Source: an uncultured Alistipes sp. (lineage in GTDB: Bacteria > Bacteroidota > Bacteroidia > Bacteroidales > Rikenellaceae). Taken from it: DNA of 64,000 bases. The notes under the pieces were generated by a model. The model was not told the origin of the DNA. It saw only the letters and a program-made list of their open reading frames with translations, and ran no database searches. The stretch is from the NCBI GenBank assembly GCA_944321945.1, contig CALUNE010000002.1, positions 1 to 64,000 of the forward strand, written 5' to 3'. Numbering within the stretch: the first letter of the stretch is position 1; every line of letters begins with the position of its first letter. Positions 1-64,000 of the stretch are shown here, one piece after another. The position numbers and the translations under genes were made by a program.

Positions 1-78
<78 letters not shown>

Positions 79-87
79 TTGCGGGTG

Positions 88-118
88 CAAATATAGGTGG
101 ATTTTTTGATTCTGCAAA
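88..118 (-). promoter_or_regulatory. Bacteroidetes-type promoter of tRNA-Ala
   Basis: On the minus strand a TTTG -33 element (115-118) is followed after exactly 19 bases by TATATTTG (88-95), a perfect TAnnTTTG -7 box. The tRNA starts about 10 bases downstream. Spacing and both boxes match the primary sigma factor consensus of Bacteroidetes. Confidence 0.85.
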
Positions 119-360
119 ATTATGCGTCAAAAAAATGTGTTTATCCTCTTTTTTCTGCTTTTCCCGCATGATGATCTGCCGTTGCGGGGAGCTCTAGCCC
201 TCTTGCGCGGGGTGCCCCCATACACACATTCGGCTTTAAGCCGGATCTGTCAGCCGACTTTGTAACCGGAGAGCCCGTCAGTCGGTATTTGTTGGCCTCC
301 TCCCGTTCCAATTTGCTGAACCGGCCACTTAATGCAGTTCCTGTTTCTCGGACGGCAATG
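119..360. other. Non-coding stretch, possible structured RNA
   Basis: No convincing protein gene lies between tRNA-Ala and the kinase. The part from about 200 to 360 holds several short inverted repeats: CCGACT (254-259) with AGTCGG (280-285), CGGC (231-234) with GCCG (240-243), and TCCCGCA (162-168) with TGCGGGG (183-189). On the minus strand one reads a segment ending in CCGGCTTA, faintly like the 3' end of RNase P RNA, but the other conserved RNase P blocks are missing. It could be an unassigned small RNA or the 3' untranslated region of the kinase message. Confidence 0.3.
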
Positions 361-1242
361 TTATTCGAAGCGGGTCAACTCCTCCGGCAGGTGGGGGGTT
401 GCCCCCTCGCACGTGCACACGTAGGCCGATACGGCCACCCCTCGGGCATGCGCCGTCGCCACGTCACAGCCGTGAAGCCAGGCGGCACAGAATCCCGCCG
501 TGAACGAATCGCCTGCACCGACCGTGTCGGCCACCTCGACCTTCGGCGTCGTCAGATCCGAGCGTCCGCCTGCATGGAAGACGTGGCTGCCCCGGCTGCC
601 GCAGGTCAGAATCGTTGCCTGCAGGTCGTAGTCGCGGCGCAGCCGTTCGGCAATCTCGCAGATATCCTCCGAGTCAATGCCGAGCATCCGGGCGACGATG
701 AGCGCCTCCTCGTCGTTTATCTTCAAAATGTTGCAGCGGCGGAGCGACTGTATGACTACCTCCCGGTCGTAAAATTGCTGCCGCAGGTTGATGTCAAAGA
801 CCCGCAGGGCCTCCTTCGGGGTATCGTCGAGAAATGCTGCAATCGTACGCCGCGACTCCTCGCTGCGCTGGGCCAGCGATCCGAAGCAGATGCAGCGGGC
901 CGAGCGGGCCGTTTCGCGCAGCCTGTCCGTATAGGGGATGTGGTCCCACGCCACGTTGGTGCGGATTTCGTATTGCGGGATGCCTTCGCTGTCGAGCGTC
1001 ACCTCGACGCGTCCCGTGGGGTAGTCCACGCGGGCCAGATCGGCCTGCAGTCCCCGTTCGGAGAAGTTGTGGAGAATCTCCTCCCCGTCCGCGTCGTGTC
1101 CTACGGCACTGACGGCCCGGGCGTCGTAGCCGAACTGGGCCATGTGCCAGGCGAAATTGGCCGGGGCGCCGCCGATTTTACGCCCCTCGGGGAGCATGTC
1201 CCAGAGGACCTCTCCCAATCCGATGATGCAGCCGTTTTTCAT
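361..1242 (-). CDS. PfkB-family carbohydrate kinase, fructokinase-like
   Basis: This 293-residue protein is a ribokinase-fold sugar kinase of usual family length. The N-terminal part has the substrate-binding GGAPANFA segment (24-31) typical of fructokinases. The C-terminal signature DTVGAGDSFTAG (239-250) carries the catalytic base Asp245 in the GAGD anion hole. It probably phosphorylates fructose or a related sugar with ATP in the cytoplasm. A 2-keto-3-deoxygluconate kinase role would suit the nearby kdu genes, but the N-terminal half reads as fructokinase, not KdgK. It lies downstream of korB with a terminator-like hairpin between them, so it probably has its own promoter, although no clear TAnnTTTG box was seen. 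Confidence 0.85.
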   Translation of the reverse strand: MKNGCIIGLGEVLWDMLPEGRKIGGAPANFAWHMAQFGYDARAVSAVGHDADGEEILHNFSERGLQADLARVDYPTGRVEVTLDSEGIPQYEIRTNVAWDHIPYTDRLRETARSARCICFGSLAQRSEESRRTIAAFLDDTPKEALRVFDINLRQQFYDREVVIQSLRRCNILKINDEEALIVARMLGIDSEDICEIAERLRRDYDLQATILTCGSRGSHVFHAGGRSDLTTPKVEVADTVGAGDSFTAGFCAAWLHGCDVATAHARGVAVSAYVCTCEGATPHLPEELTRFE

Positions 1243-1295
1243 CGTTGTCGATATCGTGTTGTTACAAGTTTTGCGATTCTGGGGGGGGTGAATAA

Positions 1296-1329
1296 CGGCC
1301 GGATTCCCTGCAAACGGAGAATCCGGCCG
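1296..1329 (-). terminator. Terminator-like hairpin after korB
   Basis: An 11-base perfect stem (CGGCCGGATTC with GAATCCGGCCG) encloses a 12-base loop, 23 bases after the korB stop. On the minus strand it is followed by TTATTC, a weak T-rich tail. Confidence 0.7.
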
Positions 1330-1352
1330 AATATTTTCGTGTTGACCACGGG

Positions 1353-2384
1353 TTATTCCACCTCCCAGGTGGCGCCCGAGTGGAGCAGGTCGTCGACGCA
1401 GTGGATCTTGCTCGAGGCCTTCACCTCCTCGACCTGACGCTCCACGGCCCGATCGTAGACCGTATCGTCCTCCACGGCCCGGATTACGCCCAGAGCCACC
1501 GGATAGTCGGGGTATTTCATCGCCGCGAGCATCATGTGCAGCGTCGTGTCGCGCTGGTGGGCGTCGTGCGTCAGCACGTCGTCGAGCGTGTAGCCGTCCT
1601 GGCCGACGGTCACCACCTTCAGTTTCATGTTTTCGAAGACCAGACCCTTCTCCTTGTTGGCGCCGAAGAGCATCTTCTCGCCGTGGCGCAGCACGACCGT
1701 ATGTTCGGCGCGCGTGGCCTTGTCACCGGCATAGGCGGCGTGGGTCTTGTCGTTGAAGATCACGCAGTTCTGCAGCGCTTCGACGACCGACATGCCCTTG
1801 TGTTTGGCAGCCTGGACCAGACACTCCTTCGTGAGCTGCACCTCCATGTCGACCGTGCGGGCGAAGAACGTGCCCTTGGCGCCGATGACCAGTTCGCCCG
1901 GGTTGAACGGCTTCTCGACCGTACCGTAGGGCGACGTCTTGGTGATCTTGCCCAGCTTCGAGGTAGGGGAGTACTGGCCCTTGGTCAGGCCGTAGATCTC
2001 GTTGTTGAAGAGGATGACGTTCAGGTCGACATTGCGGCGGATGGCGTGGATGAAGTGGTTGCCGCCGATGGCCAGCGAGTCGCCGTCGCCCGTGGCCACC
2101 CAGACCGACAGTTGGGGATTGGCCACCTTGACGCCCGTGGCCACGGCATTCGCACGTCCGTGTACGGAGTGGAAGCCGTAGGTCTTCATGTAGTAGATGA
2201 ATCGCGACGAGCAGCCGATTCCCGAAACGAAGGTAAAGAGGTTGTGGGGCGTGTCGAGGGCATCGGCCACCTCGGGCAGGGCCCGCTGTACGGCGTTCAG
2301 AATGGCATGGTCGCCGCATCCCGGGCACCAGCGCACCTCCTGGTCGCTTTTGAAGTCCGCGGGGGTATATTTGTAGTCTGCCAT
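1353..2384 (-). CDS. korB: 2-oxoacid:ferredoxin oxidoreductase, beta (TPP-binding) subunit
   Basis: This is the 343-residue thiamine-diphosphate subunit of a 2-oxoacid:ferredoxin oxidoreductase, most likely the 2-oxoglutarate type. The complex oxidatively decarboxylates the keto acid to an acyl-CoA and reduces ferredoxin. An early RWCPGCGDH segment gives iron-sulfur ligands. The GDGDSLAIGGNH stretch followed by NNEIYGLTKGQ is the TPP/Mg-binding motif, and YSPTS after it is typical of the KorB/PorB group. It follows korA with only four bases between them, so the two subunits are cotranscribed and probably translationally coupled. The exact keto acid cannot be read from sequence; 2-oxoglutarate is the usual annotation for this two-subunit layout in Bacteroidales. 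Confidence 0.9.
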   Translation of the reverse strand: MADYKYTPADFKSDQEVRWCPGCGDHAILNAVQRALPEVADALDTPHNLFTFVSGIGCSSRFIYYMKTYGFHSVHGRANAVATGVKVANPQLSVWVATGDGDSLAIGGNHFIHAIRRNVDLNVILFNNEIYGLTKGQYSPTSKLGKITKTSPYGTVEKPFNPGELVIGAKGTFFARTVDMEVQLTKECLVQAAKHKGMSVVEALQNCVIFNDKTHAAYAGDKATRAEHTVVLRHGEKMLFGANKEKGLVFENMKLKVVTVGQDGYTLDDVLTHDAHQRDTTLHMMLAAMKYPDYPVALGVIRAVEDDTVYDRAVERQVEEVKASSKIHCVDDLLHSGATWEVE

Positions 2385-2388
2385 GGCG

Positions 2389-4233
2389 TTATTTCAGTAA
2401 GGATTCGAATTTTTCTTTCAGTTCGACCACCGTAAAGGGCTGGCCTTCGCATTTGTTGTACTGTTCGTAGTGGAACTCCTGGAAGTTCTGGCGCAGGTAG
2501 TTGGCAAACTGGCCTTCGTTGAGTTCGCAGACGACGATCCGACGGAACCGTGCGAAGATTTCGCGCACGCCGTGGGGCAGCGGGTTGATGTAGTTGAAGT
2601 GGCAGAGCGAGACCTTGCGACCTTCGCGGCGCATCTCGTCGACGGCATTCTGGAGGTGTCCGCGCGTACCGCCCCATCCGACGACGAGCAGTTCGCCCTC
2701 CGCATCGCCCCAGACCTGCTGCGAGGGGATATCGTCGACCACCTTGGCCACCTTGGCGGCGCGCGTGTCGACCATCTTCTGGTGGTTGGCCGGGTCGTGG
2801 GAGATGCTGCCCTTGACGGCATCCTTCTCCAGACCGCCGACGCGGTGTTCGAGACCTACCTTGCCGGGGAATGCCCAGCCGCGGGCCAGTTGTTCGTTGC
2901 GCACGTAGGGCATGAATCCGCCTTCGGGAGCCACGTCGACGATCGGCGGACAGATCTTCGGATAATCCTTCATCGAGGGGATGCGCCAGGGTTCGGAGCC
3001 GTTGGCGATGAATCCGTCGGTGAGCAGCACCACGGGGGTCATGTGCTCCATGGCCAGACGTCCGGCCTCGAAGGCGTAGTGGAAGCAGTCGCTGGGCGAC
3101 GAGGCGGCCATCACGATCACCGGGCATTCGCCGTTACGGCCGTAGAGGGCCTGTGCCAGGTCACTCTGCTCGGTTTTGGTGGGCAGACCCGTCGAGGGGC
3201 CGCCGCGCTGTACGTCGACCACGACGAGCGGCAGTTCGGTCATTACGGCCAGACCCAGCGCTTCGCTCTTGAGCGAGAGGCCCGGGCCCGAGGTGGTCGT
3301 CACGGCGAAATTGCCGGCGAAGGCGGCGCCGATGGCCGTGCAGATTCCGGCGATTTCGTCTTCGGCCTGGACGGTTTTCACGCCGAGGTCCTTGCGTTTG
3401 GCCAGCTCCTCGAGGATGACCGTGGCCGGGGTGATGGGGTACGAACCGCAGAAGAGCGGCAGGCCGGCCTTTTCGGCGGCGGCGCACAGACCCCAGGCCG
3501 TGGCGACGTTGCCGCTGATCGAGCGGTAGGTTCCCTTTTCGCGGGCGGCGGGGGCCACGGTGTAGTTGTTGGCGAACTGGTGGGTATTGGCCGCATAGTT
3601 GTATCCGGCCTTGATGGCGAGTTTGTTGGCCTCGGCCACGGCGGGATTCTTCTTGGCGAATTTCGTATCCAGATAGCGGAGGGCATACTCCTCGGGGCGG
3701 TCGAACATCCAGAAGCAGATGCCCAGCGCGAACATGTTCTTGCACTTGGTGACGGCCTTGTTGTCCAGACCGGTCTCCTTGAGTGCTTCGCGGGTCATGG
3801 AGGTGATGTCGGGCACGACGACGTTGTACTCGTCGAGGTTGAGTTCCGCCAGCGGGTCGAGGGTTTTGAATCCGGCCTTCTTGAGGTGCTCTTCGGTGAT
3901 CGAGTCGCCGTCGATGATGACCGTGGCGCCGGCCTTGAGCCATTTGCGGTTGGCCTTCAGGGCGGCGGGGTTCATGGCCACCAGCACGTCGCAGTAGTCA
4001 CCGGGGTTGAGTTCGCGGTGGTCGCCGAAATGGACCTGGAAGCCGGAGACGCCGGCCACTGTTCCTTGCGGGGCGCGGATTTCGGCCGGATAGTCGGGGA
4101 AGGTCGAGATTCCGTTACCGAGCAGTGCCGAGGTATCGGAAAAGAGCGTACCCGTGAGCTGCATTCCGTCGCCCGAATCTCCGGAGAATCGAATGACCAC
4201 ATCCTGCAACTCCCTCACTTTGGTTTGTTCCAT
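2389..4233 (-). CDS. korA: 2-oxoacid:ferredoxin oxidoreductase, alpha (gamma-alpha fused) subunit
   Basis: This 614-residue partner of KorB is a fusion. Residues 1-185 form the gamma domain (RFSGDSGDGMQLTG near the N-terminus). The rest is the pyrimidine-binding alpha region, with CGSYPITPAT, the AEDEIAG segment and the VDVQRGGPSTGLPT signature. The start at 4233 (MEQTKVREL) is preferred because it places the gamma domain directly at the N-terminus as in homologues. An in-frame ATG 36 bases upstream (4269) lies almost at the predicted transcription start and would add an unlike peptide. The korAB operon links central carbon oxidation to ferredoxin reduction, as expected in an anaerobe. Confidence 0.9.
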   Translation of the reverse strand: MEQTKVRELQDVVIRFSGDSGDGMQLTGTLFSDTSALLGNGISTFPDYPAEIRAPQGTVAGVSGFQVHFGDHRELNPGDYCDVLVAMNPAALKANRKWLKAGATVIIDGDSITEEHLKKAGFKTLDPLAELNLDEYNVVVPDITSMTREALKETGLDNKAVTKCKNMFALGICFWMFDRPEEYALRYLDTKFAKKNPAVAEANKLAIKAGYNYAANTHQFANNYTVAPAAREKGTYRSISGNVATAWGLCAAAEKAGLPLFCGSYPITPATVILEELAKRKDLGVKTVQAEDEIAGICTAIGAAFAGNFAVTTTSGPGLSLKSEALGLAVMTELPLVVVDVQRGGPSTGLPTKTEQSDLAQALYGRNGECPVIVMAASSPSDCFHYAFEAGRLAMEHMTPVVLLTDGFIANGSEPWRIPSMKDYPKICPPIVDVAPEGGFMPYVRNEQLARGWAFPGKVGLEHRVGGLEKDAVKGSISHDPANHQKMVDTRAAKVAKVVDDIPSQQVWGDAEGELLVVGWGGTRGHLQNAVDEMRREGRKVSLCHFNYINPLPHGVREIFARFRRIVVCELNEGQFANYLRQNFQEFHYEQYNKCEGQPFTVVELKEKFESLLK

Positions 4234-4276
4234 GATTTTTGGTTTCAGATTAGTATAATGGGTGAACAAGTTTTGA

Positions 4277-4284
4277 CAAATATA
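4277..4284 (-). promoter_or_regulatory. -7 promoter box of korAB
   Basis: On the minus strand this is TATATTTG, a perfect TAnnTTTG box, predicting a start near 4270. A TTTTG lies at 4298-4302, but the spacing (13) is short for a -33 element, so only the -7 box is firm. Confidence 0.6.
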
Positions 4285-4455
4285 TAAAATAAATTGGCAA
4301 AACGGGCGACTAACGGCAGAATTTTAAGAATTTTTGCGCATTTTTCGGTGGCTTCGGGGTAACGATCTGATTATGAATCGTACGGTTTTCCGGTATTTCC
4401 GTGTTTGATTGTTATCGAAGATGAGAACTTTGGCTTCGAATCGGAAGAATTTTGC

Positions 4456-4476
4456 ATTATTAAAAATTTTGATAAT
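4456..4476. promoter_or_regulatory. AT-rich palindrome resembling the S24 repressor operator
   Basis: A 21-base near-perfect palindrome, ATTAT-T-AAAAATTTT-G-ATAAT, sits in the 350-base gap between kduD and korA. Positions 4459-4474 match 15 of 16 bases of the palindrome in front of the Xre/S24 repressor gene (7365-7380). The rest of the gap holds only the korAB promoter and a terminator. This could be a second operator, but AT-rich palindromes also arise by chance. Confidence 0.35.
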
Positions 4477-4530
4477 AAACTCTTCCCGTGCCACTTTGCT
4501 GGATTCGCCGTACGGAGTGCCGGATACGGC

Positions 4531-4563
4531 GACGCCCTCTTTCCCGTGGGGGAAGAGGGCGTC
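4531..4563 (-). terminator. Terminator hairpin after kduD
   Basis: An 11-base perfect stem (GACGCCCTCTT with AAGAGGGCGTC), extended inside by TCCC/GGGA, lies 25 bases past the kduD stop. There is no T-run on either side, so it may act as a 3' end stabilizer rather than a classic intrinsic terminator. Confidence 0.65.
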
Positions 4564-4587
4564 GTGCGACAAACGTCGTATGGACGA

Positions 4588-5382
<795 letters not shown>

Positions 5383-5560
5383 ACTTGTTATGGGTTTTAG
5401 TGTTGATTGTGTCCTTTTTAATTAATGTATGTGCGGTCTGAGGGGGTGTGGCATCGATCCGTATGATCGGGCAAGTGGCATCGGAGCGGAATTTTGCATC
5501 TGCTTTGGGTTCGGATCCGCAATTCGGTTTTCAGCTCCCTGTCCGGTCTTGGGGCTTGGT

Positions 5561-5640
5561 TCCACCTGTCAGCCCCTGTCCGCCCTTGTCAGCCCCTGTC
5601 TGCCCTTGTCTGCCTCTGTTGGCCCCTGCCGGCCCCTGTC
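5561..5640. repeat. Degenerate 10-base tandem repeat
   Basis: Eight consecutive 10-base units end in the core CCTGTC or CTTGTC (AGCCCCTGTC, CGCCCTTGTC and variants), in the 306-base gap between kduI and kduD. No reading frame of note crosses it. The remainder of this gap shows nothing else except the 7-base repeat that follows. Confidence 0.85.
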
Positions 5641-5646
5641 GACCTC

Positions 5647-5667
5647 GGGATTCGGGATTCGGGATTC
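5647..5667. repeat. Three GGGATTC direct repeats
   Basis: Three perfect head-to-tail copies of GGGATTC are followed by a run of C residues, just past the kduI stop codon. Confidence 0.85.
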
Positions 5668-5688
5668 CCCCCCCCTCTCACCCGAAGG

Positions 5689-6531
5689 TTATTTCAGATC
5701 GGTGATCTTCGAGAAGTCCTGATCGCCGTAGTCGAGGTTCTCACCGCCCATGCCCCAGATGAAGGTATAGTTGTGGGTAGCGGCGGCGCTGTGGATCGAC
5801 CACTCGGGCGAAAGAACGGCCTGGTCGCCCTTCATCCAGATGTGGCGGGTCTCGTCGATCTGGCCCATGAGGTGGCATACGGCGTGCTCTTCGGGGACTT
5901 CGAAGTAGAAGTAGGCCTCCATGCGGCGCGAGTGGACGTGAGCCGGCATGGTGTTCCAGACGCTGCCCGGGAGCAGTTCGGTCATACCCATCTGCAGCTG
6001 GCAGGTCGGCAGTACCTGGCTGACGATCATCTTGTTGATGTTTCGGTCGTTCGAACCCTCGAGCGAACCCATGTGGGCAACCACGGCATCGGCCTTGGTG
6101 ACCTTCTTGTCGGGGTAGGCGCAGTGGGCCGTCGTGGAGTTGAAGTAGAATTTGGCGGGGTGTTTGGGGTCCTTGCTCGAGAAGGTGACCTCACGGTCGC
6201 CGCGGCCCAGGTAGAGGGCCTCCTTGTAGTCGAGTTCGAAGCACTGGTCGCCGGCCTTCACCACGCCGGGGCCGCCGACGTTGAAGATACCCATTTCGCG
6301 GCGCGTGAGGAAGTAGGGGGCCTTGAGCGGGTCGATGGCCTCGAGCAGCAGCGTCTCGTTGACGGGCATGGCGCCTCCGACGATCATGCGGTCGTACATC
6401 GAGTAGACCATGTTGACCTCGTCGGCGGCGAATACTTTTTCGATCAGGAAGTCGCGACGCAGACGCGCCGTGTCGTAATGCTTGGCATCCTCGGGATGCG
6501 CGGCGTAACGGATTTCGTAATTGGTTTTCAT
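5689..6531 (-). CDS. kduI: 5-dehydro-4-deoxy-D-glucuronate isomerase
   Basis: A 280-residue cupin-type isomerase of standard length. It converts 5-keto-4-deoxyuronate, formed spontaneously from the unsaturated uronate released by GH88, to 2,5-diketo-3-deoxygluconate for KduD. The four zinc ligands known in E. coli KduI (His196, His198, Glu203, His245) are matched by His198, His200, Glu205 and His247, with identical spacing. It leads the kduI-kduD pair. Its promoter carries a palindrome resembling UxuR/ExuR operators directly over the predicted transcription start, so uronate-responsive repression is likely. It serves the heparan sulfate locus at 37-64 kb and any other source of unsaturated uronates. 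Confidence 0.95.
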   Translation of the reverse strand: MKTNYEIRYAAHPEDAKHYDTARLRRDFLIEKVFAADEVNMVYSMYDRMIVGGAMPVNETLLLEAIDPLKAPYFLTRREMGIFNVGGPGVVKAGDQCFELDYKEALYLGRGDREVTFSSKDPKHPAKFYFNSTTAHCAYPDKKVTKADAVVAHMGSLEGSNDRNINKMIVSQVLPTCQLQMGMTELLPGSVWNTMPAHVHSRRMEAYFYFEVPEEHAVCHLMGQIDETRHIWMKGDQAVLSPEWSIHSAAATHNYTFIWGMGGENLDYGDQDFSKITDLK

Positions 6532-6572
6532 CTATTCTTTTGAATTTCGGTTATTTGCAGACGCAATTTACG

Positions 6573-6609
6573 AAATTGGTCTCAGTCTCGAAAATTGGCT
6601 GACCAATTT
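6573..6609 (-). promoter_or_regulatory. UxuR/ExuR-like operator of kduI
   Basis: The 18-base palindrome AAATTGG-CTGA-CCAATTT (6592-6609) has the arms and length of the E. coli UxuR/ExuR site AAATTGGTATACCAATTT. A further half-site, AAATTGGTC, lies at 6573-6581 and pairs with GACCAATTT (6601-6609) as a wider inverted repeat. On the minus strand the site begins about 10 bases after the -7 box, where a bound repressor would block transcription. No GntR-family gene is present in the window. Confidence 0.7.
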
Positions 6610-6618
6610 CCATTTCCG

Positions 6619-6626
6619 CAAATATA
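6619..6626 (-). promoter_or_regulatory. -7 promoter box of kduI
   Basis: The minus strand reads TATATTTGCGG, a perfect TAnnTTTG box. The predicted start is near 6612, giving a leader of about 80 bases. No exact TTTG is found 19 bases upstream. Confidence 0.65.
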
Positions 6627-6684
6627 GTAAAAAAATCGGAATTGAACACGCTGAGCGGGAAATAATTCGTCTCGGAGCGACGGA

Positions 6685-7356
6685 TTACCGGATGGAGTTC
6701 ATGCGGATGCTGGCCTTGACCAGGGCGATGGCGCGTATGCGGGATATTTCGACCTCCTTGTCGGCGTGGTGGGGGTTCTGGCTGACGAGCTTGACATATC
6801 CCGGGCGGTCGGACTTCTGGATGTATTTGACCGTAATGTACTCCTCGCCGTCGATGTCGATCGAGAGCAGGTACATGTCGCCCCAGAAGATGTCGTCGAT
6901 GTTGCGGAGCTGTTTGTAGAGGACGATGTCGCCGCTCTTGAGCAGCGGATACATCGAATCGCCGACGATGTAGATGGCTCCGTCACACTTCGGCAGATTG
7001 GGGATATGGATATAGTTGAGGGGTTTCTGCTGGTGCTGGTCGGTGAAGAGCGGGACCAGTCCGGCCGTCCCTTCGATCGAATAGAGGGGGACGCTCTGCA
7101 GCGGGAGCGAATTGTCAGTGCGGTGCATGTAGGCCGTCAGGTCGGGTTCGGCGTTGAACATGTTGCCCGCGCCGGTTTCGAGCCACTCGGGGTTGACGTT
7201 CAATTCCTGAACCAGGATGTTGCGGTTTCGGGCCGAGAGGCCGGCCTTGCCGGTCTCGATCATCGAGAGGGCCGCCTTGCCGATGCCAAGACGCTGAGCC
7301 AGTTGCTCTTGAGTCATCTTGAGCTGTTTCCGTATCAGTTTTACCCGTTCGTTCAT
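6685..7356 (-). CDS. Xre-family repressor with S24 (LexA/cI-like) peptidase domain
   Basis: A 223-residue phage-type repressor. Residues 5-60 form the Xre helix-turn-helix (QEQLAQRLGIGKAALSMIE), and residues 90-215 the S24 self-cleaving peptidase domain. Active-site Ser134 lies in GDSMYP and the Lys is Lys177 in TVKY. The Ala98-Gly99 bond in GTAGL is a candidate cleavage site. The spacings Ala to Ser (36) and Ser to Lys (43) fall in the LexA/cI range. Such proteins repress until RecA filaments trigger self-cleavage. The gene points away from a small gene and a terminase gene, and its own start region carries a palindrome suited to autorepression. Whether it controls a prophage remnant or host genes is open. 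Confidence 0.9.
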   Translation of the reverse strand: MNERVKLIRKQLKMTQEQLAQRLGIGKAALSMIETGKAGLSARNRNILVQELNVNPEWLETGAGNMFNAEPDLTAYMHRTDNSLPLQSVPLYSIEGTAGLVPLFTDQHQQKPLNYIHIPNLPKCDGAIYIVGDSMYPLLKSGDIVLYKQLRNIDDIFWGDMYLLSIDIDGEEYITVKYIQKSDRPGYVKLVSQNPHHADKEVEISRIRAIALVKASIRMNSIR

Positions 7357-7364
7357 GGCGTTTG

Positions 7365-7379
7365 ATCAAAAATTTTGAT
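7365..7379. promoter_or_regulatory. Candidate operator of the S24 repressor
   Basis: ATCAAAA-A-TTTTGAT is a perfect 7-1-7 inverted repeat starting nine bases upstream of the repressor start codon. Extra TTTTGA half-sites occur at 7387-7392 and 7415-7420, so several dimers could cover the divergent promoter region. Confidence 0.6.
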
Positions 7380-7423
7380 ATAAATATTTTGACTTTTGCG
7401 ATACAAAATCCAATTTTTGAATA

Positions 7424-7431
7424 TATCTTTG
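7424..7431 (+). promoter_or_regulatory. -7 box for the small gene and terminase
   Basis: TATCTTTG fits TAnnTTTG and predicts a start near 7438, about 57 bases before the small gene. It lies just beyond the TTTTGA half-sites, so repression by the S24 protein is plausible. Confidence 0.55.
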
Positions 7432-7494
7432 TGGAGCAAAGTTAAACAATTTGTTTTTCATTGCCAAGCAAATCTGCAAAAAACTTCTTTATCA

Positions 7495-7782
7495 ATGATG
7501 TATTCGGTCTCAACGGAACTTTACGAGGAGGTGGCATCGCGACTGAAGGATGCCATCGGCGGCGGAAGTTACTTTTCGGGGAGCCTGACCTTCGAGTGGG
7601 AGGGGATCGAGTGCCGGCTGACGGCCTCGGTGATCGTCTACCGCCGGCGGGTGAGCTACCCGGAGGGCGATCGGGACGAACTGACGGACCTGGTCCCCGT
7701 CTGGTGGGAGTTCCACACGACGGGTCCGGAGGGTGAGTTCCCGAACGACTTTTCGTTTTCCGAACTGCGGGCCTTGTTCTGA
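7495..7782 (+). CDS. Small protein of unknown function
   Basis: A 95-residue acidic protein with no motif I recognise; there is no signal peptide or membrane segment. The reading frame is open from 7396, but the promoter box at 7424 and the sequence character favour the ATG pair at 7495/7498. It contains an aromatic, beta-rich looking stretch around residues 25-75 (SLTFEWEG, VWWEFHTTG). It lies between the divergent repressor and the terminase gene and probably shares a transcript with the terminase. Its neighbours suggest a phage or domesticated-phage origin. Confidence 0.6.
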   Translation: MMYSVSTELYEEVASRLKDAIGGGSYFSGSLTFEWEGIECRLTASVIVYRRRVSYPEGDRDELTDLVPVWWEFHTTGPEGEFPNDFSFSELRALF

Positions 7783-7925
7783 GGCCGCCGCAGGGCTCCG
7801 GACCGCCAATCGGGGCGCGGCGCCGCCCGCCGGAGCGTACGATGTTTTCAACCGGAGATGCACAGGTCCGCCCGTCGCGGCGCCGCCAGCACCGGACCCC
7901 GGATCTCCGAAATCTCAAGACACAC

Positions 7926-9428
7926 ATGGTCAAAACAACCGAATCGATCTCTGCGGGGCGTTCACCCGCAGGGATTTTCGTGCCCGGAGGCGAAGCTCCT
8001 CCGGGCCGCGACGCGGGCGGCATACCCTCTTTCGAGGAGTTTGCCCTCGGCGTCTATCCCTTTCTGGAACTGGAGGCGTTTCACCGGGTCTATTACCGCA
8101 TTCTGGAAGCCTTTGCGCGGGGCCGCGTGCGGCGTCTGATCGTGACGATGCCGCCGCAGCACGGCAAGAGCGTGGGGGCCACGACGCTGCTGCCGGCCTA
8201 CATGCTGGGGCTGGATCCCGATCTGCGGGTGGCGATCGCCTCCTACTCGGGGACGCTGGCCTCGAAGTTCAACCGGCGCGTGCAGCGGATTCTCGATTCG
8301 CGCGAGTACGGCGGATTTTTCCCGGCGACCTGCATCAAGCAGGGCACCCGTCCGCCCGGATACATCCGCACGGCCGAGGAGGTCGAGATCATCGACCATC
8401 GGGGCGGGCTGCTGTCGGTCGGGCGCGAGGGGTCGCTCACGGGCAACCGTGTCGACTGTTTCATTCTGGACGACCTCTACAAGGATGCGCTGGAGGCCAA
8501 TTCGCCGCTCGTGCGGGCCAACTGCTGGGAGTGGTACACCTCGGTGGTGCGCACGCGCATGCACAACACCTCGCGCGAACTGATCGTTTTCACGCGCTGG
8601 CACGAGGAGGATCTGATCGGAACGCTGCTGCGGCGTGAGCCGGTCGAGGAGCTGCGCACGTGGTCGCAGCTCGATGATCCGGCGCTGGACGTCTGGCTGC
8701 ATCTGAATTTCGAGGCGCTGAAGCGTTCGCCGCCGACGGAGCTCGACCCGCGCGCTCAGGGCGAGGCGTTGTGGGAGGCGCAGCACGGCGTCCGGCTGCT
8801 GGAGGCCAAGCGGCGTCTGGATCCCGTGCAGTTCGAGGCGATGTACCAGGGACATCCGACCCTCCGCGAGGGGCTGCTCTACGGGCTGAACTTTGCCGAG
8901 TACGACGATCTGCCGCACGAGATTGTCCGCCGCGCCAACTACACCGATACGGCCGATACGGGCGACGACTACCTCTGTTCGATCTCCTATGCGGTGGATG
9001 CCGACGGGTTGATCTACGTGGTCGACACGGTTTTTTCGCGGGCGCCGATGGAGGAGACCGAGCCTCAGGTGGGCGATCTGCTCGTGCGCACGGGGACGCG
9101 TCAGGCCCTGATCGAGAGCAACAACGGCGGTCGGGGATTTGCCCGTGCGGTGCAGGCGCTGGCGCCGGACGTGCGGGTGGAGTGGTTTCACCAGAGCGGA
9201 AACAAGGAGGCGCGGATCCTCTCGAATGCCGCCACGGCGCTGCATCTGGTACGGTGGCCGCGGGGGTGGAATCTGCGCTGGCCGGAGCTTTACGCGCAGT
9301 TGACGACCTATCGGCGCCAGTTCCGGACCAACCGCTGGCACGATGCGGCGGACGTGGTGACGGGCATCGTCGAACACGAAGTGACGGATCGCAATCGCAA
9401 ACGGCTGCGGGGAATCCGTTTTGCGTAA
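7926..9428 (+). CDS. Phage terminase large subunit (TerL), orphan
   Basis: A 500-residue terminase large subunit with both expected domains. The ATPase domain has Walker A MPPQHGKS (75-82), Walker B CFILDDL ending in Asp182-Asp183, and the coupling motif TRWHEEDLIG (223-232). The RNase H-like nuclease domain has an Asp cluster near 341-348, Glu397 in IESNNGG, and Asp473/Asp476 in WHDAADVV. All key acidic residues are present, so the enzyme looks intact. The start at 7926 is preferred over an in-frame ATG at 7842 because it removes an Arg-rich leader unlike terminases. In a phage it would pump DNA into a capsid, but no small terminase, portal, capsid or tail gene is present. It is either a remnant or has been reused. 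Confidence 0.9.
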   Translation: MVKTTESISAGRSPAGIFVPGGEAPPGRDAGGIPSFEEFALGVYPFLELEAFHRVYYRILEAFARGRVRRLIVTMPPQHGKSVGATTLLPAYMLGLDPDLRVAIASYSGTLASKFNRRVQRILDSREYGGFFPATCIKQGTRPPGYIRTAEEVEIIDHRGGLLSVGREGSLTGNRVDCFILDDLYKDALEANSPLVRANCWEWYTSVVRTRMHNTSRELIVFTRWHEEDLIGTLLRREPVEELRTWSQLDDPALDVWLHLNFEALKRSPPTELDPRAQGEALWEAQHGVRLLEAKRRLDPVQFEAMYQGHPTLREGLLYGLNFAEYDDLPHEIVRRANYTDTADTGDDYLCSISYAVDADGLIYVVDTVFSRAPMEETEPQVGDLLVRTGTRQALIESNNGGRGFARAVQALAPDVRVEWFHQSGNKEARILSNAATALHLVRWPRGWNLRWPELYAQLTTYRRQFRTNRWHDAADVVTGIVEHEVTDRNRKRLRGIRFA

Positions 9429-9435
9429 GGTGCTG

Positions 9436-9739
9436 CCTGCGGCGCTCCGGTCTGCGGGCGCTGGTCTTCGGAGGTTGACAGGTCTGCGGGGCTCCGGTCT
9501 GCGGGCGCTGGTCTGCAGAGGTTGACGGGCCCGTGGGCACTCCGGTTTGTGGGGCGCTCCGGGTTGTGTGGCGTTGGTCTGCGGAGGTTGACGGGCCCGT
9601 GGGCACTCCGGCTTGTGGGACGCTGGTCTGCGGAGGTCGGCAGGTTTGTGGGCGCTCTGGTTTGCGGGGCGCTCCGGGTTGTGTGGCGTTGGTCTGCGGA
9701 GGTCGGCAGGTTTGCGGCGCTCCGATCTGCGGGGCGCGG
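9436..9739. repeat. Degenerate GC-rich repeat array after the terminase gene
   Basis: The motif GGTCTGCGGAGGTTGACGGG and close variants recurs at about 9463, 9509, 9576, 9625 and 9691, interleaved with GGTTTGTGGGGCGCTCCGG variants. The spacing alternates between roughly 47 and 67 bases. No gene is apparent; open frames here follow the repeat and are Gly/Arg/Leu-rich. Confidence 0.8.
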
Positions 9740-9798
9740 ACGTATCCCGGGAGAATGTGGCCGGCTGTCGATTGCGCCTCTCTCATGCGGATCTCATA

Positions 9799-9833
9799 AA
9801 CAAGCCCGGCTCCGGAAAGGAGTCGGGCTTGTT
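9799..9833 (+). terminator. Strong hairpin, probable terminator
   Basis: A 15-base stem (AACAAGCCCGGCTCC with GGAGTCGGGCTTGTT, one G-T pair) closes a five-base GGAAA loop. It lacks a T-run but is the strongest hairpin in the 620-base gap downstream of the terminase gene. Confidence 0.65.
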
Positions 9834-9864
9834 GGATGGAATGTGGCCGCCGGCCGATGCAGCT

Positions 9865-10009
9865 GCCGGGGCGGTTCGGTTCATCTTTCAGGTCGTTTGG
9901 GACGCCGGAGCGGTTTGGTTCACCTTTCGGGTCATTTGGAACGCCGAGGGCACCCTTTCGCGATTAGGACGCCGGGGCGGTTGGGTTCACCTTTCGGATC
10001 GTCTGGGAC
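9865..10009. repeat. Three 39-base repeats plus a partial unit
   Basis: Units at 9865-9903, 9904-9942 and 9971-10009 share GCCGGGGCGGTT-GGTTCACCTTTCGG and end in TGGGAC or TGGAAC. A shortened 28-base unit separates the second and third. This is a second, distinct array in the same gap, ending about 40 bases from the stop of the following minus-strand gene. Confidence 0.85.
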
Positions 10010-10051
10010 GCCGGGACGGCCCGGGAGTGGGGACGGCCTGCCGGGCCGGGA

Positions 10052-10609
10052 TCAGAAGTAGAATTTCACGCCGACCGTGGGGCTGATTCCGAGTTGGAAG
10101 TTGACTTCGTTGCTGGTCGCATTTTCACCCGAGAACGACAGGGTCGTGTAGTCGAGCGACATGAGATTCAGCGAGAGGCTCCATTTTTCGGAGTGGCGGT
10201 ATTCGAATGCGCCGAACTTGAATTCGGTGGCGAGGCCGTAACCGGAGATTCCGTCGAAGGAGGCATACGCGAATCCCAGACCGATTTCCGGCACGTAGTA
10301 AATCCGGTCGCAGACTTTCACGTAATAGGCTACATTGGGGCCGATGGTGAGTGTGTGGGTGGTCCGACCCTCGAGCGGGGCGATGCTGTATCCGAGCAGA
10401 CCGCCCACGCGGAGGTTGTCGCGGACGAAGTATCCGAATTCCGGAGCAAAGCGGAAATAGGTGTTCGAGATGGAGGTGTCGTCGGCGCCGAACGAGGAGG
10501 TGGAGACACCGAGTATGCCGCCGACATACATTTCACCCTTGTCCTGAGCGGAGACGAACGGGCACGAAGCAATTGCGAACAAGGCGCAGCAAAGGAACTT
10601 TTTCAACAT
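10052..10609 (-). CDS. Outer-membrane beta-barrel protein
   Basis: A 185-residue protein with a cleavable signal peptide (MLKKFLCCALFAIASC, processing near VSAQ at 22). Alternating hydrophobic and polar strands follow and end in a terminal phenylalanine (VGVKFYF), the usual signal for BAM-dependent assembly. The start MYVGGILGVSTSSFG and the pattern of Gly and aromatic residues are typical of the small eight-stranded OmpA/OmpX-like porin family. Its cargo or function cannot be deduced. It is monocistronic, with repeat-rich DNA beyond its 3' end and a facing terminator at its 5' side. Confidence 0.8.
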   Translation of the reverse strand: MLKKFLCCALFAIASCPFVSAQDKGEMYVGGILGVSTSSFGADDTSISNTYFRFAPEFGYFVRDNLRVGGLLGYSIAPLEGRTTHTLTIGPNVAYYVKVCDRIYYVPEIGLGFAYASFDGISGYGLATEFKFGAFEYRHSEKWSLSLNLMSLDYTTLSFSGENATSNEVNFQLGISPTVGVKFYF

Positions 10610-10732
10610 GGCTTATGATTTTTGGGATTTGAATACCGCGTAAAAGTGTAACTCAAAATTAATGAATTGCAGGAAATTATGCAATAGATTGTGCGTTTTT
10701 TTTCGAATATTGCGGCGCCGGACTTTGGGGGC

Positions 10733-10768
10733 AAAAAAACGTTCCGCCTCCGATTGGGAAGCGGAACG
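10733..10768 (-). terminator. Intrinsic terminator of the tsaD/BACON unit
   Basis: On the minus strand CGTTCCGC pairs with GCGGAACG (10740-10747 and 10761-10768) and is followed directly by seven T residues, a classic Rho-independent terminator 24 bases past the lipoprotein stop. Confidence 0.85.
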
Positions 10769-10791
10769 CGGTAACGTGCGGGCCTGATGGG

Positions 10792-11706
10792 CTACAGCTG
10801 CGGCACGCGATAGGTCAGCACCAGACGGGCCGGCTGGGCGTTTTTGCCGTTGAGGATCGTGAGCCGGCAGGGGGTGTTCAGCGAGGGCGAGAGGAGCGTG
10901 AAGATCATGCTCAAGCCGTCATCGGCATAGTCGAGCGAGTGATCCATGCTGTCGCCGCCGGTCGTCTGGATGTCGAAGTCCGGCAGATCGCCGGCCGCCG
11001 TCGAGAAGACGTATTCGATCTCTGCGAGGACCTTGCCGTCGACGGCCGGGAATTCGATGTAGGCACCCTCCTTGCTGAAATAGAGGGCCTTGTTCGGTTC
11101 CGGAATGTTGGAGCTGTACTGCGACTGGTCGTTCCAGAAGAACTTGCCCCGGAAGTCGGCATCGGCGAAGAGTACGAACGTGCGGCCGTCGATCGTGTAT
11201 TCATGGCGGCCGGTGAGGGCCGAGTCTGAGGTGGCGGGCAGGGCCGGCGAGGCGATTTCGGGACCGCGGGCGAAGTCCAGCGTGACGACTTCGGTCTCGG
11301 GCAGCGGTTCGGGCTGAGCCCCCTGCTGGACGACGGTGACGGTCTGCGAACCCTCGACACCCGGGGCCGTGAAGGCGATCTGTCCCAGGGTACGTTCATC
11401 GCTGTTCGGGCTGGCCGTCGTGGCACTGACGTGCAGGGTGGCGGAACCGTGGCCCGAGGTTGCGTCGAGTGTGAATCCTTCGCCCGAGATCTCGGCGTTC
11501 CATGAGGCTGTGGTGGTGAGGGTGATTTCGGCCGAGGCGCCGCTTTCGGCGCCCAGCACGAGTCGTTCGGGGGTGACGGTCAGTGTTTCCGTCGGGTTGC
11601 CGTCGGATGAGGCGTTGTCGTTGTCCGCGTTGCAGGCGGCGCCGAAGAGCAGCGCAAAAAGAATCGGCAGGCTGGCTGCAGCCCGCTGAAGGAGTTTGAA
11701 TTTCAT
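10792..11706 (-). CDS. Lipoprotein with a BACON-like domain
   Basis: A 304-residue surface or periplasmic lipoprotein. The signal peptide ends in a lipobox at Cys25 (FGAAC). Residues of about 42-130 look like a BACON domain: LTVTPERLVLGAESG, TTTASWNAEIS and ending TVTVVQQGA, the pattern of this carbohydrate-associated Ig-like fold. Residues 140-304 form an unassigned beta-rich region with no catalytic motif recognised. The gene starts 28 bases after the tsaD stop, so the two share a transcript, though no functional link is known. A domain of this type suggests binding to glycans or mucin, which is inference only. Confidence 0.7.
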   Translation of the reverse strand: MKFKLLQRAAASLPILFALLFGAACNADNDNASSDGNPTETLTVTPERLVLGAESGASAEITLTTTASWNAEISGEGFTLDATSGHGSATLHVSATTASPNSDERTLGQIAFTAPGVEGSQTVTVVQQGAQPEPLPETEVVTLDFARGPEIASPALPATSDSALTGRHEYTIDGRTFVLFADADFRGKFFWNDQSQYSSNIPEPNKALYFSKEGAYIEFPAVDGKVLAEIEYVFSTAAGDLPDFDIQTTGGDSMDHSLDYADDGLSMIFTLLSPSLNTPCRLTILNGKNAQPARLVLTYRVPQL

Positions 11707-11734
11707 GTTATAAATACTTGAGAATGTGTGTCTT

Positions 11735-12757
11735 TTAGAGGTCTTCGAGCCGGGCCACGGGCGAAACGTCGAGCGAGGCGAATTCTCCCTTGCGGTAGTG
11801 GAAGTAACCGGCCATGGCGATCATGGCGGCGTTGTCGGTCGTGAACTTGAACTCGGGGATGAAGGTCCGCCAGCCGCGGCGCCGTCCGGTTTCGACGATG
11901 CCGTTGCGCAGTCCGGAGTTGGCCGAGACGCCGCCGCCGATGGCGATGTCGCGTATGCCCGTCTCCTTCGAGGCGCGGATCAGCTTGTCGAGCAGGATTT
12001 CGACGACGGTTGCCTGCAGCGAGGCGCACAGATCGGCCTTGTTGCGCTCGATGAAGTCGGGGTCCTGGGCCACGGCGTCGCGCAGCGTGTAGAGGAACGA
12101 GGTCTTCAGACCGGAGAACGAGTAGTCGTAGCCGTCGACATGGGGATGGGCGAAGCGGAACGCCTTGGGATTTCCCTCCTTGGCCAGCCGGTCGATCACC
12201 GGGCCGCCCGGGTAGGGGAGTCCCATGACCTTGGCGCACTTGTCGAAAGCCTCGCCGGCGGCATCGTCGATGGTCGTGCCGATGATCTTCATTTCGAGGG
12301 GCGAGTCGACGCGGACGATCTGGGTGTGGCCGCCGCTGACGAGCAGACACAGGAACGGAAAGTCGGGATGGGGCAGCTGGCGGTCCGGGAGGTCGATGAA
12401 GTGGGAGAGGATGTGCCCCTGGAGGTGGTTGACCTCGACCATCGGGATGTTGCGGGCGATGGAGAGCCCCTTGGTGAACGAGACGCCCACGAGGAGCGAT
12501 CCGAGCAGACCGGGGCCGCGTGTGAAGGCGATGGCGTCGATGTCCGAGGCCGTGAGGCCGGCATCGCGCAGGGCGGTGTCCACCACGGGGATGATGTTCT
12601 GCTGATGGGCGCGTGAGGCCAGTTCGGGGATGACGCCGCCGTATTTCATGTGTACGGCCTGCGAGGCGATGACGTTCGAGAGCAGGACGTTGTTGCGCAG
12701 GACGGCTGCCGAGGTGTCGTCGCACGAGGATTCGATGCCGAGAATTGTAATATCCAT
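11735..12757 (-). CDS. tsaD: tRNA N6-adenosine threonylcarbamoyltransferase
   Basis: This 340-residue protein is the catalytic subunit for the universal t6A37 modification. It transfers threonylcarbamoyl from the AMP adduct made by TsaC to tRNAs that read ANN codons. The N-terminus MDITILGIESSCDDTSAA is the family signature, and the metal ligands lie in NHLQGHILSH (HxxxH). The start at 12757 gives exactly the usual length. The frame is open for a further 550 codons upstream, but that part is only the complement of tamB. It is divergent from tamB, whose promoter box lies 33 bases upstream of the tsaD start codon. Confidence 0.95.
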   Translation of the reverse strand: MDITILGIESSCDDTSAAVLRNNVLLSNVIASQAVHMKYGGVIPELASRAHQQNIIPVVDTALRDAGLTASDIDAIAFTRGPGLLGSLLVGVSFTKGLSIARNIPMVEVNHLQGHILSHFIDLPDRQLPHPDFPFLCLLVSGGHTQIVRVDSPLEMKIIGTTIDDAAGEAFDKCAKVMGLPYPGGPVIDRLAKEGNPKAFRFAHPHVDGYDYSFSGLKTSFLYTLRDAVAQDPDFIERNKADLCASLQATVVEILLDKLIRASKETGIRDIAIGGGVSANSGLRNGIVETGRRRGWRTFIPEFKFTTDNAAMIAMAGYFHYRKGEFASLDVSPVARLEDL

Positions 12758-12789
12758 CCGGTTTTTCGCTGTTATTTTAACTTTTTCGC

Positions 12790-12797
12790 TAACTTTG
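12790..12797 (+). promoter_or_regulatory. -7 promoter box of tamB
   Basis: TAACTTTG matches TAnnTTTG and predicts a start near 12804, about 14 bases before the tamB start codon, so the leader is very short. Confidence 0.6.
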
Positions 12798-12817
12798 CCA
12801 GTTATAACGGTGTTCCG

Positions 12818-15800
12818 ATGCGCAAAGGTATAAAAATATTGGGAATGGTGTTCTCGGCGGCGGTTCTGTTGCTGATAATTCTTCCCATGGGGCTGTCGCT
12901 GCTGCTGGACATCCGTTCGGTGCAGAATTACGTCGTGGACCGGCTGACGGCGATGGTTTCGCGGCGTCTGGAGACCACCGTTTCGATCGGCAGGGTCGAC
13001 ATCGGGCTCTTTTCGAAGATCCGCGTCGACGGGTTCTATGTCGAGGATTACCAGCGCGATACGCTGCTCTATGTCGGGCACCTCGATGCCTACGTCACCC
13101 GCTTCGGCATCCTGGGCGGAGGGCTGGAGTTCAGCCGCGGCGAGATTGCCGATGCCCGGCTCTATCTGCGGCAGACGCCCTCGGGCGAGATGAACATCAA
13201 GCAGATCGTCGACCGCATCTCGAATCCCGACCGCGAAAAGAAGGGCAACTTCCGCCTGACGCTGCGCAAGGCCTCGATCGACGGCATGGAGCTCTGTCTG
13301 GAGCGCCTCGACCGCCGCGATCCGGACTACGGCATCGACTTCTCGCACATGCATCTCTACGACATGCGGGCCTTCGTCGAGGACTTCACCATCGACGGAC
13401 AGGCCATCTATACCTCGATCGAGCGTCTTGCGGCGCGCGAACGGAGCGGCTTCGAGCTGGAACGCTTCTCGGGCCGCTTCTACATGTCGCAGGGCTGTCT
13501 GGGATTTCAGGACGCCGAGATCCTCACCCGGCAGTCGGACATCCGCCTGCCCTACATCTCGCTGGTGGGCAATTCGTGGGACGAGTACCGGGATTTCGTC
13601 CAGACGGTGCGCATCGACGCCGCCGTACGCGATTCGAAGATCTCGACCGACGACATCGCCTGCTTCGCCCCCTCGCTGCGCGACTGGCACCTGACCTTCA
13701 CCGATGCCGATCTGGAGTTTACGGGCGAGGTGGCCGACTTCACGGGGCGGATCCGCAGCCTGACGATCGACGAACGGACCCAGCTGGCGGCCGATCTGGC
13801 CGTGCGGGGGCTCCCCGAGATCCGGGATACGCACTTCGACGTGACACTTTCGCGCCTGCATTCGACGGCCGGGGCGCTCGACGGTCTGGCTCTTGCCATC
13901 ACGGGCAGCCGCCTTCCGGAACAGGTGACCGACCTGGCCCGCCATACGGGACGGATCGATCTGACGGGACGCTTTACGGGGCGGCTCTCCTCGTTCGACA
14001 CGCACCTGGGTGCCGCCACCCGGCTCGGCAACGTGACCTGCAACGTGACGATGGCCCCGCTGCGCCGGGGATTGAGTTCGATCCGCGGACGGATCGAGAC
14101 CCGGCGGTTCCGCCTGGGGGACCTGCTCGACCGGCGAGATCTGCTGGGCGAAGCTTCGCTCACGGCCCGCATCGACGGCATGATCGGCCGCGGTGTGGCC
14201 GATGCCAACATCGTGGGCGAGGTCTCCGACCTGGGCTTCAACGGCTACGTCTACGATTCGCTGCGGCTCGACGGACGCCTGCGCAACCGCGAGTTCGACG
14301 GCCGGATCACGGCCCGCGATCCGAATCTCGACTTCAATTTCTTCGGCAAGGTCGATCTCAACGATTCGGTGCCGCGCTACGACTTCACGCTGGATCTGAA
14401 CCGGGCCGACCTGGCACGGCTCCATATCAACCGCCGCGATTCGGTGTCGCAGCTTTCGGCCTTTCTGGTGGCCAATGCCAGCGGACGGTCGCTCGACGAC
14501 CTGAACGGTTCGATCCGTATCTCCGACGCCCTCTACCGCTACAACGACAAGCAGATCACCGCTTCACAGATCAACGTCCGGGGCGAGAATTCGGCCCAGA
14601 GCAAGTTCGTCGAGCTGCGTTCGGACTTTGCCGACGCGACGTTCCGTTCGAAGACGAGCTATCGCACGGTCTTCGAATACCTGCGGCGCAGCGCGTGGCG
14701 CTACCTCCCGATTCTGGGGCGTGCCGAACCCGAAATCAACCGCACGGACCGCAAGACCGCCGTGGCCAACGACTATTCGCTGCTGTCGGTCAACATCCGC
14801 AACTTCAATCCCATAGCCGATGCCGTGGCGGCGGGACTTCAGATTGCCGACGGTTCGTCGCTGCAGCTGCTCTTCAATCCGGCCAGCGACCAGCTTTCGC
14901 TCAAGGCTTCGTCCGAGTACATCGAGCGGCGGCGGATGCTGGCCACGCGACTGTCGGTCAACGCCTCGAACCGCGGCGACTCGCTTGAGGTCTACGCCTC
15001 GGCCGAGGATCTCTATGCGGGGATTCTGCACCTGCCGCGGCTGTCGCTCACGGGCGGTGCCAAGCAGGGGCGCGTGCAGCTCTCGGCCGGCTTCACCGAT
15101 ACGGCGCGGCGGGCGTCGGGACTGGTGGGCTTCCGCGCCGGAGTGGTCGACGAGAACGGTCCCGACGGCCGGGTCGTCGAGCTCCACATCCAACCTTCGC
15201 ACATTACGCGCGGCGACAAGACGTGGCAGATCTTCGCCCGCCGCATCCTGCTCGATACGGCCCGCGTGCGTATCGACCACTTCTCCGTGATGAACAACCA
15301 GCAGGAGCTGCTGCTCGACGGCGTGGCTTCGCGCAGCCGCGACGATTCGCTGACCCTTTCGCTGCGGAACTTCGACCTGTCGCCCTTCACGCAGGTCGCC
15401 GAACGCATGGGCTACTACATCGAGGGGCTCACGAACGGTTCGGCGACGATGAAGTCGGTGCTGCGCGGCGCGGAGGTGACGGCCGACATCCGGCTCGACA
15501 GCGTGGCGGTGAACGACATTGCGGCTCCACCCCTGCGCCTCTCCTCGCGCTGGGATTTTGCCCAGAACCGCGCCGGCGTGACGGTCACCAACCGCCTGAA
15601 GCGCGATACGCTGATCCGGGGTTTCTATGCCCCGATGCGCAACCGCTACTATGCGCGGATGCGGGTCGACAGCCTCGACATGGGGCTGTTGGATCCGATT
15701 CTTTCGGGGGTGATCTCCTCGACCGAGGGGCTTGCGTCGGCCGATCTGGTCTTCCAGGGACAGGGGCGTGCGGCCGATCTGGGGGGAGAGATCCGCGTGT

Positions 15801-17581
15801 CGGGGCTCCGCACGACGGTCGACTTCACGCGGGTGAGCTACACGATGCCCGAAGCGCTGCTCACGGTGCGCAACAACCGCTTCCAGGCGGCGAACGTCCC
15901 GGTCTACGATCCGCAGGGCCACCGCGGACGCTTCGATTTCGATCTGAACCTGCAGCACCTCTCGAACATCTCCTACGACGTGCGCGTGGCACCGCAGCAG
16001 ATGCTCGTCCTCAATACGACGGCCGAGGACAACGACCTCTTCCACGGGCGGGTCTACGCCACGGGCATGGCCCGCATAACGGGTGACAAGGGTTCGGTCG
16101 ACATGGAGATTGCGGCGTCGACCGACGAGAATTCGACGTTCGTGATGCCGCTGTCGAGCAAGTCGAACATTTCGAGTGCCGATTTCGTGGTCTTCGTGCA
16201 GCCGCGCAAGATCGACACGCTGGATGCCGTGGCGCGGCGCAAACTGATGTTCGAACGGCGCCACCGTCCGGAATACAACGCCGGCAGCAGCATGAACATC
16301 AACATGGCGCTCGACGTGCGTCCCAACGTGGAGATGGAGCTCGACGTGGCGGGCAATACGGTCAAGGGGCGCGGCCAGGGGACGCTCAATCTGGAGATCA
16401 ACCCCCGCGACAACGTCTTCATGATCAACGGCGACTATACGATCGAGGAGGGAACGTTCCTTCTGTCGCTGCAGCAGATCATCAACAAGCGCTTCACGAT
16501 CGAGAACGGTTCGTCGATCCAGTGGACGGGTTCGCCGATGGACGCGCTGCTGGATATCGATGCCGTCTACAAGGTCAAGGCGTCGCTGCAGCCGCTGCTG
16601 CAGGGCACGTCGGAGAATCTGGGCGGAGACCGTTCGGTGCCGGTCGAGTGCGTGATCCATCTGGGGGATCTGCTCTCGAATCCGAGCATTCTGTTCGACG
16701 TGCGGGTCCCGGGGTCGGATCCCGAGACGGCGGCCGTGGTGGCCAGTGCGCTGTCGACGCCCGAAACGGTCGACACGCAGTTCCTCTACCTGCTGCTGTT
16801 CAACAGCTTCATGTCGGAGAATACGTCGCAGTCGTCGTCGAATATCGGCAGCTCGGTGTCGGCGGCCACGGGTATGGAGTTTGTCTCGAACATGGTCAGC
16901 AACTGGCTCTCGTCGTCGGACTACAACGTGGTGATCCGCTACCGTCCCAAGTCCGAACTGACGAGCGACGAGGTGGACTTCGGCCTGTCGAAGAGCCTGA
17001 TCAACAACCGGCTGTTCGTCGAGGTGGAGGGCAACTACCTGATCGACAACAAGCAGGCGGTGAACAACAATACGATGTCGAACTTCATGGGCGAGGCCTA
17101 CATCACCTACCTGATCGACCGCGCCGGGACGCTCAAGCTGAAGGCCTTCACGCAGACGATCGACCGTTTCGACGAGAACCAGGGTCTGCAGGAGACCGGT
17201 ATGGGCGTCTATTTCAAAGAGGATTTCGACAATCTGCGGGATCTGCGCGACCGGATCAGCGACCGTTTCACGAACAAACGGCGCAAGGCGCGGCGGGTGG
17301 CCCGGCGTACGGCGCGTCTGGCGGAGAAGGAGGAGCGTGAGGCGGCTCAACGCCAGGCACGCGAAGCGGCCGAGGGACTGGATCCCTTTGTGGAGACCGA
17401 GCCGGAGACAGGGACCGCAGCGCCGTCGGAACCGATCGTGGAGTCGGAACCGATCGTGGAGCCGGAACCGATCGTGGAGTCGGATCCGGTGGTGGACCCC
17501 GATCCGGCGGGTGAGGCTCCGGCAAAGCGGACCTCCGTCAAAACAACTCGAGAAAAGGCAATTCATAAACAAAAACACTAA
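12818..17581 (+). CDS. tamB: TamB-like inner-membrane/periplasmic translocation protein
   Basis: A 1,587-residue member of the TamB/DUF490 family of very long beta-taco proteins. These span the periplasm and help assemble outer-membrane proteins or carry lipids. An N-terminal membrane anchor (residues about 5-28, ILGMVFSAAVLLLIILP) is followed by repetitive amphipathic beta sheet. The conserved C-terminal domain contains FMINGDYTIEEGTFLLSLQQ. The last 90 residues are unusual: a basic segment (RRKARRVARRTARLAEKEE) and then a Glu/Pro-rich repeat of EPIVE units. The start at 12818 places the anchor at the N-terminus, just after the promoter box. The gene is followed within 20 bases by exbB, suggesting one envelope operon. 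Confidence 0.88.
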   Translation: MRKGIKILGMVFSAAVLLLIILPMGLSLLLDIRSVQNYVVDRLTAMVSRRLETTVSIGRVDIGLFSKIRVDGFYVEDYQRDTLLYVGHLDAYVTRFGILGGGLEFSRGEIADARLYLRQTPSGEMNIKQIVDRISNPDREKKGNFRLTLRKASIDGMELCLERLDRRDPDYGIDFSHMHLYDMRAFVEDFTIDGQAIYTSIERLAARERSGFELERFSGRFYMSQGCLGFQDAEILTRQSDIRLPYISLVGNSWDEYRDFVQTVRIDAAVRDSKISTDDIACFAPSLRDWHLTFTDADLEFTGEVADFTGRIRSLTIDERTQLAADLAVRGLPEIRDTHFDVTLSRLHSTAGALDGLALAITGSRLPEQVTDLARHTGRIDLTGRFTGRLSSFDTHLGAATRLGNVTCNVTMAPLRRGLSSIRGRIETRRFRLGDLLDRRDLLGEASLTARIDGMIGRGVADANIVGEVSDLGFNGYVYDSLRLDGRLRNREFDGRITARDPNLDFNFFGKVDLNDSVPRYDFTLDLNRADLARLHINRRDSVSQLSAFLVANASGRSLDDLNGSIRISDALYRYNDKQITASQINVRGENSAQSKFVELRSDFADATFRSKTSYRTVFEYLRRSAWRYLPILGRAEPEINRTDRKTAVANDYSLLSVNIRNFNPIADAVAAGLQIADGSSLQLLFNPASDQLSLKASSEYIERRRMLATRLSVNASNRGDSLEVYASAEDLYAGILHLPRLSLTGGAKQGRVQLSAGFTDTARRASGLVGFRAGVVDENGPDGRVVELHIQPSHITRGDKTWQIFARRILLDTARVRIDHFSVMNNQQELLLDGVASRSRDDSLTLSLRNFDLSPFTQVAERMGYYIEGLTNGSATMKSVLRGAEVTADIRLDSVAVNDIAAPPLRLSSRWDFAQNRAGVTVTNRLKRDTLIRGFYAPMRNRYYARMRVDSLDMGLLDPILSGVISSTEGLASADLVFQGQGRAADLGGEIRVSGLRTTVDFTRVSYTMPEALLTVRNNRFQAANVPVYDPQGHRGRFDFDLNLQHLSNISYDVRVAPQQMLVLNTTAEDNDLFHGRVYATGMARITGDKGSVDMEIAASTDENSTFVMPLSSKSNISSADFVVFVQPRKIDTLDAVARRKLMFERRHRPEYNAGSSMNINMALDVRPNVEMELDVAGNTVKGRGQGTLNLEINPRDNVFMINGDYTIEEGTFLLSLQQIINKRFTIENGSSIQWTGSPMDALLDIDAVYKVKASLQPLLQGTSENLGGDRSVPVECVIHLGDLLSNPSILFDVRVPGSDPETAAVVASALSTPETVDTQFLYLLLFNSFMSENTSQSSSNIGSSVSAATGMEFVSNMVSNWLSSSDYNVVIRYRPKSELTSDEVDFGLSKSLINNRLFVEVEGNYLIDNKQAVNNNTMSNFMGEAYITYLIDRAGTLKLKAFTQTIDRFDENQGLQETGMGVYFKEDFDNLRDLRDRISDRFTNKRRKARRVARRTARLAEKEEREAAQRQAREAAEGLDPFVETEPETGTAAPSEPIVESEPIVEPEPIVESDPVVDPDPAGEAPAKRTSVKTTREKAIHKQKH

Positions 17582-17599
17582 ATTTATACAAAAAACGCT

Positions 17600-18274
17600 A
17601 TGACAACATTTTTGCAGGCTGCCGAGGCGGTGGCCGTAAGTGAGGAGACCCGGATGGGTTTGTGGGAGTTGTTCACCAAGGGCGGCTGGCTGATGTGGCC
17701 GCTGCTGTTGCTGGGCGGTGTGACGATCTTCATCTTCGTGGAGCGCTTCCTGGCCATCCGCAAGGCTTCGGTGCTGGACATGAACTTCATGAACCGCATC
17801 CGCGACTACATCTCCGACGGCAAGATCTCGACGGCGGTGAACCTTTGCAAGAAGACCGACACGCCGATCGCCCGCATGATCGAGAAGGGTATCGAGCGCA
17901 TCGGCCGCCCGATGAGCGACGTGCAGACGGCCATCGAGAATGTGGCCAACCTCGAGGTTTCGAAGCTCGAGAACGGTCTTCCGTTCCTGGCGACGATCGC
18001 CGGCGGAGCGCCGATGCTGGGCTTCCTGGGTACGGTGCTCGGCATGGTGCAGACCTTCATGGACATGTCGGCGGCGGGCGGAACGGTCGACCTGGCACTG
18101 CTGGCCAGCGGCATGTACGTGGCCATGGTGACCACGGTGGGCGGTCTGATCGTCGGCATCCCGGCCTACTTCGGCTACAACTACCTGGTGGCGCGCATCG
18201 AGAAGCTCGTCTTCCAGATGGAGGCCAACTCGATCGCCTTCATGGACATCCTGAATCAACCCGTTCAAAAATAG
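17600..18274 (+). CDS. exbB: MotA/TolQ/ExbB proton channel protein
   Basis: A 224-residue ExbB/TolQ-type protein with three predicted membrane segments: about residues 22-50, GGWLMWPLLLLGGVTIFIF; 130-155, PMLGFLGTVLGMVQTF; and 170-200, MVTTVGGLIVGIPAY. With ExbD it forms the inner-membrane proton channel that powers TonB-type energy transfer to outer-membrane transporters such as SusC. It is the first of a compact set: exbB, exbD six bases later, then a TonB-like gene. Its position right after tamB suggests coexpression with an envelope assembly function. A TolQ role in outer-membrane constriction cannot be excluded. Confidence 0.92.
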   Translation: MTTFLQAAEAVAVSEETRMGLWELFTKGGWLMWPLLLLGGVTIFIFVERFLAIRKASVLDMNFMNRIRDYISDGKISTAVNLCKKTDTPIARMIEKGIERIGRPMSDVQTAIENVANLEVSKLENGLPFLATIAGGAPMLGFLGTVLGMVQTFMDMSAAGGTVDLALLASGMYVAMVTTVGGLIVGIPAYFGYNYLVARIEKLVFQMEANSIAFMDILNQPVQK

Positions 18275-18280
18275 ACGGCC

Positions 18281-18688
18281 ATGGCAATCAAACACGGATC
18301 GAAAGTCGATAAATCGTTCTCGGCCTCGTCGATGACCGACCTGATGTTCCTCTTGCTGCTGTTTCTGCTGATCGCCACGACGCTGATCAACCCCAATGCC
18401 CTGAAACTGATGCTGCCGAAGAGTTCGAACCAGCTGAAGGACAAGGCGATGACGACGGTTTCGGTGCAGGATGTCGGCAACGGTCACTACCGCTACTACG
18501 TGGAGCTCGACGAGGTGGGTTCGATCGACGGGGTGGAACGGGCCCTGAAGACGCGCCTCGACGGACAGCAGGATGCCACCGTGTCGCTGCACTGTGACAA
18601 GACGGTGGCCGTCGACGAGGTGGTCAAGGTGATGAACATCGCCAAGGACAACAACTACAAGCTGATCCTGGCAACGACACCGCGTTGA
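18281..18688 (+). CDS. exbD: Biopolymer transport protein ExbD/TolR
   Basis: A 135-residue ExbD/TolR protein: a short cytoplasmic N-terminus, one membrane helix (TDLMFLLLLFLLIATTL, about 19-35) with the essential channel aspartate Asp20 at its start, and a small periplasmic domain. It couples proton flow through ExbB to movement of TonB. Start and stop are tightly spaced with exbB upstream and the TonB-like gene 31 bases downstream. Confidence 0.92.
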   Translation: MAIKHGSKVDKSFSASSMTDLMFLLLLFLLIATTLINPNALKLMLPKSSNQLKDKAMTTVSVQDVGNGHYRYYVELDEVGSIDGVERALKTRLDGQQDATVSLHCDKTVAVDEVVKVMNIAKDNNYKLILATTPR

Positions 18689-18719
18689 GCGGGCCTGCCG
18701 GGGTATTAAGACAAGACCT

Positions 18720-19409
18720 ATGTATTATTATGATCCCGATAACAGGTCTCCGCGACGGTGGGCCATCGCAGCGGCGGCGGCCTACGGCATTCTGCTGGCA
18801 GGTTCGTTTGCACTGGTGCGGTTCGACTTCACGCCGGCGCTGGAGAAGCCGGGGGAGACGATTCTGGTGGACTTCACGGAGCCAGTGGAGGTCGAGCCGC
18901 CGCGTCCGCCGGTGAAGGTGGCCACGGAGCCGCGCGTACACGACGAAGCGGCCCCGGTGGAGCAGGTGGCTCAGGCCGCGGGCAAGGACGAGGTGACGCA
19001 GACCCCGAATCCGCGGGCGCTCTTCAAGATGAACCGCGGCGGGGCCGACGAACCCGACCAGACGGGTAATCCGCGGGCTCCCGAGGGCGAGGACAAGGCC
19101 TCGGGCAAGGGCCCCGGACTGAATCCCGACGGTCTCGACCAGCTCGACAAGGGGCTTCAGGGCCGCGGTCTGGTGGGTGCGCTGCCGCTGCCGTCGTATC
19201 CGGGCGGCAAGAGCGGCAAGGTGGTCATCCGCGTGACGGTGGATGCGCGCGGCCATGTGACGGGCGCCTCGTACGAACCGGTGGGTTCGACGACGGATGC
19301 TCCCGAATTGATCGCCGCGGCGCGCCAGGCGGCCCTCAAGGCTCGCTTCACGGAGAGCCGGGCGGCGGTCCAGGGCGGCACGATCACCTATGTATTCAAA
19401 CTCAATTGA
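18720..19409 (+). CDS. tonB: TonB-family energy transducer
   Basis: A 229-residue TonB-like protein. A single N-terminal membrane helix (WAIAAAAAYGILLAGSFALV, about 17-36) is followed by a Pro/Glu/Val-rich linker (EPVEVEPPRPPVKVATEP), a long polar stretch and a C-terminal TonB-type domain. That domain runs from about 145 and includes VVIRVTVDARGHVTG and ends ITYVFKLN. It would carry energy from ExbBD to outer-membrane receptors. A TolA-like role is possible because the linker is long and not strongly Pro-Lys. Its stop overlaps the upstream flank of the DUF1573 gene, 13 bases ahead of the latter's start, so translation is probably coupled. Confidence 0.85.
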   Translation: MYYYDPDNRSPRRWAIAAAAAYGILLAGSFALVRFDFTPALEKPGETILVDFTEPVEVEPPRPPVKVATEPRVHDEAAPVEQVAQAAGKDEVTQTPNPRALFKMNRGGADEPDQTGNPRAPEGEDKASGKGPGLNPDGLDQLDKGLQGRGLVGALPLPSYPGGKSGKVVIRVTVDARGHVTGASYEPVGSTTDAPELIAAARQAALKARFTESRAAVQGGTITYVFKLN

Positions 19410-19422
19410 CGATAAAGAAACG

Positions 19423-19890
19423 ATGAAACAATTGTTGCTGATGCTGCTCGGGAGCCTTCTCATGACGGGGGCCTACGCGGCCGATCCGGCCCGTGCGGGT
19501 CGGGAGGCGCCGGAAGAAGAGGGCGCCCATCTGCGTCTGGAGGAGACGTCGTGGAATTTCGGCGACGTGCCGCGCCGGGGCGGCGATCTGATGCACGAGT
19601 TCCGCTTCGTGAACGACGGCGACCGGCCGCTGGTGCTGGTGCGTGTCATCACGTCGTGTTCGTGCATACGGGCCTCGTTCTCGAAGCGTCCGGTGGCGCC
19701 GGCCGATTCGGGGGTGATCCGCATCATCTACCAGCCGCACAAGAGCGAACCGGGAGCCTTCAACAAGGTGGTCCAGATCTACTCCAATTCGGTCGACGGA
19801 CGCGACATTCTGACCGTTCAGGGCAATTCGCTCGACGAGGCCGACGCGCCGCAGAGCCGCAACGGACACCCGAAAGTGAAAAACAAATAA
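19423..19890 (+). CDS. DUF1573 exported protein
   Basis: A 155-residue protein with a signal peptide (MKQLLLMLLGSLLMTGAYA, cleavage near residue 19) and a DUF1573 domain. The domain is recognised from ETSWNFGDVPRRGG, HEFRFVNDGDRPLVL and the TSCSC motif around residue 78, which places two cysteines in the characteristic position. The family is widespread in Bacteroidetes with no established function; the fold resembles Ig-like ASPM-SPD-2-Hydin domains. The start at 19423 is chosen because it begins the signal peptide. It sits at the end of the tamB-exbB-exbD-tonB run, pointing to an envelope role. Confidence 0.8.
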   Translation: MKQLLLMLLGSLLMTGAYAADPARAGREAPEEEGAHLRLEETSWNFGDVPRRGGDLMHEFRFVNDGDRPLVLVRVITSCSCIRASFSKRPVAPADSGVIRIIYQPHKSEPGAFNKVVQIYSNSVDGRDILTVQGNSLDEADAPQSRNGHPKVKNK

Positions 19891-19904
19891 ACACACTGCA
19901 ATTC

Positions 19905-21218
19905 ATGGCCTTACTCTTTTCCAACGCCACGATTCTTCCGATGACCTCTTCGGCCGATTCGCCCCGCACGTTTACGGGCTGGGCGGGTGTCGAGGGGAAC
20001 CGTCTGACGCTGCTTACGACGTCGGCCGACGCAGCGTCGGCCTTCCGGGCGGCGCATCCTTCGTTACGCGAGATCGACTGCCGCGGCAAACTGCTCATGC
20101 CGGGACTGATCAACACGCACTGCCACGCCGCGATGACGCTCCAGCGCAGCTATGCCGACGACATCTCGCTCATGTCGTGGCTCAACGACTATATCTGGCC
20201 CTTCGAATCGCGCCAGACCCCCGACGAGGTGGCGTTGGGCATGACGCTCGGCATCGTCGAGATGCTGCTCGGAGGAGTGACGTCGTTCGTCGACATGTAC
20301 TACGATCAGGACCGCTGCGTCGAGGTGGCCGAACGACTGGGCATCCGGGCGGTGCTGGGCTGCAACTACTTCGATTCGAACATCGAGGAGGTCTTTCCGC
20401 AGGTGGAGCGGGCCGTTGCGCGGACGGCGGCGGGAAGCGGCCGCGTGCGGATTGCCGTGGCACCCCATTCGCCCTATACGGTTTCGCCCGAGAACCTCGT
20501 TCGGGGGCGCGAACTGGCCGAACGGCTGGGGCTGGGGATGATGACCCACATTGCCGAGACGCGTGACGAGATCCGCATCGTGCGCGAGCGTTACGGCTGT
20601 ACGCCGGTCGAGCACCTCGATGCCCTCGGAATGCTCGGGCCGCACGTGATCGGAGCCCACTGCGTCCATGTCACGGATTCCGACATGGCGACGCTGGCGG
20701 CACGCGGCGTGGTCGTGTCGCATAACCCGCAGAGCAACATGAAGATCTCGAGCGGTGTGGCTCCCGTCGAGGCGATGCGCCATGCGGGCGTTCTGGTGAC
20801 GGTGGCTACGGACGGCACCTGTTCGAACAACGATCTGGACCTGTGGGAGGAGCTGCGTACGGCGAGCTTCCTGCAGAAATCCGCCACGGGCGATCCGACG
20901 GCTCTTCCGGCCTGGGAGGCGCTGCGCATGGCGACGGCCAACGGGGCCCGGGCCATGGGCTATGCCGACGGCGAGCTGGGTGTGCTGCGCGAGGGGGCGC
21001 TGGCCGACCTGATCGTCGTCGACCTGCAGAAACCGCATCTGCAGCCTGTCCACGATGTGGTTTCGAATCTGGTCTATTGCGGCAAGGCGGCGGATGTCGA
21101 TACGGTGGTCGTCGACGGGCGGATCGTCGTCGAGGGGCGTCGCATCGCGGGGCTCGATCTTCAGGATCTCTATGCGCGGGTGGCCGAGGCCGTGCGTCGC
21201 ATCACGACGGCCGGATAG
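19905..21218 (+). CDS. mtaD: Amidohydrolase, MTA/S-adenosylhomocysteine deaminase-like
   Basis: A 437-residue metal-dependent deaminase of the TrzA/AtzA/MtaD branch of the amidohydrolase superfamily. The metal ligands are visible as THCH (His72, His74), the HIAET segment, GAHCVHV and the late Asp in ATDGTCSNND. The branch deaminates 5'-methylthioadenosine, S-adenosylhomocysteine or related purines in the cytoplasm. The substrate here is inferred from family resemblance. The frame is open upstream, but ATG 19905 begins the typical beta-sandwich start (LLFSNATILPM). It follows the DUF1573 gene by 14 bases, so it may lie on the same transcript, although its function is unrelated. Confidence 0.85.
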   Translation: MALLFSNATILPMTSSADSPRTFTGWAGVEGNRLTLLTTSADAASAFRAAHPSLREIDCRGKLLMPGLINTHCHAAMTLQRSYADDISLMSWLNDYIWPFESRQTPDEVALGMTLGIVEMLLGGVTSFVDMYYDQDRCVEVAERLGIRAVLGCNYFDSNIEEVFPQVERAVARTAAGSGRVRIAVAPHSPYTVSPENLVRGRELAERLGLGMMTHIAETRDEIRIVRERYGCTPVEHLDALGMLGPHVIGAHCVHVTDSDMATLAARGVVVSHNPQSNMKISSGVAPVEAMRHAGVLVTVATDGTCSNNDLDLWEELRTASFLQKSATGDPTALPAWEALRMATANGARAMGYADGELGVLREGALADLIVVDLQKPHLQPVHDVVSNLVYCGKAADVDTVVVDGRIVVEGRRIAGLDLQDLYARVAEAVRRITTAG

Positions 21219-21280
21219 ATCGATCCGGCGCCGGGCGGACGGACCGTTGCGGCACCGGATTTGCTGAGATTACCAAACAA

Positions 21281-21808
21281 ATGAAACAACAGGTTATGGA
21301 GTATGAAGTAACATTCGGCGGCAAGCCCGTGAAGTTGGCGGGCCGTCATTGCGAAGCGGGGGAGAAGGCCCCGTCGTTTACGTTGACGGACGGTTCGCTG
21401 CAACCGGTCGCTTCGACGCAGTTCAGCGGCAAGGTGCGCGTTTACAGCATCTTTCCGTCGGTGGATACACCGGTTTGCTCGTTGCAGAACATTCGTTTCA
21501 ACCGCGAAGCCTCGAAACTGGGCGACGACGTGGTGGTGCTTTCGATCTCGGTCGACCTGCCCTTTGCCCAGAAGCGCTTCTGCGCGGCCGAAGGGATCGA
21601 CCGGGTTCATGTCCTGTCGGACTACCGCGATCTGGATTTCGGCATGAAGTACGGTTTCGTGCTGGAGGGGCTTCGGCTGCTGGCGCGGGGCGTGGTGGTG
21701 GTCGACCGCGACGACCGCGTGCGCTACGTGGAGTATGTCCCCGAGGTGACGCATGAGCCCGATTACGACAAGGCGCTGGCCGTGGTGCGTGAACTGACGG
21801 TGAAGTAG
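21281..21808 (+). CDS. tpx: Thiol peroxidase
   Basis: A 175-residue atypical 2-Cys peroxiredoxin. The peroxidatic Cys66 lies in SVDTPVCSLQ and the resolving Cys101 in KRFCAAEG, the standard Tpx arrangement. It reduces hydrogen and organic peroxides using thioredoxin, protecting an anaerobe during oxygen exposure. The likely start is 21281 (MKQQVMEYEV). The ATG at 21296 (MEYEVTFGG) is an alternative five codons in and would also be compatible with the family. A strong terminator follows. Confidence 0.93.
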   Translation: MKQQVMEYEVTFGGKPVKLAGRHCEAGEKAPSFTLTDGSLQPVASTQFSGKVRVYSIFPSVDTPVCSLQNIRFNREASKLGDDVVVLSISVDLPFAQKRFCAAEGIDRVHVLSDYRDLDFGMKYGFVLEGLRLLARGVVVVDRDDRVRYVEYVPEVTHEPDYDKALAVVRELTVK

Positions 21809-21873
21809 CGGCCTCGGCCCTGTGGCTGACGGTGTGCGGCTGACAGACTTCGGTGTCTGTTGCCGTGCGCGTG

Positions 21874-21915
21874 ATACGAAAACCGGCGACCTTTTCGGGT
21901 CGCCGGTTTTCGTAT
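21874..21915. terminator. Bidirectional terminator between tpx and glgB
   Basis: An 18-base perfect stem (left arm 21874-21891 beginning ATACGAAAACC, right arm 21898-21915) encloses a TTTTCG loop. It sits between convergent genes, and T/A runs inside the stem let it act on both strands. Confidence 0.85.
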
Positions 21916-22073
21916 GGGAGCCCGTCGTTTTTAGCCGGTGATCGGTTGCTGTGCGGCGAATGCTCCGGAATCCGCTCCACGGCTTCGGGTGCGGATGCGG
22001 GGCAGGCCGGCGGTTCCCGCTGCGTGGATGGCTCGCTGCGGAGACCGGCTGCGGAGGCATGGCCTGCGGGCGG

Positions 22074-24119
22074 CTATCGCTTGCGCAGATAGACCGTTGC
22101 GGTGCGCGAGGTGTTGTAGATGCGGATGCGGGGGTACTCCTTGCCGTCGTCGCCCGGGACGTTGAACGAGAAGTGTTCCGAGTCCATCGACTGGCGCTCC
22201 GGTCCGCCGAATCGGCGTTCGTCGGTCGAAAGGATCGGGACGTACTTGCCCGGCCCCTGCACCGGCAGTTCGTAGTCGGGGATCGAGGCCGTAGGGTGCC
22301 AGTTGAAGACGAACAGCAGCCGTCCGTGCGAGAAGACCATCGTCTTGTTGTGTTCGTCCATGAGCAGATTCCACGGGTATCCGTCCGCGAGGACCTTGTA
22401 CTTCTTCACCAGGCGGATCATCGCCCGGTCGAAGTCGCCCAGCCAGGAGTATCGCAGCAGCCGGTTTCGGGCGAGCGACCACTGCCGCCGTGCATGGGCA
22501 TAGCTCCAGCCGTTACCTTCGCGCGGGAAGTCGATCCATTCGGGGTGTCCGAACTCGTTGCCCATGAAGTTGAGGTAGGCCTGTCCGCCGGTGGAGATGG
22601 TCATCAGGCGGATCATCATGTGGAGGGCCATGCCGCGGTCGATGATCAGGTTCTGCGAGGCGCGGTCCATGTGGAAGTACATCTCCTTGTCCATCAGGCG
22701 GAAGGCGATGGTCTTGTCGCCCACGAGGGCCTGGTCGTGCGATTCGGCATAGGCGACGGTCTTGACCTCGGGCAGACGGTCGGTCATCACCGACCACATC
22801 TCCCAGATGTTCCACTCCTCGTCGGGAATATCCTTGAGCAGCTTGATCCAGAAGTCGGGGATGGCCATTCCGAGGCGGTAGTCGAATCCGATTCCGCCGT
22901 CGTCGATCGGGATGCACATGCCGGGCATTCCGCTCACGTCCTCGGCGATGGTGACGGCCGCGGGGCGGAATTCGTGGATCAGGCGGTTGGCCAGCGTGAG
23001 GTAGGTGATGGCATCCTCGTTGACGCCGGCATCGAAGTATCGGTCGCGCGAATCGAAGGTCACGTAGCCGTGGTGGTGGTAGATCATCGAGGTGACGCCG
23101 TCGAAGCGGAATCCGTCGAAGTGGAACTCGTCGAGCCAATATTTGACGTTCGACAGCAGGAAATGCTGGACTTCGCCCTTGCCGTAGTCGAAGAGTTTCG
23201 AATCCCAGTAGGGTTGGTTTCCGGCCTCGCCGGGCAGCGAATAGAGGTGGTCGGAGCCGTCGAGTTCGTTGATCCCCTCGTTGAGGTTCTTGACGTAGTG
23301 GGCGTGGACGAGGTCCATGATGACGGCCAGTCCCATTTCGTGGGCGCGGCGGATCAGCTCCTTCAGCTCCTCGGGGGTCCCGCATCGCGACGTGGGGGCG
23401 AAGAAGCTCGAGACGTGGTAGCCGAACGATCCGTAGTAGGGGTGTTCGGCGATGGCCATCAACTGGACGGCGTTGTATCCGTCGCGCTTGATGATCGGGA
23501 GGATCCGTTCGGTGAATTCGCGGTAGGTTCCGACCCCTTCGCGCTCCTGGGCCATGCCGACATGGGCCTCGTAGATGAGCAGATTGCCCAGTTTCGAGGC
23601 GTCGAAAGCGTCGCCCTGCCAGTCGAAGGGTTCGGCCGGCTGCCAGAACTGGGCGGTGTAGTTTTTCGTCGCATCGTCCTGCACCACGCGGCGGGCATAG
23701 GCCGGGATACGGTCCAGCCAGCCGTTGTCGCCGTGGACATGGATCTTGTAGAGCGAGCCGTGGGTGAGGCGGTCGCGGTACATGGCGGCGGGAAAGAAGG
23801 CGCTCCAGACCCCTGCGGCGTCGCGGTGCATGCGGATTTCGGTACGCTGCCAGTTGTTGAAGTCGCCGAAGACGTAGACATCCTGCGCGCCGGGCAGCCA
23901 TTCGCGCAGCCACCATCCGTCGAGCGTCTCGTCCCACTGCCAGCCGAAGTAGCGGTAGCCGTTGGCATAGTCGACGATCGAACCGGCCGAGCTGCGGATC
24001 TCCTCCATTTTGGCCAGGTAGCGTTCGTGTCGGCGGTTGATCTGCTCCTCGACGGGCCGTAGCCACTCGTCGCGTTCGACGATCGGGAGCCTTTCATGCG
24101 TGTTGTCCATCTTTTCCAT
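22074..24119 (-). CDS. glgB: 1,4-alpha-glucan branching enzyme (GH13, eukaryote-like subtype)
   Basis: A 681-residue GH13 enzyme that makes alpha-1,6 branches in glycogen. An N-terminal CBM48-like domain (WLPGAQDVYVFGDFNNW, 74-90) precedes the barrel. The catalytic residues are Asp340 (GFRFDGVTSM), Glu393 (IAEDVSG) and Asp462 (AESHDQ), and DLVHAH (269-274) is conserved region I. The barrel resembles the branching enzymes of eukaryotes and Bacteroidetes (GH13 subfamily 8) more than classical bacterial GlgB. The start at 24119 has an alternative ATG three codons in. It is transcribed alone, divergent from the peptide transporter. Confidence 0.9.
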   Translation of the reverse strand: MEKMDNTHERLPIVERDEWLRPVEEQINRRHERYLAKMEEIRSSAGSIVDYANGYRYFGWQWDETLDGWWLREWLPGAQDVYVFGDFNNWQRTEIRMHRDAAGVWSAFFPAAMYRDRLTHGSLYKIHVHGDNGWLDRIPAYARRVVQDDATKNYTAQFWQPAEPFDWQGDAFDASKLGNLLIYEAHVGMAQEREGVGTYREFTERILPIIKRDGYNAVQLMAIAEHPYYGSFGYHVSSFFAPTSRCGTPEELKELIRRAHEMGLAVIMDLVHAHYVKNLNEGINELDGSDHLYSLPGEAGNQPYWDSKLFDYGKGEVQHFLLSNVKYWLDEFHFDGFRFDGVTSMIYHHHGYVTFDSRDRYFDAGVNEDAITYLTLANRLIHEFRPAAVTIAEDVSGMPGMCIPIDDGGIGFDYRLGMAIPDFWIKLLKDIPDEEWNIWEMWSVMTDRLPEVKTVAYAESHDQALVGDKTIAFRLMDKEMYFHMDRASQNLIIDRGMALHMMIRLMTISTGGQAYLNFMGNEFGHPEWIDFPREGNGWSYAHARRQWSLARNRLLRYSWLGDFDRAMIRLVKKYKVLADGYPWNLLMDEHNKTMVFSHGRLLFVFNWHPTASIPDYELPVQGPGKYVPILSTDERRFGGPERQSMDSEHFSFNVPGDDGKEYPRIRIYNTSRTATVYLRKR

Positions 24120-24135
24120 AGGGGGATCTTTTTAA

Positions 24136-24143
24136 CAAATATA
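24136..24143 (-). promoter_or_regulatory. -7 promoter box of glgB
   Basis: The minus strand reads TATATTTG, a perfect TAnnTTTG box, 16 bases from the glgB start codon, so the leader would be about 10 bases. Confidence 0.65.
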
Positions 24144-24305
24144 CAAAAAAATCGGGAGCGGGCCATTTCCGATCGGCGAGTTTTTTGTCCGGAAGAGGCT
24201 TTTGTTTTTCAAAACGGAGCCGGAACGACCGAAAAAAATTCGATTCCGGGGCCATATTTTTATCGGAAGGTAACCTGTGTGCTTCTGAAATCTCGAAAAA
24301 ATTTC

Positions 24306-24313
24306 TAAATTTG
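24306..24313 (+). promoter_or_regulatory. -7 promoter box of the peptide transporter
   Basis: TAAATTTG fits TAnnTTTG; the predicted start is near 24320, about 38 bases before the gene. No exact -33 element was seen. Confidence 0.55.
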
Positions 24314-24357
24314 TCGTCAAACAAAAAACGAATCACCCTAAAAACCAAAAATCAATT

Positions 24358-26046
24358 ATGTTCAAAGGACAACCCAAAGGTTTGTATGCCCTCTCGCTGG
24401 CCAACACGGGCGAGCGCTTCGGCTACTACACCATGCTTGCGATCTTTACGCTGTTTCTGCAGGCAAAATTCGGTTACACCGAGGCGGTTACGACCCAGAT
24501 CTACGGCATTTTCCTGGCTGCGGTCTACTTCATGCCCTTCTTCGGCGGCATTCTGGCCGACCGGTTCGGCTTCGGGAAGATGGTCACGCTGGGAATCTTC
24601 GTCATGTTTGCGGGCTATGCGCTGCTGTCGATTCCGACGGGGACGGGCTTTGCGGGACAGGCGATGATGTTCGGCGCGCTGGCGCTGATCGCCTGCGGCA
24701 CGGGCCTCTTCAAGGGTAACCTCCAGGTGCTGGTCGGTAACCTCTACGACGATCCGGCCTACCAGGCCAAGCGGGACAACGCCTTCTCGATCTTCTATAT
24801 GGCCATCAACATCGGCGCCATGTTCGCCCCGGGCATGGCCAAGTGGATCACCAACCACTTCCTGGCCCAGGACGGTCTGGTCTACAACGGACAGATCCCG
24901 GCCCTGGCCCACCAGTATCTCGAACTGGGCAATCAGATGCCGGCCGAACCGCTGGCCAAGCTGCAGGAGCTGGCCGCCTCGATGAGCACGACGATCACCG
25001 ATCTGGGCGAGTTCTCGCAGCACTACATCGAGAAGCTCTCGACGGCCTACAACATGGGCTTCGGCGTGGCCTGCATCTCGCTGGTGATCTCCTACCTGAT
25101 CTACGTGGGTTTCCGCAAGACGTTCAAGCATGCCGACGTGACGGCCAAGCAGCAGGCTGCCGCCGCCTCCACCTCCGGCGTGAAGGCCGCCGAGCTGACC
25201 CCCGCCCAGACCAAGTCGCGCATCACGGCGCTGATGCTCGTCTTCGCCGTGGTGATCTTCTTCTGGATGGCCTTCCACCAGAACGGTTCGACGATGACCT
25301 TTTTCGCGCGTGACTACACGACCTCCGAGGCCACGGGCATTACGCGCATGGGCTTCGATATCTTCAATCTGGTGCTGGTGCTGGTGGGCGTCTACGGCAT
25401 CGTGGGCTTCTTCCAGTCGGAAAAGGGCCGTGGCAAGCTGATCTCGGCCGCCGCAGTGGTTGTGGCCGTCGGCGTGCTGATCTACCGCTATACGCTGACG
25501 CCCGATCCGGTACACATCCTGCCGCAGGAGTTCCAGCAGTTCAACCCCTTCTACGTGGTGGGTCTGACACCCATTTCGGTGGCCATCTTCACGGCGCTGG
25601 CCCGCAAGGGCAAGGAGCCTTCGGCCCCGCGCAAGATCGGTATGGGTATGATCATCGCCGCCGTGGGCTTCCTGATTCTGACGATCGGTTCGGTGGGGCT
25701 GATGTCGCCGGCCGAGGTGAAGGCCGCCGGAGCGAGCGATCAGTTCGTGTCGCAGAACTGGCTGATCTCGACCTATCTGGTGCTGACGTTCGCCGAGCTG
25801 CTGCTCTCGCCGATGGGTATTTCGTTCGTCTCGAAGGTGGCTCCCCCGAAGTACAAGGGCATGATGATGGGCTGCTGGTTCGCCGCCACGGCCATCGGCA
25901 ACTACGCCACGTCGCTGATCGGCTACCTGTGGGGCAGCGGCATGGCGCTGTGGATGGTCTGGAGCGTACTGATCGTGCTGTGCCTGCTTTCTGCGCTCTT
26001 CATCTTCTCGATCATGCGCAAGCTGGAAAACGCCACGGCGGCCTGA
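24358..26046 (+). CDS. Proton-dependent oligopeptide transporter (POT/PTR2 family)
   Basis: A 562-residue inner-membrane MFS protein of the POT family, importing di- and tripeptides with protons. The family signature is at the N-terminus: NTGERFGYYTM (17-27), which supplies the ExxERFxYY proton-coupling motif. About 12-14 membrane segments are visible, with a polar loop near residues 260-285 (AAAASTSGVKAAELTPAQTKS) between the two halves. It is monocistronic, with a terminator directly after it, and suits an organism that ferments peptides. Confidence 0.92.
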   Translation: MFKGQPKGLYALSLANTGERFGYYTMLAIFTLFLQAKFGYTEAVTTQIYGIFLAAVYFMPFFGGILADRFGFGKMVTLGIFVMFAGYALLSIPTGTGFAGQAMMFGALALIACGTGLFKGNLQVLVGNLYDDPAYQAKRDNAFSIFYMAINIGAMFAPGMAKWITNHFLAQDGLVYNGQIPALAHQYLELGNQMPAEPLAKLQELAASMSTTITDLGEFSQHYIEKLSTAYNMGFGVACISLVISYLIYVGFRKTFKHADVTAKQQAAAASTSGVKAAELTPAQTKSRITALMLVFAVVIFFWMAFHQNGSTMTFFARDYTTSEATGITRMGFDIFNLVLVLVGVYGIVGFFQSEKGRGKLISAAAVVVAVGVLIYRYTLTPDPVHILPQEFQQFNPFYVVGLTPISVAIFTALARKGKEPSAPRKIGMGMIIAAVGFLILTIGSVGLMSPAEVKAAGASDQFVSQNWLISTYLVLTFAELLLSPMGISFVSKVAPPKYKGMMMGCWFAATAIGNYATSLIGYLWGSGMALWMVWSVLIVLCLLSALFIFSIMRKLENATAA

Positions 26047-26063
26047 TGGCTGTTCTCTGATAC

Positions 26064-26102
26064 GAAAGACTCCGCGCGATTATGACCTCCGCGGAGTCTT
26101 TC
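26064..26102 (+). terminator. Terminator after the peptide transporter
   Basis: A 13-base perfect stem (GAAAGACTCCGCG with CGCGGAGTCTTTC) closes a 13-base loop, 17 bases past the stop codon. Confidence 0.8.
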
Positions 26103-26128
26103 ATCCCTGCGGGAGACTTTCCTGCAAT

Positions 26129-26174
26129 AAACCGGAAAACTTTTTTGGTTTTTCCGGTTTATTTTTTATTTTTG
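26129..26174 (+). promoter_or_regulatory. Promoter and probable TetR operator of the efflux operon
   Basis: A perfect 11-base inverted repeat, AAACCGGAAAA (26129-26139) with TTTTCCGGTTT (26150-26160), surrounds a TTTG -33 element at 26144-26147. Exactly 19 bases later comes TATTTTTG (26167-26174), a TAnnTTTG -7 box. The predicted start is about 20 bases before the TetR gene. A regulator bound to the repeat would cover the -33 element, as expected for autorepression. Confidence 0.75.
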
Positions 26175-26199
26175 TACTCGACACACAACACTCAATACC

Positions 26200-26826
26200 A
26201 TGGACCAGAAGGAACGAATCGTCCGCGAGGCGATGCAGATGTTCGTCTCGGAGGGGATCAAGTCGGTGCGGATGGACGACATTGCGCGCCAGTTGGGCGT
26301 ATCGAAACGTACGCTCTACGAACTTTTCGGCGACAAGGAGAGCCTGCTTTATCTGGCTATGGAGCACTATTTCGAGAGCAAACGCCTCGAACGCGAACGG
26401 GTCAGCGCCGGAGCAAGCAACGTGCTGGAGGCGATGTTTCGGGTGCTGAACTGCGTGATGGCCGATTCGGAGGCCGTGCAGCGGCTGCAGGGCAATCTGC
26501 GGAAGTTCTACCCGACGGTCCACGAGCGGCTGCTGCGCGAAGGCTCGGCAAAGAGCCGGCGCGATTTGCGTCGGATGCTCGAGCAGGGGATCGCCGATGG
26601 CCTGTTTGTTGCAACGATCCACATCGATCTGGCCATTTCGGTCCTCTATTACACGGCTTCGGCCATTACGGACCGCAAGGATCTGCTGCTGCCCGAAGGG
26701 ATGAGCGAACGCGAGGCCTTTGTGCAGATTGTCAGCAATTTCTTCCGGGGCATCTCGACGCCCGAGGGGGCCCGGCTGATCGATGACTACCGCAAACGCT
26801 ACGATCCGGCCGGACCGGACCGATGA
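26200..26826 (+). CDS. TetR/AcrR-family transcriptional regulator
   Basis: A 208-residue one-domain-plus-ligand-pocket regulator. The N-terminal helix-turn-helix is clear (MDDIARQLGVSKRTLYELFGDKESLL, about 26-52); the C-terminal two thirds are the variable ligand-binding and dimerization region. It is the first gene before a TolC, AcrA and AcrB set, in the same orientation. The promoter in front of it contains a palindrome around the -33 element, so it most likely represses itself and the efflux operon until a toxic compound binds. The ligand is unknown. Confidence 0.88.
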   Translation: MDQKERIVREAMQMFVSEGIKSVRMDDIARQLGVSKRTLYELFGDKESLLYLAMEHYFESKRLERERVSAGASNVLEAMFRVLNCVMADSEAVQRLQGNLRKFYPTVHERLLREGSAKSRRDLRRMLEQGIADGLFVATIHIDLAISVLYYTASAITDRKDLLLPEGMSEREAFVQIVSNFFRGISTPEGARLIDDYRKRYDPAGPDR

Positions 26827-26862
26827 AGCCTCCGTATGATTCATGGAAAACATCGCGACAAG

Positions 26863-28182
26863 ATGAAAAAGACTTTTTACCGCATTTTCGTGTTGCTGCT
26901 CGGCTTCGTGACGGGCATTGCGGGGGCTGAGGCGCAGATGCGTCTGACGCTTCGCGAGGCGTTGGAGCTGGCCCTGAGCGAGAATCCGACTGTCCGTGTG
27001 GCGGAGATGGAGGTCGAACGCTACGACTACGTGCGGCGTCAGACCTGGGGGTCGCTGCTGCCGCAGCTTTCGGCTTCGGGCAATTACACGCGTGCGATCG
27101 TCAAGTCGGAGATGCGGGGCGGGCTGTCGTTCGGAGCCGACAACACCTTTGCGCTGCAGGGCGACCTGACGCTGCCGCTCTTTGCGCCGACGGTCTACCG
27201 GACGCTGAAGATGAACGACACGCAGCGTGCCGCGGCGGTCGAGACGGCGCGTTCGTCGCGCATCGACCTGGTGGCCGAGGTGCGCAAGGCCTTCTACAAC
27301 ATTCTGCTGGCCGAGCAGTCGCTGGCGGTGCTGCGCGAATCGGAGGCCACGGTGCAGCGCACGGTCGACGACACGCAGGTGCAGTACGACCACGGCCTGG
27401 CCTCGGAGTACGACCTGCTGACGGCCCAGGTGCAGTTGAGCAACCTGCGGCCGACGATTCTCCAGACCGAGAATTCGATCAAACTGGCCAAGCTGATGCT
27501 GAAGATGTACCTGTCGATTCCCGAGCAGGTGGAGATCGAGGTGGTGGGGACGCTCGACGCGCTGCGCGACGAGGTGCTCTCCGGGACCGACGGTCTGACG
27601 GACGACGTGTCGCACAACAGCAGCCTGCGGTCGCTCGAACTGCAGGAGGAGTTGTTGCGGCGTTCGCTGCGGGCGGCCAATGCGGGTCGGCTTCCGACGC
27701 TGGCGGCCTTCGGCACGGCCTCCTATACGGGCAACGACATGGAGCCCTTCATGGGGTTCGGCGACGGAGACGATTCGCGGTATTTCTGGACCCATCCGAT
27801 CTCGGTGGGGGTGCAGTTGTCGGTTCCGATCTTTGCGGGGCTGACGCGGATGAACCGCTCGCGCGAGCTGAAGAACCAGATTGCGCAGGTGACCCTGCAG
27901 CGGAGCTACGCGCGGCAGCAGCTGGATGTGCAGGTGCGTTCGGCGCTGAACGATCTGCTGACGGCCCGCGAGACGATGTTCGCACAGGAGCTGACCGTCG
28001 AACAGGCGCGCAAGGCCTACCGGATTTCGGATACACGCTACCGGGCCGGGGCGGGGACGATCCTCGAACTGAACAGCGCCCAGCTGGCCCAGACGCAGGC
28101 GCAGCTGAACTTTTCGCAGGCGATCTACGACTACCTTTCGGCCAAGGCCGAATACGACCGAATCGTCGGCCGCGAGCCGTGA
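26863..28182 (+). CDS. TolC-family outer-membrane efflux protein
   Basis: A 439-residue outer-membrane channel of a tripartite pump. A signal peptide (MKKTFYRIFVLLLGFVTGIAGAEAQ) is followed by two repeats of the outer membrane efflux protein domain. Each repeat contains long amphipathic helices such as LTLREALELALSENPTVRVAEME and LYAQEL-type coiled coils. The start at 26863 begins the signal peptide; the open frame starts nine codons earlier. It is placed right after the TetR regulator and 142 bases before the adaptor gene. Confidence 0.9.
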   Translation: MKKTFYRIFVLLLGFVTGIAGAEAQMRLTLREALELALSENPTVRVAEMEVERYDYVRRQTWGSLLPQLSASGNYTRAIVKSEMRGGLSFGADNTFALQGDLTLPLFAPTVYRTLKMNDTQRAAAVETARSSRIDLVAEVRKAFYNILLAEQSLAVLRESEATVQRTVDDTQVQYDHGLASEYDLLTAQVQLSNLRPTILQTENSIKLAKLMLKMYLSIPEQVEIEVVGTLDALRDEVLSGTDGLTDDVSHNSSLRSLELQEELLRRSLRAANAGRLPTLAAFGTASYTGNDMEPFMGFGDGDDSRYFWTHPISVGVQLSVPIFAGLTRMNRSRELKNQIAQVTLQRSYARQQLDVQVRSALNDLLTARETMFAQELTVEQARKAYRISDTRYRAGAGTILELNSAQLAQTQAQLNFSQAIYDYLSAKAEYDRIVGREP

Positions 28183-28324
28183 CGGCCCTCCGACCGGGAC
28201 GGAAAACGGCCTCGGGGAGGTTCCGGACGGCTCATGCAATGGCTCCGGAGGCCCTCAGGATGGCCCCGGGTGCGCAGAAATAGACTCCCGGGAACAGGCG
28301 AATGAAAAAAGACGATGTAACGAT

Positions 28325-29338
28325 ATGAGAAAGATTCTGCTGATCATGACGCTGGCCGCCATCACGGGCGGCTGCGCGGGCAAGCGGGGCTCGGCCCCTG
28401 AGACGGAGACGAAACGGGTGCTGACACGCAGCGTGGCGGCCGACAGTGCGACGGTGCGCCTCACGGAGGAGTTCACCTCGGAGATCGAGCCCTACCGCGA
28501 GAACGACATTACGCCGGCCGCCTCGGGCGTGCACATCGACCGCATCTGGGTCGAGGTGGGCGATGCGGTGCGCCAGGGACAGCTGGTCGTTTCGCTCGAT
28601 CCGACGCAGTATACTCAGCAGCTGGTGCAACTGCAGACCATCGAGAGCGACTACAACCGTCTGCTGCCGGTCTACGAGGCGGGGGGTATCTCGGCACAGC
28701 AGATCGAACAGGCCCGGGCACAGCTCGACGTGCAGCGCGAGGTGGTGGCCAACCTGAAGAAGAACATCGAGGTTCATTCGCCGATTACGGGTGTCGTGAC
28801 GGCCCGCAACTACGAGTCGGGCGATCTGTTTGCGCAGCAGCCCGTGCTGCATATCATGCAGATCGATCCGCTGAAGGTGATGGTCAACATCTCGGAGCAG
28901 TTCTATCCGCAGGTGAAGGTGGGCATGGAGGTCGGGCTTCACGTGGAGATCTACCCCGAGGAGGAGTTCACGGGGCGGGTTTCGCTGATCTACCCGGCGC
29001 TGGATGCCGCGACGCGGACCTTCCGCGTGGAGGTGACGGTCCCGAACGCAGCGGGACGCTTGCGCCCGGGCATGTATGCCCGCACGACGTTCGATATGGG
29101 CAGCAAGGCCGGGGTGATGGTCCCCGACGTGGCGGTCCAGAAGCAGGTGGGCTCGGCCGAACGCTATCTGTACGTCATCGTGGGGGATACGCTGGCCGAA
29201 CGGCGGAGCGTGGAGGTGGGACGCCAGGTCGGCGACCGGGTGGATATCCTGCGCGGTGTCGAACCGGGTGAAGAGGTGGCCGTGACGGCGCTGTCGAAGC
29301 TCTACGACGGCGCGCCGGTGGAGATCAAACACGACTAA
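28325..29338 (+). CDS. RND efflux periplasmic adaptor subunit
   Basis: A 337-residue AcrA/MexA-type membrane fusion protein, lipid-anchored through the lipobox ITGGC (Cys18). The lipoyl-like halves flank a short alpha-helical hairpin (ESDYNRLLPVYEAGGISAQQIEQARAQLDVQ). Beta-barrel and membrane-proximal parts follow, including SLIYPALDAATRTFRVE, a family hallmark. It bridges the TolC protein to the RND pump encoded 12 bases downstream. The 142-base gap upstream shows no gene or clear promoter box. Confidence 0.92.
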   Translation: MRKILLIMTLAAITGGCAGKRGSAPETETKRVLTRSVAADSATVRLTEEFTSEIEPYRENDITPAASGVHIDRIWVEVGDAVRQGQLVVSLDPTQYTQQLVQLQTIESDYNRLLPVYEAGGISAQQIEQARAQLDVQREVVANLKKNIEVHSPITGVVTARNYESGDLFAQQPVLHIMQIDPLKVMVNISEQFYPQVKVGMEVGLHVEIYPEEEFTGRVSLIYPALDAATRTFRVEVTVPNAAGRLRPGMYARTTFDMGSKAGVMVPDVAVQKQVGSAERYLYVIVGDTLAERRSVEVGRQVGDRVDILRGVEPGEEVAVTALSKLYDGAPVEIKHD

Positions 29339-29350
29339 ACGCTGCCGGCC

Positions 29351-32300
29351 ATGAAGATCTACGAAAGTGCGGTCCGCAAGCCGATATCGACGGTGCTGCT
29401 CTTCGTCGGCGTGATGGTCTTCGGACTCTTCTCGCTGAAGAACCTGGCCGTGGACCAGTATCCCGAGATCGAGATTCCGCAGATCTCGGTCATCACGTTC
29501 TATCCCGGGGCCAACGCCTCGGAGATCGAGACCAACATCACGCGCGTGCTGGAGGACAACCTCAATACGGTGAGCAACCTCAAGAAGCTGACCTCCAAGT
29601 CGCAGGACAACGTCTCGATGATCACTGTGGAGTTCGAGTACGGTTCGGACCTGAACGAGGGTGCCAACGAGATCCGCGATGTGGTTTCGCGCGTGCAGTC
29701 GCTGCTGCCCGACGAGATCGAATACCCGACGATCTTCAAGTTCTCGACCTCGATGATCCCGGTGATGATGCTGGCGGTGACGGCCGAGGAGAGCTATCCG
29801 GCGCTGAACAAGATTCTGGACGACAAGCTGGTCAACGTGCTGAACCGTGTCGACGGCGTGGGGGCCGTTTCGGTGGTCGGGGCCCCGGAGCGCGAGGTGC
29901 AGATCAATGTCGACCCGACGAAGCTCGAAGCCTACAACCTGACGGTCGAGCAGCTCGGGCAGATTATCGCCGCAGAGAACGTCAACATCCCGAGCGGCAC
30001 GATCGACATCGGCAACAATACGTTCAATATCAAGGCCGACGGTGAATTCCGCCTTTCAGACGAACTGCGCAACGTCGTGGTGTCGAACGCCGGCGGACGC
30101 AAGGTGATGCTTTCGGACGTGGCCGAGATCCGCGATACGCTGGAGAAGGCCACCATGGACGAACGCGTCAACGGTCAGCGGGGCGTGCGGGTGATGTTCC
30201 AGAAGCAGTCGGGGGCCAATACGGTGAGCATCGTGCGCGAAATCGAGTCGCGGCTGCCGGAGATCCAGCGCAGCCTGCCGAAGGATGTGAAGATGGAGCT
30301 CATCTACGAGGCCTCGACGGAGATCACCGACGCCATCGGGTCGTTGTCCGAGACGGTTTTGTATGCCTTCATCTTCGTGGTGCTGGTGGTGATGATCTTC
30401 CTGGGGCGCTGGCGGGCCACCTTCATCATCTGCATGACGATTCCCGTGTCGCTGATCTGTTCGTTCATCTACCTCTTTGCCACGGGTTCGACGCTGAATA
30501 TCATCTCGCTCTCGTCGCTGTCGATCGCCATCGGCATGGTGGTCGACGACGCCATCGTGGTGCTGGAGAACATCACCACCCACATCGAACGGGGCTCGAA
30601 TCCGAAGGAGGCGGCCATCTATGCCACCAACGAGGTGTGGCTGTCGGTCATCGCCACGACGCTGGTGGTTGTGGCGGTGTTCCTGCCGCTGACGATGATC
30701 CCGGGCATGGCGGGCATTCTGTTCCGCGAGCTGGGATGGATCGTCACGATCGTGGTGTGCGTCTCGACGACGGCGGCCATCACGCTGACGCCGATGATGT
30801 CGGCCTACCTGCTCAAGCTCGACGGCGGGCAGCATGACTACCGCGGGCTGGGCATCGTCTACAAACCGATCGACCGGGCCCTGGCGTGGCTCGACGGGGC
30901 CTATGCCCGGGCGCTCGACTGGGTGGTCCACCACCGGCGGATCACGGTCGTCTCGATGATGTCGGTCTTCGTGCTGTCGCTGGGGCTGCTGACGCAGGTG
31001 CCGACGGAGTTCTTCCCGCCGTCGGACAACAACCGCATTGCGGCGACCGTCGAACTCGAGCAGAACATCGCCGTGGATTACACGGCGCGCATCGCGCGTC
31101 AGATCGACAGCATCATCTATGCGCGCTATCCGGAGATCGTGCTGGTTTCGGCCTCGTCGGGAGCCAGTTCGTCGGACGACGCCTTCGCGGCGATGCAGAC
31201 CACCGGGTCGCACATCATCAACTACAACCTGCGTCTGACGGACGTCGAGGGTCGCGAGCGGTCGATCTACGAGATTTCGGATCTGCTGCGCCGCGATCTG
31301 GACGGCATCCCCGAGGTGCGTCAGTATACGGTGACGCCGGGCGGGTCGATGGGCAACATGAGCGGTTCGGCGACGGTCGACATCAAGGTTTTCGGCTACG
31401 ACATGGAGGTGACCAATGCCATTGCCAACGACCTGAAGGAGCGGATGCGGGGGCTGCAGGGGGTGCGCGACGTGAAGCTCTCGCGCGACGACCTGCGCCC
31501 GGAGTTCAACGTTGTCTTCGACCGCGAGCGGCTGGCCTACTACGGCATGAACAGTGCGACGGCTTCGCAGGCCGTGCGCAACCGCATCGACGGACTGGTG
31601 GCGTCGAAATACCGCGAGGACGGCGACGAATACGACATTGTGGTGCGCTACGCCGAGCCGTTCCGCACGCGGGTCGAGGATGTCGAGAACATCACGCTCT
31701 ACAACGCGCAGGGGCGCCCCGTGAAGCTGAAGGAGGTGGGGCGCGTCGTCGAGGAGTATGCCGCGCCGGAGATCGAGCGCGAAAACCGCCAGCGGGTCAT
31801 CTCCGTCGAATCGACGCTCGGTGCGGGAGTGGCGCTGGGCGACGTGCTGAAGGAGGTCGACGCCCTTCTGGCCGACTACCCGACGCCGGAGGGCGTGGAT
31901 CTCGAGGTGGGCGGTACGGTCGAGGATCAGGGCGACGCGTTCAGCGACCTGCTGACGCTCTTCGTGCTGATCGTCGTGCTGGTCTACATCGTCATGGCCA
32001 CGCAGTTCGAGTCGCTGAAGTTCCCGTTCATCATCATGTTCACCATTCCGTTTGCCTTCACGGGGGTTTTCCTGGCGCTGTGGCTGACCTCGACGCCGCT
32101 GTCGCTCATCGCGCTGATCGGAGCGATCATGCTGGTGGGTATCGTGACGAAGAACGGCATTGTGATGGTCGACTACATGAACCTGCTGATCGAGCGTGGT
32201 TCGGGGGTTTTCGAGGCGGTGATTGCGGGCGGCAAGAGCCGTCTGCGTCCGGTGCTGATGACTTCGTTCACGACCGTGCTGGGCATGGTTCCGCTGGCCA

Positions 32301-32491
32301 TCGGCACGGGGGCCGGTTCGGAGACATGGCAGCCGATGGGTATCGCCGTGATCGGGGGCCTGACCTTCTCGACGCTGCTGACGCTCTTCATCGTGCCGGT
32401 GCTCTATTCGATTCTGGTCCACCGTTCGCAGCGCCGCGAGCGAGAACGGCTGGCGCGCCTTTCGGCACAGCATCAGGCCGGCACCCATTGA
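29351..32491 (+). CDS. RND multidrug efflux permease (HAE1 family)
   Basis: A 1,046-residue AcrB-like proton antiporter of full length with 12 membrane helices and two large periplasmic loops. The proton-relay aspartates are in GMVVDDAIVVLENI (helix 4), and the partner lysine is in IVTKNGIVMVDYMN (helix 10). It exports drugs, bile salts or other amphipathic compounds through the TolC-family channel. It follows the adaptor gene by 12 bases and is transcribed with the regulator and the small PG0541-like gene after it. Substrate range cannot be inferred. Confidence 0.95.
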   Translation: MKIYESAVRKPISTVLLFVGVMVFGLFSLKNLAVDQYPEIEIPQISVITFYPGANASEIETNITRVLEDNLNTVSNLKKLTSKSQDNVSMITVEFEYGSDLNEGANEIRDVVSRVQSLLPDEIEYPTIFKFSTSMIPVMMLAVTAEESYPALNKILDDKLVNVLNRVDGVGAVSVVGAPEREVQINVDPTKLEAYNLTVEQLGQIIAAENVNIPSGTIDIGNNTFNIKADGEFRLSDELRNVVVSNAGGRKVMLSDVAEIRDTLEKATMDERVNGQRGVRVMFQKQSGANTVSIVREIESRLPEIQRSLPKDVKMELIYEASTEITDAIGSLSETVLYAFIFVVLVVMIFLGRWRATFIICMTIPVSLICSFIYLFATGSTLNIISLSSLSIAIGMVVDDAIVVLENITTHIERGSNPKEAAIYATNEVWLSVIATTLVVVAVFLPLTMIPGMAGILFRELGWIVTIVVCVSTTAAITLTPMMSAYLLKLDGGQHDYRGLGIVYKPIDRALAWLDGAYARALDWVVHHRRITVVSMMSVFVLSLGLLTQVPTEFFPPSDNNRIAATVELEQNIAVDYTARIARQIDSIIYARYPEIVLVSASSGASSSDDAFAAMQTTGSHIINYNLRLTDVEGRERSIYEISDLLRRDLDGIPEVRQYTVTPGGSMGNMSGSATVDIKVFGYDMEVTNAIANDLKERMRGLQGVRDVKLSRDDLRPEFNVVFDRERLAYYGMNSATASQAVRNRIDGLVASKYREDGDEYDIVVRYAEPFRTRVEDVENITLYNAQGRPVKLKEVGRVVEEYAAPEIERENRQRVISVESTLGAGVALGDVLKEVDALLADYPTPEGVDLEVGGTVEDQGDAFSDLLTLFVLIVVLVYIVMATQFESLKFPFIIMFTIPFAFTGVFLALWLTSTPLSLIALIGAIMLVGIVTKNGIVMVDYMNLLIERGSGVFEAVIAGGKSRLRPVLMTSFTTVLGMVPLAIGTGAGSETWQPMGIAVIGGLTFSTLLTLFIVPVLYSILVHRSQRRERERLARLSAQHQAGTH

Positions 32492-32514
32492 TAGCAATCA
32501 AACGAAAAACGAAG

Positions 32515-32808
32515 ATGAAAGCCGTATTTTTATCCTATAACCAGGCCCTGACGGACCGGGTACAGGCGATTCTCGACGAACAGGGGATCCGGGGCTTCAC
32601 GAAGTGGGCCCTCACGCAGGGACGCGGGTCGTTCGACGGCGAGCCCCACTACGGGACGCACGCCTGGCCGTCGATGAATGCCTCGATTCTGGCTGTTGTT
32701 GACGACGCGCAGCTCGAGCCGTTGATGACGGCCTTCCGCGAGCTGGATGCCGCCACGAAGATGCAGGGCTCGCGGGCCTTCTACTGGACCATCGAGGGAG
32801 GTTTCTGA
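32515..32808 (+). CDS. PG0541-like transporter-associated small protein
   Basis: A 97-residue cytoplasmic protein with no signal peptide, 23 bases after the RND permease gene. The sequence (MKAVFLSYNQALTDRVQAILDEQGIRGFTKW, then a Gly-rich loop and HAWPSMNASILAVVDDAQ) resembles the PG0541 family. That family is found beside RND pumps in Bacteroidetes and has a ferredoxin-like, PII-related fold. A sensing or modulating role on the pump is a reasonable guess; no activity is established. It ends the efflux operon. Confidence 0.7.
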   Translation: MKAVFLSYNQALTDRVQAILDEQGIRGFTKWALTQGRGSFDGEPHYGTHAWPSMNASILAVVDDAQLEPLMTAFRELDAATKMQGSRAFYWTIEGGF

Positions 32809-32810
32809 TA

Positions 32811-32960
32811 CGCCCGCCCCGGTCCGATTGTGCGCCCCGGTCCGATTGCGCGCCCCGGTCCAATCGTTCGCCTTGGTCTCTTCTTCCTGCCCTCCGGTCC
32901 AATCGCTGGCCCCGGTTCGATTGCCCGCCCCGGTCTGTTTTCCCTGTCCTCCGGCCCTTC
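32811..32960. repeat. Degenerate 18-base tandem repeat
   Basis: Three exact-length 18-base units (CGCCCCGGTCCGATTGTG and variants at 32815, 32833 and 32851) are followed by at least four looser copies keeping the CCGGTCCAATCG or CCGGTTCGATTG core. It fills much of the 410-base gap between the efflux operon and the convergent GH97 gene. The rest of that gap holds CCGT/CCCG-rich sequence and a terminator. Confidence 0.85.
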
Positions 32961-33165
32961 AGCCCAAGACCTTCCGTCCCGGCTCTTTTGGCCTGGTCGC
33001 TTGTCCCAAGACCCTCCGTTCCGCTCCCCGCGTACCTGTTCGCTCGTCTCAAAACTTCCCGTTCCGGTCCACCTGTCCCGAGACTGCCGGACTACGGTGG
33101 TCCGCGACGGAGAGATGGCGGCCCGCGACGGATAAGCCGCGGTCAGGGTCCGGTCCAACGAAATA

Positions 33166-33193
33166 CCCCCGTACGTGGAGATGCGTACGGGGG
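33166..33193 (-). terminator. Terminator of the GH97 gene
   Basis: CCCCCGTACG (33166-33175) pairs perfectly with CGTACGGGGG (33184-33193) over an eight-base loop, 25 bases past the GH97 stop. On the minus strand TATTT follows. Confidence 0.75.
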
Positions 33194-33218
33194 CTGTTTG
33201 TGTTGGGAAACCGATCGT

Positions 33219-35207
33219 TTATCGGGCTTCGATCCGGAGTGTGAATCCTCCGCCGGGAGCCAGATGGATGTCGAAGGGGCGCGAGGTGTCCAGCCGGAAC
33301 GATTCGCGACGGTAGTCCGTGGCCTTGCGGTCGGCGTTGACGCCGTCGCGGAACAGCACGGCCTGCCGCTCGCCGCCCAGGAACGAGAGATCGATCTGCA
33401 GATCGCGCGGAGTCCAGTCGGTGATTCCGCCGACGTACCACGTCGAGCCCTTCCGTCGGGCCGTGACGATGTATTCGCCGAGGCTTCCGGCCAGAATGCG
33501 CGTTTCGTCCCAGACGGTCGGCACCGAGGCGATGAACGATGTACATTCCGCTTCGCGCAGGTAGTTTGTCGGGGTGTCGCAGAGCATGTTCAGCGGCGAA
33601 TCCAGCACAAGATAGAGGGCCAGTTGGTGACAACGCGTACCCTGGCTCATCGGTTCCGAATAGCTCGGGTGGTAGTTCTGGCGGGTGGCGTTGATCATGG
33701 CGCCCTGCGTGTAGTCCATCGGGCCGGCCACCTGGCGGATGAAGGGGATCATGACGTCGTACGTGACCTGATCGTGCGAGGCGGGACGCCACTTGAGCTG
33801 CTCCAGACCGTGTACGCCTTCGAAGTTGAGGACGTTGGGCCACGTGCGGTTCATGCCGGCGGGCTTGTGGGTTCCGTGCAGGTCGAGGAGCAGCCGGTGA
33901 CGGGCGGCCGTTTCGGCGGCGCGGTGGTTGAATGCGGTCATCTGCTGGTCGTCGCGGTCCATGAAGTCGACCTTGAAACCCTTGACGCCCATGGCGGCGT
34001 AGTGGCTGCAGACGTGCTCCATGTCGCGTTCGAAGGCGTGGTATCCGGCCCAGAGGATGATCCCGACCCCTTTCGAGGCACCGTAGTCGATGATCTCCTG
34101 AAGGTCGATCTCGGGCACCACCTCGAAGAGATCGGCCTTGAGATTGACGGCCCAGCCCTCGTCCAGAATCACATACTCGATGCCCTGCGAGGCGGCGAAA
34201 TCGATGTAATACTTGTAGGTCTGGGTATTGATGCCGGCACGGAAATCGACGCCCTGGAGGTTCCAGTCGTTCCACCACTCCCAGGCGACCTTTCCGGGCC
34301 GGATCCACGACAGATCGTCGATTTTCGAGGGTGCGGCCAGCAGGTAGCTCATCGACGAGGCGGCCAGTTGCGTGTCGCTGCCCACGACGGCCATGCGCCA
34401 GGGGAAGGTGCGCGGCCCCGCGATGTCGGCGATATGCTCCTTTCGTTCGCTGACGAGCATCTGGAGACGGTTGTGGCCGCCCTGCTCGAGGGTCGAGGGA
34501 CAGGGGGCGAAATGCCCCTTGAGCGAGGTTCCGCCCTCGGCGTTGAGCAGATAGAGGCCCGGATAGTCGCACAGATCGCTCTCCGAGAGGCAGAGTTTCA
34601 CCCCTTGTCCGGCATCGACGACCAGCGGCAGGAAGGCCAGCCGTCCGGGGTTCATCTTCGAGAGGGGCGCCGTGGTGTAGATGTTCTCGAACGAGTTGAA
34701 GTACTGCGATTCGAAGTTGCCGTCATCGCCCGACGCCACGTAGGGTACCGAGGCCGGGAAGTCGGCCGGGAAGCGGTATTCGACGCATTCGTTCACGACG
34801 GCGAAGGGCTTTTCCGTGAGGTTGACGAAACGGTAGGCCACCCCGTCGTCGTAGGCGCGGAATTCGACCTCCCATCCGCCCTTCATTCGGAGGGTCATTG
34901 AGTTGTAGTGGTCGCGGAGCGAATCGGCGCGGTAGAAGGGCGATGCGATCCAACGGTCGACTTCGGTCCGCCGGACGCGGGTCACGCGGGCTGCGGGGCC
35001 CCATGCCGTGCCGTCGTTGCGTTCGATCGACAGCGGCGAGGGTTCCATCAGGGTGCGGTCCTTGTAGACAAGATCGTAGGTGAGTTCTCCGCCCGTGGTC
35101 ACGGTCGTCCGGAGCGAGCCGTCGGGCGAGGCAAGCGTGTAGCTCTTTTGAGCCGGTGCAGCCGCGGCAACGGAGAGGGCCGCGGCAAGAAGCAGCATGT
35201 GTTTCAT
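33219..35207 (-). CDS. GH97 glycosidase, retaining (alpha-galactosidase-like) type
   Basis: A 662-residue secreted glycosidase with a signal peptide (residues 1-19). An N-terminal beta-sandwich precedes a TIM barrel (WEWWNDWNLQG, YVILDEGW) and a C-terminal domain. GH97 splits into inverting SusB-like alpha-glucosidases and retaining alpha-galactosidases. Here Asp414 in GFKVDFMDRDD and Glu469 in GVHGLEQLKW lie almost exactly at the positions of nucleophile Asp415 and acid/base Glu470 of the retaining enzyme BtGH97b, which favours alpha-galactosidase-like chemistry. It acts in the periplasm. It stands alone between convergent and divergent genes, without SusCD partners, so its glycan is unknown. 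Confidence 0.88.
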   Translation of the reverse strand: MKHMLLLAAALSVAAAAPAQKSYTLASPDGSLRTTVTTGGELTYDLVYKDRTLMEPSPLSIERNDGTAWGPAARVTRVRRTEVDRWIASPFYRADSLRDHYNSMTLRMKGGWEVEFRAYDDGVAYRFVNLTEKPFAVVNECVEYRFPADFPASVPYVASGDDGNFESQYFNSFENIYTTAPLSKMNPGRLAFLPLVVDAGQGVKLCLSESDLCDYPGLYLLNAEGGTSLKGHFAPCPSTLEQGGHNRLQMLVSERKEHIADIAGPRTFPWRMAVVGSDTQLAASSMSYLLAAPSKIDDLSWIRPGKVAWEWWNDWNLQGVDFRAGINTQTYKYYIDFAASQGIEYVILDEGWAVNLKADLFEVVPEIDLQEIIDYGASKGVGIILWAGYHAFERDMEHVCSHYAAMGVKGFKVDFMDRDDQQMTAFNHRAAETAARHRLLLDLHGTHKPAGMNRTWPNVLNFEGVHGLEQLKWRPASHDQVTYDVMIPFIRQVAGPMDYTQGAMINATRQNYHPSYSEPMSQGTRCHQLALYLVLDSPLNMLCDTPTNYLREAECTSFIASVPTVWDETRILAGSLGEYIVTARRKGSTWYVGGITDWTPRDLQIDLSFLGGERQAVLFRDGVNADRKATDYRRESFRLDTSRPFDIHLAPGGGFTLRIEAR

Positions 35208-35413
35208 TCAGTTTGGGGTTGGTTCAGTATTTGATTTTGTAAAATTAATGAAAAATTCCGGTTCCGGCAAACGGTTCGGTATCCACGTGTGGCATTTCTC
35301 CGTGTCCGGCTCCTGCGGCCGTCCTGCGGCCGATCGTCCGGATGTGAGCCCTGTTCCCGTTTCCGGGACGATGATTTCGCGGCGCAGCGTGCGTCGAATT
35401 GCGCGAAAATGCT

Positions 35414-35421
35414 TACCTTTG
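35414..35421 (+). promoter_or_regulatory. -7 promoter box giving a near-leaderless message
   Basis: TACCTTTG is a perfect TAnnTTTG box only five bases before the ATG at 35427, so transcription would begin at or next to the start codon. Confidence 0.6.
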
Positions 35422-35426
35422 CGGAC

Positions 35427-36212
35427 ATGAAACTCACCTTTCTGGGAACCGGAACCTCACAGGGCGTGCCCGTGATCGGATGCCGTTGCCGGGTCTGCAC
35501 GTCATCAGACCGGCGGGACCACCGTCTTCGGACCTCGGCGATGATCGAGACGCGGGGCGTGCGGCTGGTCATCGATGCCGGGCCGGACTTCCGCTACCAG
35601 ATGCTCCGTACCGGCGTACGCCACCTCGACGGCATCCTGCTGACCCACGAACACAAGGATCACATCGGCGGGCTGGACGACGTGCGGGCCTTCAATTTCG
35701 TCGACTACCCGCCGACGGTCCACAAGGTCGACATCTACGCCTCGCCGCGCACGCTGGCCTGCGTCCGCAAGGACTTCGACTACGCCTTTGCGCAGGACAA
35801 GTACCGCGGGGTGCCCGAAATTGAACTTCACGAGATCGACGTCTCGAAGCCCTTTACGGTCCGTGGGGTGGAGATCATCCCCGTCTCGGGGCACCACTCC
35901 GAGCGCTTTACGGTCACGGGCTACCGGATCGGAAAACTGGCCTACCTGACGGATTTCAAGACGATCGAGGATTCCGAGGTCGAAAAGCTCCGCGGTGTGG
36001 ATACGCTGGTGGTCAATGCGCTGCGCTTCAAGGAGCACTATTCGCACTTCAACGTGGCCGAGGCCCTGTCGCTGATCCGGCGCGTCGCACCCCGCCAGGC
36101 ATGGCTCACGCACATGTCCCACGACATCGGGCTGCATGCCGTGACGGAGCCGACCCTGCCCGAAGGGGTGCGGATGGCCTACGATACGCTGCAGGTCGAA
36201 CTCGAAGATTGA
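35427..36212 (+). CDS. MBL-fold metallo-hydrolase (PhnP-like)
   Basis: A 261-residue metallo-beta-lactamase-fold hydrolase with the metal motif THEHKDHIGGLDD (HxHxDH). Further ligands follow in SGHHSE and in LTHMSHD. The N-terminus FLGTGTSQGVPVIGCRCRVC is typical of the PhnP / cyclic phosphodiesterase group, including its zinc-site cysteines. Activity on a phosphodiester is likely; the substrate is unknown. The ATG at 35427 is preferred, since an earlier in-frame ATG (35409) lies inside the promoter. It is followed 16 bases later by an SDR gene on the same transcript. Confidence 0.85.
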   Translation: MKLTFLGTGTSQGVPVIGCRCRVCTSSDRRDHRLRTSAMIETRGVRLVIDAGPDFRYQMLRTGVRHLDGILLTHEHKDHIGGLDDVRAFNFVDYPPTVHKVDIYASPRTLACVRKDFDYAFAQDKYRGVPEIELHEIDVSKPFTVRGVEIIPVSGHHSERFTVTGYRIGKLAYLTDFKTIEDSEVEKLRGVDTLVVNALRFKEHYSHFNVAEALSLIRRVAPRQAWLTHMSHDIGLHAVTEPTLPEGVRMAYDTLQVELED

Positions 36213-36228
36213 AAAACACAACAACGAT

Positions 36229-37044
36229 ATGAAGACATTGAAAGATCGCGTGATCGTCATCACGGGCGCATCGTCGGGCATCGGCGAGGCGATGGCCAAG
36301 GAGTATGCGGCTCAGGGGGCCCGGGTGGTTCTCGGAGCTCGGAGCGAGGACAAGCTTCGGCAGTTGGCGGACGAAATCCGCTCCCGGGGCGGCCAGGCGG
36401 CCTGGTGCGGCGTGGATGTCACCAAACCCGACGAGTGCCGCGCGTTGATCGAGACGGCCGTCCGCACGTTCGGCCGCCTCGATGTGCTGATCTGCAACGC
36501 CGGCATCTCGATGCGGGCACTGTTCGACGATGTGGATCTGGAGGTGCTCCACCGGCTGATGGACGTCAACTTCTGGGGAACGGTCAACTGCTGCAAGTAC
36601 GCCTTGCCCTACCTGCAGGCGACGAAGGGTTCGATCGTCGGCATCTCGTCCGTGGCGGGTCTGCACGGACTGCCGGGCCGGACGGGCTATTCGGCCTCGA
36701 AATACGCCATGACGGGTTTCCTCGAGACGCTGCGCATCGAGAACCTCAAGAAGGGACTCCACGTGATGATCGCCTGCCCGGGCTTCACGGCTTCGAACGT
36801 ACGCTTCTCGGCGCTGACGGCCCACGGCACCCAGCAGGGCGAAACGCCGCGCGACGAATCGAAGATGATGACGGCCGAAGAGGTGGCCCGCATCGTCGGC
36901 CGCGGCATCGTGCGCCGCAAGCGTCTCTGCCTGATGGAGATCGAGGGTCGAGCGACGCATTTCGTGAAGAAGTTCGCCCCGGCGTTCCTCGACCGGATGT
37001 TCTATCTGGTGATGTCTCGCGAGCCGGATTCGCCGCTCAAATAG
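36229..37044 (+). CDS. Short-chain dehydrogenase/reductase (SDR)
   Basis: A 271-residue NAD(P)-dependent oxidoreductase of the classical SDR family. It has cofactor motif TGASSGIG (12-19), NAG (90-92) and catalytic Ser141, Tyr154 and Lys158 in YSASK. The C-terminal part ends with a basic, hydrophobic tail (FVKKFAPAFLDRMFYLVMSR), as in the membrane-associated DltE/DHRS7-like branch, which may act on lipids or sterols. The substrate is not identifiable. It shares an operon with the MBL hydrolase upstream and ends at a strong terminator. Confidence 0.85.
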   Translation: MKTLKDRVIVITGASSGIGEAMAKEYAAQGARVVLGARSEDKLRQLADEIRSRGGQAAWCGVDVTKPDECRALIETAVRTFGRLDVLICNAGISMRALFDDVDLEVLHRLMDVNFWGTVNCCKYALPYLQATKGSIVGISSVAGLHGLPGRTGYSASKYAMTGFLETLRIENLKKGLHVMIACPGFTASNVRFSALTAHGTQQGETPRDESKMMTAEEVARIVGRGIVRRKRLCLMEIEGRATHFVKKFAPAFLDRMFYLVMSREPDSPLK

Positions 37045-37070
37045 CGGTCGGCCGGACCCCCAACCGACGC

Positions 37071-37100
37071 GAGCCTCCGATACGGGAGGCTCTTTTTTTT
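37071..37100 (+). terminator. Intrinsic terminator after the SDR gene
   Basis: GAGCCTCC pairs with GGAGGCTC over a short loop and is followed by eight T residues, a textbook Rho-independent terminator 27 bases past the stop. Confidence 0.9.
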
Positions 37101-37189
37101 GTCTTCCGCCGAGGCGGTCCGGTTCCGGAACCCCCAAAACCGACCGTTGAGCCGATCCCCGCCAGAAAGCATTCTGGAGGCTGTTTTGA

Positions 37190-37293
37190 ACAAAATCAAT
37201 ATTGGATTGCACAAAATCAAAGGTTATTTGAGCGGTTTTAAAAATCAATTCTTCAATTCTCGGGGTCGCTCCGCAGGCTTATCGGTACTTTTG
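37190..37293 (+). promoter_or_regulatory. Unit A promoter with 21-base-period direct repeat
   Basis: ACAAAATC occurs at 37190-37197 and again at 37211-37218, a direct repeat with a 21-base period (two helical turns). After a gap of 67 bases comes TACTTTTG (37286-37293), a TAnnTTTG -7 box. No TTTG -33 element sits at the usual place, so activation by a bound protein seems necessary. The same layout occurs in front of the other two heparan sulfate units. Predicted start is near 37300. Confidence 0.75.
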
Positions 37294-37333
37294 TATACCC
37301 AAAAATAACCGAAAACAAAAACCTGAACCGTTC

Positions 37334-38530
37334 ATGAGAAAAAACCTCCTTCTGTTTACGGGACTTTTTTCCCTTTTTGTGCTGGGCTCCTGCCGTACGG
37401 AAACCGATCCGAAGCTTGCATGCGTGAAGCATGCGATCGATGTTGCACAGTCGCAACTGGAGCTTTCGTCGGCCGAGTTCGATTCGCTGCCCGGTTTCCC
37501 GCGGTCGCTGATGCCCAAGTTCAAGGTCGTCGACGCCAAGGACTGGACCAGCGGTTTCTACCCCGGGACGCTCTGGGAAGCCTACCGCCTGACGGGCGAC
37601 GAGCACCTGCGCGCCGAAGCCGAGAAATTTACCGCACGCCTCGAAGGCATCCAATATTATAAGGGTACGCACGACCTGGGCTTCATGGTCTTCTGCAGCT
37701 ACGGACAGCAGCAGCGGACGCTGCACGACGCCCATTCGGCCGAAGTGATCGTCGAGGCGTCGAACAGCCTCATCTCGCGCTGCGATTCCACCATCGGACT
37801 GATCCGCTCGTGGGACTTCGGCGAGTGGAACTACCCGGTGATCATCGACAACATGATGAATCTCGAGATGCTCTTCTGGGCCTCGAAACACACCGGCGAT
37901 CCGAAATACCGCGACGTGGCCGTGCGCCATGCCGACCTCACGCTCAAGAACCATTTCCGCGAGGATGCCAGCTCCTATCACGTGGTGAGCTACAACGACG
38001 ACGGAACGGTCGAAAGCCGCGGCACGTTCCAGGGCTATGCCGATTCGTCGGCCTGGGCCCGCGGACAGGCTTGGGGTCTCTACGGCTATACGATGTGCTA
38101 CCGCGAGACGGGCGATACGAAGTATCTGGACCATGCGCGCCGCATCGCATCGTTCATCATGAACCATCCCCGCACGCCGGCCGATCTGATTCCCTACTGG
38201 GACTACGATGCGCCGGACATTCCCGATGCACCGCGCGATGCATCGGCTGCGGCGGTGATGGCGTCGGCACTCTTCGAACTCTCGACGCTGGTTCCGGACG
38301 AGGAGGGCCGCGGCTATTTCGACCGGGCCGAGACGATGCTCATGAATCTCTCGTCGGATGCCTATCTGGCGCCGGCGGGCACCAACGGCGGCTTCATTCT
38401 TCTGCACAGCGTCGGCCACCTGCCGGCCCGGAGCGAGATCGACACGCCGCTCAATTATGCGGACTACTACTATCTGGAGGCCATCGACCGTTACCTTGCC
38501 CTGCGAGGGGTCGATCCGCAGCAGCTTTGA
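37334..38530 (+). CDS. GH88 unsaturated glucuronyl hydrolase
   Basis: A 398-residue lipoprotein (lipobox LGSC, Cys20) with the alpha/alpha-barrel of GH88. It removes the 4,5-unsaturated uronate left at the non-reducing end by polysaccharide lyases, by hydration of the double bond. Asp114 in THDLGF and Asp172 in IIDNMMNLEML fit the two catalytic aspartates of Bacillus UGL. The protein probably faces the periplasm. It is the first gene of unit A and precedes a PL12-type lyase, an SGBP, SusC and SusD. The product rearranges spontaneously to the KduI substrate, linking this locus to kduI/kduD. Preference for 2-O-sulfated or unsulfated uronate cannot be read. Confidence 0.92.
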   Translation: MRKNLLLFTGLFSLFVLGSCRTETDPKLACVKHAIDVAQSQLELSSAEFDSLPGFPRSLMPKFKVVDAKDWTSGFYPGTLWEAYRLTGDEHLRAEAEKFTARLEGIQYYKGTHDLGFMVFCSYGQQQRTLHDAHSAEVIVEASNSLISRCDSTIGLIRSWDFGEWNYPVIIDNMMNLEMLFWASKHTGDPKYRDVAVRHADLTLKNHFREDASSYHVVSYNDDGTVESRGTFQGYADSSAWARGQAWGLYGYTMCYRETGDTKYLDHARRIASFIMNHPRTPADLIPYWDYDAPDIPDAPRDASAAAVMASALFELSTLVPDEEGRGYFDRAETMLMNLSSDAYLAPAGTNGGFILLHSVGHLPARSEIDTPLNYADYYYLEAIDRYLALRGVDPQQL

Positions 38531-38559
38531 CAAGCCAAAACCCTAAAACCATTAATCAT

Positions 38560-41478
38560 ATGAAACGAATCTTTACGAAGATCTCGGTGCTGTGTATTGT
38601 CTCTGCCGCCGTGTTGACAACGGGGTGTCTGGGCGACGAAATCCGCGGTACCGAGGACAGCAATGGTTCGCAGACGACCGAATCGACGATTCCGGGCAAC
38701 AGTGTGATCGATGCCCGGGTCTTCGAGGCGTTGAATCTCGAACTTCCGGAGCTGGCCGCCGTGAAGGCGTATTATGAGTCCGATCAGTACTATCTGGCGG
38801 CCGAGGCGCTGCTGAACTACTACCGGACGCGGTCTCTTGCGAACAACAACGTCAACCTGATCGCGCCGACGATCACGGCACAGGAGCAGGCCCGGGCCGA
38901 CTGGGCGCTTCCGGTCACGGGCGGCAATCAGGACGGCTATCGCTTCTGGGTCGAGAATTATCTCGACGGCGACAAGCCCTACTCCTATCAGAACGGCACG
39001 AAACTCGACTGGACGGCCCGCTCGACGGCCGAGACCGAGGAGCGTTTCCGCCTGCACCGCCTGCAGTGGATGGTCCCGCAGGGCAAGGCCTACCGCACGA
39101 CGCTCGACGAGAATTACGTCACCTCGTGGATGTCGGTCTACGAGAGCTGGCTGGAGACCTTCCCGCTGCCGGAGGGCGACTACGATTTCGAGGCCGATCC
39201 TTCGGGACAGCCCGAGGAGGTGCGCACGGCCCTCTATGCCTGGCGTCCGATCGACGTGTCGTACCGTCTGGAGGATCAGTGCGATCTGATCTATTACTTC
39301 ATGCAGTCCTCGTCCTTCACGCCGCAGCTGCTCTCCTCGTTCCTGGCGAACGTGGCCGAGCAGGCCGAACACGTGATGGGGCACTATTCGGAGGATTCGG
39401 CCGCACTGGCACAGGAGTCCTATGCGGTCTATCGTGCGGGCACGATCTTCCCGGAGATGAAACGGGCTGCCGAGTGGGTCAAGAGCGGATCGGTGGCGAT
39501 GAACGACGGCGTGGATATCTCGATTTTCGACCTTCTGAACCTCTCCTACGGCGGTCTTTCGAAGGTGGCATCGGCCTATGCCGCGGGGGATTACCGCGTG
39601 GCCCTGCAGGAGCTGCTCAACAGCTACCGCTCGCGGACCCACGGCCTGAATCCCAACGTGAACGTCAACAGCGATGCGGCGACCGCCAACGAGCAGAACT
39701 GGGCGAACTACGCCTTCCGCGAGAACGGCTACCGTTTCTATGTGAACAACTATTACGATGCGGCGGCCGGGGCGAATGTTCCCTATTCGTACATGAATGC
39801 CGACGGTACGGGCATCGACTGGACGCTCTGCCCGACGGGCGAGCAGGAGCAGCGCTACCAGCTGCACCGCCACCAGTGGATGATCATGCAGGGCAAGGCC
39901 TACAACACGACGCACGACGAGCGTTACGTCGAGAACTGGAAGGAGGTCTACGGCGACTGGCTGCGTCAGAATCCCAAACCCGAGCAGGGCACCGACGTGA
40001 CCAACTCGCCGAACTGGCGGCCGCTGGACGTTGCGGCGCGCGTGATCGACCAGTGCGGTCTGCTGGAGTACTACCAGAACTCGGAGAACGTGACGGAGGA
40101 GTGGCTCTCGACGGTGCTGAAGGCCTTCGACGAGCAGGTGAACCACATCATGAACAACTACTCGACGACCTCGAACCATCTGATCACGCAGGCCCAGGCG
40201 GTGACCTTCGCCGGGATGCTCTTCCCCGAGCTGAAGAACGCCGAGACGTGGCGGACGAACGGTCCGGGGGTCCTCGGACAGCAGGTGACGGCCCAGTACT
40301 TTCCCGACGGATGGCTCAAGGACGGTGACCTTCACTACCATATTTCGAGTATCGCCGATTTCCGGCTGGCGCTGCTCGTGGCCCAGCAGTGCGGTTATGA
40401 GAGCAGCTTCCCGGAGAGCTATCTGGAGTCGATGCGCAAGATGACGAACGTGGTGATGAACATGATCTACCCGGACTATACGGTGCCGAACATGGCCGAC
40501 ACGCGTCGCGCCACGTGGACGCAGAGCGTTCTGACGCGCAATCTGACGCAGTACAGCCAGCTCTTCCCCGACGACCAGTCGTTGTTGTGGATGGCCACGG
40601 GCGGAGCCCAGGGTACGCAGCCCACGGCCAAGGCGGTGACCTTCCCCGACGGCGGCTACTACGTTCTGCGTACCGGCTGGACGATGCAGGACATGATGAT
40701 GGTGCTGCAGAACACGCCTGACGGACCGAAGGAGCAGTGGCACCGCCAGTCGGACAACAATACCTTCGAACTCTGGGTCAAGGGCCGCAATTTCTTCCCC
40801 GATTCGGGTGCGGGCTCCTACGGCGGCAACTCGTCGTCGAACTCGATCCGTTCGCGCTATGCCGCCTCGAAGGCCCACAACACGATGACGCTCGACGAGA
40901 AGAACGTCTCCAGCGACGGCCGCATGCTCAAGCAGGAGTCGAAATCGACCTCGTCGTATGGCTACGAGGTGCTGGTGCTGGAGAACCCCTCGTATGAGGG
41001 TCTGACCCACCGCCGGACGGTCTTCCTGGTCGACGACAAGTTCTACGTGATCCTCGACGAGGGTTACGGCTCGGCCGAGGGTACGGTCAACCTGAACTTC
41101 AACATCACCGAGGGTTCCGACGCGCAGGTCGTGCTGGACAAGGACGGCATGGGCTTCCATACGGCCTTCAACGACAGCAACAACCTCTTTGTGCGGACCG
41201 TGTCGGACCAGACGGCCAGCTTTGCCGAGAAGTCGGGCTTCGTGGCCTACAACATCGTGACCGACACCTACAAGGAGATCTCGCGCAAGGCCTACCGTCT
41301 CGACGTGGCGAAGCGTGCGGAGGATGCGGCGGTGCGCTACGTGACGCTGCTCTATCCGACGGCGGATGCCACGGCCGTACAGCCGTTCGAGGCCGAGCTG
41401 GGCGAGTGGTCGCAGACGGGTGCCTCGCTGACGGTGCGCGTCGACGGAAAGAGCTACAACCTCTCTTATACGCTGTAA
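38560..41478 (+). CDS. PL12-type heparan sulfate lyase with duplicated helical domain
   Basis: A 972-residue lipoprotein (lipobox TTGC, Cys23), about 300 residues longer than normal PL12 heparinase III. The excess is a tandem copy of the N-terminal helical barrel. Copy 1 (about 55-315) and copy 2 (about 320-575) share WTx..E..RxxLHRxQWMxxQGKAY and W-RPxDV. Copy 2, joined to the C-terminal beta-sandwich (about 690-972), keeps the PL12 catalytic trio: Asn539 (SNHL), Tyr593 (LHYHI) and His728 (EQWHRQ). In copy 1 the Asn is replaced by Ala281. Copy 1 is therefore probably a binding or structural domain. As a surface lipoprotein between GH88 and the SGBP it may make the first cuts in heparan sulfate. 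Family assignment is by resemblance to heparinase III. Confidence 0.82.
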   Translation: MKRIFTKISVLCIVSAAVLTTGCLGDEIRGTEDSNGSQTTESTIPGNSVIDARVFEALNLELPELAAVKAYYESDQYYLAAEALLNYYRTRSLANNNVNLIAPTITAQEQARADWALPVTGGNQDGYRFWVENYLDGDKPYSYQNGTKLDWTARSTAETEERFRLHRLQWMVPQGKAYRTTLDENYVTSWMSVYESWLETFPLPEGDYDFEADPSGQPEEVRTALYAWRPIDVSYRLEDQCDLIYYFMQSSSFTPQLLSSFLANVAEQAEHVMGHYSEDSAALAQESYAVYRAGTIFPEMKRAAEWVKSGSVAMNDGVDISIFDLLNLSYGGLSKVASAYAAGDYRVALQELLNSYRSRTHGLNPNVNVNSDAATANEQNWANYAFRENGYRFYVNNYYDAAAGANVPYSYMNADGTGIDWTLCPTGEQEQRYQLHRHQWMIMQGKAYNTTHDERYVENWKEVYGDWLRQNPKPEQGTDVTNSPNWRPLDVAARVIDQCGLLEYYQNSENVTEEWLSTVLKAFDEQVNHIMNNYSTTSNHLITQAQAVTFAGMLFPELKNAETWRTNGPGVLGQQVTAQYFPDGWLKDGDLHYHISSIADFRLALLVAQQCGYESSFPESYLESMRKMTNVVMNMIYPDYTVPNMADTRRATWTQSVLTRNLTQYSQLFPDDQSLLWMATGGAQGTQPTAKAVTFPDGGYYVLRTGWTMQDMMMVLQNTPDGPKEQWHRQSDNNTFELWVKGRNFFPDSGAGSYGGNSSSNSIRSRYAASKAHNTMTLDEKNVSSDGRMLKQESKSTSSYGYEVLVLENPSYEGLTHRRTVFLVDDKFYVILDEGYGSAEGTVNLNFNITEGSDAQVVLDKDGMGFHTAFNDSNNLFVRTVSDQTASFAEKSGFVAYNIVTDTYKEISRKAYRLDVAKRAEDAAVRYVTLLYPTADATAVQPFEAELGEWSQTGASLTVRVDGKSYNLSYTL

Positions 41479-41499
41479 ACCTAAAACTGCAAAACGAAG

Positions 41500-43620
41500 A
41501 TGAAATCACTGTTTCGAAATACAAGCCTTGCCGTGCTGAGCCTGCTCTGCGCGGCGGCCTTCACGGCCTGTGAAGAGGACGAGACATCGAGCGGCGGTCT
41601 GGAACTCTACTACGCGACGGTCGTCAACATCGGTCCTTCGATGCTCTTCAATTCGGATGCCCCGACCTATTACGGTCCGGCACCGTCGGACTTCTCGATC
41701 ACGGCCATCACGCTCGACGATGCGGCGATTGCCAGCGAGAGTTTCTCGATCAATGCCGCGACGGGCGTCGTATCGATCACCAATACCGACGATCTCAAGC
41801 CGGGCGTCTACAAACTGACCATCACGTGCCTTTCGGGCGGCGCCTACCATACGTTCAAGGATCTCTTCACGGTGCAGATGTCGCCCGCCACGCCCGAGGC
41901 GCTGGAGGTCAGCTCTCCGACGCTCGAAATTCCCTACGCCGACCTGGAGACGAGCGAAGCCAAGGTGACGGTTCAGCCCGTCGGCGAATCGGTGTCGATC
42001 CAGAGCTATGCGCTGGTTCAGCCCGAGGGTCAGGAGTACTTTGCCATCTCGCTCAACGGCGATGTCACGCTCAACGCCAATTTCAAGGGTGAGGTGATGC
42101 CGGGCAACTACGCCCTTCCGATCACGGTGAAGACCTATGCCGGCGAGATGACCTACGAGGGTCTGCTTACGGGGCGCATCACCAGCCTTCCGCTTTCGGT
42201 GAGCTATCCGACCTCGGCGGGCCGCATCGAGACCAATATGGCCTTCCAGAGCACGACGCCGACGCTGAAGGGTTCGCCCGACGAGGTGGTGTGGACGATC
42301 CGCCAGATCCGCCCGAGCGAAGGAAGTCCGGAGACGGATCTGATCAAGATCGACCCCGCGACGGGTGTCATATCGGTCGATGCGGGGAACAATCTTCCCA
42401 TCGATGCCGTCTATACGCTGGATCTGACGGTGACGAACAGCTTCGGATCGGCCGATTTCGACGGCGCCTTCACGCTGACGGTCGTCGACTACATCGAACC
42501 CATCGATGCCTCGACCTTCGGCTACGAACCCGTTGAGGCGATCCAGGGCGGCGAATTCACGGCCGAGAAGCGTGCCGGATTCGTCGGTGACGAGGTGACG
42601 TTCGCCTTCGGAACACTGCCGGCCGAGGTCGACGGACAGATCTCGATCGACCAGACGACGGGCAAGATCACGGCCGCCAAGGGACATTCGATTCCGCTGG
42701 GCAGCTACGAGATTCCGGTCGTAGCCTCGAACCTGAAGGGCCAGGCCGAGACCACGCTCAAGCTGACCGTGGGCGAGAATCCCTACTACTTCACGACGAT
42801 CCACTACGGCAACAACCTGGGTCTGACCCCGGCCGAGAACTACGCCAGCCAGTACCGCTGCCCGACGTCGGGCGATCTGACGTCGCTCGTACTCACCCCG
42901 ACGACCGATGCCAAACCGGGTACGGAGCTGACCTGGTCGATCAAGATCAAGCAGCAGTGCTCGGGAACGACCATCGATTCGCAGACGGGTGCCATCTCGT
43001 TCACGTCGAAGGGCTTCAAGGCCAACAACGGCGGTCTGATTCTCGTGACGGCCACGGCCGGCAAGGGAAAGGTCGGCGAGACTTCGGTGACGGTTCCGGT
43101 CTTCTTCTCGTTCATCCAGGCCATGAGTGGCGTGACGGTTCACTATACGCCGTTCGTCTTCCAGGTGAATCCGCGCACGGGCGGCACGTCGGCCGTTCCG
43201 ACCATCGAGGGCGTCGATCCGTCGCTCTTCCTGATGGACTATCGCCGGACGTTCAACTACTACAACTTCAACGGTCCCGCGTCGCATCTCGACGGACAGC
43301 CGTCGGCCGGCGGATCGTTCATGTACAGCGTCTGGAGCTCCTATTTCACGAGCATCGGCAGCGCAACGGTCAATACGGGGTCGAAGGATCCGGTATCCTA
43401 CTACTCGAATGCGTCGCGACTGAGTTCGGCACTGTGCTACGTCGATCCGACGACGAAGGCACTGGTTGTCAACCCGAACAAGTGGGTCGATGCCAACGGC
43501 GTGGCAGCCAACGGCGCGATGCTGGGTCAGATGACCTTCGTGACCAACGGCAACCAGAGCGGTATCAACAACGGTTCGCAGATCTTCCCGCTGTGGGTAT
43601 GGTTCGACGAGAAATTTTAA
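41500..43620 (+). CDS. Surface glycan-binding protein (DUF4958-like)
   Basis: A 706-residue lipoprotein (lipobox FTAC, Cys24) built of several Ig/cadherin-like beta-sandwich units recognisable by repeated SFSINAATGVVSI, IKIDPATGVISV and ISIDQTTGKITA segments. A distinct C-terminal domain is rich in aromatic residues (FNYYNFNG, MYSVWSSYF). This architecture and its position before SusC/SusD match the heparin-binding surface protein of the B. thetaiotaomicron heparin locus. It probably captures heparan sulfate on the cell surface for the lyase and the SusCD complex. No enzymatic motif is visible. It starts 21 bases after the lyase gene. Confidence 0.82.
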   Translation: MKSLFRNTSLAVLSLLCAAAFTACEEDETSSGGLELYYATVVNIGPSMLFNSDAPTYYGPAPSDFSITAITLDDAAIASESFSINAATGVVSITNTDDLKPGVYKLTITCLSGGAYHTFKDLFTVQMSPATPEALEVSSPTLEIPYADLETSEAKVTVQPVGESVSIQSYALVQPEGQEYFAISLNGDVTLNANFKGEVMPGNYALPITVKTYAGEMTYEGLLTGRITSLPLSVSYPTSAGRIETNMAFQSTTPTLKGSPDEVVWTIRQIRPSEGSPETDLIKIDPATGVISVDAGNNLPIDAVYTLDLTVTNSFGSADFDGAFTLTVVDYIEPIDASTFGYEPVEAIQGGEFTAEKRAGFVGDEVTFAFGTLPAEVDGQISIDQTTGKITAAKGHSIPLGSYEIPVVASNLKGQAETTLKLTVGENPYYFTTIHYGNNLGLTPAENYASQYRCPTSGDLTSLVLTPTTDAKPGTELTWSIKIKQQCSGTTIDSQTGAISFTSKGFKANNGGLILVTATAGKGKVGETSVTVPVFFSFIQAMSGVTVHYTPFVFQVNPRTGGTSAVPTIEGVDPSLFLMDYRRTFNYYNFNGPASHLDGQPSAGGSFMYSVWSSYFTSIGSATVNTGSKDPVSYYSNASRLSSALCYVDPTTKALVVNPNKWVDANGVAANGAMLGQMTFVTNGNQSGINNGSQIFPLWVWFDEKF

Positions 43621-43629
43621 CCTAACTGA

Positions 43630-46600
43630 ATGAAATCTATGAAACAGATATTGAACCGGGCATTCGGGCTGAGAGGGGTTTTGACCCTTCTCGCCCTGAC
43701 GGTGGTCTTCGCGGCCACGGCCCAGAACAAGATAACGGGAAAGGTGACCGACGAGAACGGACAGCCGGCCATCGGAGCCAACGTCGTGGTGAAGGGCACG
43801 ACGCAGGGCGTCTCGACGGACCTCAAGGGACAGTATGCTCTCTCGGTGAAGAAGGGGGCCGTGCTGGTCTTCTCCTACCTGGGCTACAAACCGCAGGAAA
43901 TCACCGTGGGGGCGCAGACGAAGATCGACGTGCGTCTGGAGCCCGAAGCCAACGTGATGGATGAGGTGGTCGTGGTGGGTTACGGCGCGCAGAAGCGCAG
44001 CGACCTGACGGGAGCCATTGCTTCGGTTTCGGCCAAGGATGTCGAGGGTTTCAAGTCGGGATCGGTCATGGAGGCGCTGGGCGGCCAGATCGCCGGTGTG
44101 CAGATCACGGCGACGGACGGTACGCCGGGTGCGGGCTTCGACATCAAGATCCGCGGTATCGGCTCGGTCAACGGCGAGACCACGCCGCTCTATATCGTCG
44201 ACGGATTCCAGGTCGACAACATCGACTACCTGTCGAACTCGGACATCGCCTCGATCGAGGTGTTGAAGGATGCCTCCTCGTCGGCCATCTACGGATCGCG
44301 TGCGGCCAACGGCGTGGTGATGGTGACGACCAAATCGGGTAAGGTGGGGCGTCCGGTGGTGACCTACAACGGTTCGGCCAGCTACCGGCAGATCTCGAAG
44401 ACGCTCGATCTGCTCACGCCCTACGAGTTCGTGCGGCTGCAGACCGAGGCGTGGCCCGACAAGTTCGGCGACACCTACTACAAGTCGGGCAACGACGACA
44501 ACGGCGTTCCGTACCGTTACCAGACGATCGACGACTATATCGGCGTCGAGGGGATCGACTGGCAGGGTGAGACCTTCCAGCCGACCTGGTCGCAGGATCA
44601 CAACGTCTCGGTGTCGGGCGGTTCGGACAAGACGAAGTACGCCTTCTCGTTCTCGGATTTCCTCGAAAACGGTATCTTCAAGAACAGTGCCTTCAACAAG
44701 ATCACGGCCAAGATGCGCGTGAACCACAGGATCTCGAAACTGCTCTCGATCGACGCCACGGTCAACTACGCCTTTACGGACAAGCGCGGTATGGGAACGT
44801 CGGGTGACAACGGACGTTTCAACATGCTGGGTCAGATTCTGCGGGCCCGTCCGACGGGCGGTCTGCGGATGACCGACGAGGAGCTGCTCAATTCGGCGAT
44901 CGACCCGCTGGAGCTGGAGTCGTCGGAGTCGCTCTCGCAGGTGAACCCGATCAAGCAGGCCGAATCGGTGACCAACACCAAGAAGGCCGAGATGTGGGCC
45001 GGCAACCTGGCGCTGAACTTCAATTTCGGCAAGGGCTGGAGCTTCCGCATGGCCGGTTCGTACAACACGACCAACACGCGCAACTACCAGTTCTACTACG
45101 ACGGCTCGAAGGAGGCCTACCGCAACGGCCAGACCCCCTACGGTTCGACGCAGATGACGCGCGACGTGCGCTGGACGAACTTCAACTATCTGACCTACAA
45201 ATATAACCAGAAGAACGGGCATGCGTTCGACGTGATGCTGGGTCAGGAGACCTCGTTCCGCGGTACGGAGTATCTGAAGGGTCAGTCGACCGACTTTCCG
45301 TTCGACAACCTGGGCAACGACAACCTGGGGCTGGGCGCCACGCCGAGCCAGGTGACCTCGTCGCGGTCGGACAACCTGCTGATCTCGTTCTTCGCGCGCG
45401 GCAACTACAGCTACAAGGACCGCTACCTCTTCACGGCGACGATCCGTGCCGACGGTTCGACGGTCTTCTCGAAGAACAACAAGTGGGGATACTTCCCGTC
45501 GTTCTCGGCAGCCTGGCGGATCTCGGAGGAGCCCTTCATGAAGCATCAGGATGTGATTTCGAACCTCAAGCTGCGTGCCGGCTGGGGTGTCGTGGGCAAC
45601 GACCGCATTACGAACTACCTCTCGCTGACGCTCTATACGCAGAACAAGTACGGCTACGGCAACAGCCTCATCACGGTGCTGTCGCCCAAGCAGCTGCCGA
45701 ACGAGGACCTCAAGTGGGAGGCTTCGCAGAGTACGAACCTCGGTATCGATCTGGGTCTGTTCCGCAACCGGCTGAACATCACGGCCGACCTCTTCCTCAA
45801 GGATACGAAGGACCTGCTTATGGAGGCGAATAAGTCCAATGTTTCGGGCTTCAAGACGCAGTGGCAGAACGTGGGCAAGATCCGCAACAAGGGTCTCGAA
45901 CTGGCGATCAACTCGACGAATATCGCCTCGCCGAGCGGCTTCAGCTGGACGACGGACTTCAACATCTCGTTTATCCGCAACGAACTGCTGGCTCTGGCCA
46001 ACGGTAATGCGTCGACGAGTGTTCCGGCCGGATGGAACAGCGACTATACGAACGATGACTATACGGCTATCGTGGGACAGTCGCTGGGTCTGATCTACGG
46101 CTACCAGTTCGACGGAGTATACCAGTCGTCGGATTTCGTGGTCGATGCGGCCACGGGCGAAACCCGTCTGCGCGAGGGTGTCGTGGACATGTCGGAACAC
46201 TATACGAGCGGTGAATTCGGTCCGGGCGTGGTGAAGTACAAGGATGTGGACGGCGACGGCAAGATCACGACCAACGACCGTACGGTGATCGGCAACGGTA
46301 CGCCGAAGTGGTACGGCGGTATCACCAACACGTTCTCCTACAAGGGTGTCGACCTGAGCTTCATGTTCCAGTTCAACTACGGCAACAACGTTTACAATGC
46401 CACGCGCATGTACGCTTCGCAGACGCAGGACCAGCGTGCGAACATGATGGCCGAGGTGGCCGACCGCTGGACTCCAACCAATGCCTCGAACAGCGTTCCG
46501 CGCTGGGACGGTTATGTGAAGAACGAGCTCTATTCGCGGTTTATCGAGGACGGTTCGTTCCTGCGACTGAAATCGCTGACGCTGGGCTATACGCTTCCGC

Positions 46601-46797
46601 AGTATTGGACCCGGAAGTTCTATGTCTCGAAATTGCGCATCTACTTCACGGCGCAGAATCTCTTCGTGGTGACGGGTTACTCGGGCTACGATCCGGAGGT
46701 GAACATGCGGGCCTCGAACCCGATGACGCCTTCGTTCGACTGGGGCGCCTACCCGCGCAGCAAAGTATACACGATGGGTCTTGACCTGTCCTTCTAA
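43630..46797 (+). CDS. SusC-like TonB-dependent outer-membrane transporter
   Basis: A 1,055-residue SusC-type transporter. After the signal peptide (to about 31, AATAQ) comes a carboxypeptidase-regulatory-like domain (34-105, ITGKVTDENGQPAIGANV). The signature DEVVVVGYGAQKRSDLTGA (111-129) and the plug domain follow, then a large beta-barrel ending in an aromatic-terminated strand (GLDLSF). With SusD it imports heparan sulfate oligosaccharides using energy from TonB/ExbBD. A second ATG three codons in (43639) is an equally possible start. SusD follows 15 bases later. Confidence 0.95.
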   Translation: MKSMKQILNRAFGLRGVLTLLALTVVFAATAQNKITGKVTDENGQPAIGANVVVKGTTQGVSTDLKGQYALSVKKGAVLVFSYLGYKPQEITVGAQTKIDVRLEPEANVMDEVVVVGYGAQKRSDLTGAIASVSAKDVEGFKSGSVMEALGGQIAGVQITATDGTPGAGFDIKIRGIGSVNGETTPLYIVDGFQVDNIDYLSNSDIASIEVLKDASSSAIYGSRAANGVVMVTTKSGKVGRPVVTYNGSASYRQISKTLDLLTPYEFVRLQTEAWPDKFGDTYYKSGNDDNGVPYRYQTIDDYIGVEGIDWQGETFQPTWSQDHNVSVSGGSDKTKYAFSFSDFLENGIFKNSAFNKITAKMRVNHRISKLLSIDATVNYAFTDKRGMGTSGDNGRFNMLGQILRARPTGGLRMTDEELLNSAIDPLELESSESLSQVNPIKQAESVTNTKKAEMWAGNLALNFNFGKGWSFRMAGSYNTTNTRNYQFYYDGSKEAYRNGQTPYGSTQMTRDVRWTNFNYLTYKYNQKNGHAFDVMLGQETSFRGTEYLKGQSTDFPFDNLGNDNLGLGATPSQVTSSRSDNLLISFFARGNYSYKDRYLFTATIRADGSTVFSKNNKWGYFPSFSAAWRISEEPFMKHQDVISNLKLRAGWGVVGNDRITNYLSLTLYTQNKYGYGNSLITVLSPKQLPNEDLKWEASQSTNLGIDLGLFRNRLNITADLFLKDTKDLLMEANKSNVSGFKTQWQNVGKIRNKGLELAINSTNIASPSGFSWTTDFNISFIRNELLALANGNASTSVPAGWNSDYTNDDYTAIVGQSLGLIYGYQFDGVYQSSDFVVDAATGETRLREGVVDMSEHYTSGEFGPGVVKYKDVDGDGKITTNDRTVIGNGTPKWYGGITNTFSYKGVDLSFMFQFNYGNNVYNATRMYASQTQDQRANMMAEVADRWTPTNASNSVPRWDGYVKNELYSRFIEDGSFLRLKSLTLGYTLPQYWTRKFYVSKLRIYFTAQNLFVVTGYSGYDPEVNMRASNPMTPSFDWGAYPRSKVYTMGLDLSF

Positions 46798-46812
46798 AAA
46801 AGCAAACGAACT

Positions 46813-48456
46813 ATGAAAAAAATCTTATTATACGGTTTGTCGGCCCTGGGGCTGCTGTTTGCGGCATCGTGCTCCGATCTGCTGGAGGAGGAGTCGTACG
46901 TGGAGGTCGGCAAGAACAACTATGTGAACACTGCCGGGGAGGCGGAGACGGTGCTGATGGGAATTTACGAGGATCTGACTGATGAGTATATGTATTCGTA
47001 TCATCTGTCGCTGCTGTTCACCATTTCGTCGGACATCGCGCAGTGCGAAGGGAACGTGACGTCGGGATTCCGTGAGATACCGACCAATACGCACAATACG
47101 TCGACGCCACAGATCCTTTATACGTGGCAGAAGCTCTATTCGTCGATCTACGAGGCCAACGACTTCATCGAGACCGTCTCGTCGCGGATGGATTCATGGA
47201 GCGCCTCGAACCGCGAGCTGGCAACGATCTATCTGGGCGAGGCCCGGGCTCTGCGGGCGCTGTTCTACTTCGAACTGGTGCGCTGGTACGGCAACATCGT
47301 GCTGATCACGTCGACCGAGCAGTCGAAACTTCCGGCCACGGAGTACGTGCAGGCCGATCCGAAGGATGTCTATGCCTTCATCGAGGCGGATCTGAAGTAT
47401 GCCTCGGAGGTGCTTCCGTGGGCGGTCGACGATACGAAGCGTTCGTCGAATGCCTATCGGTTCTCGAAGGGTGCGGCGCTGGGACTGCTGGCGAAGGTCT
47501 ACTGCACGTGGGCCGGTTATCCGGTTCGCGACGAGACGAAGTGGGCCGAGGCGGCGAAGGTGGCGCGCCAGGTGGTCGAATCGGGCAAGCACCGCCTGAT
47601 TCCGAACTACGAGACGGTCTGGACGAATACGTGCAACGGCATCTGGGATGCGGGCGAGAGCCTGATCGAGGTCTCGTTCTATTCGCCCACGGGTCTGGAC
47701 AGCGACCAGACGGCCGGACGTATCGGCAAGTGGAACGGCGTGGTGGCCGATGCGGTCGAGGGGCAGCGCGGTCGCAATGCGGCCAACTGGAAGGTTGTCT
47801 ACACCTTCACGCGCGAATGGGAGACGCACAACGACCCGCGCATGAAGATCTCGATTGCCGACTACAAGTACGATTCGTCGAAGGGCGACGGCCCGATCAC
47901 CTACATTTCGACGGTCACCAACCCCACGGAGGACAACCTGAACAAGCAGCGTCAGCTCTTCACGCCGGGCAAATGGGACACGGAGAAGTTCGTGAATTCG
48001 TCGAACTACATCGTCAACAACGACAAGTCGAACATCAACTGGTATGTGCTTCGTTATTCGGACGTGCTGCTGCTGTTTGCCGAAGCGCTGAACGAGTCGG
48101 GCGGTTCGATGGTCGATGCGGTGGATGCGGTCAATGCGGTGCGTCGGCGCGGTTTCGGCGATACGGACCACGACCTCTCGTACGGGCTTTCGCGCGATGC
48201 CTTGCGTGAGGCGATCCGCAAGGAGCGGGCCTACGAACTCTGTTTCGAGGGGCATCGCAAGCAGGATCTGATCCGTTGGGGGATCTATTACAAGACGATC
48301 CTGAGCACGGCCCAGGAGCTGGTCGACTGGTTCTCGAATGCGAACTATACGGTGGCTCGTTTCACGGTGGAGGGGCGCCACGAGCTGCTGCCCATTCCGC
48401 AGCGCGATCTGGACCTGATGACGCAGTGCAAGCAGAATCCCGGGTGGGGCGAATAG
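46813..48456 (+). CDS. SusD-like glycan-binding lipoprotein
   Basis: A 547-residue SusD/RagB family lipoprotein (lipobox FAASC, Cys20), the lid that binds oligosaccharide and delivers it to SusC. The early TPR helices are seen in EAETVLMGIYEDLTDEYMY, and the family C-terminal segment in RDALREAIRKERAYELCFEGHRKQDLIRWG. Length is typical. It is the last gene of unit A and is followed by a strong terminator. Its specificity for heparan sulfate is inferred from the surrounding enzymes. Confidence 0.95.
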   Translation: MKKILLYGLSALGLLFAASCSDLLEEESYVEVGKNNYVNTAGEAETVLMGIYEDLTDEYMYSYHLSLLFTISSDIAQCEGNVTSGFREIPTNTHNTSTPQILYTWQKLYSSIYEANDFIETVSSRMDSWSASNRELATIYLGEARALRALFYFELVRWYGNIVLITSTEQSKLPATEYVQADPKDVYAFIEADLKYASEVLPWAVDDTKRSSNAYRFSKGAALGLLAKVYCTWAGYPVRDETKWAEAAKVARQVVESGKHRLIPNYETVWTNTCNGIWDAGESLIEVSFYSPTGLDSDQTAGRIGKWNGVVADAVEGQRGRNAANWKVVYTFTREWETHNDPRMKISIADYKYDSSKGDGPITYISTVTNPTEDNLNKQRQLFTPGKWDTEKFVNSSNYIVNNDKSNINWYVLRYSDVLLLFAEALNESGGSMVDAVDAVNAVRRRGFGDTDHDLSYGLSRDALREAIRKERAYELCFEGHRKQDLIRWGIYYKTILSTAQELVDWFSNANYTVARFTVEGRHELLPIPQRDLDLMTQCKQNPGWGE

Positions 48457-48477
48457 CCAGCCGAAACGGTACGGAAA

Positions 48478-48513
48478 ATCCCGGTCGGAGCAGTTCCGAC
48501 CGGGATTTTTTTT
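48478..48513 (+). terminator. Intrinsic terminator of unit A
   Basis: A 12-base perfect stem (ATCCCGGTCGGA with TCCGACCGGGAT), a five-base loop and eight T residues follow the SusD stop by 21 bases. Units A and B converge here. Confidence 0.92.
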
Positions 48514-48579
48514 GTGTCGCAGGATGTTGACCGTCCTCTCCCGGCTCAAATTCTTTCCGGGATGCGGGCCGCCGGGAGG

Positions 48580-49725
48580 TCAGTCGATCTGCTGCTGGGA
48601 GAATCCGGCGAGGTTGTAGCTGACGGGCTCCGTACTGCCGCCCACGCGATAGATGCCGTATTTGAAGTAGTATCCGGCCTCGTCGTTGCGGCCGATGAGG
48701 ATTTCGCGGTTGTCGACCAGTTTGCGCGAGCGGCCGTCGCAGCGCATCTCGACGTCGAGACGCCCGGGGCGGAGGATCGTTTCGGTCGTACCGCCGTAGC
48801 GGGTCCACGTCACCTCGACGGTGAACTCCACCCAGCAGTCCTTCGGAAACTCGTCGAAGGGCATCTTGCAGGCGATGGTCGAGCACTTGAACTCCGAACG
48901 GACGGGCTGCATCACTTCGGCCTTTTCGGGGTTTGCGTTGCAGCGGTCGTCCTTGTCCGAGAACCAGCGGCGGTCGGAGTTGGCCTTGATGTAGAACCAT
49001 CCGCCCGAGAATCCGAAGGCCAGCGGCGGGTAGCCGCCCTGTTCGACCTTCCATCCGGTGGGTTCTCCGGCCTTGAGCGTGGGGCGCCCCTGACGGTCGG
49101 TTGAGGCGACGGCCCGGTAGACCTTCTCCTTCCTGATGACCACCGTGTCGCTCATGGCGACGAATTCGTGGACGGGGAGCTTCATGACGCGCCCGACGGG
49201 CGAGGTGACGAGCGTGCGGTCGGGCATTCCGTGCCACTGGGCGAAGATCGTCGAGACGCGGCTGTCGAGCTCCGACGGGACGTAGACGGCGAAGACGTAA
49301 CGCCACGAGGAGCCCTGCGGACAGATTCCCTTGCCGTAGTGGTAGACGGTCTTCGTCGTTTGGGCATCGGCATAGGTCCCGGCCGGGAGCGAGGCGAAAT
49401 CGGCGCTTGTGGCATAGCAGTAGGCGAGTTCCGAGCGGCCTTTGGTCTCTCCGGGGGCATATCCGCGCAGGGTGTTGTCGTCGCGTCCGAGGGTGAAGCG
49501 GAATGATGGTTTCCCGGCGTAGGGGCGCGTGTAATCGCGGCACAGCGCCCCTTGCTTGCGGATGCCCACGGCGACCCATTCGCCGTCGATCACCTGCTCC
49601 ATGCGGGCCGAATCGGCCTGGATGTTGACCCGCTCGGGGATGGATTCCAGACTCGGGGTCTGGGCGGCCGCCGGCCATGCGGCCAGCAGCAGCCCGACCG
49701 CCCATCGTGATTTCAGTGTGTTCAT
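48580..49725 (-). CDS. PL13 heparin lyase (heparinase I)
   Basis: A 381-residue PL13 lyase closely resembling Pedobacter heparinase I (about 384 residues). Shared blocks include RVNIQADSA, ETKGRSELAYCYAT, VYHYGKGICPQGSS, IFAQWHG, GWKVEQGGYP, YIKANSDRRW and EILIGRND. It cleaves highly sulfated heparin regions by beta-elimination. His165 in FAQWHG and the Lys355/Tyr359 pair in YYFKYGIYR match the catalytic residues described for this family. A signal peptide (to about residue 22) directs it to the periplasm or beyond. The ATG at 49725 overlaps the stop of the upstream lyase (TGATG). A GTG one codon earlier is less likely. It is the last gene of unit B. Confidence 0.93.
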   Translation of the reverse strand: MNTLKSRWAVGLLLAAWPAAAQTPSLESIPERVNIQADSARMEQVIDGEWVAVGIRKQGALCRDYTRPYAGKPSFRFTLGRDDNTLRGYAPGETKGRSELAYCYATSADFASLPAGTYADAQTTKTVYHYGKGICPQGSSWRYVFAVYVPSELDSRVSTIFAQWHGMPDRTLVTSPVGRVMKLPVHEFVAMSDTVVIRKEKVYRAVASTDRQGRPTLKAGEPTGWKVEQGGYPPLAFGFSGGWFYIKANSDRRWFSDKDDRCNANPEKAEVMQPVRSEFKCSTIACKMPFDEFPKDCWVEFTVEVTWTRYGGTTETILRPGRLDVEMRCDGRSRKLVDNREILIGRNDEAGYYFKYGIYRVGGSTEPVSYNLAGFSQQQID

Positions 49726-51728
49726 CACAGTTCGTATTTGAAGGTGTAGGTTCGGCCGCCGACGCGCACGGCAACCTGGAAACGGTCGGCCGTCGAGTTT
49801 CGGTTGGGAACGATGGCGATCGAGCCCCGGCGCTCGTCATCCTCCGGGGCGATGACGGTCACGATCCAGAGCTCTTCGCCGGCCTGCTTCTCCATCTCGA
49901 CGGCATAGGCCGGACGTTCGGTTTTCTTGCGGTAGGCGTTCGAGACCCATCCCTCCTCCTGCTGGATATGGAGGGGCTTGCAGCCGGAGCTCTTGATGCG
50001 GATGTTGTTGCCGTCGTTGAAGCGGGTGCTGAGCGTTCCGTCCTTGGCGAAGGAGACCGGTGCGGGACAGAGGTTGAAGTGGATGCCGACGGTTCCGGCG
50101 GCTTCGCCCGAGGCGTGGTCGACGATCACCAGCAGACCGTCCTGCGTCGAGAAGAGGGCCCGGCGGTGGGTCAGACCCTTGTAGGAGGGGTTTTCGGTCA
50201 CCAGCAGGGTCTGTTCGGGCGACGTTTCCCAGTGAAGGAGCTTCGATTCGGTGGTTTCGAGATTGCGGTTGTCGAGCGTCAGGGTGTTGTGGACGCGGGT
50301 CTGGCGGAACCAGTTGCGCTGGGCCAGCACGGCGCTGTCGCCGCCGTAGACGTAGCTGCCCGAATCGGGGAAGAAGTTGCGTCCGCGGTGCCAGTAGTCG
50401 AAGGTTCCGTTGTCGGGCTGGTTGTGCCAGAAGGCCGGAGGTCCGGCCTTGACGACGGTGACCGTGGCATCCATGTCCCAACCGGTGCGCAGCGTGTAGA
50501 ATCCCGATTGGGGGAACTGCTGCGAGGTGTAGTCGGGGCGAGCTCCGCGTTGGCCCTCCGAGGCGAACCATTCGAGCTGTCGGTCGTCGGGGAAGACGCG
50601 GCTCCAGCTGCGGAACTGGTTGAGGAGCGAGGCCTTGTCGTGGCTCTTCGTATCGCCGAACATCGGGTTCGAGTAGTCGGGGAAGAGCAGGTTCCACGTC
50701 ACGGTGGTCATCTTGTGGACGGTCTCGACGTAGCTGGCCGGGAATTCCTCCTCGAAACCGTTCAGACGGGCCATGCCGAGGGCCTTGAGGAAGATGTCGA
50801 TGGCGGCGATGTGGTATCCGAAGTCGAGTTCGAACTGCATGCCGTCGGGATAGACCTGCACGCCGATTTCGCGGTTGAGGATCTCGATGCCGCTGCGGCG
50901 CCATTCGGGGGCTTCGCGGAATTCGGGGAAGTAGATGCCGGCGAAGAGCATGCGCTGGGCCTCGAAGAGCAGGTGATTGCCCTTTTCGGAGTAGTTGTTG
51001 AGGACGTGGTCGGCATGCTGGCGGTAGGTGCGCAGGAAGAGGTTCAGGAACCGGGGCGTGAAGCGCGACGACTGGACGGTCAGGGCGAATTCGGTCAGCA
51101 GGTCCTGCAGCCGGCGCCCGGCCTCCATCGGACGCCATGCGAAGCGGATGTTTTCGCGTTCGGCGGCGATCTCCTCCTGCGAGGCGCCGGCGGCCTGCAG
51201 CCGTTCGACGCCGTCCAGCGGATTCTTCTTCACCCAGTCGGTGTACTGGTCGATCCAGGCATCGATGTAGCGGTTGTCGCGGGTCAGGTAGTAGCACTTG
51301 GCGAGCGGGATGAACCAGTAGTGGCGGTGCAGCTGCCAGCGGAGTTCGTTGTCCTTGACGGGCCAGTACCGCCAGTCGATGTCGTCGCCGTAGAAGAAGG
51401 AGGGTTGATAGCCCTTGTGGGCGTAGAACTTGTGTTCGAGGGCTTCGTCGGCCTGACGCTGTTCGAGTTTGCTGACCTTGACGTTCTGGAGGTCGAGCCC
51501 GAAGAGGGCGACGGGCTTGCGCGTGCGGAAATACCGGAGCAGCTCCTTGTCGGCGGCTTCGAAGTTACCCTTGTCGACGGCCCGCTTGACGGCCTTCAGA
51601 CCGGGACGATCGAGGTCGAGCAGGTCGTAGAGTGATTTTTCGTCGCCGAGGGTCGGGACCTCACCGGCCAGCGTCGTGGAGCCGATTGCCAGCAGGGCGG
51701 CGCACAGCGCCATTGCGATTCGTTTCAT
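49725..51728 (-). CDS. PL12 heparan sulfate lyase (heparinase III-like)
   Basis: A 667-residue PL12 lyase of standard length. A signal peptide without lipobox (cleavage near AGEVP, 22) points to the periplasm. The helical domain contains the PL12 block YWPVKDNELRWQLHR (121-135), and the beta-sandwich has GRNFFPDSGSYVYGGD. The catalytic trio of heparinase III is conserved as Asn251 (KGNHLLFEAQR), Tyr305 (FGYHIAAID) and His435 (FWHNQPDN). It cuts low-sulfated glucuronate-containing heparan sulfate. It is the second gene of unit B, 39 bases after another PL12 gene and overlapping the start of the PL13 gene. The two PL12 proteins are clearly related but diverged, so a recent duplication is unlikely. 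Confidence 0.92.
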   Translation of the reverse strand: MKRIAMALCAALLAIGSTTLAGEVPTLGDEKSLYDLLDLDRPGLKAVKRAVDKGNFEAADKELLRYFRTRKPVALFGLDLQNVKVSKLEQRQADEALEHKFYAHKGYQPSFFYGDDIDWRYWPVKDNELRWQLHRHYWFIPLAKCYYLTRDNRYIDAWIDQYTDWVKKNPLDGVERLQAAGASQEEIAAERENIRFAWRPMEAGRRLQDLLTEFALTVQSSRFTPRFLNLFLRTYRQHADHVLNNYSEKGNHLLFEAQRMLFAGIYFPEFREAPEWRRSGIEILNREIGVQVYPDGMQFELDFGYHIAAIDIFLKALGMARLNGFEEEFPASYVETVHKMTTVTWNLLFPDYSNPMFGDTKSHDKASLLNQFRSWSRVFPDDRQLEWFASEGQRGARPDYTSQQFPQSGFYTLRTGWDMDATVTVVKAGPPAFWHNQPDNGTFDYWHRGRNFFPDSGSYVYGGDSAVLAQRNWFRQTRVHNTLTLDNRNLETTESKLLHWETSPEQTLLVTENPSYKGLTHRRALFSTQDGLLVIVDHASGEAAGTVGIHFNLCPAPVSFAKDGTLSTRFNDGNNIRIKSSGCKPLHIQQEEGWVSNAYRKKTERPAYAVEMEKQAGEELWIVTVIAPEDDERRGSIAIVPNRNSTADRFQVAVRVGGRTYTFKYEL

Positions 51729-51767
51729 GTCGATGGTTTTGAGTTTGTCGGTTATCGAGTCGTTGAA

Positions 51768-53843
51768 CTATTTCAGATCGTATTTCCGGCCGTCGATCTT
51801 CACGCGGATGCCGTCTTTGCGTCCGACGGCCTCGATGCGGTGGCCTTCGGCCCGGTCGACGGGCAGCAGCACGGTGATGAAGCGAAGGGTCTGTCCGGGG
51901 CGCTTGTCGGCCGTAAAGGCGCAGGCCGGCCGCGGATGGCGTTCGCGGTAGCGGTACGAGACCCATCCCTCCCGGGGTTCCATCTTTTCGGCGCCGAAGA
52001 CGCGGAGCATCAGATTGTTGCCGTCGTCGTAGCGCGTCGTTACGGAGCAGGCCGCGGAGTCGGCTGCGGGCGATCCCTCGGCCAGATTCCAGTGGAGCAT
52101 GACGCGGCCCGAGGCCTGGCCCTCGGCGCGATCCTCGATGACGAAGAAGCGCCGGTCGACGAACCAGACCGTACGTCGGTGGGTGAGCCCCTCGTAGGAG
52201 GGGTTCTCGACCGTAAGGATGTCGGTCTTCGCGTCGGTCTGCCAGCGGATGCATTTCGAGTCGGTGGTTTCGAGATTCCGGCCGTCGAGCGTCAGGGTGT
52301 TGTGGACGCAGGTCTGGCGGAACCAGTTGCGCAGGTCGTTGACCTCCTTGTCGCCGGCGTAGACGTAGCAGCCCGAGTCGGGCAGGAAGTTGCGTCCGCG
52401 GGACCAGATTTCGAAGGTTCCGTTGTCGGGCTGGCAGTGCCAGAAGCCCTTCGGGCCGGCCTTGAGGATCATCACCGTGGCATTCTGCTCCCAGCCGTTG
52501 CGCAGGACGTAGAATCCCGACGTGGCGTACGCGCGCGAGAGGTAGTCGGGGGCCGAGCCTTCACGGCCCTCGGTGGCGCGCCAGCGGATGAATGCATTGT
52601 CGGGGAAGACCTGCATCCATTCGCGGTAGGTGGCCAGCAGTTGGTCCTTGTCGTGCTGGCGGTTGTCGCTGAAGAGCGGGGTGGTGTAGTCGGGGTAGGA
52701 GCAGTTGAGGTGGACGTCGATCATGCGTTCGACGGTGGCGAGGTATTCGGCGGGGAATTCGCCGCGATACCCGTTGGCATCCATCATCCGCAGCGCCTTG
52801 AAGAAGATGTTGATCGACTCCAGATGGTAGTGCGGGTCGAGTTCGTACTGCATGCCGTCGTCGTAGACCTGGCGGCGGATTTCGCGGTTGAGGATCTCGA
52901 CGCCGGTGGCGCGCCACCGGGCGGCGTCGCGGAATTCGGGGAAGAAGGCGCCGGCGAAGAGCAGTCGCTGGGCCTCGAAGAGCAGATGGTTCCCCGAGGC
53001 GGAGAAGTGGCCGAGGATGTGTTCGGCATGGCGGTGGTAGTTGTCGAGAAACCGCAGAAGGAACTCTCCGTCGAAGGCCCTGGCCGGCAGGAAGTAGAGG
53101 AACTGCTGGATCTGGTATTCGAGCCGGTCGCTCACCTCGAGCGGGCGCCAGGCGAAGAAGACGTTGTCGGCCTGGCTCCAGTCGCCGGATCGTCCCCGGT
53201 CGTACCCATCGAGGGGGTTCTTGCGGATCCAGTCGAGGTATTCGGCGCACCACTCCGCGGCGTAGCGTTCGTCGCCCGAGCGGCGGTAGGCCTTGCCCAT
53301 GGGCACCCACCACTTCATGCGGTGCAGCTGCCAGCGGAGTTCGTTGTCCTTGACGGGCCAGTATTGCCAGTCGATGTCGTCGCCGTAGAAGAACGAGGGC
53401 TGGTATCCCGAGTGGACGAAGAAGCGGTGTTCGAGCGCCTCGTCGGCCCATCGCTGTTCGTCGGCGGAGATCACCACCGAATCGAGATCGACCTCGGGGC
53501 AGACGACGCCTCGGCGCGTACGGAAATATTCCAGCAGCGCCTGGGCGGCGGCTTGGTCATCGCCGGCTGCATGGAGCCGGGCTACGCGTTCGAGCCCCGG
53601 CCGCGAGAGATCCAGCAGGGCAAAGACCGTCGTGTCGGAGGCCATTCCAGCCCGGTTCTCCGGGAGAGCGGCCGTGTCGGGACGCTCCTGGAATCCGGCC
53701 TGGATCGGGCTGCGGCATTCGGTGGAGATCCGCGAGGGGTTTGTTCCGTTTTCGACACGGCTTTCGGTGCGGGCATCGACCGTTCGGAGCGAGGCGAGCG
53801 TCAGCAGGGTCAGCAGCGGAAGGAGCAGTTTCGAGGTTTTCAT
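51768..53843 (-). CDS. PL12 heparan sulfate lyase (heparinase III-like)
   Basis: A 691-residue PL12 lyase leading unit B. The signal peptide (MKTSKLLLPLLTLLTLASL) is followed by an extra polar, probably disordered stretch to about residue 70 that its neighbour lacks. The catalytic residues are present: Asn285 (SGNHLLFEAQR), Tyr339 (PHYHLESIN) and His469 (FWHCQPDN). The PL12 block YWPVKDNELRWQLHR spans 161-175. The start at 53843 is chosen because it begins the signal peptide; the frame is open to 54017 but that region holds the promoter. Different substitutions around the active site compared with the second PL12 suggest complementary sulfation preferences, which is inference. Confidence 0.92.
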   Translation of the reverse strand: MKTSKLLLPLLTLLTLASLRTVDARTESRVENGTNPSRISTECRSPIQAGFQERPDTAALPENRAGMASDTTVFALLDLSRPGLERVARLHAAGDDQAAAQALLEYFRTRRGVVCPEVDLDSVVISADEQRWADEALEHRFFVHSGYQPSFFYGDDIDWQYWPVKDNELRWQLHRMKWWVPMGKAYRRSGDERYAAEWCAEYLDWIRKNPLDGYDRGRSGDWSQADNVFFAWRPLEVSDRLEYQIQQFLYFLPARAFDGEFLLRFLDNYHRHAEHILGHFSASGNHLLFEAQRLLFAGAFFPEFRDAARWRATGVEILNREIRRQVYDDGMQYELDPHYHLESINIFFKALRMMDANGYRGEFPAEYLATVERMIDVHLNCSYPDYTTPLFSDNRQHDKDQLLATYREWMQVFPDNAFIRWRATEGREGSAPDYLSRAYATSGFYVLRNGWEQNATVMILKAGPKGFWHCQPDNGTFEIWSRGRNFLPDSGCYVYAGDKEVNDLRNWFRQTCVHNTLTLDGRNLETTDSKCIRWQTDAKTDILTVENPSYEGLTHRRTVWFVDRRFFVIEDRAEGQASGRVMLHWNLAEGSPAADSAACSVTTRYDDGNNLMLRVFGAEKMEPREGWVSYRYRERHPRPACAFTADKRPGQTLRFITVLLPVDRAEGHRIEAVGRKDGIRVKIDGRKYDLK

Positions 53844-53930
53844 GGGTATCGTGGTTTTCGGAAGTTTTCGGGGTGTTCGGATCACGTGATGCTTCCGGCG
53901 CGGGGCCAGCAGGCCTGTTCCGAAGCAAGA

Positions 53931-54034
53931 CAAAGATACGACAAAGAGCGGAGTTCCTTTATCAGGATTTCGCAATCCTCGGCGGAAAATCTGCAAAGCG
54001 ATTTCAGATTTGTGCAATTCGATGCGGAATTTGT
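53931..54034 (-). promoter_or_regulatory. Unit B promoter with 21-base-period direct repeat
   Basis: On the minus strand ACAAAT (54034-54029) is repeated as ACAAATC (54013-54007), starts 21 bases apart. It is followed after 68 bases by TATCTTTG (53938-53931), a TAnnTTTG box about 88 bases before the start codon. The flanking ATTGCACAAA is shared with the unit A motif. The repeats have one A fewer than those of units A and C. Confidence 0.7.
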
Positions 54035-54075
54035 TGAATCATGGGGTTGCAGGGGCCTTGTAGGGGGTGTTTGGG

Positions 54076-54179
54076 ACAAAATTGGGATTCGATTCTACAA
54101 AATCGAAAGGCTTTTGGACACGATTCGGGATTTCGGGAACAAACTCCGGGGCCCGGGGCGGTGGAATTTTCTACCTTTG
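54076..54179 (+). promoter_or_regulatory. Unit C promoter with 21-base-period direct repeat
   Basis: ACAAAATT (54076) and ACAAAATC (54097-54104) form a direct repeat with a 21-base period. After 67 bases comes TACCTTTG (54172-54179), a TAnnTTTG box. Repeat period and distance to the box equal those of unit A. Predicted start is near 54186, leaving a leader of about 130 bases. The 475 bases between the divergent units B and C hold only these two promoters and the leaders. Confidence 0.75.
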
Positions 54180-54318
54180 TAGAGGAGAAGAACGGCCCGG
54201 ATCGCCCCTTTCGACGAAGCCGCGGACGGAATCCCGCACAAGGGGTTCCGCCGTATGGCGCTCCGTTGCTGCAGGAAGTCCGGCCGCCTCCGCAACCGAT
54301 CCGAACCCGAAACCGCCT

Positions 54319-55728
54319 ATGAACCTTTTGACCGCCACCGCTCCGGTCGCAACCCTTGCGACGCTGTTCGCGGCCGCCGATTCGGCCGCCGCTCCGACCC
54401 CGGCCTCCAAACCGGCCGCCGACCTTCATCCCGACATCATCGTCATCATGACCGACCAGCAGACGGCCCGTGCCATGTCCTGTGCCGGCAATCCGTGGGT
54501 GCAGACCCCGGCCATGGATGCCCTGGCGGCCGACGGCGTGCGCTTCACCCGGGCCTATTGCCCCTATCCGCTCAGCGGACCCTGCCGGGCCTCGCTCATC
54601 ACGGGACGGATGCCTTTCGAGGTGGGGGCCACGGACAACGGCGTGCGGCCGTTGGCCGAGGCCATGCGCCGGGGAATCGGCCATCGCATCTCGGAGGCCG
54701 GTTACGAATGTCTCTACGCCGGGAAGTGGCATGTTCCGGAGGTGAATCTTCCCGACTCGGGAACGGGTTTCCGCCGCATCTCGAAGATGGGCGATCCGAC
54801 GCTGGCCGAGGCGTGCGATGCGGCGCTGGCCGAGTACGACGGTCGACGTCCGCTCTTTCTGGTGGCTTCGCTGCTCAATCCGCACGAGATCTGCGAATAC
54901 GGCCGCAACGAAACGCTGCAATACGGCGAACTGGAACCCTTCGCCACGGAGGATTGCCCGAATCTGCCGGCCAACTTCATGCCGTCGACCTATGCGGCCG
55001 AGGCGCTGACGCTCGAACGCTCGGCCTCGCCGCGCTATCACGACACCTATACCTACACGCAGGATGACTGGCGCCGATATCTGTACGCCTACTACCGCTT
55101 CGTTGAACGGGTCGACCGCGAGGTGGGGCGTATTGTCGAGGTGCTGAAGCGCCGCGGGCTTTACGACGATGCGGTGATCCTCTTCCTGTCGGATCACGGC
55201 GACGGGGTGGCGGCTCACGGCTGGAATCAGAAGTGGTGCCTGCAGGAGGAGGTTGTCAACGTGCCGCTGATCGTCAAGGCGCCGAAGGGCCGTGGACTGC
55301 GCGGTGCGGTCAACCGCGAGGCGCTGTCGAACGTCGGGCTGGATCTCTACGCTACGGTCTGCGATTATGCCGGCGTGGAGCCCGATCCGGCGGTTTATCG
55401 CGGACGGAGCCTGCGCCCGGTGGCCGAGGGGCGTGCGACGACGCTCCACGAGGAGGTCTTTGTCGAGACGCTGCTCTCGGGTGTCGGCATGCGGGGCTGG
55501 TGTATCGTCGGCCCGCGTTACAAATATGTCCTCTACCAGTGGGGACGCAACCGCGAGGCTCTCTATGATCTGCAGGCGGATCCGGGCGAGATGGTCAATC
55601 TGGCCGTCGACCGGCGCCATCGAGCCGAACTCGACCGCATGCGCCGGGCGCTCTACGAATGGGGCCTACGGATCGGCGAGGCGCGTCTGATCCGCAACCT
55701 GCGTCCCTTTGCCGAGGCGGGGGAGTAG
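54319..55728 (+). CDS. Ser-type S1 sulfatase, possible uronate 2-O-sulfatase
   Basis: A 469-residue arylsulfatase-fold enzyme. The signal region is short (MNLLTATAPVATLATLFAAADSAAA). The metal site starts at DIIVIMTDQQ. The active-site signature SGPCRASLITGR places Ser86 as the residue oxidised to formylglycine; Ser-type enzymes need the anaerobic maturase anSME, which is not in the window. The LLNPHEICEYGR stretch and the position beside a second sulfatase suggest the S1_9-like group that removes 2-O-sulfate from unsaturated uronate. This is tentative. It leads unit C. The start at 54319 is the first ATG after the leader that gives a signal peptide. Confidence 0.85.
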   Translation: MNLLTATAPVATLATLFAAADSAAAPTPASKPAADLHPDIIVIMTDQQTARAMSCAGNPWVQTPAMDALAADGVRFTRAYCPYPLSGPCRASLITGRMPFEVGATDNGVRPLAEAMRRGIGHRISEAGYECLYAGKWHVPEVNLPDSGTGFRRISKMGDPTLAEACDAALAEYDGRRPLFLVASLLNPHEICEYGRNETLQYGELEPFATEDCPNLPANFMPSTYAAEALTLERSASPRYHDTYTYTQDDWRRYLYAYYRFVERVDREVGRIVEVLKRRGLYDDAVILFLSDHGDGVAAHGWNQKWCLQEEVVNVPLIVKAPKGRGLRGAVNREALSNVGLDLYATVCDYAGVEPDPAVYRGRSLRPVAEGRATTLHEEVFVETLLSGVGMRGWCIVGPRYKYVLYQWGRNREALYDLQADPGEMVNLAVDRRHRAELDRMRRALYEWGLRIGEARLIRNLRPFAEAGE

Positions 55729-55848
55729 GCTCTTCCTCATCGGGCGGACGGCGGGCGGAGAGCTCCGATGCATGCGCGCGACCGTCCGTGCCACACCCGT
55801 TCCAAACCTGAAAACCACCGAAAAACAACCGTTGACCGGACCCACACT

Positions 55849-57522
55849 ATGAAAAACCTCGAAATCCTGCGGACGGGCGCACGCTGTGCCGTCGTACCGC
55901 TGACCCTGGCGACCCTGTCGGGTTGCGGCGGAGGGGAGCCCAAACGCCCCAACATTCTTGTGATGATGACCGATGACCACACGGCCCAGGCCATGAGCTG
56001 CTACGGGAGCCTGCTGGTCGAGACCCCGAATCTGGACCGCCTGGCGCGCGAGGGGATGCTCTTCGAGAACTGCTACGTCTCGAATGCCATCTCGGGCCCC
56101 TCGCGGGCCTGCATCCTCACGGGCAAGTACAGCCACGTGAACGGCTTCACGGACAATTCGCGCACCTTCGACGGCGATCAGCCCACCTTCCCCAAACTGC
56201 TGCACGAGGCGGGCTACCAGACGGCGATGATCGGCAAGTGGCACCTCAATTCCGATCCGCAGGGATTCGACTTCTGGAGCATCCTCGTGGGGCAGGGCGA
56301 GTACTACGCGCCGCAGTTCATCGAGAACGGCGAGCCGCGCACCGAGCCGGGCTACGTCACGGACATCATCACCGACAAGGCCATTTCGTTTCTCGAGCGG
56401 CGGGATCCATCGCGCCCCTTCGCCATGCTCTACTACCACAAGGCGCCGCACCGCAACTGGATGCCGGCGCAGCGTCACCTGGGCGTCAACGACGAGCGGG
56501 TCTATCCCGAGCCGTTCAACCTGCTGGACGACTATTCGGGACGGGGCAGTGCGGCCCGTGAGCAGGCCATGGAGATCGGGCGCGACATGTGGCCGGAGTG
56601 GGATCTGAAGCTGATGACGCCCGAGGAGCTGGCCCAGTCCTACGTGCTTGAGAGCACGGGCGATGCCAACAAGGATGACGTCGCACGGGCCAACAACTGG
56701 CGCAGCAGCGTCATGCAGTACCAGGCGGCCTACAACCGCATGACCGACGAGGAGAAGGCGCGCTGGAACGAGGCCTACGCTCCGCGCATTGCCGAGTACG
56801 AGCGTCTCCGGAAGACGGCCACGCCCGACGAGATGACGCGCTGGAAGTACCAGCAGTACATGAAGGACTACTGTGCGGTGATCCAGGCCGTGGACGAGAA
56901 CGTGGGGCGTCTGCTGGAGTATCTGGAGCAGATCGGCGAACTCGACAACACGATTATCGTCTATACCTCGGACCAGGGCTTCTTCCTGGGCGAGCACGGC
57001 TGGTTCGACAAGCGCTTCATGTACGAGGAGTGTCAGCGCACGCCGCTGCTGATCCGCTATCCGCCGCTGGTCGGAGCCGGGACGCGGAGCCGGGCTCTGG
57101 CCATGAACATCGATCTGGCGCCGACGTTCGTCGATCTGGCCGGGCTTCCGGTTCCGGACGACATGCAGGGACGCACGCTGCGCGACGTGCTTGCCTCGGG
57201 CGGCGAGACACCCGAAGGGTGGCGCACGGGGGTCTATTACCATTATTACGAGTATCCGTCGTGGCACTCGGTCAAGCGGCACTACGGCATCCGCACGGCC
57301 GACTACAAGCTCATCCACTTCTACAACGACGTGGACGAATGGGAGCTCTACGACCTGAAACACGATCCGCACGAGATGCAGAACATCTACAACGACCCTG
57401 CCTACGCCGACGTCCGCACGCAGCTGCACGCCGATCTCGAGCGTCTGCAGCGCGAATGCGGCGACACGGACCCCTGTGAACGGGAGTACGAATTCTTCCG
57501 GGGGGCGGATCACCTCGAATAG
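55849..57522 (+). CDS. Ser-type S1 sulfatase, probable GlcNAc/GlcNS 6-O-sulfatase
   Basis: A 557-residue lipoprotein sulfatase (lipobox LSGC, Cys26). The metal site begins at NILVMMTDDH. The signature SGPSRACILTGK makes Ser82 the formylglycine residue, matured by anSME. Length, SHVNGFTDN and MIGKWHLNSDPQGFD match the S1_11-like sulfatases, whose B. thetaiotaomicron heparin-locus member removes 6-O-sulfate from the glucosamine. It is separated by 120 bases from the first sulfatase gene and 78 bases from the next gene in unit C. Acts in the periplasm or at the surface on oligosaccharides. Confidence 0.88.
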   Translation: MKNLEILRTGARCAVVPLTLATLSGCGGGEPKRPNILVMMTDDHTAQAMSCYGSLLVETPNLDRLAREGMLFENCYVSNAISGPSRACILTGKYSHVNGFTDNSRTFDGDQPTFPKLLHEAGYQTAMIGKWHLNSDPQGFDFWSILVGQGEYYAPQFIENGEPRTEPGYVTDIITDKAISFLERRDPSRPFAMLYYHKAPHRNWMPAQRHLGVNDERVYPEPFNLLDDYSGRGSAAREQAMEIGRDMWPEWDLKLMTPEELAQSYVLESTGDANKDDVARANNWRSSVMQYQAAYNRMTDEEKARWNEAYAPRIAEYERLRKTATPDEMTRWKYQQYMKDYCAVIQAVDENVGRLLEYLEQIGELDNTIIVYTSDQGFFLGEHGWFDKRFMYEECQRTPLLIRYPPLVGAGTRSRALAMNIDLAPTFVDLAGLPVPDDMQGRTLRDVLASGGETPEGWRTGVYYHYYEYPSWHSVKRHYGIRTADYKLIHFYNDVDEWELYDLKHDPHEMQNIYNDPAYADVRTQLHADLERLQRECGDTDPCEREYEFFRGADHLE

Positions 57523-57600
57523 CAATCGGCAAACCACACCAAAACTCAACACGGGCGGCCGGACCGACGGACCGGAGCCCGGACCCAAAACTGCAACAAT

Positions 57601-59247
57601 ATGGACAGACGAGAATTTCTGAAAACTTCGGGCTGGACCCTGCTGGGGCTGGCGGCCGTGAATGCCCTTCCGGGCTGCTCGCGCCTCGGGGACGGGGAGT
57701 CGCTCCCCGACGAGGTGAAGCACGATTTTCCTTCGCTCCGGGATCTGAAGGTCTTCTGGGGCGACGTACACAACCATTGCAACGTGACCTACGGCCACGG
57801 CGATCTGTCGGATGCCCTTGCGGCGGCCGAGCAGCAGCTGGATTTCGTCTCGGTGACGCCGCACGCCATGTGGCCCGACATTCCGGGCGAGAACGATCCC
57901 CGGCTGAACTGGGTGATCGGCTACCATACGGCGGCCTTCCGGCGTCTGCGAGCCGGCGGCTATGAGAAGTACCGGCAGATGATCGAGGCGGCGAACCGTC
58001 CGGAACGCTTCCTGACCTTCGTCTCCTACGAGTGCCACAGCATGGAACACGGCGACCATGTGGCGCTGTTCCGCGATTTCGACGTGCCGCTGGTCGAGTG
58101 TACGTCGGTCCCCGATCTGAAGGAGAAGCTGCGCGGCTATGCCTGCTACGTGACGCCCCACCACATGGGCTATCAGACGGGATTCCGCGGCTACAACTGG
58201 GCGGCCTTCCCGGACAACGATCCGCAAACCCCGTTCGTGGAGATGTTTTCGCGCCACGGCCTGGCTGAGAGCGACACGGGCGACTACGACTATCTGCACG
58301 ACATGGGTCCGCGCGTCTGGGAGGGGTCGATCCTCTACGGACTGGAGCAGGGCCACAAGTTCGGTCTGATGTGTTCGACGGACCAGCATGCGGGGTATCC
58401 GGGCAGCTACGGCGACGGCCGGATCGGTGTCTACGCTTCGTCGCTGGATCGCAACGAACTGTGGGATCAGATGGGCCGTCGGCACGTCTGCGGCGTGACG
58501 GGCGACAAGATCAAGATCGATTTCCGCATCAACAACGGCGTGCCGGGCGATGTCATCCGCGCCTCGCGCCGCGAAATCTACCTCAATGTCGAGGGGCAGA
58601 ATGCCATCGACTACGTCGACGTGATCAAGAACGGCCGGTGCGTGGCACGGATGAACGCCCCCTTCCGGGCCGCAGCGCCTGCGGACGAGGTGCTCCGCGT
58701 GAAGGTAAAGGTCAACTTCGGGTGGAACTGCGAGGAGGAGTACGTCCACTGGACGGGCCGTTTGCAGCTGACCGACGGATCGATCGACGATCTTCAGACG
58801 TGTTTCCGCGGGGCGGCCTTCACCTCGCCGCAACCGGGCGAGACGGAGTTCCACACGCGGGTCAACCGGGTCGTGGAGCGCGATGCGCGGAGTGTGGTGC
58901 TGGACCTCTATTCGACGAAGAATCCCAACGTGATGACGCCGGCCATGCAGGGCGTGGTGCTCGATCTCACGGCGCCGCGCGGGGCGCGTCTCGTGGCGGA
59001 GTTCAACGGCCAGCGTTACGAACACACGATCGAGGAGCTGCTCGAAGGGGCCCGGGCCCATTTCCTCCGGGGATGGCTCTCGGAGGCGATCCAGTTCGAA
59101 CGGGCCCAGCCCGAGGCGGCCTTCTGCGTCGGCCACCGCATGGTCGACACCGAGCCGCAGCGCGATACGGATTACTACTACGTGCGGGTTCGCCAGCGCG
59201 ACGGACAGTGGGGCTGGTCGTCACCGATCTGGGTGGAACGCGTCTGA
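57601..59247 (+). CDS. PHP/DUF3604-like metal hydrolase, Tat-lipoprotein, function unknown
   Basis: A 548-residue protein with a twin-arginine signal (MDRREFLKTSG) and a following lipobox LPGC (Cys26), so probably a Tat-exported lipoprotein. The body begins with VFWGDVHNHCNVTYGHG (Asp55, His57, His59). It continues with VTPHAMW (His88), YECHSMEHGDH, TPHHMGY and STDQHAGYPG, a set of His/Asp/Glu ligands typical of PHP-fold polynuclear metal hydrolases such as DUF3604. A C-terminal beta-rich domain follows. No reaction is known for such a protein in glycosaminoglycan breakdown. Its place between two sulfatases and a sugar kinase, three bases before the kinase start, suggests a step on the saccharide or its sulfate. 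That is inference. Confidence 0.72.
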   Translation: MDRREFLKTSGWTLLGLAAVNALPGCSRLGDGESLPDEVKHDFPSLRDLKVFWGDVHNHCNVTYGHGDLSDALAAAEQQLDFVSVTPHAMWPDIPGENDPRLNWVIGYHTAAFRRLRAGGYEKYRQMIEAANRPERFLTFVSYECHSMEHGDHVALFRDFDVPLVECTSVPDLKEKLRGYACYVTPHHMGYQTGFRGYNWAAFPDNDPQTPFVEMFSRHGLAESDTGDYDYLHDMGPRVWEGSILYGLEQGHKFGLMCSTDQHAGYPGSYGDGRIGVYASSLDRNELWDQMGRRHVCGVTGDKIKIDFRINNGVPGDVIRASRREIYLNVEGQNAIDYVDVIKNGRCVARMNAPFRAAAPADEVLRVKVKVNFGWNCEEEYVHWTGRLQLTDGSIDDLQTCFRGAAFTSPQPGETEFHTRVNRVVERDARSVVLDLYSTKNPNVMTPAMQGVVLDLTAPRGARLVAEFNGQRYEHTIEELLEGARAHFLRGWLSEAIQFERAQPEAAFCVGHRMVDTEPQRDTDYYYVRVRQRDGQWGWSSPIWVERV

Positions 59248-59249
59248 CG

Positions 59250-60182
59250 ATGGAACGCTGTGCCATAGGAATTGATCTGGGCGGGACTTCGGTGAAGTAC
59301 GCTCTGGTCGACGCTTCGGGGCGGATTCTCTTCGTCGGGGAGCATGCTTCCCGGGCGGCGGAGGGCTCCGAGGCGGTTCTGGAGGCGATTCTGCGGGGTG
59401 TTGAGGCCTGCCGGGCCCATGCCGTGCAGCAGGGGATTGCGCCGGCCGGCGTGGGAATCGGTACGCCGGGTGTGGTCTCGGAGGAGGGCCGCACGGTGCT
59501 GGGCGGTGCCGAGAATATCGTCGGGTGGGAGCATCTCCCGCTTGCCGACCGGATCGAACGGGCGACGGGCCTGCCCTGCATGGCCTGTAACGATGCCAAT
59601 GCCATGGCCTGGGGCGAGACGCTCTACGGGGCGGCGCGCGGTGCGACGGACGTGATTTTCGTGACGGTGGGCACCGGTATCGGCTGCGGCGCGCTCATCG
59701 GCGGCCGGCTTTTCCGCGGCTACCGCAACCGCGGCCTGGAGATGGGCCACATCACGGTCAAGTGTGACGGCGAACGGTGTGCCTGCGGCGGGGTGGGGTG
59801 TCTCGAACACTACGCCTCGACGGCGGCTCTCGTGCGGCGTTTTTGCGAACTGAGCGGTCTGACGCAGGCCGACGGCCGCGAGGTGGTGAACCGCTATCGG
59901 GCGGGTGATCCGGCGGCGGTCCGGGCGCTGGAGGAGCATTGGGGATACCTCTCGCACGGCATCGCCTCGATGATCAACCTCTTTGCTCCGCAGCGGGTCG
60001 TTGTCGGAGGCGGCATCTCGCAGGCGGGCGAATTCTACCTCGAACATCTGCGCGAGGGGGTTCGCCGGCAGGTGATGGAGGTCTGCGGTGGTGAGACGCA
60101 GATCGTGGCGGCCCGACTGGGCAACCGGGCGGGATGTCTCGGCGCTGCGGGGCTGATCCTCGGGGAGGGGGCACGGTCATGA
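59250..60182 (+). CDS. ROK-family sugar kinase (glucosamine/GlcNAc type)
   Basis: A 310-residue cytoplasmic ROK kinase. The ATP phosphate loop is IGIDLGGTSVKYALVD (6-21). The sugar-binding and zinc motif is EMGHITVKCDGERCACGGVGCLE, with the His and three Cys ligands. In a heparan sulfate locus the expected substrate is the hexosamine freed after GH88, so glucosamine or N-acetylglucosamine kinase is likely; glucokinase is the alternative. Its start is two bases past the PHP gene stop, and its stop overlaps the ATG of the transporter, implying tight coupling of uptake and phosphorylation. Confidence 0.88.
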   Translation: MERCAIGIDLGGTSVKYALVDASGRILFVGEHASRAAEGSEAVLEAILRGVEACRAHAVQQGIAPAGVGIGTPGVVSEEGRTVLGGAENIVGWEHLPLADRIERATGLPCMACNDANAMAWGETLYGAARGATDVIFVTVGTGIGCGALIGGRLFRGYRNRGLEMGHITVKCDGERCACGGVGCLEHYASTAALVRRFCELSGLTQADGREVVNRYRAGDPAAVRALEEHWGYLSHGIASMINLFAPQRVVVGGGISQAGEFYLEHLREGVRRQVMEVCGGETQIVAARLGNRAGCLGAAGLILGEGARS

Positions 60183-61447
60183 GACGCAGCTACGCCCTCG
60201 TGGGGCTGATCATGCTCTTCTGGTTCGTCATTTCGTTCATTACGAACATCATCGGACCGCTCATCCCCGACATCATCGACAATTTCCACCTGCAGCATCT
60301 GGCTCTGGCGGGGTTTATACCCATGTCGTTCTTCCTGGCCTACGGCATCATGTCGATCCCTTCGGGACTGCTGATCGAGCGCTTCAGCCAGAAGGCGGTT
60401 CTGACGGCGGGCTTCTCGCTGCCGCTCGTCGGATCGCTTCTCTTTGCGTGGGTTCCGACCTTTCCGATGCTGCTGGCGTCGTCGTTCATCATCGGACTGG
60501 GGATGGCCATGCTCCAGACGACGATCAATCCGCTGACGCGCGTAGCGGGCGGCGAGGAGAATTTCGCCTTCTTCTCGGTTCTGGGGCAATTGGTCTTCGG
60601 AGCGGCCTCGTTTGTCAGTCCGCTGGTCTACGCGGGTCTGGTCGAGCGCCTCACCTCCGGGGAGCCGCTGACGGGAATCACCTCCTGGCTGCAGTCGCTG
60701 ACCCCTGCTGCGCTGCCGTGGGTTTCGCTCTACTGGCTCTTCGCCGTGATTCTGGTGGCGGTGATCGTCATCGTGCTGGCGGTCCGCTTCCCGCGGCTCG
60801 AACTGCAGGAGAACGAGCGCAGCGGCGGCCTTCACTCCTACAAGGTGCTGCTCGGGAACCGTTACGTCTATCTCTTCTTCCTCGGCATGCTCTGCTATAC
60901 GGCCACGGAACAGGGCGTGGCCAACTGGATCTCGGAGTTTCTGCGGCAGTACCACGGCCTCGATCCGCAGACGGTCGGGGCGCCGACCGTCGGACGCTTC
61001 TGGGGTTACATGTCCGTCGGCTGCCTTGTCGGGCTCTTCGCCCTGAAACTCTGGGATGCGCGCGACGTGCTGAAGGTGGCCGGCCTGCTGGCCATCGGTT
61101 TTCTGCTGGCGGCGCTCTTCGGTCCTGCGGAGGTGGCTCTGGTGGCCTTCCCGGCCGTAGGATTCTCCATCTCGGTGATGTTTTCGATCATCATGTCGCT
61201 GGGGCTGAACTCCGTCGACCGCTACCACGGTTCGTTTGCCGGCATTCTCTGTACGGGCATTGCCGGCGGAGCCCTCGGTCCGCTGATTGTCGGCTGGCTG
61301 GGCGATTGGGTGGGGTTGCGCGCGGCGCTGCTGTTCGTCTGCGTGACGATTGCCTATATCATCGGCATCGCCTTCTGGGCGCGGCCGCTGGTCGACAACA
61401 AACACGGCTCGATCCGGGAGCTTTTCCATAAAAAGAACCGATCATGA
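60179..61447 (+). CDS. MFS sugar transporter (FucP/GluP-like)
   Basis: A 422-residue inner-membrane major facilitator protein with about 12 helices. MTM1 is YALVGLIMLFWFVISFITNIIGPLIPDII. The loop LLIERFSQKAVL lies in the position of the MFS signature between helices 2 and 3. It resembles proton-coupled fucose/glucose permeases of Bacteroidetes. Overlapping the kinase stop by four bases (ATGA) and overlapped by the next gene, it would bring the monosaccharide from the periplasm to the ROK kinase. Substrate by context: glucosamine, GlcNAc or the unsaturated uronate. Confidence 0.85.
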   Translation: MRRSYALVGLIMLFWFVISFITNIIGPLIPDIIDNFHLQHLALAGFIPMSFFLAYGIMSIPSGLLIERFSQKAVLTAGFSLPLVGSLLFAWVPTFPMLLASSFIIGLGMAMLQTTINPLTRVAGGEENFAFFSVLGQLVFGAASFVSPLVYAGLVERLTSGEPLTGITSWLQSLTPAALPWVSLYWLFAVILVAVIVIVLAVRFPRLELQENERSGGLHSYKVLLGNRYVYLFFLGMLCYTATEQGVANWISEFLRQYHGLDPQTVGAPTVGRFWGYMSVGCLVGLFALKLWDARDVLKVAGLLAIGFLLAALFGPAEVALVAFPAVGFSISVMFSIIMSLGLNSVDRYHGSFAGILCTGIAGGALGPLIVGWLGDWVGLRAALLFVCVTIAYIIGIAFWARPLVDNKHGSIRELFHKKNRS

Positions 61448-63984
61448 AGCGAATTGCGATCCTGGTCGCCGCGCTGCTGGCGGCCTCGGGAGCCTCGGCG
61501 CAGCTCCCGGCCGAGCAACATCTCGACAAAACGGCGCTCCGACCCCGCTACCGGCAGTGGATGCAGCCTGCGGGCGGCGTGGCCGTGACACAGAATCCGC
61601 CGTCGCTGCTCTGGCCCGCGGGCGGCGAGGGTGTCACGGGCTATCGGGTCGAACTCTCGCCGTCGGCGGAATTTCCCGCCGGGCGGACGCTTGTCAGCAC
61701 GCAGCCGTGGGCGGTCTGGGCCCTCCATGAACCGCTTGCCGCAGGACGCTACTGGTGGCGGGTGACGACCTTTGCCGAGGGGCGCGATCCGCAATGCTCG
61801 CAGACGTGCGAGTTTGTCGTGACGGATTCCGCGCGGCGTTTTGCCTCCCCGACGGGTGACGAACTCGTGCGGCGGGTTGCCGCGCAGCCGCATCCCCGGC
61901 TCTACGTGACGGGCGACCACCTCGCCGAATTGCGCCAGAGGGCCGCGTCGAATCCCGAGGCGCGGGAGTTCCTCACCCGCAGCCGCGCGAAGATCGACAT
62001 GGAACCCGTTCCGGTGGCACCGACGCGGCCGCGCGACACGACAGGCATGAGTCCCTTCCAGAAGCGCTCGCTCATCAACTTCATGTACCACAAGTTCGGC
62101 GAGGTGGTCACCCAGCCGATCGTCGACTTCTCGCTGGCGTGGCTGCTGACGGGCGACGAGGCGTGGCGTACGGCCGTAGTGCGCCATGCGCGGCATGTGG
62201 CGGCCCTTCCGGTCGACAGCGACGCCACGTCGGAGGATTTCAACCGCTCGGCCATCATGTACGGGCTGGCCTTCGGCTACGACACGGCCTGCGAGCGGAT
62301 GACCCCGGACGAACGGGCCGCCGTGCTCGAAGCGATCCGGGTGCGGGGCGAACGCTTCTTCCGGCAATACGTCCGCGATTTCGAGTGCCACTCGATGGAC
62401 AACCACGTCTGGCAGCACACCTTCCGCAACTTCTTCTTCACGGCCCTTGCCACGCTGGGCGACCTGCCCGAGGCCGAACGCTGGCTGCGCTACTGCTACG
62501 AGGTGTGGTGCGGACGCTTCCCGATTCTGGGGGGCGACGACGGTGGCTGGCACGACGGCAGCAGCTACATGCAGGCCAATCTGGTGACGTTCATCTACGT
62601 ACCCTTCGTGCTGACGCGGCTGACCGGCGTCGATTTCTTCGACCTGCCGTGGTATGACAACCTGCCGTCGTTCCTGGTCTACTCCTTCCCGAAGGACTCC
62701 TACGCCACGGGCTTCGGCGACGACTACGAGAAGATGACCTCCCCGACGCAGCTCTACATGGGCTTTGCCGATGCGCTGGCCCGCGAGACGGGGAGCGGTC
62801 TGGCGCGCTGGTATGCCGACCGGCTGATCGGTCCGGATCCAACGGTGCTCTACCGTTCGAAGGGCTTCACCCTCTATCGGATCCTCACCGACAAGCCCGT
62901 CGACAGCGTGGCGCCCGAGGCTCCGGCCCGCAATACGTCGCGTTTCTATCCCGATGCGGGTTTCTCGCTCATGCATACCGACCCGGCCGATGCGTCGGAC
63001 GATCTGATGGCGGCCTTTTTCGCCCTGCCGTTCGGCTCGACGGGCCATGCCCACGCCGCCCACAACGGCTTTACGATCAACTACGGCGGCCGTCAGCTCT
63101 TCGGCGGCACGGGCTACTACTCGAATTTCAACGACCGCCATACGCTGCTGCACTACCGCACGCGGGGTCACAATACGATTCTGGCCGACGGCCTGGCCCA
63201 GGTGATCGGCGAGAACGGCTACGGCTGGCTGGCCCGTTTTGCCGACACCGAGGCGCTGACCTATACGCTGGGCGATGCTTCGCACGCCTACGATTCGATC
63301 CGCACGCCGTTCTGGATCGACCGCATGCAGAAGTCCGGTGTGGAGTATACGCGGGAGAACGGTCTCGGCGATCCGGGCGTGACACGTTTCCGGCGCCACT
63401 TCCTCTTCCTGCGCCCCGACGTGATCGTCATCTACGACGAACTGGCGGCCCGTGAGCCCGTCACCTGGAGCTGGCTGCTGCACAGCCATCATCGGCTGAC
63501 GCGTTGCGGCGATTCGGCCGTCGCGGCCTCGAACGGCGTGGCCGAAGGCCGGATGGACCTCTTCACGACCGGAGATCTGGAGCTGACGCTGACCGACCGC
63601 TTCTTCTCGCCGGCCGTCAACTGGAAGAAGCGCACGGGCCCCGACGGCCGCGTCCAGGAGTATGTGAACCAGTGGCATTCGTCGTTCACGACCCCGGAGA
63701 AGCATGCCGCACAGCGATTCCTGGCCATCTTCCGCATCACGCCCGACGGAGGACGGACGGTCCGTCTCAAACGACACTCCGACGGTTCGTTCCGCGTCGG
63801 GGTGTGGACCGTGCGGGCCGAACTCGATGCCTCACGTCCGCCGCGCCTTGAGGTCATGGACCGTCGGGGCAATGCCGTGCTCTATAACACGGCGGAATCG
63901 ACGATCGGCGGCAGTACGCTGATCCGGCAGGCCGATGCGCCGGAGCGCGAGCTGGTTGACGTCGTGCCCGCGTCGGTGCGCTGA
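61444..63984 (+). CDS. PL15-like heparin/heparan sulfate exolyase (DUF4962 + heparinase II/III)
   Basis: An 846-residue exported protein (signal peptide to about residue 20, ASGASAQ). Residues of about 30-125 form a fibronectin-like domain (GVTGYRVELSPSAEFP, GRYWWRVTTFAEG). Residues 130-480 are a DUF4962-type helical barrel (HPRLYVTGDHLAELRQR, MDNHVWQHTFRNFFFTALATLGD). The rest is a heparinase II/III beta-sandwich (GHAHAAHNGFTINYGGRQLFGGTGYYSNF, RGHNTILADG). This resembles PL15 lyases, whose subfamily in heparin loci acts exolytically, more than PL21 heparinase II. It overlaps the transporter gene by four bases and ends unit C within the window. The last 16 bases of the window hold no feature. 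Confidence 0.82.
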   Translation: MKRIAILVAALLAASGASAQLPAEQHLDKTALRPRYRQWMQPAGGVAVTQNPPSLLWPAGGEGVTGYRVELSPSAEFPAGRTLVSTQPWAVWALHEPLAAGRYWWRVTTFAEGRDPQCSQTCEFVVTDSARRFASPTGDELVRRVAAQPHPRLYVTGDHLAELRQRAASNPEAREFLTRSRAKIDMEPVPVAPTRPRDTTGMSPFQKRSLINFMYHKFGEVVTQPIVDFSLAWLLTGDEAWRTAVVRHARHVAALPVDSDATSEDFNRSAIMYGLAFGYDTACERMTPDERAAVLEAIRVRGERFFRQYVRDFECHSMDNHVWQHTFRNFFFTALATLGDLPEAERWLRYCYEVWCGRFPILGGDDGGWHDGSSYMQANLVTFIYVPFVLTRLTGVDFFDLPWYDNLPSFLVYSFPKDSYATGFGDDYEKMTSPTQLYMGFADALARETGSGLARWYADRLIGPDPTVLYRSKGFTLYRILTDKPVDSVAPEAPARNTSRFYPDAGFSLMHTDPADASDDLMAAFFALPFGSTGHAHAAHNGFTINYGGRQLFGGTGYYSNFNDRHTLLHYRTRGHNTILADGLAQVIGENGYGWLARFADTEALTYTLGDASHAYDSIRTPFWIDRMQKSGVEYTRENGLGDPGVTRFRRHFLFLRPDVIVIYDELAAREPVTWSWLLHSHHRLTRCGDSAVAASNGVAEGRMDLFTTGDLELTLTDRFFSPAVNWKKRTGPDGRVQEYVNQWHSSFTTPEKHAAQRFLAIFRITPDGGRTVRLKRHSDGSFRVGVWTVRAELDASRPPRLEVMDRRGNAVLYNTAESTIGGSTLIRQADAPERELVDVVPASVR

Positions 63985-64000
63985 ACGCCTCCGTTCGGAT

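Follow-up and report, generated by a model that had tools for sequence, protein, structure and literature searches.

A four-unit array of direct repeats in an uncultured Alistipes sp. is probably the operator of a heparan sulfate regulon with three promoters. Its likely reader is a hybrid two-component system (HTCS) regulator encoded directly after one of the three transcription units, and that protein appears to be the counterpart of BT4663, the heparin regulator of Bacteroides thetaiotaomicron. We studied the array in a window of 64,000 nucleotides, the whole stretch of DNA that was analyzed, which corresponds to C2:1-64000 in a draft genome of 2,226,170 bases and 24 contigs. A first-pass annotation of the window had already noticed a repeat in front of three gene clusters, here called units A, B and C. 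The anatomy of the array, its conservation and its co-occurrence with the HTCS are direct observations, as is the orthology of the regulator.

Three promoters with one geometry

Upstream of unit A, ACAAAATC occurs on the plus strand at 37190..37197 (unit 1, kept in nine orthologous promoters) and again at 37211..37218 (unit 2), followed by the box TACTTTTG at 37286..37293. This box matches TAnnTTTG, the −7 consensus of Bacteroidota promoters. Promoter B, also on the plus strand, contains ACAAAATT at 54076..54083, ACAAAATC at 54097..54104 and the box TACCTTTG at 54172..54179. Promoter C lies on the minus strand, with ACAAATTC at 54027..54034, ACAAATCT at 54006..54013 and the box TATCTTTG at 53931..53938. 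Read directly from these coordinates, all three promoters have a direct repeat with a period of 21 bp, and each spans 104 bases, counted from the first A of the repeat through the final G of the box.

The period, the 67 bases between repeat and box at A and the recurrence of the same geometry at B and C all agree with the first-pass annotation. Of the gaps of 68 and 67 bases that it gave for B and C, the second holds and the first does not: measured between 8-mers, the gap is 67 bases in all three promoters, and a value of 68 results if one repeat is counted as a 7-mer. In the nine Alistipes genomes that carry the HTCS, the distance from unit 2 to the box is 67 bases in 26 of 27 promoters and 68 in one.

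Promoters B and C are divergent, and the starts of their first units lie 42 bases apart in the window (54027-54083). The same offset of 42 is found in 10 of 12 Alistipes loci; in the other two it is 32, about one helical turn less. This near-constant offset suggests that the helical phase between the two arrays is kept.

The genes behind the three promoters are those expected of the claimed heparan sulfate operons, each operon being predicted from gene order. Unit A (37334..48456, plus strand) has five genes, encoding a GH88 enzyme (37334-38530), a HepC-like lyase (38560-41478), a BT4661-like surface glycan-binding protein (41500-43620), SusC (43630-46797) and SusD (46813-48456). Unit B (54319..63984, plus strand) has six: a sulfatase (54319-55728), a sulfatase closest to N-acetylglucosamine-6-sulfatase (55768-57522), a weakly CehA/McbA-like protein (57601-59247), a ROK kinase (59244-60182), an MFS transporter with an uncertain start (60134-61447) and a DUF4962/heparinase II-III C-terminal protein (61444-63984). 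Unit C (48580..53843, minus strand) is a row of three lyase genes and thus holds more than a single lyase: the heparinase III/HepC-like gene (53843-51768) is followed by a second HepC-like lyase (51728-49725) and by heparin lyase I (49728-48580). Taken together, the lyases, sulfatases, GH88 enzyme, SusC/D pair, glycan-binding protein, ROK kinase and MFS transporter read as a pathway for heparan sulfate uptake and degradation.

Two details of the gene models deserve mention. An open reading frame at 49677-51635 on the plus strand was considered as a gene of unit A and dropped, as it has no Pfam match and the minus strand codes for lyases there. Separately, about 310 residues precede the main lyase match in the HepC-like protein of unit A (38560-41478), and Hepar_II_III_N is matched by two stretches of this protein, a pattern resembling a partial duplication of the N-terminal part.

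Two weaker units between repeat and box

The first-pass annotation saw two copies of the repeat and, after them, a gap of 67 bases. The two copies are there; the gap is not empty. Matrix scans and shuffles place two weaker units in it, in phase with the first two, at +42 and +63. Promoter A has a degenerate unit 3 at 37232..37239 (GCGGTTTT, preceded by TTTGA) and a degenerate unit 4 at 37253..37260 (TCAATTCT; [T/G]CAATTCT in the orthologues), which ends 25 bases before the box. At the same two offsets, promoter B has ACACGATT (54118..54125, plus strand) and ACAAACTC (54139..54146, plus strand), and promoter C has two degenerate units on the minus strand, AGATTTTC (53985..53992, preceded by TTTGC) and GAAATCCT (53964..53971).

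To score these units we built a matrix from units 1 and 2 and slid it along three families of nine orthologous promoters, one family for each of A, B and C, covering 57 offsets. With the pooled matrix, +42 and +63 were the two best of the 57 offsets in each of the three families (ranks of units 3 and 4, respectively: 2 and 1 in A, 1 and 2 in B, 1 and 2 in C). A matrix drawn from the other families gave ranks of 4 and 1 in A and of 1 and 2 in both B and C, among 53 offsets, with the units at box−54 and box−33. When each family was scanned with its own matrix, units 3 and 4 took the top two ranks in A and C; in B they came first and third, with unit 4 at 3 of 56 and not second. A matrix from Bacteroides-type promoters only, applied to the promoters of the window, performed weakly, ranking units 3 and 4 at 5 and 2 of 53 in A and at 10 and 5 in C. 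Column shuffles gave p values for unit 4 of 0.0005 (A), 0.0013 (B) and 0.0029 (C), and for unit 3 of 0.019 (A), 5e-5 (B, the floor of the test) and 0.0008 (C); taken jointly, the two units gave values between 5e-5 and 1e-4 across these Alistipes families. From these sequence comparisons, the element is better described as a four-unit, in-phase array that ends 25 bp before TAnnTTTG.

The rival description is an operator of two sites, in which one HTCS dimer occupies units 1 and 2 and the similarity at +42 and +63 is a functionless product of chance or of a decayed duplication. Units 3 and 4 are indeed weak, and two sites are what has been published for this family: Ravcheev et al. 2013 (PMC3878776) predicted that HTCS dimers of Bacteroides bind direct repeats from one side of the helix, with an average of 21 bp from one site to the other. 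Such an operator gives no reason for the weak units to fall at the predicted offsets in three Alistipes families, or for units 3 and 4 of promoters A and B to be better conserved than the stretch from unit 4 to the box. For unit 4 of family C, conservation does not exceed that of the same stretch (0.54 versus 0.61).

Specificity of the geometry

In the draft genome the pattern ACAAAWY-N4..34-ACAAAWY has 12 matches. Exactly three of them have the spacing N14, and these are promoters A, B and C, so the geometry occurs nowhere else in the 2.23-Mb assembly. As the assembly is 77.65% complete, a further site in this genome is possible; a 99% complete genome (G023) likewise has only three sites.

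We extended the search to 121 genomes of the genus, nine with the HTCS and 112 without. The repeat plus box, written as ACAAAW-N15-ACAAAW-N67..71-TAnnTTTG, has 29 matches in this set. The nine HTCS genomes account for 25 of them, every one at the three promoters, and the remaining four are spread over 3 of the 112 other genomes. The same pattern reversed, our control, has one match in the 121 genomes. Even in its loosest form (ACAA, ACAA and box), all 26 matches in the nine genomes are at A, B or C promoters. The repeat pair without the box is unspecific, with ACAAAWY-N12..16-ACAAAWY matching 117 of 121 genomes; the distance to the box therefore belongs to the signal.

A similar picture emerges from 55 loci around relatives of heparinase III. 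Near-exact half-site pairs with periods of 12-35 number 42 in these loci, 16 of them at period 21, and in all 16 a box lies 66-68 bases away. The named Alistipes loci used here are not independent of the G genomes, since the same promoter sequences occur in both, and it is this overlap that assigns the G genomes to Alistipes.

The counts from the draft genome, from the 121 genomes and from the loose pattern rule out a chance origin of the three-promoter geometry, as the first-pass annotation had argued, and confirm that the shared element is real. That annotation had also named the finding that would speak against a regulon, namely many such copies in front of unrelated genes. With the box included, the nine HTCS genomes contain none; elsewhere there are four matches, in three genomes without the HTCS, and the pair without a box is abundant.

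The probable regulator next to unit B

The first-pass annotation stated that no suitable regulator is encoded here. This is true of the window and untrue of the contig, on which an HTCS gene occupies positions 64147-68256, starting 147 bases past the window's end. It follows unit B directly, 162 bases behind the last gene of that unit and on the same strand. The predicted protein has the domains Reg_prop, Y_Y_Y, HisKA, HATPase_c, Response_reg and HTH_18, in this order; that is, a propeller with Y_Y_Y, both kinase domains, a receiver and an AraC-type helix-turn-helix (HTH) in one polypeptide, as is characteristic of the HTCS family.

The best PDB match of its sensor is 4a2l/4a2m at 7.5e-177, followed at a distance by a runner-up at 8.4e-77. 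We take 4a2l to be BT4663, the heparin HTCS of B. thetaiotaomicron. Over 1339 aligned positions the protein shares 42% identity with an HTCS from the heparin locus of B. faecis, a protein that in turn hits 4a2l at 1753 bits. With the Alistipes orthologues (88-96%) set aside, the DNA-binding domains of these two are 67% identical, and none of the other HTCS and AraC domains listed exceeds 55%. Judged by both its sensor and its DNA-binding domain, each closest to the BT4663 type, the protein is the Alistipes orthologue of BT4663. The first-pass annotation's expectation of an HTCS or AraC-type reader is supported by this sequence match and by the position of the gene beside unit B.

Orthologues of the HTCS (E <= 1e-200) are present in 9 of the 121 genus genomes. 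The first gene of unit A is found in the same nine genomes at an identity of at least 76% (next best, 54%), and so is the first gene of unit B, also at 76% or above, its remaining matches being far weaker. Repeat and box occur together in 9 of 9 carriers of the HTCS versus 3 of 112 non-carriers. Three of the orthologues are interrupted: the one in G085 is split over two frames (L160/L161, G085:C5:204825-208833), and those in G107 and G087 (L157 and L159) have a stop inside the matched stretch. Either assembly error or decay could account for these breaks.

A different protein could in principle bind part of the array, whether another HTCS, an AraC protein or a global regulator such as Cur, the Crp-like global regulator of Bacteroides. 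The conserved block of promoter A from unit 2 to the box would be a candidate site, as identity there is 0.87-0.97 throughout units 3-4 and their linkers, beyond what similarity between repeats alone requires, and this genome (G000) has 20 HTH_18 matches from which to choose. We nevertheless consider such a reader very improbable. The heparin HTCS co-occurs with the three promoters and adjoins them, and its DNA-binding domain is most like the one in the heparin HTCS of B. faecis, whose promoter has the same repeat.

Heparin promoters outside Alistipes and other HTCS sites

Among 43 non-Alistipes loci around heparinase III relatives, many of which may stop short of the relevant promoter, 10 places qualified when chosen by units 1-2 and the box alone. 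All ten have ACAA or ACAT at box−33, the place of unit 4 (p 0.0006, column shuffle), although they are not ten independent events, as the places are akin to one another and two of them (L063 and L069) are almost identical. The distal gap is 66 bases in seven places and 67 in three, and unit 4 stays at box−33 either way. Because 67 equals 42 plus 25, the proximal unit holds its distance to the box while the distal pair shifts by one base. The gene right after the promoter encodes a GH88 enzyme in six places, a BT4661-like protein in three and a heparinase II/III lyase in one. In B. faecis, the promoter in front of a heparinase II/III gene and the BT4661-like gene after it contains ACAAAAAT, ACAAAATT and then ACAACATA, which starts exactly 33 bases before TACATTTG. 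Unit 3 was not detected in the non-Alistipes promoters (rank 11 of 53; p 0.10).

The four non-Alistipes places that start with a BT4661-like or lyase gene show a further tendency. Their best offset (L051, L052, L087 and L089 pooled) is 44, with box−33 second. An ACAAAG-like copy sits at that offset, 11 bp before unit 4, as it does at L182:14941-14948. This extra copy is out of the 21-bp register.

We also surveyed the surroundings of HTCS genes other than the heparin one. The survey covered 47 stretches with 38 other HTCS or HTCS-like genes from this genome and B. faecis, left out the heparin locus, and searched upstream of 635 boxes for self-similar 13-mers (10 of 13 or more). Pairs at a lag of 21 preceded 35 boxes, whereas the 19 other lags averaged 9.1 (lag 22, 18 boxes); lag 21 was also the highest in two earlier looks at these data, one of which still included the heparin locus. 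Other HTCS promoters therefore share with the Alistipes ones a preference for a 21-bp pair upstream of TAnnTTTG. The lag-21 pairs peak 18-27 bases before the box (11 versus 1.1 per control lag), which is the place of units 3 and 4. By this comparison the heparin promoters appear to combine the usual proximal pair of HTCS promoters, degenerate here, with a strong distal pair added in the same register.

The survey argues against a general rule in two respects. A universal HTCS geometry of 67 bases can be rejected, as the commonest place of the other 21-bp pairs is 18-27 bases before the box. Nor is a universal four-unit array supported: in contrast to the heparin array, other HTCS promoters favor one pair near the box, and further in-phase third and fourth copies are not enriched around the 38 genes, so the four-unit array is not a general feature of HTCSs. 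That extra copies are not enriched elsewhere is what an operator of two sites would lead one to expect. The conservation of unit 4 at box−33 in 10 of 10 non-Alistipes heparin-gene promoters, together with the peak of other HTCS pairs where units 3 and 4 lie, makes that operator unlikely, and we favor the four-unit array.

A degenerate receiver

The receiver of the HTCS has lost three conserved residues. The second metal-binding acid is replaced by Ala1094, the Thr/Ser by Ala1166 and the Lys by Met1188; the phospho-acceptor Asp1136 is retained. At the places of DD, D, T/S and K, the residues expected of a phosphorylatable receiver in this family, the protein thus reads E-A, D, A and M, in a Pfam Response_reg match of 60.1 bits. 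All nine Alistipes orthologues lack the second acid and the Lys, and eight of the nine lack the Thr/Ser. Relatives outside the genus have a canonical receiver in 10 of 10 cases: the B. faecis protein and nine matches that come from eight genomes in a search of 384 of the order, one of the ten being only 34% identical and perhaps a paralogue. The six H, N and G-box residues of the kinase are kept in 8 of 9 Alistipes orthologues, and in the ninth (L157) two of them fall in an alignment gap; the kinase looks intact from these residues.

Of 33 further receivers matched in this genome and in B. faecis, 32 are canonical. Another HTCS-like protein of this genome (L015, G000:C1:100072-103311) has GS, E, T and L at the four places, with Glu at the phospho-acceptor, in a weak alignment of 45.8 bits. 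The heparin HTCS retains the Cys-His pair that one study of BT4663 places at the inhibitory interface between receiver and HTH (PMC11253607).

A 2025 review defines pseudo-receivers as receivers in which one or more of five conserved residues are missing (PMC12632262), and the Alistipes receiver lacks three of the five. As its kinase is apparently intact, the HTCS is best viewed as a kinase fused to a pseudo-receiver. We therefore assign it to the HTCS family by architecture and orthology and do not assume canonical control by phosphorylation. Unlike the pseudo-receivers described in the available text of the review, the Alistipes one is joined to such a kinase, has a defined set of promoters and can be given a likely class of ligand. 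An HTCS example is not named among the pseudo-receivers in that text, and we found no HTCS with a pseudo-receiver in the literature searched.

A model for activation

These features suggest how the regulon may work. The propeller domain would sense heparan sulfate fragments in the periplasm, and the C-terminal AraC-type domains of HTCS dimers would bind half-sites spaced by 21 bp, and so on the same side of the helix. In each array the distal, high-match pair (units 1-2) and the proximal, degenerate pair (units 3-4) would be read in the same register. Dimers on the distal pair would lead to cooperative filling of the proximal pair beside the box, and A, B and C would be activated together; the role of the distal pair would be to load or stabilize the proximally bound protein. 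Only 25 bp separate the end of unit 4 from TAnnTTTG, which puts this unit roughly where a −33 element would be expected, so that protein bound there would be placed to recruit RNA polymerase. Binding by the HTCS, positive control, cooperativity and the occupancy of units 3 and 4 are the parts of this model that we infer.

Class II AraC-type activators, which contact the polymerase, bind half-sites arranged as tandem direct repeats that adjoin the −33/−35 element. The Alistipes system resembles them in its AraC-type HTH, in direct repeats two helical turns apart and in a proximal unit by the presumed place of a −33 element; it differs in the type of promoter, which is that of the Bacteroidota.

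We also weighed the opposite sign of control, in which the HTCS is a repressor that is bound without substrate and released upon sensing. Such a scheme has been drawn for an arabinoxylan HTCS (PMC7815789), and a degenerate receiver could suit a repressor that is released by ligand and independent of phosphorylation. The arrays, however, lie upstream of the box and end 25 bp short of it, with no overlap. Moreover, Gao et al. 2024 (PMC11253607) report that a fragment of BT4663 comprising receiver and DNA-binding domain binds the bt4662 promoter in a phosphorylation-dependent manner, better once phosphorylated. Repression is accordingly hard to credit, and activation remains the reading that we prefer.

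The array and the receiver may be connected. In this tentative scheme, which we regard as possible but would not bet on, the usual setting of DNA affinity by a phosphorylated receiver would be lost; switching would proceed through a conformational change within the chain, or with a receiver that is phosphorylated and unresponsive. The array would have grown to compensate, a third in-phase half-site letting two dimers bind cooperatively. The link between the lost receiver site and the added unit 3 rests on one clade. If true, it would offer a natural pseudo-receiver still joined to its own sensor, kinase and operators, and so a handle on how pseudo-receivers switch.

Discussion

Neither the kind of motif nor a heparin regulon is new, as both were predicted for Bacteroides in 2013 (PMC3878776). 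That study assigned to BT4663 a predicted HTCS_Hep regulon comprising operons BT4662-59, BT4658-52 and BT4675, and the Alistipes promoters agree with the motif described there, with a direct repeat of about 21 bp upstream of heparin/heparan sulfate genes. The likeness to the B. thetaiotaomicron regulon extends to an orthologous regulator and to the target genes, which include heparin/heparan sulfate lyases, among them heparin lyase I, a sulfatase and SusC/D. Alistipes differs in the arrangement of its operons (A, then divergent B and C, with the HTCS after B), in its degenerate receiver and in a four-unit array at a fixed distance from the box, as compared with the motif in the available text of that study.

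Two features look new in the literature searched, supplements and bioRxiv aside: units 3 and 4 in the gap and the degenerate receiver. We found no map of an HTCS operator in the available text of PMC12125979 or PMC7815789, and PMC6874557 concerns engineered promoters. Likewise, the parts of the literature available to the search held no description of where an HTCS sits relative to RNA polymerase.

Among the carbohydrate switches of gut Bacteroides, HTCSs form a major class (PMC11253607). With nearly one geometry at three promoters of a single genome, in nine species and in a Bacteroides-type outgroup, the regulon gives a concrete and falsifiable picture of an HTCS operator. How pseudo-receivers turn on and off has been called a mystery (PMC12632262), and a degenerate receiver in nine Alistipes species, beside relatives with a canonical one, amounts to a natural experiment on pseudo-receiver switching. 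The prediction of regulons for host-glycan foraging in Alistipes would improve as well.
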